20,246 nucleotides of DNA from Treponema sp. (GTDB lineage Bacteria; Spirochaetota; Spirochaetia; Treponematales; Treponemataceae). Position numbers and translations under genes: made by a program. Positions within the stretch are counted from its first letter, which is position 1; each line of letters opens with the position of its first letter. Below, piece after piece: positions 1 through 20,246 of the stretch. The DNA lies in contig JAAVAM010000044.1 of the NCBI GenBank assembly GCA_014804085.1, positions 15,505-35,750 of the forward strand, written 5' to 3'. The notes beneath the pieces were generated by a model. It was not told the origin of the DNA. It saw nothing but the letters and a program-made list of their open reading frames with translations, and made no database searches.

Positions 1-545
1 ATTCCCGTGCCGACGATCACGTCCAAAAGCTCGCCCGGAATGAAATCGGACGCGGTTTTCTTCATCTGCTCCTGCGCGAGGTGCGGCAAAATATCGCTGA
101 TGACAAACACCGGGTCGCCGTCCTGCTCGCCCAGGCTCACCGGCACCGTCGTCCCGTCCTTCTTGCAGACCACGCCGTGCAGAGCAAGGGGCAGCGTGAC
201 CCACTGGTATTTTTTGATGCCGCCGTAATAATGCGTGTTCAGGTAGACGACAAAATCTTTCTCATACAGCGGATTCTGCTTCACGTCGAGCCGCGGAGAA
301 TCAATGTGCGCGCCGAGGATATTCATGCCGTCCGCAATATCGCCCGAACCGATGACGAACAGCGCGACCGCCTTGTGCATCTGCCGCACATACACCTTAT
401 CGCCGCTCTTGAGCGAACCGACCGTCCCGATGTCCACAAAACCCGCGCTTTGGGCAGCCGCGACAATCTGCGCCGCGCACTCGCGCTCAGTCTTGCCGCC
501 GTCCAAAAATGCCTTGTAATCGTTGATGAATGCTTCATGTACCAT
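1..545 (-). CDS. M18 family aminopeptidase, N-terminal part (runs off left edge)
   Basis: The minus-strand frame is open from ATG at 545 to the window edge (181 residues visible), so the C-terminal half or more is missing. M18 enzymes are cytoplasmic dinuclear-zinc aminopeptidases that remove N-terminal residues from peptides. Seen here: the family's first metal-binding block, GAHIDSPRLD, with candidate zinc ligands H80 and D82, followed by NPLYEKDF and the HYYGGIKKYQW block. The start at 545 is chosen because the protein begins VHEAFINDYKAFLDGGKTERE, typical of this family's N-terminus. In-frame ATGs at 563 and 569 would add only MPMCYTLR and lie on or upstream of the apparent -10 box. No Shine-Dalgarno precedes 545. 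The family call is confident; substrate preference is unknown. Confidence 0.9.
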   Translation of the reverse strand, partial: MVHEAFINDYKAFLDGGKTERECAAQIVAAAQSAGFVDIGTVGSLKSGDKVYVRQMHKAVALFVIGSGDIADGMNILGAHIDSPRLDVKQNPLYEKDFVVYLNTHYYGGIKKYQWVTLPLALHGVVCKKDGTTVPVSLGEQDGDPVFVISDILPHLAQEQMKKTASDFIPGELLDVIVGTG

Positions 546-551
546 ACGGAG

Positions 552-560
552 AGTGTAGCA
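552..560 (-). promoter_or_regulatory. Extended -10 promoter element of the M18 gene (leaderless)
   Basis: On the minus strand, TGC precedes TACACT (557-552), an extended -10 element. Only six bases separate it from the ATG at 545, so transcription would begin at about the first base of the start codon. No good -35 is seen at 16-18 nt; the TG extension may compensate. The spacing matches three other promoters in the window. Confidence 0.45.
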
Positions 561-596
561 CATCGGCATGAAAAATAAAAGTCCCGCGCACCGCCG

Positions 597-1094
597 CTAG
601 CCGACCGGGGAAGCGTCCGCGCCATGCCGCGCGAACACAAAGCACTTGCTCACCACGTAGTTCGCGACGATGACCGCCACCTGCGCGACAATCTTGACGG
701 CAAGGCTGTTCAAATGCAGCAGCGTGATGAACACGAACAGCAACGCTTCCTCAAGCACGAGCGTCGCAATCCTGCCCGACACAAACCTGCCGATTTCCGC
801 AAGTATGCCACGCGCACCGTACGCCCGGTCAGCAAAGACCCAGGTGCGGTTCGTGACGTAGGCAAACAGCACCGCGATAATCCGCACGTTCGCGGCGTGT
901 TCGTTCAGCAAAAGCCCCGCATTGAACAGCGCGAACGTCGCCACGCTCAAAAGAAACGTCAGAGCGCCAAAAAACAGGTACAGCAGCACGGACTTGTGCC
1001 TGCGGTAAAACGGCGCGAGCCGCCGCAACAGCGGCAACCCCATCAGCCGGTCGAACATATCCTCATTGCCCTGCGGCACTTCCCTGCACTCCAT
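597..1094 (-). CDS. GtrA-family integral membrane protein
   Basis: A 165-residue protein with four predicted membrane segments at about 36-58, 68-87, 106-127 and 132-154. The family hallmarks VTNRTWVF (80-87) and NYVVSKCFVF (145-154) are present. GtrA-like proteins are small inner-membrane proteins linked to movement of lipid-linked sugars and to cell-surface polysaccharide synthesis; the exact role here is unknown. The start at 1094 is chosen because a TTGAAG-17-TATGAT promoter ends seven bases upstream. In-frame ATGs farther upstream (1130, 1106, 1103) overlap that promoter, and the alternative internal ATG at 1058 lacks a clear ribosome site. The gene is monocistronic: it has its own promoter, and a hairpin separates it from the upstream hydrolase gene. 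Its closeness to the glycan locus fits a surface-polysaccharide role, but this is inference. Confidence 0.85.
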   Translation of the reverse strand: MECREVPQGNEDMFDRLMGLPLLRRLAPFYRRHKSVLLYLFFGALTFLLSVATFALFNAGLLLNEHAANVRIIAVLFAYVTNRTWVFADRAYGARGILAEIGRFVSGRIATLVLEEALLFVFITLLHLNSLAVKIVAQVAVIVANYVVSKCFVFARHGADASPVG

Positions 1095-1101
1095 CGTCCT
1101 C

Positions 1102-1130
1102 ATCATAGCGCGGACAGGCAATCGCTTCAA
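1102..1130 (-). promoter_or_regulatory. Sigma-70-type promoter of the GtrA gene
   Basis: Minus strand: -35 TTGAAG (1130-1125), 17-nt spacer, -10 TATGAT (1107-1102). The ATG begins at 1094, seven bases after the -10, so little or no 5' UTR is expected. No Shine-Dalgarno sequence fits between them. Confidence 0.6.
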
Positions 1131-1143
1131 GAGACAAAACGAT

Positions 1144-1179
1144 TGTCTGCCGGCAGGAAAACTTCCCGGCCGGCAGACA
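1144..1179 (-). terminator. Hairpin terminator after the serine hydrolase gene
   Basis: Perfect 11-bp arms TGTCTGCCGGC (1144-1154) and GCCGGCAGACA (1169-1179), with a further inner GGAA/TTCC pairing. It lies 12 bases past the hydrolase stop (1191) and before the GtrA -35. On the minus strand it is followed by AATCGTTTTG, a moderate T-rich tail. It probably ends the hydrolase transcript. Confidence 0.65.
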
Positions 1180-1190
1180 CGCCGCGCCTC

Positions 1191-2489
1191 TTATTTCTTG
1201 CCCATGAGGTAATCCGCGACTGCCTCGTACGCCGGGATTGAAATCGGGTCGATGTATTTGTTCGACGACAGCGGGTTTGACGCGAAGCGCACGATGACCA
1301 TCTCTGCTTTGGGGTCGATGTAGATTGCCTGCCCGTGCACGCCGCGCGCCATGAACGCGCCGTGGTCGTTGTTCGTTATCCACCACATATTGTGGTAGCT
1401 CCAGCCCACCAACTTGGGATAGCCGCTTCCCTCAAACGCCTGAGGACTGCCGCCCGCGCTCACCGCCGCGACCGCCTCCTTGGGAAGCACCTGCTTTCCG
1501 CCGAGCCTGCCGCCGCAGCGCAGCATCTCACCGAACGCCGCCATGTCACGCAGGTTCAGGCTCAGGCCGCCGCCCGCAAACGAGATTCCCGCAGGATCTA
1601 CTATATAATAGGCATCGTATGCCGCGCCGAGCGGCTTCCAGATCAGTTCGGAGACCAGCTCCGCAAGCCCCTTGCCCGTCGCGCGCGAAATGATCCAGCC
1701 GAGGACTTCGGTGTTTACGGTGCGGTAGCCGAATTTTTCGCCGTGATTCTGCCCCGGAAGTTTCTGCACCGTCTGAAGGTACTCGTAATAGTTCTTCGGC
1801 CCGCTGTATCCCGCCGGACGGAACGGATTCCCTGCCGCCGAGAACTTCCACACGCTCGCGTCCGGGTCGTTGTAGTCCTCGCTGTAGTCAATCGCAGTGG
1901 TCATGTCCATCACCTGCCGCACGGTCGCGTCACCGAACCCGGAATCCTTCAGCTCCGGCACGTAGAACGATACCAGCTTCGTGTCGTCGATAACGCCCTG
2001 CGCGGTGAGGATCGCGCCCACCGTTCCCGCGAACGACTTGCTGACCGACATTGCCGCGTGTACGCCGTCTGGCTTGAGCGCGCCCCGGTATGTCTCATAG
2101 ACAATCTTTCCCTTGTGGACGATGATGATGCCGTCCGTATAGTTGCGGTCAAGCGATTCCGCCCAGGTTATCGGCTCGCTCTCATCCCACGGAACGAACG
2201 TCACCGCGTCAATGCCCGCGTTCGGCTTTGCCTTGAACGAAAAATGTTTCCCCTTTGCCGCCGGAACGTCGCGCGTCGGGTTGAACTCGCGCATGTGGCA
2301 CGCGCTGAAGCGGAGCGCGGGAAAATTGAAGAACGACCCGTCAGCCGCCGAGACGATTTTGTCCGCCGGCGGCGGAAATCCCTGCATCCAGCCCATCACG
2401 TTCGGGTCGGAAGCCCTCGCGTCGAGCTGCTGCGCACCTGCCGCCGAAGCAAGCCCCGCCGCGACGAAAAAAACTGCTGCCCTTTTCAT
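1191..2489 (-). CDS. Exported serine hydrolase, beta-lactamase class C fold (NylB-like)
   Basis: A 432-residue protein with a signal peptide (MKRAAVFFVAAGLASAAGA, cleavage near residue 19-20). The penicillin-binding/beta-lactamase fold is shown by the S148-V-S-K151 active-site motif, the YRTVNTEVLGW block at 255-265 and GVHGQ at 383-387 near the C-terminus. The arrangement resembles 6-aminohexanoate-dimer hydrolases and related esterases more than true class C beta-lactamases, so resistance should not be assumed; an esterase or amidase in the periplasm is likelier. The start is well supported: AGGAGG lies at 2503-2498, eight bases upstream of the ATG. The gene has its own promoter, diverges from the Wzi-like gene, and is followed by a strong hairpin. 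The substrate is unknown. Confidence 0.85.
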   Translation of the reverse strand: MKRAAVFFVAAGLASAAGAQQLDARASDPNVMGWMQGFPPPADKIVSAADGSFFNFPALRFSACHMREFNPTRDVPAAKGKHFSFKAKPNAGIDAVTFVPWDESEPITWAESLDRNYTDGIIIVHKGKIVYETYRGALKPDGVHAAMSVSKSFAGTVGAILTAQGVIDDTKLVSFYVPELKDSGFGDATVRQVMDMTTAIDYSEDYNDPDASVWKFSAAGNPFRPAGYSGPKNYYEYLQTVQKLPGQNHGEKFGYRTVNTEVLGWIISRATGKGLAELVSELIWKPLGAAYDAYYIVDPAGISFAGGGLSLNLRDMAAFGEMLRCGGRLGGKQVLPKEAVAAVSAGGSPQAFEGSGYPKLVGWSYHNMWWITNNDHGAFMARGVHGQAIYIDPKAEMVIVRFASNPLSSNKYIDPISIPAYEAVADYLMGKK

Positions 2490-2509
2490 AGAAAGCGCCT
2501 CCTTTTTCT

Positions 2510-2539
2510 ATACTAGATGACGGCACGGCGCATTGTCAA
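2510..2539 (-). promoter_or_regulatory. Promoter of the serine hydrolase gene
   Basis: Minus strand: consensus -35 TTGACA (2539-2534), 18-nt spacer, -10 TAGTAT (2515-2510). A consensus ribosome site AGGAGG (2503-2498) and ATG (2489) follow, so this transcript has a conventional short leader, unlike the divergent gene. Confidence 0.65.
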
Positions 2540-2556
2540 GAGAAAAATCACGTATC

Positions 2557-2571
2557 TGGCAACGGTTGCCA
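2557..2571. promoter_or_regulatory. Perfect palindrome overlapping the Wzi-like gene's -35 (candidate operator)
   Basis: TGGCAAC-G-GTTGCCA, with 7-bp arms and a one-base centre. The right arm contains the -35 hexamer TTGCCA (2566-2571) of the downstream promoter, the classic position for a repressor operator. No regulator gene is visible nearby. Confidence 0.45.
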
Positions 2572-2595
2572 CGCACTCTGAAAATATAGTATAAT
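2566..2595 (+). promoter_or_regulatory. Strong promoter of the Wzi-like gene (leaderless)
   Basis: -35 TTGCCA (2566-2571), 18-nt spacer, perfect -10 TATAAT (2590-2595). The ATG starts at 2602, six bases after the -10, leaving no room for a Shine-Dalgarno; the mRNA should start at or next to the start codon. Confidence 0.75.
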
Positions 2596-2601
2596 CACGC
2601 C

Positions 2602-4335
2602 ATGAAAAGACTCGCACAGGCATTCCTGCTTGCCACGCTTTTTTTTGTCGCGACGACGGTTTCGGCGCAGGAAGCCCTCAAGTCAACCGAAGAAGAATAC
2701 TACGATTTCCTCGCCCTGCAAGGCATCACGTTCCGCCCCACACTGAACTACCGCACACTCAGCGATTCGGTCTGGAGCATCGGCACGGAGACAAAGACCG
2801 TCACGGACGAGGACGGCAACGAGCAGACGGTGGAAGAGCCACTCGCCCACCCGTGGCAACACAACAACCTCGGCAAAATGCGCATGCTTTGGCAGCCGCA
2901 GGAATTATCGAAAAATGGCTACCTGCGCGGCGTTCCGCAGGGTGTGTTCCTCAAAATATACGGACCAGAATGGTACAACAGCTTCAACACCGCCGCCCCC
3001 TACGGCCAAAACGATGGCGCACTGTGGCAAGGAAAAGGCTACAACACCAGCCTGACCGCTGGCGCGCGGCTCGAAGTCTACGGGCTTGAACTGACGATAA
3101 AGCCACAGGTGAGCTTTAGCCAAAACCGAGACTTTAAGATGCTACACGGCGTATACGGAAGCAATGATGAGAACGACTACTCGTATTTTTGGCGAGGAAA
3201 CATCGACCTTGTGCAGCGGTACGGCAACTCCTCGTTCTGGACGTTCGACTGGGGCGACACCGAAGTCCGCTACAGCTGGCGCACGCTGACCGTAGGGTTC
3301 GGCTTCCAGTCGCCATGGCTCGGACCTGCATGGCTCAACCCCATGCTCGGCAGCAACAACGCGCCGACCTACCCCAAATTTGACATCGGTTTAAGACGGC
3401 AGCGAATTGTCATTCCCAAAGTGGACTGGTATTTAGGTAACATAGAAGGACGGATTTGGATCGGGCGACTTTCTGAAAGCGACTATTTCGACAACACGCC
3501 AGACAATGACTACCGCCAAGTCACGGGCTTCTCTGTCGCATATTCACCGTCTTTCTTGCCAGGGTTTACTATTGGTGCAACGAAAATCTGCATAAACGAC
3601 TGGCGACATAAATCGATAAAATACCTAAACCCGTTTTACAGCACAAATGGCTCGCAGACTGGGGATAGAATTGACGAAGATCAAAAGATGTCATTTTTTG
3701 TGGACTGGGTTTTCCCCAAGATTGGATTTGAAGTTTATGGCGAATTGGGAAAAGATGATTATTCGGCAAGCAATACGGCAAATCCATTCCACACAGCGAT
3801 ATACACCGTTGGATTTAAACAGCGCATCCCCTTTTTTGAAAAGTACAACATATACTTTGAACTGATCGGAGAAATGAACAACTTCGAGATGTCGCACGAT
3901 TATCTTGTGAATGGTTCAATTTACATGGGTTATTATGCGCATGGAGGAATTTCACAAGGTTATACTCAAAAAGGGCAGATTATAGGGGCAGGAACAGGAT
4001 ACTTCGGAAGGAACGAATTTCTGGGACTTAAAATGTATTGGAAAAGGGGTTCCGCTATGATTTTTTATCAAAGAAATTCTCCAGACAATAATTATGTGTA
4101 TAATCAACTAACTGTGTACAGAAATGAACAAAATGAAAACTATTCAGAATTAAAAGCAATGGGAGGTAGAAATAGAACATACAAAACTTTTGGAGTGATG
4201 GCAGATTTTTTTATTACCAAAAGCTTTATGATAAGTGCAGAATTTGATTCTATTTGGGTGAACTATCCCTATTACGATGAGAAAGTGGGTCTTAGCACTT
4301 TTAGGATTTGCTTGGGATTGAAGTATAATATTTGA
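2602..4335 (+). CDS. Wzi-family capsule assembly outer-membrane protein
   Basis: A 577-residue exported protein with a signal peptide (cleavage after VSA, residue 22). The rest is rich in aromatic residues and alternating beta-strand patterns, as expected for an outer-membrane barrel. Blocks typical of the Wzi family include NDGALWQGKGYNTSLTAGAR (about residues 137-156) and GISQGYTQKGQIIGAGTGY in the C-terminal third. Wzi-type proteins sit in the outer membrane and help anchor or organise surface polysaccharide, which fits the glycan genes that follow. The first half is GC-rich, but from about 3560 the gene becomes AT-rich like the downstream genes, suggesting a recombination junction within the gene. 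The start is fixed by the promoter and signal peptide. The family call is confident; the polymer it handles is unknown. Confidence 0.82.
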   Translation: MKRLAQAFLLATLFFVATTVSAQEALKSTEEEYYDFLALQGITFRPTLNYRTLSDSVWSIGTETKTVTDEDGNEQTVEEPLAHPWQHNNLGKMRMLWQPQELSKNGYLRGVPQGVFLKIYGPEWYNSFNTAAPYGQNDGALWQGKGYNTSLTAGARLEVYGLELTIKPQVSFSQNRDFKMLHGVYGSNDENDYSYFWRGNIDLVQRYGNSSFWTFDWGDTEVRYSWRTLTVGFGFQSPWLGPAWLNPMLGSNNAPTYPKFDIGLRRQRIVIPKVDWYLGNIEGRIWIGRLSESDYFDNTPDNDYRQVTGFSVAYSPSFLPGFTIGATKICINDWRHKSIKYLNPFYSTNGSQTGDRIDEDQKMSFFVDWVFPKIGFEVYGELGKDDYSASNTANPFHTAIYTVGFKQRIPFFEKYNIYFELIGEMNNFEMSHDYLVNGSIYMGYYAHGGISQGYTQKGQIIGAGTGYFGRNEFLGLKMYWKRGSAMIFYQRNSPDNNYVYNQLTVYRNEQNENYSELKAMGGRNRTYKTFGVMADFFITKSFMISAEFDSIWVNYPYYDEKVGLSTFRICLGLKYNI

Positions 4336-4354
4336 AATCTATGAAGTGACTAAT

Positions 4355-5314
4355 ATGAAAATTGCAGAAAAAGAAATGACAGATTGTTTACCCTCAAAAT
4401 CTGTTTCAATCATTATTGTTAACTACAACACAAAAGAACTGACAAGGCAGTGCCTTGCATCGATATTTGAAAAGACGCATGACATTGATTTTGAAGTCAT
4501 TGTATCCGATAATGGTTCAAATGACGGCTCCATAGAAATGCTGAAGCATGATTTTCCTGAGATTCTGCTTATTGAAAATAAAAAAAATCTCGGTTTTGGA
4601 ACTGCAAACAACAGAGGACTTGACAGGGCAAAAGGAAAATATATTCTTTTCCTAAACAGCGATACACTGTTGTTAAACAATGCGGTAAAAAAGTTTTATG
4701 ACTACTTTGAATCCCATCAAGATGAAAATGTTGGTGCTCTTGGGTGCAACTTGAAAAATGCAAAGGGAGAAATTATACATTCCTATGGACAGTTAGTTCC
4801 AATAAAACAAAGAATAGCCGCTCTGTTTCATACTCTGCTTGGAGTAACAAAAGATACTATTTTTTATCTCATCTTTCACAAAAATAAAGAAATAAAGATT
4901 CGGCATGCATCGTCTTTTTTTATAGGAGAAGTTCCTTATGTTACTGGCGCAGATTTATTCGTAAAAAATGACGAATACGCCCGATACGATGAAAGATTCT
5001 TTATGTACAATGAAGAAGTTGATTTGCAATTACAAATGCACAAAGCCGGCTTGGACTCACGGCTAATAGAAGGTCCGGAAATCATACACCTTGAGGGAGG
5101 ATCTACTGAAAAAAGACACTACAAAATATTTTATCTTTCAACAAAAGGAAACCAGCAACTTTTTCTTTCTTATTATCAGTTTTATGAAAAAAATGAAGAC
5201 AAAAAAGCAATGCTTTTTTTACTAAAACTTATTATCATTCTGATATGGAGTAACCCACTGCTTATAAGATACACCTATAAAAACATCTTGACATTATTGT
5301 CTTTCAAACGATAA
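4355..5314 (+). CDS. Family 2 glycosyltransferase (rhamnosyltransferase-like)
   Basis: 319 residues from ATG 4355. The GT-A nucleotide-sugar fold is clear: SIIIVNYNT (18-26), VSDNGSNDGS (50-59), NLGFGTANNRGLD (78-90) and the metal-binding NSD at 101-103. MYNEEVDLQLQMHKAG later in the protein is the usual catalytic/acceptor block. A hydrophobic stretch near residues 282-314 probably holds it at the inner membrane. It begins 19 bases after the Wzi-like stop and is probably co-transcribed with it. The start is uncertain: GTG 4346 (three residues longer) and ATG 4376 are alternatives, and none has a good ribosome site. It adds a sugar to the lipid-linked repeat unit; donor and linkage cannot be told from the sequence. 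Confidence 0.85.
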   Translation: MKIAEKEMTDCLPSKSVSIIIVNYNTKELTRQCLASIFEKTHDIDFEVIVSDNGSNDGSIEMLKHDFPEILLIENKKNLGFGTANNRGLDRAKGKYILFLNSDTLLLNNAVKKFYDYFESHQDENVGALGCNLKNAKGEIIHSYGQLVPIKQRIAALFHTLLGVTKDTIFYLIFHKNKEIKIRHASSFFIGEVPYVTGADLFVKNDEYARYDERFFMYNEEVDLQLQMHKAGLDSRLIEGPEIIHLEGGSTEKRHYKIFYLSTKGNQQLFLSYYQFYEKNEDKKAMLFLLKLIIILIWSNPLLIRYTYKNILTLLSFKR

Positions 5315-5319
5315 CTTAC

Positions 5320-5348
5320 TTGCACACTAAATGTTTTTATGCTATTAT
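5320..5348 (+). promoter_or_regulatory. Internal promoter for the aminotransferase-flippase operon
   Basis: -35 TTGCAC (5320-5325), 17-nt spacer ending in TGC (extended -10), -10 TATTAT (5343-5348). It lies in the 84-base gap between the GT2 and aminotransferase genes. A weak AAGGG lies about 13 bases before the ATG at 5399. Confidence 0.6.
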
Positions 5349-5398
5349 ATGTTAAAAAATATGTATATTCGTTCTTGTATTAAGGGTAATTTTCATTT

Positions 5399-6508
5399 AT
5401 GAATAATACGATTTTTGTGACATCGCCACTTCTTCCCGATCTTAGTGATTTAACGCCCCTGTTGGAAGATATTTGGCAACGGAAATGGATAACAAATAAC
5501 GGTTATTACTGCAAAGAGCTTGAACGCAGGTTGGCGGATTATCTTGGTGTTCCGTATATTTCGCTTGTGGCGAATGGAACAATAGCATTGTCTATTGCTA
5601 TTCAGATTCTGAATCTTACTGGCGAAGTAATTACCACGCCTTACACATTCTGTGCAACAACGCATTCTTTGACCTTGAGCAATGTGACACCAGTATTCTG
5701 CGATATAGACCCAAAAACTGGCAATATCGACGCGGATAAAATAGAGGCTCTGATAACGGAAAAAACATCGGCTATACTGCCAGTCCATTGTTATGGGAAT
5801 CCTTGCGAAATAGACAAGATACATGAAATTGCAGAAAAACATAATCTGAAAGTTATTTATGACGCGGCACATGCCTTTGCCGTAAAAAAAGATGGAAAGT
5901 CGCTATTAACAGCAGGCGATCTCTCCTGCATCAGTTTTCATGCCACAAAAACATACAATACAATTGAGGGGGGGGGTATTGTGTGTATGGATAAATCGAC
6001 CAAGGATAAAATAGACAGTTTCCGGGATTTCGGAATCATTGATGAGAATACAATAGCAGTCGCAGGAATGAACGGAAAGATGGATGAAATCCGTGCTGCT
6101 TACGGACTTGTCAACCTGCAAAACATCGATTCTGCTATATCAAAAAGAAAGACTATCGCAACGCTGTACAGAAAGGAACTTTCAGACATTGTAGGTATAT
6201 CTCTGTTGCCGGAAGAACCAAACACTGAATACAACTATTCCTATTTTCCTGTTTTTATTGACAAAAAAGAATACGGGCTATCAAGTGATGAGCTTCAAAT
6301 CAAGCTGAAGCAAAATAATATTTTTGCACGAAGATATTTTTATCCACTTATAAGCAATCTGAACATATACAGTTCATTACCATCCGCAAACAGACAAAGA
6401 CTGCCGGTAGCGAACCGTATGTCAAATCAAGTCCTTTGCCTGCCAATTCATCATGATCTTGCACTGGATAATGCCAACAAAGTAATAGAGGTTATAAAGG
6501 CAAAATGA
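5399..6508 (+). CDS. DegT/DnrJ/EryC1-type sugar aminotransferase (VioA/FdtB-like)
   Basis: A 369-residue PLP enzyme of the usual length for the family. K184 in SFHATKTYNTIEGGG is the expected PLP lysine, D155 in YDAAHAF the pyridine-nitrogen partner, and TPYTFCATTHS (80-90) the cofactor/phosphate region. The whole sequence closely follows the pattern of VioA, which makes dTDP-4-amino-4,6-dideoxyglucose, including the RRYFYPLIS and NRMSNQVLCLPI blocks; FdtB-type 3-aminotransferases are related, so the regiochemistry is not settled. It would supply an amino-deoxy sugar for the surface glycan. No 4,6-dehydratase or thymidylyltransferase gene is in the window, so that substrate must be made elsewhere. 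The stop overlaps the next start (ATGA). A G9 tract after the catalytic lysine may switch the gene on and off. Confidence 0.9.
   Translation: MNNTIFVTSPLLPDLSDLTPLLEDIWQRKWITNNGYYCKELERRLADYLGVPYISLVANGTIALSIAIQILNLTGEVITTPYTFCATTHSLTLSNVTPVFCDIDPKTGNIDADKIEALITEKTSAILPVHCYGNPCEIDKIHEIAEKHNLKVIYDAAHAFAVKKDGKSLLTAGDLSCISFHATKTYNTIEGGGIVCMDKSTKDKIDSFRDFGIIDENTIAVAGMNGKMDEIRAAYGLVNLQNIDSAISKRKTIATLYRKELSDIVGISLLPEEPNTEYNYSYFPVFIDKKEYGLSSDELQIKLKQNNIFARRYFYPLISNLNIYSSLPSANRQRLPVANRMSNQVLCLPIHHDLALDNANKVIEVIKAK
5968..5976 (+). repeat. G9 homopolymer inside the aminotransferase gene (candidate phase-variation tract)
   Basis: Nine consecutive G residues encode E190-G191-G192-G193 in an otherwise AT-rich gene. 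Gain of one G gives a stop (TAA) after a handful of codons, and loss of one G gives a TAG about a dozen codons later. Either slip removes the C-terminal half of the enzyme. Confidence 0.7.
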
Positions 6509-7494
6509 ACTGCGCTCCCATAATCATTCCGACACTTAATCGATACTCACATCTCAAAAACCTTATAGACAGTTTGCTTCTAAATAATTTGGCTGAAAAG
6601 ACCGAGCTCTTTGTCGGACTTGATTATCCGCCAGAAGAAAAATATGTTGAAGGATACCATAAAATTCGTGATTTCTTGAAAAATCTAAAAGGCTTCAAAT
6701 CTGTAAATGTTATTGAACGTAGTGCAAATATGGGTGCCATTGAAAATATAAAAGATTTGATTAGAATAGTTTTGGAAAAGTTTGATGCTTTTATATTTTC
6801 AGAAGATGACAACGTTTTTTCTCCCTGTTTTCTGGAGTATATAAACAAAGGACTTGAAAAATACAAAGATGATAAGAATGTTCTTTCAATAGCCGGCTAC
6901 GCCTATCCCGTTGCCATGCCGGAATCTGAACATACCGTAATAAAAATGCAACGCTATTATAGTGACTGGGGCTTTGGCATGTGGAAGGATCGATATATAG
7001 AACTTCGAGATACTATAAATCAGTCTTATTTTGACAATCTGTTTAAAAATCCAAAACTTACGAAAAAATTACGCGAAAAAAGCAAGAAAAACTATGTGTA
7101 TGCCTTTGGACTTTGCACGCCGTCGAAAGCAAATATTCGTCCTATGGACTATACGAGCAGCATATATCAGATAATCAATGACCGATACAGCATAATGCCA
7201 AAAATATCTCTTGTAAAAAACAACGGTTGGGACAATTCAGGGATACATTGCAAGGATTCGGACGCAAAAGATTTTGCTATAAAGAATCTTTTTATAAATC
7301 AAAAAATTTCAGAAGCAAAAACATTTGATTTGTACAGCGTCTCCGATGCGGAATCAGACATCGTAAACAAACGATGTGATAAATCGCTTATAGGAGCATT
7401 TGATAAAGCTTATTACAAGAAAGTTCGGGTAAAGGAAATCCTGTTCAGATACGGAATATTGGATATATTCAGAACATTGTTGCGGAAGAAATAG
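6505..7494 (+). CDS. GT-A fold glycosyltransferase (GT2-like)
   Basis: A 329-residue protein starting with IIIPTLNRYSHLKNLIDSLL (6-25), the N-terminal strand-helix of nucleotide-sugar transferases. The metal-binding motif is SEDDNVFSP (E100-D101-D102). YYSDWGFGMWKDRY (151-164) resembles the W-rich acceptor loop seen in related transferases. There is no signal peptide or membrane segment, so a cytoplasmic-face enzyme is expected. It overlaps the aminotransferase stop by four bases (ATGA), implying translational coupling. It probably adds a sugar, perhaps the amino sugar made by its neighbour; that pairing is inference from adjacency. Acceptor and linkage are unknown. Confidence 0.8.
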   Translation: MNCAPIIIPTLNRYSHLKNLIDSLLLNNLAEKTELFVGLDYPPEEKYVEGYHKIRDFLKNLKGFKSVNVIERSANMGAIENIKDLIRIVLEKFDAFIFSEDDNVFSPCFLEYINKGLEKYKDDKNVLSIAGYAYPVAMPESEHTVIKMQRYYSDWGFGMWKDRYIELRDTINQSYFDNLFKNPKLTKKLREKSKKNYVYAFGLCTPSKANIRPMDYTSSIYQIINDRYSIMPKISLVKNNGWDNSGIHCKDSDAKDFAIKNLFINQKISEAKTFDLYSVSDAESDIVNKRCDKSLIGAFDKAYYKKVRVKEILFRYGILDIFRTLLRKK

Positions 7495-7495
7495 A

Positions 7496-9049
7496 TTGAA
7501 GATAGAGCGTTCTAAAAACACTGCCAGAAATTCTTTCTGGGGAATTTTAAGTACCATATTACTCATTCTGTTTCCTTTCATAAATAGGACTGTTTTAATA
7601 AAATTTCTTGGTGCAGAATACCTTGGTTTAAACGGACTGTTTGCTTCTATCTTGCAAATGCTGAATCTTACTGAATGCGGATTTTCCAGCGCAATTATAT
7701 TCAGTATGTTCAAGCCAATTGCGAACGACAACAAAGAAGAAATATGCGCATTGCTTGGTTTTTACAAAAGGGTGTACCGCATTGTCGGAGGCATAATTTT
7801 TATTGCAGGAATATGCTGTATACCTTTCTTGAATTTCATAATATCAGGAACAATTCCTGCTGGAATGAACATTCATATTATTTATCTCATTCACCTTGCA
7901 AATACATCTGTCAGTTATTTTCTGTTTGCCTATAAAAATGCATTGCTGTCCGCACATCAGAGGAATGACATTCAGCATAAAATACTTATGGTATGCAGGA
8001 TAGGACAGTTTGCTTTACAACTTTTGAGTATACTTTTCTTCAAGAATTTTTATCTCTACACATTTTGTATGGTGATATTTACCGTCTTGAATAATTTAAT
8101 AACATCAAAAGTTGTTTCATCGACTTATCCCGAATATTATTGTTCTGGAAAAATAAGAAAAGAGCAAAAGGATGAAATAAAAGAAAAGGTATCTGGGCTC
8201 ATCATTATAAAGCTTGCTGGAACAACAAGAGATTCATTGGACAGTATTTTCATTTCAAAGTTCATGGGCCTTACCTCTGTTGCAATATTCAGCAATTACT
8301 TCTACATATTAACAGCAGTGCATGGTGTCATACAAGTGATAGCGACAAGTATGTCGGCAGGAGTCGGAAACAGTATTGCAACCGAATCAAAGTTAAAGAA
8401 CTACCAAGACTTCCGAAAGATTATGTTCTTATATCTTTGGATTGCATGCTGGTGCATATCATGTATGGCAAATTTGTATCAACCGTTCATGCAGTTTTGG
8501 GTTGGTACTGATTTGATGCTGGATTTTAGCATTGTCATCCTGCTTTGCATTTATTTTTGGCTACAAACTATTGGCGACATAAAAGGGATCTATACAGGCG
8601 CATTGGGTCTATGGTGGCAATGCAGATTCCGGGCAATCGCCGAGACACTCTGTAATTTTGTACTAAACTACATTTTCGTAAAAAACTTCGGGTATGCAGG
8701 CATCCTGTTCGCTTCTGTGCTGACCCTGTTGTTCGTTAATTATATATATGATTCATTCATATTGTTCAGAAATTATTTTACGGAATTTAAAATAGCACGT
8801 TATTTTTTGCAGCACTTGCTCTATTCTCTTATATGTGCCGCCATAACTGCCATTTGTTTTATTATGACAAAATTCATTACTATAAGTAATTCTTACTTAT
8901 CATTTTTGCTCAAAACCATAGCGATTACACTCATGGCAAACAGCCTATTGTTTTTTATCTATAAGAAAACAGATATTTTCAAGCAGTCCGCAAAAATTAT
9001 GGCGACTATATTGCCAACAAAACTGAAAAGGAGATTCACCGTTTTATGA
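7496..9049 (+). CDS. Wzx-type oligosaccharide flippase (MOP superfamily)
   Basis: A 517-residue polytopic membrane protein with about 12-14 hydrophobic helices. It translocates undecaprenyl-linked repeat units across the inner membrane. The N-terminus KIERSKNTARNSFWGIL followed by FINRTVLIKFLGAEYLGLNG, and LQMLNLTECGFSSAIIFSMF a little later, are hallmarks of this flippase type. The start is TTG at 7496, one base after the previous stop and preceded by GGAAGAA. TTG is accepted because the KIER-KN N-terminus is characteristic of the family and the next Met lies well inside the conserved region. The gene overlaps the next by four bases. No Wzy-like polymerase is evident in the window, so polymerisation may be encoded elsewhere or the glycan may be a short oligosaccharide. 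Confidence 0.88.
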   Translation: MKIERSKNTARNSFWGILSTILLILFPFINRTVLIKFLGAEYLGLNGLFASILQMLNLTECGFSSAIIFSMFKPIANDNKEEICALLGFYKRVYRIVGGIIFIAGICCIPFLNFIISGTIPAGMNIHIIYLIHLANTSVSYFLFAYKNALLSAHQRNDIQHKILMVCRIGQFALQLLSILFFKNFYLYTFCMVIFTVLNNLITSKVVSSTYPEYYCSGKIRKEQKDEIKEKVSGLIIIKLAGTTRDSLDSIFISKFMGLTSVAIFSNYFYILTAVHGVIQVIATSMSAGVGNSIATESKLKNYQDFRKIMFLYLWIACWCISCMANLYQPFMQFWVGTDLMLDFSIVILLCIYFWLQTIGDIKGIYTGALGLWWQCRFRAIAETLCNFVLNYIFVKNFGYAGILFASVLTLLFVNYIYDSFILFRNYFTEFKIARYFLQHLLYSLICAAITAICFIMTKFITISNSYLSFLLKTIAITLMANSLLFFIYKKTDIFKQSAKIMATILPTKLKRRFTVL

Positions 9050-9867
9050 ACAAGAGAATTAAAGAACAGATTAGAGAAAAAATAACCGATTTCATATTCC
9101 GTTCAAAACTGATGTCCGAAAAGACTAATATTATGCTCAGGCATATTGATTATGTCGTCTCTAGTCAGTCCAATAAAAACAAAAAAGTGCTGTACACTTG
9201 CATAACAGGCAATTACGTTCCGTTGCTTTTGCACAAATACGTTGCAGATGACTATGATTATGTCTGTTTTACAGACAGTGAGACATTGCTTAATTATAAT
9301 TATTACGGTGCATGGAAGATAAAGCCACTTGCATTCAGCAAATTGGACAATACACTAAACAACAGATGGCATAAAACTCATCCACACATACTGTTCCCCA
9401 AGTACGAAGAAAGCATATACATAGATGGGAACATTTGCTTGAATTCAAGTTATTTTATAAGAGCCGCAGAAGAAAAAAAAATGGATATTGTTGTGCCACG
9501 ACACTGGAGAGATGATTGCATCTACAAAGAATGCGACAATGTTATGGAAGTCATTGTTCCCTCTGGCGGTGAAAAAAGAGAGAATGTTGAGAGAATGAAA
9601 GACTTTCTTGAAAAAAATAATATGCCGCATAATTATGGTCTCAATGAAAACAATTTTTTATATAGGAAGCACAATAATTCGTCCGTCATAACCATTATGG
9701 AAGAATGGTGGGATTTTATAGAGCATTATACAAAACGAGATCAACTTTCATTTGCGTATATATTATGGAAAAATGGCATTAGACCGGAGGAAATCAGCAT
9801 TCCGAATTTGAGGAATGCTGATTCAAAGGATGTGCTGTTTATATGCCACAGGAAAACACGGAGCTGA
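9046..9867 (+). CDS. DUF616-type putative glycosyltransferase
   Basis: 273 residues. After a basic N-terminal 40 residues it has VLYTCITGNYVPLLLHKY (48-65), DYVCFTDSE (71-79), WKIKPL (90-95), H109-K and ESIYIDGNICL (122-132). These are the block order of the DUF616/TOD1-like glycosyltransferase family, in which the DG(N) segment replaces a classical DxD. The family acts on surface or cell-wall glycans; the donor is unknown. It overlaps the flippase stop (ATGA) and is the last gene of the plus-strand operon before convergent genes. An A9 run lies at 9473-9481, and a 12-bp inverted repeat lies inside the last 80 bases of the gene. Confidence 0.78.
   Translation: MNKRIKEQIREKITDFIFRSKLMSEKTNIMLRHIDYVVSSQSNKNKKVLYTCITGNYVPLLLHKYVADDYDYVCFTDSETLLNYNYYGAWKIKPLAFSKLDNTLNNRWHKTHPHILFPKYEESIYIDGNICLNSSYFIRAAEEKKMDIVVPRHWRDDCIYKECDNVMEVIVPSGGEKRENVERMKDFLEKNNMPHNYGLNENNFLYRKHNNSSVITIMEEWWDFIEHYTKRDQLSFAYILWKNGIRPEEISIPNLRNADSKDVLFICHRKTRS
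9792..9823. repeat. Perfect inverted repeat within the 3' end of the DUF616 gene
   Basis: Arms AATCAGCATTCC (9792-9803) and GGAATGCTGATT (9812-9823) around an 8-base loop. No T-tract follows on either strand, so it is not a normal intrinsic terminator. It could protect the 3' end of the mRNA or mark an old insertion boundary. Confidence 0.5.
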
Positions 9868-9907
9868 GTGCTAGTAAATGCTGAACATATTTAGCAATTC
9901 TCAACTG

Positions 9908-9926
9908 AAAAACTTTATGCAAAGTT
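9908..9926 (-). terminator. Weak hairpin terminator candidate after the three-gene operon
   Basis: On the minus strand AACTTT-GCAT-AAAGTT is followed by TTT, about 33 bases after the stop of the last gene (9959). The stem is AT-rich and short, so support is weak. It lies in the 91-base gap between convergent genes. Confidence 0.3.
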
Positions 9927-9958
9927 CTACTGCCTAAACTATTTAATAGACAGCTTTA

Positions 9959-10903
9959 TTAATACTTTTGCGTTTTCAAATGTTTTCCAATATATCCAAT
10001 GTAACATTTTTTAGTGTTTTTTATAGGAAGAAAGTACAGTCTGGTTTCAAATTTGCCGAAAAACTTTGCGTGATAGAAAAAATATTCTTTAGTACCATCT
10101 GGTAATTTAACACATCTATGTTTCTTCAAATTAGGTTTTTGTTTTACAGTATCAGATTCATCAGAGACATTAATCCCTAGTTTTTTTAATTCAGCAAATG
10201 AAAATGTGTCTTGAAGTGAACTAAAATAAGTGTTCAGTGTATCCAACTGTTCTATAATTTTTGCAATATGATTTCTTTCTGGATTTTCATATAAACAATG
10301 CTTCGTTATATCGCATTTAATTAAATTCGGAAATAAAGAATCCCACTGTTCCCATAAGTCCTGCCCTGAAGAAATGGTGTTAAAAGATTTTTTTCTATTA
10401 GTCAAAGCAACTTTTTGTAATGATATGATACCAGAAATTTGTGACAGTTCTTTTTTTACAGTAATAAGCTCATCATTTTCATTTATGGTTTCAAAATTAA
10501 AAAATATATTTTCTTTGTTCCAAATACTGTTAGTATTTAGACTTAAAATATAATCGCATCCTCTGTCAAAAGCCAAGCCTGCACCTTTTGAAACATAAAC
10601 TTTACCATTTAATTCAATTTTAGCATCTGTCAGAGGGGCTTCCACTGAAGAAAAATATTTTCCAACAAGACTTCTTAAAAATATTTTATTTTCATAATCA
10701 ATTTTAGAATCATTTAGCCAGTTTTGAATAATCGGTATATCAATAGGTATTGATTCATTAGTAATAAAACCTTCGACAATTTTTTTACACTGAGCCTCTT
10801 TTAACAGAGAAAGAAAATTTAAAATAATTTGATTTGCTGATTCATATGAAATAGAATCAGCAAAATCATTATGTATTGAAATTTCATTGAAAGGTACATA
10901 CAT
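9959..10903 (-). CDS. Unrecognised protein, third gene of the DUF262-ATPase operon
   Basis: 314 residues, no signal peptide or membrane segment, moderately charged. I do not recognise the N-terminal two thirds. The last 55 residues contain a Y-x-H-A-K-F segment, then a run ending TRLYFLPI, then CYIGYIGKHLKT. I have an impression of this H-K ... R-x-Y/H-F ... IGYIG-HL pattern from small RelE-like modules in proteins next to conflict-system ATPases, but that similarity is from memory and weak. The gene starts one base after the ATPase stop, so the two are almost certainly co-translated. In such operons the least conserved gene is often the effector or the specificity factor; which one applies here cannot be said. 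Confidence 0.7.
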   Translation of the reverse strand: MYVPFNEISIHNDFADSISYESANQIILNFLSLLKEAQCKKIVEGFITNESIPIDIPIIQNWLNDSKIDYENKIFLRSLVGKYFSSVEAPLTDAKIELNGKVYVSKGAGLAFDRGCDYILSLNTNSIWNKENIFFNFETINENDELITVKKELSQISGIISLQKVALTNRKKSFNTISSGQDLWEQWDSLFPNLIKCDITKHCLYENPERNHIAKIIEQLDTLNTYFSSLQDTFSFAELKKLGINVSDESDTVKQKPNLKKHRCVKLPDGTKEYFFYHAKFFGKFETRLYFLPIKNTKKCYIGYIGKHLKTQKY

Positions 10904-10904
10904 T

Positions 10905-12020
10905 TTAAAACAATTCCATCAAAGCTTTATCCCATTCATCAAAGAATCCATCTGGCCAATCAGATAATTTTCCGTTTTCTAATATCTGAGGGGAAGATTT
11001 CTTGTATTCGTAATATGTTCCAAAAGTCTTATCTTCCATTACTTCTCTATAAAAATAATTGAGACGAGTTTGCAACCTATCAATTATTTTTTGTTTTACA
11101 GACAATCTTATACCATTTAATAAATGATCGCTGTGTGTTTCAACGATAACTTGAACACCTCCAGATGCTGCACGAGAAATCAATTCTCCCATCTTTCGTT
11201 GACCTTTTGGATGCAAATGCGCTTCAGGATTTTCCACAATAACCAAATCTCCATTTTTTGCTTTTAATAAGGCAACAACAATTGGCGCAACATAACTCAA
11301 ACCAAAACCTACGTTTAGTGGGGAATAAGATTCATTTGAAAAACCATATTGCAAAGAAACTATTCCTGTTTTTTTATCAATACCTGATTTTAATGAAATT
11401 CCAGGACTGATTTCAGAAACCCAAGCATTAACTTGCTCAATAAGTTTTCTACTCTTACATGATTCATGCATTATTTTGGGATTATCTACATTTTCGTCAG
11501 ATTTTATTGCTAGGTAATCTGCAAACAACTCTCCTCTTATACCTACTTGATTATTTTCAGTTACATCATAATAGGAACCTTCATAATATCGTTGAGGTCC
11601 TATTCGCGCTGCTGACACATATGCAAATGAGTTTTTGAAAAGATTTACATTTGAAATAAATGATTCATTTATTAAACTGGCAGATTCATCTAATTCAAGA
11701 AAATCTGATTCAGCGGCATATTTGTACTTAAACAAAGCTTCAATTTCATCAGAGCATATTGCAAATCCGAATGAATCTTCCTCACTCATCCGATTCATTA
11801 CATCATATCCTGTTCCTAATTGAATGTAATCACCATTAAGATGCAATCCTTTCTGAAGCGAATTATTGGAGTATGATTGGCGAAGAAGTAATAAAATTTG
11901 TATGATGCTAGATTTTCCCATACTATTGATTCCAGCTAAAACGTTCAAATTCGATAATTCTAGTGAAAGGCTCTTGAAACATTTGTAATTTTCTAATCTA
12001 ATTTGATTTATCATCGCCAT
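10905..12020 (-). CDS. AAA ATPase with DUF3696 C-terminus (ABC/SMC-like, OLD-like core)
   Basis: 371 residues. IRLENYKCFKSLSLEL (7-22) is the usual first strand of SMC-like ATPases. Walker A is GINSMGKS (30-37), the signature-like block LNVGFGLSYVAPIV is at 235-248, Walker B is LVIVENPEAHLHP (259-271), and the switch histidine is in ETHSDHLLNGIR (294-305). The end, LSDWPDGFFDEWDKALMELF, is characteristic of DUF3696. All catalytic motifs are intact, so ATP hydrolysis is expected. No TOPRIM domain follows, so it is not a complete OLD nuclease. It overlaps the DUF262 stop by one base (TAATG). ATG 12014 is an alternative start. Such ATPases commonly act as sensors or motors in defence systems; the role here is inferred from family and context. 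Confidence 0.88.
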   Translation of the reverse strand: MAMINQIRLENYKCFKSLSLELSNLNVLAGINSMGKSSIIQILLLLRQSYSNNSLQKGLHLNGDYIQLGTGYDVMNRMSEEDSFGFAICSDEIEALFKYKYAAESDFLELDESASLINESFISNVNLFKNSFAYVSAARIGPQRYYEGSYYDVTENNQVGIRGELFADYLAIKSDENVDNPKIMHESCKSRKLIEQVNAWVSEISPGISLKSGIDKKTGIVSLQYGFSNESYSPLNVGFGLSYVAPIVVALLKAKNGDLVIVENPEAHLHPKGQRKMGELISRAASGGVQVIVETHSDHLLNGIRLSVKQKIIDRLQTRLNYFYREVMEDKTFGTYYEYKKSSPQILENGKLSDWPDGFFDEWDKALMELF

Positions 12021-13267
12021 TATCCCTCAATAAAATTATTTACAAGATTAAAGACAGTATTTATTCTGTTATTGACAGATGTTTTATCTGAAGCCTTAAT
12101 ATAATTCATAAAAGTATAATCAGAAAATAAATTAAAGAATGCTGTTTGTACCTCACTCTTTTTATTAACAAGGATATCAATTTGTTCATTAGACAATTTA
12201 TTTAGTATATGAGACCACATTTCAAAAAATGATTTATTCACAGGTCCTCGCCTCCCATTTATAACTTTTCTAAATGCATACTGCTCAAATAATTGATAAG
12301 CATAATTCATATTTCGAGAAAACTTTTCTTCAATGTCATTTAATTGATCAGAAGAAATTTTGCCAAGATAATCCATACCACTATTCAAAAAGTCATCTAG
12401 ATTCCCTGTATAATCATCAAGATTAAGTTCTGTAAAAATTACATACCGAAGGCAAAATTCTCTGTCTAACATACGGGTAGGCTTTATACTGTTTCCAGTT
12501 GCCTTGAGAAATTGATTGTTCTTAGACAGTTTTAATAAAAATTCACTAGCCTGTCCTTGATAAAGAGCATTTCGAATTTCCTGAGGCTCAAGAACCAGTC
12601 CACCAGTATTAATACGTTTGAAAATATTGAATTTGACATTTTTGGGAGTTGTCGGTTTTACAATATAAGCATAAATATTTGTTTCTTCCAAACGCCGTTG
12701 CAAAGAACGGGGAAGTTTTTCAAATGTCAATCCATTCAAATCTTTTAAAAACTCCATCCCAATTAGTTTCAATGATTGATCAACTGCAAATTCTTTTAAT
12801 GTAGAAACACGCTGCAAACCATCAATTATTTGCCATTTATCATCATTTGAAGCGTCAAAATAGAAAGTTGGAAGCGGTATTTTCAATAAAAGAGATTCTA
12901 TTAATTGACTTTTTTGTTTTGAAGACCAAAGCCCTGGCTTTCGTTGAAATGAAGAATCCAACTCCAATTCTTCATATTTAATTTTCTTCAAAATGCTGTC
13001 AATTGGTAACATTTTACTTTCAATCTCAATTTTTGACGGATCGAAAGGTATGACATTTGGATCATTACCTGAAGTTATATCTTGATCATCAATTTCAACA
13101 TCACCAGTAATAACCTCAATGCCTTCATCAGCAAAGATTTCCATAATAGTAGGAATTGCATCTGTCTCTACTTTTTTTAAAGAAATCAATATCATTGATA
13201 AATTTATTTTGTAATTTTGACTTTTTGCAATTTCTATTAATGAATCTATATCCTTGTTATTATCCAT
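12020..13267 (-). CDS. DUF262 (ParB/Srx-like) protein with sigma-1.1-like N-terminal domain
   Basis: 415 residues. Residues about 90-300 form a DUF262 domain: LELDSSFQRKPGLWS (101-115, with FQR 107-109), IPLPTFYF (130-137), IIDGLQRVSTL (147-157, the DGxQR motif), then FKRINTGGLVLEPQEIRNAL. DUF262 is the N-terminal half of GmrSD-type type IV restriction enzymes and is linked to nucleotide-dependent DNA cleavage. No C-terminal DUF1524 HNH domain is present; the C-terminus is helical. Residues 5-57 look like sigma-70 region 1.1 (SLIEIAKSQNYKI, then EIFADEGIEVI), followed by an acidic linker. The gene is first in a three-gene operon with its own promoter. AGGAG lies at 13285-13281, 13 bases before the ATG, which is rather far. 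Confidence 0.85.
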   Translation of the reverse strand: MDNNKDIDSLIEIAKSQNYKINLSMILISLKKVETDAIPTIMEIFADEGIEVITGDVEIDDQDITSGNDPNVIPFDPSKIEIESKMLPIDSILKKIKYEELELDSSFQRKPGLWSSKQKSQLIESLLLKIPLPTFYFDASNDDKWQIIDGLQRVSTLKEFAVDQSLKLIGMEFLKDLNGLTFEKLPRSLQRRLEETNIYAYIVKPTTPKNVKFNIFKRINTGGLVLEPQEIRNALYQGQASEFLLKLSKNNQFLKATGNSIKPTRMLDREFCLRYVIFTELNLDDYTGNLDDFLNSGMDYLGKISSDQLNDIEEKFSRNMNYAYQLFEQYAFRKVINGRRGPVNKSFFEMWSHILNKLSNEQIDILVNKKSEVQTAFFNLFSDYTFMNYIKASDKTSVNNRINTVFNLVNNFIEG

Positions 13268-13355
13268 AAAAAGATTAAAACTCCTATTTTAACAATATCC
13301 TCATCCATCAAGTTTGGTAACAAAATGTTGTCATTTTTTATCAAAGTAATAGTCC

Positions 13356-13389
13356 ATTATAGTATAGCATAAAAATATGCTTCAAACAA
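13356..13389 (-). promoter_or_regulatory. Promoter of the DUF262-ATPase operon (two overlapping registers)
   Basis: Minus strand: TTGTTT (13389-13384)-17 nt-TATACT (13366-13361), and, sharing bases, TTGAAG (13385-13380)-18 nt-TATAAT (13361-13356). Either predicts a leader of about 80 nt before the ATG at 13267. The 22-nt-periodic repeat region lies immediately upstream. Confidence 0.6.
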
Positions 13390-13418
13390 GTAGTCCCACA
13401 TTGTTCCGCAAAACCATA

Positions 13419-13603
13419 CTGGATGCACCGGCAAACCTTACTGGATGGATAATCCATCCAGTAAGGAATTTTTTCTCCGTTCGAGCGCTTTTTAAACCCA
13501 TACAGCCTGAATTTGAGTTCCATCCTTACTGAATTTCCACGCCATCTAGCAAGGATTTTTCCCTTAATCCAGCCTGAATTTCCATGCAAAGCAGACTGAA
13601 TTT
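13419..13603. repeat. 22-nt-periodic degenerate repeat region
   Basis: The core CTGGAT or CTGAATTT recurs at 13419, 13441, 13507, 13529, 13574 and 13596. The spacings are 22, 66, 22, 45 and 22, that is multiples of about 22. A degraded copy (AAGGATTT) lies at 13551, and AAGGAATT at 13463 falls in the same phase. It fills the stretch between the terminator at 13617 and the operon promoter, with no credible gene. The 96-codon minus-strand frame across it looks like a by-product. Confidence 0.6.
13436..13466. repeat. Perfect 15-bp palindrome with one-base centre
   Basis: Arms CCTTACTGGATGGAT (13436-13450) and ATCCATCCAGTAAGG (13452-13466). On the plus strand it is followed by AATTTTTTC and so has the form of an intrinsic terminator, but no plus-strand gene lies upstream. 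It is built from the same CTGGAT core as the surrounding repeats. Confidence 0.8.
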
Positions 13604-13616
13604 TAGCAACGAAATC

Positions 13617-13648
13617 ATAAAAAAGGCGCACCTGAAATCAGGTGCGCC
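13617..13648 (-). terminator. Strong intrinsic terminator of the HU-like/DUF4469 gene
   Basis: Arms GGCGCACCTGA (13625-13635) and TCAGGTGCGCC (13638-13648); in RNA the central bases form the loop. On the minus strand the stem is followed directly by TTTTTT. It lies 28 bases past the stop of the 13677-14450 gene. Confidence 0.85.
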
Positions 13649-13676
13649 CGAAAACTGTCTTGTATCCTACAGTTTT

Positions 13677-14450
13677 CTATGCAAGCCGGAACTCGCCTTC
13701 AAACACATACTCCCTGGTGTCTTTTGCAAGCGTTTTTCCCGAAAGATGCTGTGTCCGTATCATAATCTTGTATGTTCCCGCCGCAAGCTCCGAAGGGACG
13801 ACGCAGCACAAAGAGCTGGGGTTGCTCCGGCCGATTTTATCCGCTCCAAGCCGCACCGTCTTTGACTCGTCTTCTGTATTCACAAAATACAATCCCACGT
13901 CTTCGTTCTCTCCTGCTATGGTAAGGTTCGCGCCTTTCACCTCAAGAAAACCGTTCTGCGTGAGCGTGTCTGAGCCGCCGCTCTCAAGGTCATGCACTTC
14001 CGTAATCGTTGGCAGAATGGTGTTTCCTTGGCGGAGTGTGGGCGTCACCTCTTTTATGATAGGTTTCATCTTTGAGCTTGTGTTGCAGTTCAATGTGACA
14101 GAATGCCGCTCCGGACTGTAGGGGTCGTTTTGGGAAATGAATGAGCCCGAAAGACCAAGAGTACATCTCGTAACGCCGTCATCCACTGTGCAGCCGGTGA
14201 GAAGTCGTGCAATCTTCGCGTTCCGAAAAAGCGCGGCGACTTCCAAAAGCGTTTCCTTTGTCAGCCCGGATGCAAGGCCGGCGGCGATAATGTCGCACGC
14301 CAAATCCTCGTCGGTGCATGTCCCCTGATTGATGATTCGCGCAAAATAGGCTGAGCCTTTGCCCGAACCGAAATTGTTCTTGTAGAGTGCGAACGGCACT
14401 TCGTTTGATTTGTGTTCTGCTTTAGCAGCATTTAAGGTATTTATATTCAT
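13677..14450 (-). CDS. HU/IHF-like DNA-binding protein with DUF4469 Ig-like domain
   Basis: 257 residues. About 20-125 resembles the HU-like domain of Bvu_2165-type proteins (SAYFARIINQGTCTDEDLA, then LTKETLLEVAALFRNAKIARLL). About 130-255 resembles the DUF4469 Ig-like fold, with the GFLEVKGANLTIAG block and DVGLYFVN. Family knowledge: such proteins are found in Bacteroidetes and some spirochaetes, and their function is poorly known. The start is fixed by GGAGGTG seven bases upstream of the ATG. A consensus TTGACA-17-TATAAT promoter lies about 265 bases upstream, so the mRNA has a long leader with two short ORFs and a large operator-like palindrome. The gene diverges from the COG1106-type ATPase. 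A role in regulating the shared region is possible but unproven. Confidence 0.75.
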   Translation of the reverse strand: MNINTLNAAKAEHKSNEVPFALYKNNFGSGKGSAYFARIINQGTCTDEDLACDIIAAGLASGLTKETLLEVAALFRNAKIARLLTGCTVDDGVTRCTLGLSGSFISQNDPYSPERHSVTLNCNTSSKMKPIIKEVTPTLRQGNTILPTITEVHDLESGGSDTLTQNGFLEVKGANLTIAGENEDVGLYFVNTEDESKTVRLGADKIGRSNPSSLCCVVPSELAAGTYKIMIRTQHLSGKTLAKDTREYVFEGEFRLA

Positions 14451-14451
14451 T

Positions 14452-14523
14452 TTACACCTCCAATGTATTATGAATAAAAAGTCGATATGAGCTTTTTATA
14501 ATTCCCTTTATAAGTTGCCTCAT
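14452..14523 (-). CDS. Possible 23-residue leader ORF
   Basis: ATG at 14523 opens a 23-residue basic peptide starting MRQLIKGIIKSSYRLF. Its TAA (14454-14452) ends one base before the ATG of the HU-like/DUF4469 gene and overlaps that gene's ribosome-site region, which would allow coupling. Its own ribosome site is poor (AAAGG with almost no spacing). It may be chance. Confidence 0.25.
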   Translation of the reverse strand: MRQLIKGIIKSSYRLFIHNTLEV

Positions 14524-14550
14524 ACCTTTGTATAAAAGGCCCGGATTTTG

Positions 14551-14661
14551 TTACCGGCCTTGTCCGACATTCCCGAAAAAGAATTGGAATCGGGAAACTC
14601 CCGTCCGCTTCCTTTTTTCCCTCTGCCCTTTTTGCAAGGCGGGCAGCACCTTTGTCAGCAT
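14551..14661 (-). CDS. Possible 36-residue basic leader peptide
   Basis: ATG at 14661 opens MLTKVLPALQKGQREKRKRT and continues to a TAA at 14553-14551; 36 residues, strongly basic, no recognised domain. AGGAGG (14678-14673) lies 11 bases upstream. The same site is better placed for ATG 14666, which encodes only three residues (M-R-C-stop) and overlaps this start. It is the first ORF on the transcript from the consensus promoter, so it could be a genuine small protein or a translated leader controlling the downstream gene. Confidence 0.4.
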   Translation of the reverse strand: MLTKVLPALQKGQREKRKRTGVSRFQFFFGNVGQGR

Positions 14662-14679
14662 CGCATCTCACACCTCCTT

Positions 14680-14704
14680 GATAATTCGATAAAATCGAAT
14701 TATC
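14680..14704. promoter_or_regulatory. Candidate operator palindrome, 11-bp arms
   Basis: GATAATTCGAT (14680-14690) and ATCGAATTATC (14694-14704) around AAA. It covers roughly +4 to +28 of the minus-strand promoter, a typical repressor position, and sits just before the AGGAGG. The half-site ATCGAATT recurs at 14759-14766, and ATTCGAAT occurs at 14821-14828 by the divergent promoter. Confidence 0.6.
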
Positions 14705-14714
14705 CGACAATGGT

Positions 14715-14743
14715 ATTATAAGTGTTTTTATCCTGTTTGTCAA
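14715..14743 (-). promoter_or_regulatory. Consensus sigma-70 promoter of the HU-like/DUF4469 transcript
   Basis: Minus strand: TTGACA (14743-14738), 17-nt spacer, TATAAT (14720-14715), a perfect match in both hexamers. The predicted start near 14708 gives a leader of about 258 nt. Such a strong promoter next to a strong palindrome suggests tight repression. Confidence 0.8.
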
Positions 14744-14791
14744 ATTTAAATCGTAAAAATCGAATTAAATTTAATATTTTTGTAAAGAAAT

Positions 14792-14822
14792 GCTTGTAAC
14801 AAGCCGAAAATAAAGGTATCAT
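14792..14822 (+). promoter_or_regulatory. Promoter of the COG1106-type ATPase, with palindrome over the -35
   Basis: -35 TTGTAA (14794-14799), 17-nt spacer, -10 TATCAT (14817-14822). The -35 lies inside a perfect palindrome GCTTGT-A-ACAAGC (14792-14804). The palindrome ATTCGAAT (14821-14828) overlaps the -10 and runs up to the predicted start site. Confidence 0.5.
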
Positions 14823-14909
14823 TCGAATAATGCGAAGAACGTTTGGCTTGCAACGTTCTCATTGCTTTGTGCGGAGCGGCGTATGCCCCGACTGCTTTTA
14901 GGAGAAAAC

Positions 14910-16253
14910 ATGCTCGTATCGTTTTCCTGTGGGAATTTCTTGTCGTATGATTCCGTCCAGACGCTCAGTCTGAGGGCGGCAAAAAAACTCCGCACCAAAA
15001 AAGAGCACTTCTCATGCTCCAAGAACGCCGGAAACATCCTGAAATTCGCGGCGATGTACGGCGCGAACAGTGCCGGAAAATCGAATTTTTTCAAGGCGAT
15101 GAACGTAATGCGGGGATTCGTCCTCTCCGGCCACCTTGTGCAGAATTCCGCGGAACTGTACTGCCGCATAAAAAAGCAGAACATCACAACGCCTTCTTTC
15201 TTTGAAATCTGCTTTCTCGTTGACGATGTTCCGTACACCTACGGCCTGAACATTGACATGCAGCACAAGCTTGTCCTGTCGGAATGGCTGTTTTTTACCA
15301 AGGGAGAGACAAGGCAGTATCTTTTCAACAAAGAGAGCGTGGATTCCGGCATTGCCTTTGGCTCGGCTCTTGCCGACTGCGCGGAAATACAAGTCCTTTC
15401 GAATATTTTTTCCGGCGGCGAAAGCCCGTTCCTGTATTGCATGAACCACAACACGAAGTCGTTTTATGACAAGAATCCCAAAGCCCGGATTTTGCAGAAA
15501 GTTTTTGAATGGTTCGCCCTGCATTTTGAGGTCATCTACCCGGAACAGCCGATAAGCGACACCGCCCTTTTGGACAATCCTGCGACACTGAAAGAATACG
15601 CGAAGTTCCTCGGCATGTTCGGAACGGGAATCGTTGACGTGGCAAAGGAAGAAGTAAGCGAGGACAAGGTGAAATCAAACCTTTCCGTTGTTGACCGGGC
15701 GAACATGGAGTTTCGGATGAACTTGGTCAGGACGAACAATCTGCTAGGTAGGGAAAAACGCGAGTGGTCGGCAGTAATCCGCAACCGGGCGAATATATTC
15801 ACCATAAAGATGGATACGAGCGGGATAGCGAGGTATTATGTGCTGAAATTCATGCACCACTATGGCGATGAAAAGGTCGCCTACGAGATGCGCCGCGAAA
15901 GCGACGGCACGTACCGGCTGTTCCAGCTGCTTGACGTGCTGATGACTGCAAAAGACAAGGTTTTTGTCATTGACGAGATAAGCCGATGCATGCACCCCCT
16001 TTTGACAATCAGATTCATAGAGGAATTCTTAAACCGTGCGGCAGAGCGTCCGGTACAGCTTATCGTCACGACGCACGAAACGCGCCTGATGAAGCATGAG
16101 TTCCTGCGCCGTGACGAAGTGTGGGTATGCGACAACGCCGACGACGGTTCGAGCAAGCTCTCTAACTTTGATGAAAAACAGGTCCGCATAGACAAGGTTA
16201 TGGATCAGAACTATATGGAAGGGGATTTTGGCGGGATTCCACGGTGGCGGTGA
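14910..16253 (+). CDS. COG1106-type AAA ATPase (RloA/AbiL-I-like)
   Basis: 447 residues. SFSCGNFLSYDSVQTLSL (4-21) is the opening strand of this family. Walker A is GANSAGKS (51-58), the SDGTYRLFQL block (331-340) stands in the signature position, Walker B is VFVIDEI (351-357) and the switch histidine is in VTTHETRLM (386-394). The end YMEGDFGGIP matches the G-x-F/Y-G-x-x-P finish typical of the group. Relatives pair with an RloB-like protein in abortive-infection loci; none follows here, so this is an orphan or works with a distant partner. The start is chosen for AGGAG at 14900-14904, five bases upstream; ATGs at 14862 and 14883 lack such a site. It is transcribed divergently from the HU-like/DUF4469 gene and may share its operators. 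Confidence 0.82.
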   Translation: MLVSFSCGNFLSYDSVQTLSLRAAKKLRTKKEHFSCSKNAGNILKFAAMYGANSAGKSNFFKAMNVMRGFVLSGHLVQNSAELYCRIKKQNITTPSFFEICFLVDDVPYTYGLNIDMQHKLVLSEWLFFTKGETRQYLFNKESVDSGIAFGSALADCAEIQVLSNIFSGGESPFLYCMNHNTKSFYDKNPKARILQKVFEWFALHFEVIYPEQPISDTALLDNPATLKEYAKFLGMFGTGIVDVAKEEVSEDKVKSNLSVVDRANMEFRMNLVRTNNLLGREKREWSAVIRNRANIFTIKMDTSGIARYYVLKFMHHYGDEKVAYEMRRESDGTYRLFQLLDVLMTAKDKVFVIDEISRCMHPLLTIRFIEEFLNRAAERPVQLIVTTHETRLMKHEFLRRDEVWVCDNADDGSSKLSNFDEKQVRIDKVMDQNYMEGDFGGIPRWR

Positions 16254-16324
16254 AAGTGCGAGGAGAAAAGCACCCATTTTTCTATCGATTATTTAAGCTT
16301 CTGTTCAAAATGGACAAAAAGCAT

Positions 16325-16330
16325 TATACT
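16325..16330 (+). promoter_or_regulatory. Possible -10 box for the GT4 gene
   Basis: TATACT, 30 bases before the ATG at 16360. The best -35 at 17 nt is a weak TGTTCA (16302-16307). A good ribosome site AAGGGGA follows, upstream of the start codon. Confidence 0.4.
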
Positions 16331-16359
16331 ATAAACCTACAAAAACAAGGGGAAACACG

Positions 16360-17550
16360 ATGCGATTGTTATATGATTTATCTGCGACACAGCCATCTCC
16401 CGAAAGCAAATTCCATGGGGGCGGCGCTTATGGTGAAATCGTTTTCTTCAAGCTACTTGAATATCTGAACAAAATAACACTGGTTGCATATTATGACGCG
16501 CAGTCCTATATAAATCCTGATATTGTGGAAGCCGCAAAAAAACGCGCCGTTACGCTATATGACTTACATGAAATCTCCGTTGCAGAAATCATACAAAAAG
16601 AAAGGATTGACAGAGTTTATTCTGCGATGCTGAACCTGAATCAAAAACTTCCCTTGGGCAATGTTCAGGTATATACAACTGTCCATGGACTGAGAACACT
16701 AGAGATGCCGTTCAATTCCATAATGCTTTCATACGCATCGTCTTTGAAAGAGAAAATAAAATTTCTCTTGTTTATGACAGTCGTGCGAAAATCCTATTTG
16801 AAAAAACTATCTGAAATAAATGGAAAGTTGGTAAATGATGATAGAATTATGGTCATCACGATTTCAAACCATTCCCTTGCTTCAATAAAATCTTTTTTTC
16901 CAAGTACTATCAATAAGCATATTCCCGTATTCGCATCTCCTACTTTTGCACAGTTGGATAATTATACAGTCGTCAAAAACACGGATACGGCACATGCAGT
17001 TTCTTTGCATTCATTTTGCGTAACGGAGAAAAAGTTCTTTTTGATTACCAGCGCCGCCCGTTGGACAAAAAATGCGCTGAGAGCCGTCCGCGCGTTTGAC
17101 GAGCTTTTCTCCGATTCTATTGCGACTGATTTTAAAGTCGTGGTTACCGGTGTCACAAACAAAAGCATATTCACCAAAAAACTGAAAAATCCAGACAACT
17201 TTGTTTTTCTCGAATATGTAAATCGTGATGTACTGCAAATCCTCACGGAAAATGCCTACAGTTTCATATATCCTTCACTGAATGAAGGATTTGGCTACCC
17301 GCCGATTGAAGCCATGCAATACGGAGTGCCCGTAGCGGCATCAGGAACTTCCTCTATACCGGAAGTATGCGGGGATGCCGTGCTTTATTTTGATCCGTAT
17401 TCAATATCCGAAATAAAAAATAGGATTGTACAGTTGTTGGACGTTGGCATATATAATCAGCTGACAGAAAAATCAAAGAAACGGTATGAAGTTATTTCTG
17501 CAAAGCAAAAAAGAGACTTGACTCTCCTCGCTGAATACATTATCAGCTAA
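16360..17550 (+). CDS. GT4-family (GT-B fold) glycosyltransferase
   Basis: 396 residues. The N-terminal acceptor domain starts MRLLYDLSATQPS, with the glycine-rich HGGGAYGE (19-26). TSAARWTKNALRAVRAFDEL (230-249) corresponds to the usual R-x-x-KN-x-x-x-x-V-x-AF block. The C-terminal donor-binding motif is E309-GFGYPPI-E317 (E-x7-E), followed by EAMQYGVPVAASGTSSIPEV. It is a retaining transferase using a nucleotide sugar at the cytoplasmic membrane face; donor and acceptor are unknown. The start is supported by AAGGGGA about eight bases upstream. The gene is AT-rich like the 4355-9867 cluster although it lies beyond the defence-like block, suggesting both belonged to one locus. Confidence 0.88.
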   Translation: MRLLYDLSATQPSPESKFHGGGAYGEIVFFKLLEYLNKITLVAYYDAQSYINPDIVEAAKKRAVTLYDLHEISVAEIIQKERIDRVYSAMLNLNQKLPLGNVQVYTTVHGLRTLEMPFNSIMLSYASSLKEKIKFLLFMTVVRKSYLKKLSEINGKLVNDDRIMVITISNHSLASIKSFFPSTINKHIPVFASPTFAQLDNYTVVKNTDTAHAVSLHSFCVTEKKFFLITSAARWTKNALRAVRAFDELFSDSIATDFKVVVTGVTNKSIFTKKLKNPDNFVFLEYVNRDVLQILTENAYSFIYPSLNEGFGYPPIEAMQYGVPVAASGTSSIPEVCGDAVLYFDPYSISEIKNRIVQLLDVGIYNQLTEKSKKRYEVISAKQKRDLTLLAEYIIS

Positions 17551-17602
17551 ATTTCAGATACTTTCTGTAAAATCTTGCTTGCATATACAGACTTAAATCC
17601 TG

Positions 17603-17631
17603 CTGACACGCCCGCGAAAATATGCTATACT
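17603..17631 (+). promoter_or_regulatory. Promoter of the epimerase-GT8 operon (leaderless)
   Basis: -35 CTGACA (17603-17608), 17-nt spacer ending TGC (extended -10), -10 TATACT (17626-17631). The ATG begins at 17639, seven bases after the -10, so the mRNA should start at about the start codon. There is no Shine-Dalgarno. Confidence 0.75.
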
Positions 17632-17638
17632 TACTAGT

Positions 17639-18679
17639 ATGCAGAACATATCACTTTCCAATAAGACAATCCTCGTGACGGGAGTCGCGGGCTTTATCGG
17701 CAGTTTTCTTTCCAGGCATATCCTTGACACCTTTGAAGGCGCGCGCGTTATCGGCGCGGACTGCATCACGGACTACTACGACACGTCGCTCAAGGAAGAG
17801 CGGCTCAAGATGCTCTCGCAGTACGGCGAACACTTTGTGTTCCGTAAGATTGACATTGCGGACAAGGCTGCGCTGGACACGCTGTTTTCCGAATGCAAGC
17901 CGCACATCGTCGTGAACCTTGCGGCGCAGGCGGGCGTCCGCTATTCCATCACGAACCCGGAAAGTTACATCCATGCGAACATCATTGGCTTCTTCAATAT
18001 TCTCGAAGCCTGCCGCAACAATCCGGTGGAGCACCTTGTGTTCGCCTCGTCGTCAAGTGTCTACGGCACGAACAAAAAAGTCCCCTATTCCACGGACGAC
18101 AAGGTTGACAATCCCGTCTCGCTCTACGCCGCGACAAAAAAGTCGAACGAGCTGATGGCGCACGCCTACTGCAAGCTCTACAAGATTCCGGCGACCGGGC
18201 TTCGCTTCTTCACCGTCTACGGACCGATGGGGCGGCCGGACATGGCATACTTCAAATTCACGGACAAGCTCGTGCGTGGCGAGCCGATTCAAATCTACAA
18301 CAACGGCGATATGTTCCGCGACTTCACGTATATCGACGACATCGTGGCGGGAATTGCCGCTGTCATGCAGAAGACTCCCGAAGAGACTGAGGACGGCGCA
18401 CCGTACAAAATTTACAACATCGGCAACAGCAGGCCGGAAAGCCTCATGCACTTTGTGGAGACGCTGGAACAGTGCCTTATGCGCGAAGGCGTGATTTCTG
18501 CGCCGGGAAAAAAGGAACTGCTCCCAATGCAACCGGGCGATGTCTACCAGACGTTCGCCGATGTCTCGGATTTGGAAAAGAATTTCGGCTTCAAGCCGTC
18601 AACACCGCTTGAAACAGGGCTTGCACACTTTGCGGCATGGTACAGGGAATTCTATCGGGGCAAAGGTTTGCTGTCATGA
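17639..18679 (+). CDS. UDP-glucuronate 4-epimerase (NAD-dependent, extended SDR)
   Basis: 346 residues. NAD-binding motif TGVAGFIG (14-21), ASSSSVYG (136-143) and catalytic Y163-x3-K167 in SLYAATKKSNE. The MGRPDMAYFKFT segment and the C-terminal QPGDVYQTFADVSDLEKNFGF block are features of the UDP-glucuronate 4-epimerase branch, which makes UDP-galacturonate, rather than of GalE. The enzyme is cytoplasmic and supplies a uronic-acid donor for the surface glycan. It is GC-rich and core-like, unlike the AT-rich genes before it. It has its own leaderless-type promoter and overlaps the next gene by four bases. Substrate assignment rests on family pattern; other UDP-sugar epimerases of the same branch remain possible. 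Confidence 0.88.
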   Translation: MQNISLSNKTILVTGVAGFIGSFLSRHILDTFEGARVIGADCITDYYDTSLKEERLKMLSQYGEHFVFRKIDIADKAALDTLFSECKPHIVVNLAAQAGVRYSITNPESYIHANIIGFFNILEACRNNPVEHLVFASSSSVYGTNKKVPYSTDDKVDNPVSLYAATKKSNELMAHAYCKLYKIPATGLRFFTVYGPMGRPDMAYFKFTDKLVRGEPIQIYNNGDMFRDFTYIDDIVAGIAAVMQKTPEETEDGAPYKIYNIGNSRPESLMHFVETLEQCLMREGVISAPGKKELLPMQPGDVYQTFADVSDLEKNFGFKPSTPLETGLAHFAAWYREFYRGKGLLS

Positions 18680-19668
18680 AATACGTCTATGTCCTCGTCT
18701 CTTCCGAAGACGACCTCTATTACGAGCAGGCACTCATGTCCGTCTGGTCGCTGAAATTCCAGATGCCGCAGGCACATATTATTGTCCTCTGCGACGATGT
18801 GACGGAAAAAAGTCTCTGCGGAAAACGGAGCGCACTCAAAACTCTTGCCACGGAAATCCGCGCAATTCCGTTTGATGCTGACACGGGAAAAGCAGAACGC
18901 TCGCGTCTCATCAAGACCGCCATTCCCGACTATGTGGACGGCGATTTTCTTTACATCGACTGCGACACGGTTATCTGCGACGACTTGTCTTCCATTGCAG
19001 AATACGGATATGATGCGGCGGGTGTCCTCGATGGTCATGTCATGCTCGATGAGCATATCCACAAAAATTATTTCCTCACGCGGGACAAGAAACTTGGCTT
19101 CCACGGAACGAAGGCTGCGGGATACAACATCAACGGCGGTGTCATCCTGTTCCACGACACGGACTACGCCCGCTCGCTCTTCAAGGCTTGGAACGACGCA
19201 TGGAAATATTCCGCATACCAAAAGCACGACTTGCACGACCAATCGGCACTCAACGAGGCGAACTTCCGCACCGGGCTGAAGATGCAGCTTCTCCCCGGCG
19301 AATGGAACTGCCAGCCGAGTCATGGCGGGCTTGCTTTTCTCAAGGACGCGAAAATCATCCACTACTATTCGTCTGAGTTCGCAGGCAAACACTACATTCC
19401 CTACTACAGGCTCGCGGACAAAACGCTCCAGCAGCGGATAAAAGAAGCAGGCGAAATCCCCGATGACATTCAGGCAATGTTGCGCGAGCCAAAGTTCCAG
19501 TTCAACAAAGTGCACCTCATAAACGACCGGCGGATTGTCGGCATCATGCAGTCGCCGCTCGTATTCACGCTCGCCGACATCAAGGAAAAACTCCCGCGGC
19601 TGTTTCGCTTCTGGGAGACGCAGGCGGCGTTCGTCCGCGCGTTGGGAAAGCGGCTCAAAGGGAAATAA
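18676..19668 (+). CDS. GT8-family glycosyltransferase
   Basis: 330 residues from ATG 18676. YVYVLVSSEDDLYYEQALMS (3-22) is the first strand-helix of GT8 enzymes. The metal-binding DxD is D95-C-D97 in FLYIDCDTVI (91-100), and AAGYNINGGVILF is the conserved substrate-loop block. The family comprises retaining transferases using UDP-glucose, UDP-galactose or UDP-galacturonate; with a UDP-glucuronate 4-epimerase directly upstream, a galacturonosyltransferase is plausible but inferred. An earlier in-frame ATG at 18637 would add 13 residues overlapping the epimerase. 18676 is preferred because it gives the classic ATGA overlap and the N-terminus expected for the family. There is no signal peptide. 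Confidence 0.86.
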   Translation: MKYVYVLVSSEDDLYYEQALMSVWSLKFQMPQAHIIVLCDDVTEKSLCGKRSALKTLATEIRAIPFDADTGKAERSRLIKTAIPDYVDGDFLYIDCDTVICDDLSSIAEYGYDAAGVLDGHVMLDEHIHKNYFLTRDKKLGFHGTKAAGYNINGGVILFHDTDYARSLFKAWNDAWKYSAYQKHDLHDQSALNEANFRTGLKMQLLPGEWNCQPSHGGLAFLKDAKIIHYYSSEFAGKHYIPYYRLADKTLQQRIKEAGEIPDDIQAMLREPKFQFNKVHLINDRRIVGIMQSPLVFTLADIKEKLPRLFRFWETQAAFVRALGKRLKGK

Positions 19669-19715
19669 ACACCCCGTCACCAAGCGGCAACAAATTACTT
19701 GCGTTCTTCGCTCCC

Positions 19716-20246
19716 CTACTTCGGGTCACCGATGCGGCTTGCCCTCACCTTGCGCAGGAAAGCATCCCGGAATCCGAATGCCTTGAACTTTTCCAGTACC
19801 GTGCCGTATTCGTCCACGCTGAGCGGTCCGACCAGTATCTGGTATGCCGCGCCAGACGCAAGCGGGACAATCGCCATCGGGTAGGTCTCCGCATAGGTGT
19901 CCAGGACTGCCTCGATATTTTCCCGGTCGCTCAGCGTACTGATCTGCACATAATATGCCCCGTCCTGCAAATCTTTGAGCGACGGCACGATATACGCTTC
20001 CATGCCGGACGGCGACTGTTCCGGCACGACAACGATCGGCACAACCGACGCAGGGTCGTCCGCAGGATTCTCCCCGTCTTCGGGCGGATTTTCCGGCGCG
20101 GGTACGAGTACGATTGACTGGTAGGCATCGGAATCCGCTTGCGGTTTTGCCTCGTCGGCTGCCTCGCTGTCCGTATGGTCCCGGTCGATGTCCGCGGTGA
20201 ATTTTTCGCTGCGCGCCACGTCCTCAAACGCGGGGGCAACGTCGTC
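19716..20246 (-). CDS. SPOR-domain protein, C-terminal part (runs off right edge)
   Basis: The minus-strand frame stays open from the right edge to the TAG at 19718-19716, so the N-terminus is outside the window; the GTG at 20219 is not needed as a start. A low-complexity acidic, proline-rich linker (about the first 100 residues seen) leads to a C-terminal SPOR domain (GAYYVQISTLSDRENIEAVL, then YQILVGPLSVDEYGTVLEKF). SPOR domains bind denuded glycan strands of septal peptidoglycan, so this is probably an envelope or periplasmic protein active in cell division or wall remodelling. It is convergent with the GT8 gene, with 47 bases between and no strong terminator seen. Confidence 0.82.
   Translation of the reverse strand, partial: DDVAPAFEDVARSEKFTADIDRDHTDSEAADEAKPQADSDAYQSIVLVPAPENPPEDGENPADDPASVVPIVVVPEQSPSGMEAYIVPSLKDLQDGAYYVQISTLSDRENIEAVLDTYAETYPMAIVPLASGAAYQILVGPLSVDEYGTVLEKFKAFGFRDAFLRKVRASRIGDPK

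Follow-up and report, generated by a model that had tools for sequence, protein, structure and literature searches.

Menshen (NsnABC) is reportedly a system of Millman et al. 2022, and Li et al. 2025 are said to deal with it as well. In the part of PMC10952713 consulted, Menshen resistance was lost when the DUF262 gene was mutated or deleted, the DUF262 protein is described as being without DUF1524/HNH, and a predicted OLD-family nuclease/TOPRIM is mentioned. A second operon, ptuXYZ, was presented as novel by Gerdes 2025; according to the sections of PMC11980606 consulted, it comprises a DUF262 protein (PtuX), regarded as ParB/Srx nuclease-like and a putative nuclease, a PtuA-like ATPase and a two-domain third protein, whose N-terminal half is PIN-like and catalytically dead in Gerdes' view. 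The word Menshen is absent from the text of PMC11980606. A literature search for DUF262 together with DUF3696 gave no match, and among the matches listed for the Nsn names all were unrelated.

The window analysed here is a stretch of 20,246 nt from Treponema sp. (GCA_014804085.1, contig JAAVAM010000044.1, positions 15,505-35,750 of the forward strand). Judged by its sequence, the three-gene locus in it is a Menshen-type operon and hence a known system, and we infer that this copy has anti-phage activity.

Identity and layout of the operon

The original prediction had taken the triplet for a new candidate defence system, while noting a likeness to Menshen. That comparison was right, because PADLOC assigned the three genes, in order, to NsnA (PDLC03877: 414 bits, E = 1.4e-124, residues 57-413; next best PD-T4-2_A, 121.5 bits), NsnB (PDLC03878: 390 bits, residues 3-371; next best HEC-03B, 116 bits) and NsnC (PDLC03879 and PDLC03912: 141 and 140 bits, both nearly full length), so that the locus joins an already described system instead of founding one. 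The third protein, previously not recognised, has indeed no match in Pfam, NCBIfam or PHROGs, but PADLOC calls it NsnC, and an unknown identity of the third gene was rejected on this ground.

Table 1. Features of the operon in the window
Feature	Position	Strand	Description
NsnA	12020..13267	-	415 aa; DUF262/GmrSD_N (ParB/Srx-like) with DGLQR at residues 149-153
NsnA residues 1-55	13103..13267	-	sigma-70 region 1.1-like, winged-helix-like, helix-strand-helix-helix-strand (AF2 model)
NsnB	10905..12020	-	371 aa (369 from second ATG); AAA_15/AAA_21 ATPase and C-terminal DUF3696
NsnC	9959..10903	-	314 aa; probable effector
NsnC residues 1-158	10430..10903	-	N-terminal adaptor half, FNEIS motif (N6, S9)
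NsnC residues 176-314	9962..10378	-	C-terminal putative toxin domain; E249, S250, H278, R288
Promoter-like site TTGAAG-N18-TATAAT	13356..13385	-	10/12 matches; such sites not above chance in region

The compact minus-strand operon that had been proposed was borne out (9959-13267): all three frames start with ATG and contain no internal stop in the ORF list, the order NsnA-NsnB-NsnC recurs in relatives, the junctions do not exceed 5 bases, and co-transcription is predicted. Since the alignments of NsnB homologues begin at its residue 3 in 18 of 19 cases, the second ATG (12014) is the probable start of NsnB; the 1-base overlap (TAATG) and 1-base gap described earlier hold with the first ATG, whereas the overlap is probably a 5-base gap. 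The motifs of the ATPase were likewise found intact (GINSMGKS as Walker A, LVIVENP as a Walker B-like motif), as was the AT-rich composition of the triplet (GC 27.5-32.5%, GC3 18-22%); among the 14 other genes measured, GC3 was 30-40% in five at 4346-9867 and one at 16360-17550, and 55-79% in the remaining eight. The opposite orientation of the surroundings was also confirmed, with plus-strand genes at 2602-9867 and 14862-19668. As to the single promoter formerly assigned to the operon, a matching site exists (Table 1), but the number of promoter-like sites in the region was at chance level (25 versus 19.1 ± 4.6 in shuffles). A terminator-like hairpin with a T run lies at 13649-13624, 3' of the upstream minus-strand gene (terminator-like sites in the region: 4 versus 1.1 ± 1.1 in shuffles).

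Homologues of the triplet were not scattered and unlinked, the outcome that the original prediction had named as speaking against it; the triplet recurs across many phyla. Among the best 80 of 518 genome loci, NsnB stood directly downstream of NsnA in 74 and a third ORF was present in 69. On plasmids, NsnA, NsnB and a third gene were found together in 15 of 18 places (from the best 25 of 731 records), and in one further place the third gene was cut by the record end; NsnA-NsnB pairs occurred in 13 of 31 IMG/VR loci. A chance neighbourhood was rejected because the linkage recurs in relatives. In the survey of co-occurrence suggested earlier, linkage of the triplet was conserved; when near and far ORFs of the same loci were compared, no clear enrichment of defence genes beside it was seen. 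At E ≤ 1e-25, 36 PADLOC families were matched near the triplet (110 of 150 ORFs) and 13 far from it (110 of 125 ORFs), where each family shown (25 of 36; 13 of 13) stands for one protein and several families may match the same one. At least two ORFs were in both sets (L052:18173-18553, L113:2372-3133), and the near set was without ORFs longer than 650 aa, which places some of its members at a distance of several kb.

Exchangeable ends of NsnA and NsnC

The DUF262 part of NsnA was matched by Pfam GmrSD_N (E = 4.3e-21, residues 92-236); its DGxQR motif, present as DGLQR in the window, was kept in 80 of 80 relatives from genome loci. The AF2 model of NsnA (pLDDT 88.3) gave ParB, PadC and SspE as top PDB rows in Foldseek, none of them significant (best E = 0.17). 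At the N-terminus, Sigma70_r1_1 scored 16.9 bits in the window protein, under the Pfam cut-off of 22.5; among 39 relatives, 15 matched it at E ≤ 0.5, the strongest at 1.7e-6, and nothing at E ≤ 0.1 was obtained for the nearest relative, L038 (Kurthia zopfii, operon at 4400-7695). Mrr_N occupied this end in three of ten long NsnA proteins scanned (L098, L073 and L108). These domain matches show the NsnA N-terminus to be exchangeable, sigma-1.1-like in some proteins and Mrr_N in others, and because this extension varies, it points to NsnA as the sensor.

NsnB was matched by Pfam AAA_15 (1.3e-25) and DUF3696 (1.3e-10), its Walker A was kept in 74 of 74 relatives, and its length ranged from 343 to 428 aa in 20 proteins compared. 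The ATPase had been cast as the sensor; the domain evidence fits better with NsnB as a transducer behind a sensing NsnA.

The full NsnC profile, built from 45 of 100 third genes, matched 94 of these 100 and 49 of the 55 outside the alignment, some of the 55 being the same or nearly the same as members (L025, L026 and L027 equal L099, L091 and L074; also L124, L127 and L109). Four of the third-gene rows are doubtful: L055 resembles an unrelated transporter by eye, L078 resembles an NsnB fragment, and L092 and L106 appear cut short. When the profile was split, the N-terminal half matched 85 of the same 100 third genes, from 45 of which it was derived. This half is common to NsnC proteins with differing C-termini: in four Bacteroidota loci (L105, L110, L113 and L114) the C-terminus is YoeB, as Pfam YoeB_toxin was matched above its cut-off in the three scanned (E = 6.6e-16, 6.2e-10 and 1.2e-8) and solved YoeB (2a6q) matched the L110 protein (E = 2e-10), while the N-halves of these four aligned with that of the window NsnC (hhalign probability 99.1%, E = 5e-19). 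At the level of sequence, NsnC is shown to be modular, with a constant N-half and an exchanged C-half, which suggests that the third protein bears an exchangeable toxin end. NsnC is a probable effector because its C-terminal half is exchanged, in four loci for a YoeB RNase toxin.

The C-terminal domain of the window NsnC carries the label of putative toxin because of its position and the swaps in relatives. It retains His278 and Arg288, kept in 70 of 70 and 71 of 71 proteins with a residue there (72 third genes with a C-half). A recognisable YoeB was rejected for this domain, since the profile comparison stayed at background level (hhalign 0.7-0.9% probability, the YoeB-type side being a small set with four sequences); the order of helices and strands in the model (pLDDT 91.6, pTM 0.83 for NsnC in AF2) might allow a BECR-like fold. 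In Pfam, the C-domain of the 45 members gave 14 stray families, each matched by a single member and none better than E = 0.02. For NsnC, Foldseek found nothing significant (best E = 0.25 in PDB and 0.039 in BFVD), its profile matched no solved structure at E ≤ 1, and phage records gave no match; two plasmid records were matched, and a single-protein scan of genome contigs gave 42 stretches, none confirmed.

Origin of the Treponema copy

In a tree of 85 rows, which left out genome loci with an NsnA shorter than 330 or longer than 519 aa and included three plasmid loci, the window NsnA was nested in a Bacillota clade (97/85 with Kurthia) on an end branch of 0.74, compared with a median of 0.32. 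Given this placement of an NsnA from a spirochaetal host, together with the low GC3 stated above, the operon was probably imported horizontally from a Bacillota-like source. Two flanking genes had 65-69% identity to genes of the same genus (3 and 5 other genomes, 38 searched each), and contamination of the whole contig was rejected on the basis of these counterparts, which are separated by about 95 kb of a single contig in G018 and sit on different contigs in G021. A search of 35 other genomes of the genus with the NsnA model revealed no further triplet; Menshen looks rare in Treponema, which makes this locus a useful example of inter-phylum transfer.

Proposed mechanism and related systems

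We are fairly confident that the locus is an imported Menshen anti-phage operon in which NsnA senses, NsnB relays and the NsnC toxin acts. NsnA, with its ParB/Srx-like nucleotide-binding domain and winged-helix-like N-terminus, would make contact with incoming foreign DNA or with a nucleoprotein complex assembled there, and NsnB, an ATPase with no recognised nuclease domain, would pass the signal on by an ATP-driven change. NsnC would be kept inactive via its conserved N-terminal adaptor until release or activation lets its C-terminal toxin domain block phage production by the infected cell; this domain would probably be a nuclease, and in other Menshen branches a YoeB-type ribosome-dependent RNase.

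The roles might also be reversed, NsnA being a DNA-cutting ParB/Srx-type effector and NsnC a variable sensor of phage components. The GmrSD_N domain, the likening of PtuX to ParB/Srx nucleases by Gerdes (in the sections consulted of PMC11980606) and the fact that a variable protein end can equally mean a variable sensor speak for such restriction; however, NsnA is without DUF1524/HNH, the swapped NsnC C-termini include a YoeB toxin, which marks an effector and not a sensor, and the NsnA N-terminus is itself swapped between sigma-1.1-like and Mrr_N. We hold this reading to be unlikely. It is still less probable that the triplet serves toxin-antitoxin addiction or plasmid competition, with NsnA and NsnB restraining an NsnC that stabilises mobile DNA or fights plasmids. 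The triplets on plasmids, the IMG/VR pairs and the lack of a clear defence-island enrichment would suit it, but defence systems are commonly carried by mobile elements, which was counted against it. The DUF262 gene is, moreover, reported as necessary for Menshen phage resistance in the part consulted of PMC10952713.

An import whose frames are intact but which is unexpressed in, or incompatible with, its new host deserves a similarly small share of belief: the strong GC3 mismatch with most of the window, the chance-level promoter evidence and the long NsnA end branch agree with it, whereas three open frames, intact motifs and the invariant residues of their alignments that the window NsnC and NsnA keep argue for a working operon. 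Most improbable among these readings is that the sigma-1.1-like domain of NsnA is a bait for phage takeover and that E249/H278/R288 of NsnC mark an undescribed nuclease family and fold; the domain would then occupy the site for region 1.1 on RNA polymerase, or mimic it, and its displacement by phage proteins or a phage-altered polymerase would trigger NsnB and unleash the NsnC toxin.

With the formerly unknown third gene now NsnC, the favoured order of sensor, relay and toxin suggests a division of labour for Menshen, in which exchangeable DNA-facing NsnA ends and exchangeable NsnC toxin ends flank a constant ATPase. The suggested exchangeable toxin end illustrates a way in which systems of this kind might change their weapons, and the conserved His and Arg of the window NsnC name residues for mutation.

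Among related systems, the type IV restriction enzymes GmrSD, BrxU and SspE share DUF262 (GmrSD_N) with the DGxQR motif of NsnA, but Pfam found no DUF1524 HNH nuclease domain in any of the three window proteins, and the ATPase and third gene are separate. The P-loop core of NsnB is related to the PtuA/Septu, OLD and GajA ATPases; its matches to the PADLOC GajA, PtuA and OLD models and to PDB OLD/PtuA chains were far weaker than that to the NsnB model, no TOPRIM or HNH partner was detected, and NsnB has a DUF3696 C-terminus. The operon ptuXYZ, as far as the sections consulted of PMC11980606 describe it, looks in our reading like the YoeB-armed branch of Menshen, a match by described make-up. 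L105, L110, L113 and L114 have this make-up and, used as stand-ins, share the N-half of the third protein with the window NsnC, which differs in bearing another C-domain that has no Pfam match and is not detectably YoeB/BECR. Since ptuXYZ is suggested as a Menshen branch, YoeB-type RNase activity becomes testable as a Menshen output. As a counterpoint, Gerdes' view of PtuX as a putative nuclease (PMC11980606, same sections) would make NsnA an effector. From Menshen itself the locus differs in two points: a TOPRIM is mentioned in the part consulted of PMC10952713, while Pfam gave no TOPRIM family at E ≤ 1 in any of the three window proteins, and we treat TOPRIM as a variable and not a defining trait; and the window NsnA has a sigma-1.1-like N-terminal domain. 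What they share is the gene order, all three PADLOC models, a DUF262 protein without DUF1524, an ATPase and a variable third protein.

Identity and layout of the operon

By PADLOC, gene 1 was identified as NsnA (PDLC03877, 414 bits), gene 2 as NsnB (PDLC03878, 390 bits) and gene 3 as NsnC (PDLC03879, 141 bits), model names in which we take Nsn to stand for Menshen. In Pfam, gene 1 matched GmrSD_N and gene 2 matched AAA_15, AAA_21 and DUF3696, and gene 3 gave no family match. The three minus-strand genes of the original prediction were confirmed with all frames open, and the motifs proved intact (DGLQR in gene 1, GINSMGKS in gene 2). The triplet is a real, intact operon of Menshen, described in a review as a DUF262 system without DUF1524 (PMC10952713). 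The predicted 1-base overlap of genes 1 and 2 stands with the first ATG of gene 2; however, gene 2 alignments begin at residue 3 in 18 of 19 relatives, which makes translation from the second ATG, at 12014, more likely. Promoter-like sites in the region were not above chance in number (25 versus 19.1 ± 4.6). A 14-base piece of the inverted repeat just upstream of the operon has only one other copy in the genome, with one mismatch.

Coordinates of the Menshen operon and adjacent features in the window
Feature	Position	Strand	Description
Gene 1, NsnA	12020-13267	-	415 aa, open frame
Gene 2, NsnB	10905-12020	-	371 aa, open frame
Gene 3, NsnC	9959-10903	-	314 aa, open frame
Promoter-like site	13385-13356		Top site, directly upstream of operon
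Inverted repeat	13436-13466		Perfect, 15-nt arms, 1-nt gap, T tail
Terminator-like hairpin	13649-13624		After HU-like/DUF4469 gene
HU-like/DUF4469 gene	13677-14450	-	HU-like DNA-binding domain, DUF4469 (Ig-like)
AbiLi-like ATPase gene	14862-16253	+	AAA_21 ATPase, strong PADLOC AbiLi match (221 bits)

Linkage, neighbourhood and origin

With ten aligned NsnA proteins as query, a scan of 84,980 species, each represented by one genome, gave 518 NsnA relatives, the best 80 of which were used for linkage counts. Among these 80, NsnB directly followed NsnA in 74 and a third ORF of at least 150 aa was present in 69; three of the six loci lacking NsnB stop at a contig edge. DGxQR was present in all 80 NsnA and Walker A in all 74 NsnB. 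On plasmids, 731 records contained a DUF262 relative, and the full triplet was found in 15 of 18 places, a non-random sample taken entirely from the 25 best listed records. Of the other three places, L033 contains an annotated ATPase but its NsnC-type third ORF is truncated where the record stops, L036 combines DUF262 with an annotated HEPN protein, and L037 has no ATPase-sized ORF adjoining the DUF262 gene. In IMG/VR, NsnB was found in 13 and a third ORF in 11 of 31 loci.

As for the association with defence islands raised by the original prediction, no clear enrichment was observed. When 110 near ORFs (of 150) adjoining the triplet were compared with 110 far ORFs (of 125) at least 5 kb away in the same loci (n = 38, each at least 20 kb long), PADLOC at E ≤ 1e-25 matched 36 families near and 13 far. 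Each family listed (25 of the 36 near, 13 far) represents a single protein and one protein can match several families; the matched proteins therefore number only a few in each set, and the two sets have at least two ORFs in common. Suggestive plasmid neighbours were BrxL near the L016 triplet, a BrnT/BrnA pair adjoining that of L028, and VapC and recombinases adjoining that of L034. In the window, the HU-like/DUF4469 gene lies between the operon and the AbiLi-like ATPase gene; the latter is too close to the glycosyltransferase at 16360 for an AbiLii/RloB-like gene to fit in between, and has relatives at E ≤ 1e-60 in 8 of 59 same-genus genomes, its own included.

GC3 was 18–22% in the triplet, 30–40% in six of the 14 other window genes measured (five at 4346-9867, one at 16360-17550) and 55–79% in the remaining eight. 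Two flanking genes are 65–69% identical to genes of same-genus genomes. Of 58 other genomes searched with the NsnA model, 35 belong to the same genus, and one of these 35 (G021) matched at E ≤ 1e-40, with surrounding ORFs that look different. Among 296 genomes of the phylum, five matched the NsnC model PDLC03879, which would miss other NsnC types; one of the five is the window's own genome, and the others are not of its genus. Three of these four others carry NsnA identical to named Spirochaetota loci (Turneriella, Leptospirales and Leptospiraceae), which makes the host a spirochaete. The NsnA tree places the window beside Kurthia zopfii (support 97/85), nested in sets otherwise of Bacillota (10 rows, 96/90; 11 rows, 100/96) and far from other spirochaete NsnA. 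This position and the base composition are best read as horizontal import, a tree of nearest hits being no proof, and the operon was probably acquired in this way. In a same-genus genome (L011), genes at 2485-5821 on the minus strand encode, in this order, a DUF262 protein, a protein of 167 aa, a 350-aa ATPase-like protein and a protein of 214 aa; judged by eye, this relative has a DUF262 system of another kind.

Modular ends of NsnC and NsnA

We compared 100 third genes (69 from genomes, 11 of viral origin and 20 taken from plasmids, from phylum loci and from the window itself) with a window-type NsnC profile built from 45 of the same 100; both halves matched in 62, the N-terminal half only in 23, the C-terminal half only in 10 and neither in 5. 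Within the set that matched in the N-terminal half only, a YoeB toxin domain occupies the C-terminal end of NsnC in L110, L113 and L105 and, by alignment, in L114, a near copy of L113. Pfam YoeB_toxin matched the three scanned proteins over the curated cut-off (E = 6.6e-16, 6.2e-10 and 1.2e-8), and L110 NsnC matched the solved YoeB entry 2a6q (E = 2e-10). Between window-type and YoeB-type NsnC, hhalign gave a probability of 99.1% (E = 5e-19) for the N-terminal halves versus 0.7–0.9% for the C-terminal halves, the YoeB set comprising only four sequences. NsnC thus appears to be a constant N-terminal adaptor bearing a replaceable toxin.

Further C-terminal types were seen. NsnC of L071, L075, L077, L083, L087, L090, L096, L104 and L106 have a common domain with the motif DDHGKD ... 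NS.PF.P ... TDKG.G...TTG (by eye); that of L071 recurs at the C-terminus of the PADLOC CARF_DUF2103 protein (E = 2.3e-7), and is perhaps an effector common to Menshen and CARF proteins. Those of L052 (PDLC03911-like), L053, L079, L084, L085 and L100 show the pattern MDL.D..AQ.LL.....YHGY (by eye), and the two scanned (L052, L079) matched no Pfam family over cut-off. A separate NsnC family (PDLC03880) occurs on plasmids of Campylobacter and Klebsiella; one of its members, L032, gave a weak phospholipase-D-like match (MIT_C, E = 0.011, under cut-off), although a viral family that is implausible here scored better (E = 0.0018). In the window-type C-terminal half, H278 is conserved in 70/70 and R288 in 71/71 sequences with a residue there, and E249 in 59/70. 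Although the whole-protein model of window NsnC is confident (pLDDT 91.6, pTM 0.83), neither PDB nor BFVD gave a significant match to it, the lowest E values being 0.25 and 0.039, respectively. Given the YoeB relatives and the pattern of conserved His and Arg, our guess is that the toxin-like domain of window NsnC is a nuclease.

The N-terminal extension of window NsnA is common to many Bacillota relatives, and phmmer matches started within the first 10 residues in 32 of the best 80 of 518 genome loci. At E ≤ 0.5, Pfam Sigma70_r1_1 matched 15 of 39 NsnA relatives, with a best value of 1.7e-6; the match of window NsnA was under cut-off, and the closest relative, the Kurthia zopfii locus L038, gave none at E ≤ 0.1. 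In the window NsnA model the extension folds as helix-strand-helix-helix-strand, and a PDB search with this model gave ParB, PadC and SspE as top rows, none significant (best E = 0.17). Mrr_N takes the place of the extension in L098 (1.5e-16), L073 (8.4e-14) and L108 (2.5e-13), three of ten scanned NsnA picked mostly for long N-termini. Some restriction enzymes sense DNA modification by winged-helix domains (PMC11037411), and the variable N-terminal domains fit NsnA being the DNA-facing part.

Proposed division of labour and probable relation to ptuXYZ

For a triplet of this identity, order, linkage and modular ends, we infer a division of labour in which NsnA would sense, NsnB would relay the signal by ATP and NsnC would kill or arrest the cell. 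The strongest argument for NsnC as effector is the toxin swap, which tells against NsnA itself being the effector nuclease; we regard that alternative as unlikely, although Gerdes calls the DUF262 protein of the ptuXYZ operon a putative nuclease (PMC11980606). The interest of the locus lies in a modular reading of NsnC and NsnA, a probable merger with ptuXYZ, and a toxin-like domain with no match among the families and folds searched.

On a Klebsiella aerogenes plasmid (L036, 5999-6784), a DUF262 gene is directly followed by a gene annotated as a HEPN-domain protein, a two-gene arrangement that differs from Menshen. The ptuXYZ operon was described as novel by Gerdes. Its three genes encode a DUF262 protein, an ATPase resembling PtuA, and a two-domain protein whose N-terminal domain is PIN-like but inactive and whose C-terminal domain is related to YoeB; 17 operons were drawn, B. 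ovatus and a Flavobacterium being named, and the word Menshen is absent from the paper's text (PMC11980606). If the PIN-like reading holds for the N-terminal half common to these third proteins, the FNE(L/I)S motif that closes the first strand would mark the site of the PIN domain's first catalytic Asp. Bacteroidota Menshen loci with YoeB-type NsnC match this description and fall within the NsnA tree that contains the window. Judged by its published description, ptuXYZ very probably corresponds to the branch of Menshen armed with YoeB.
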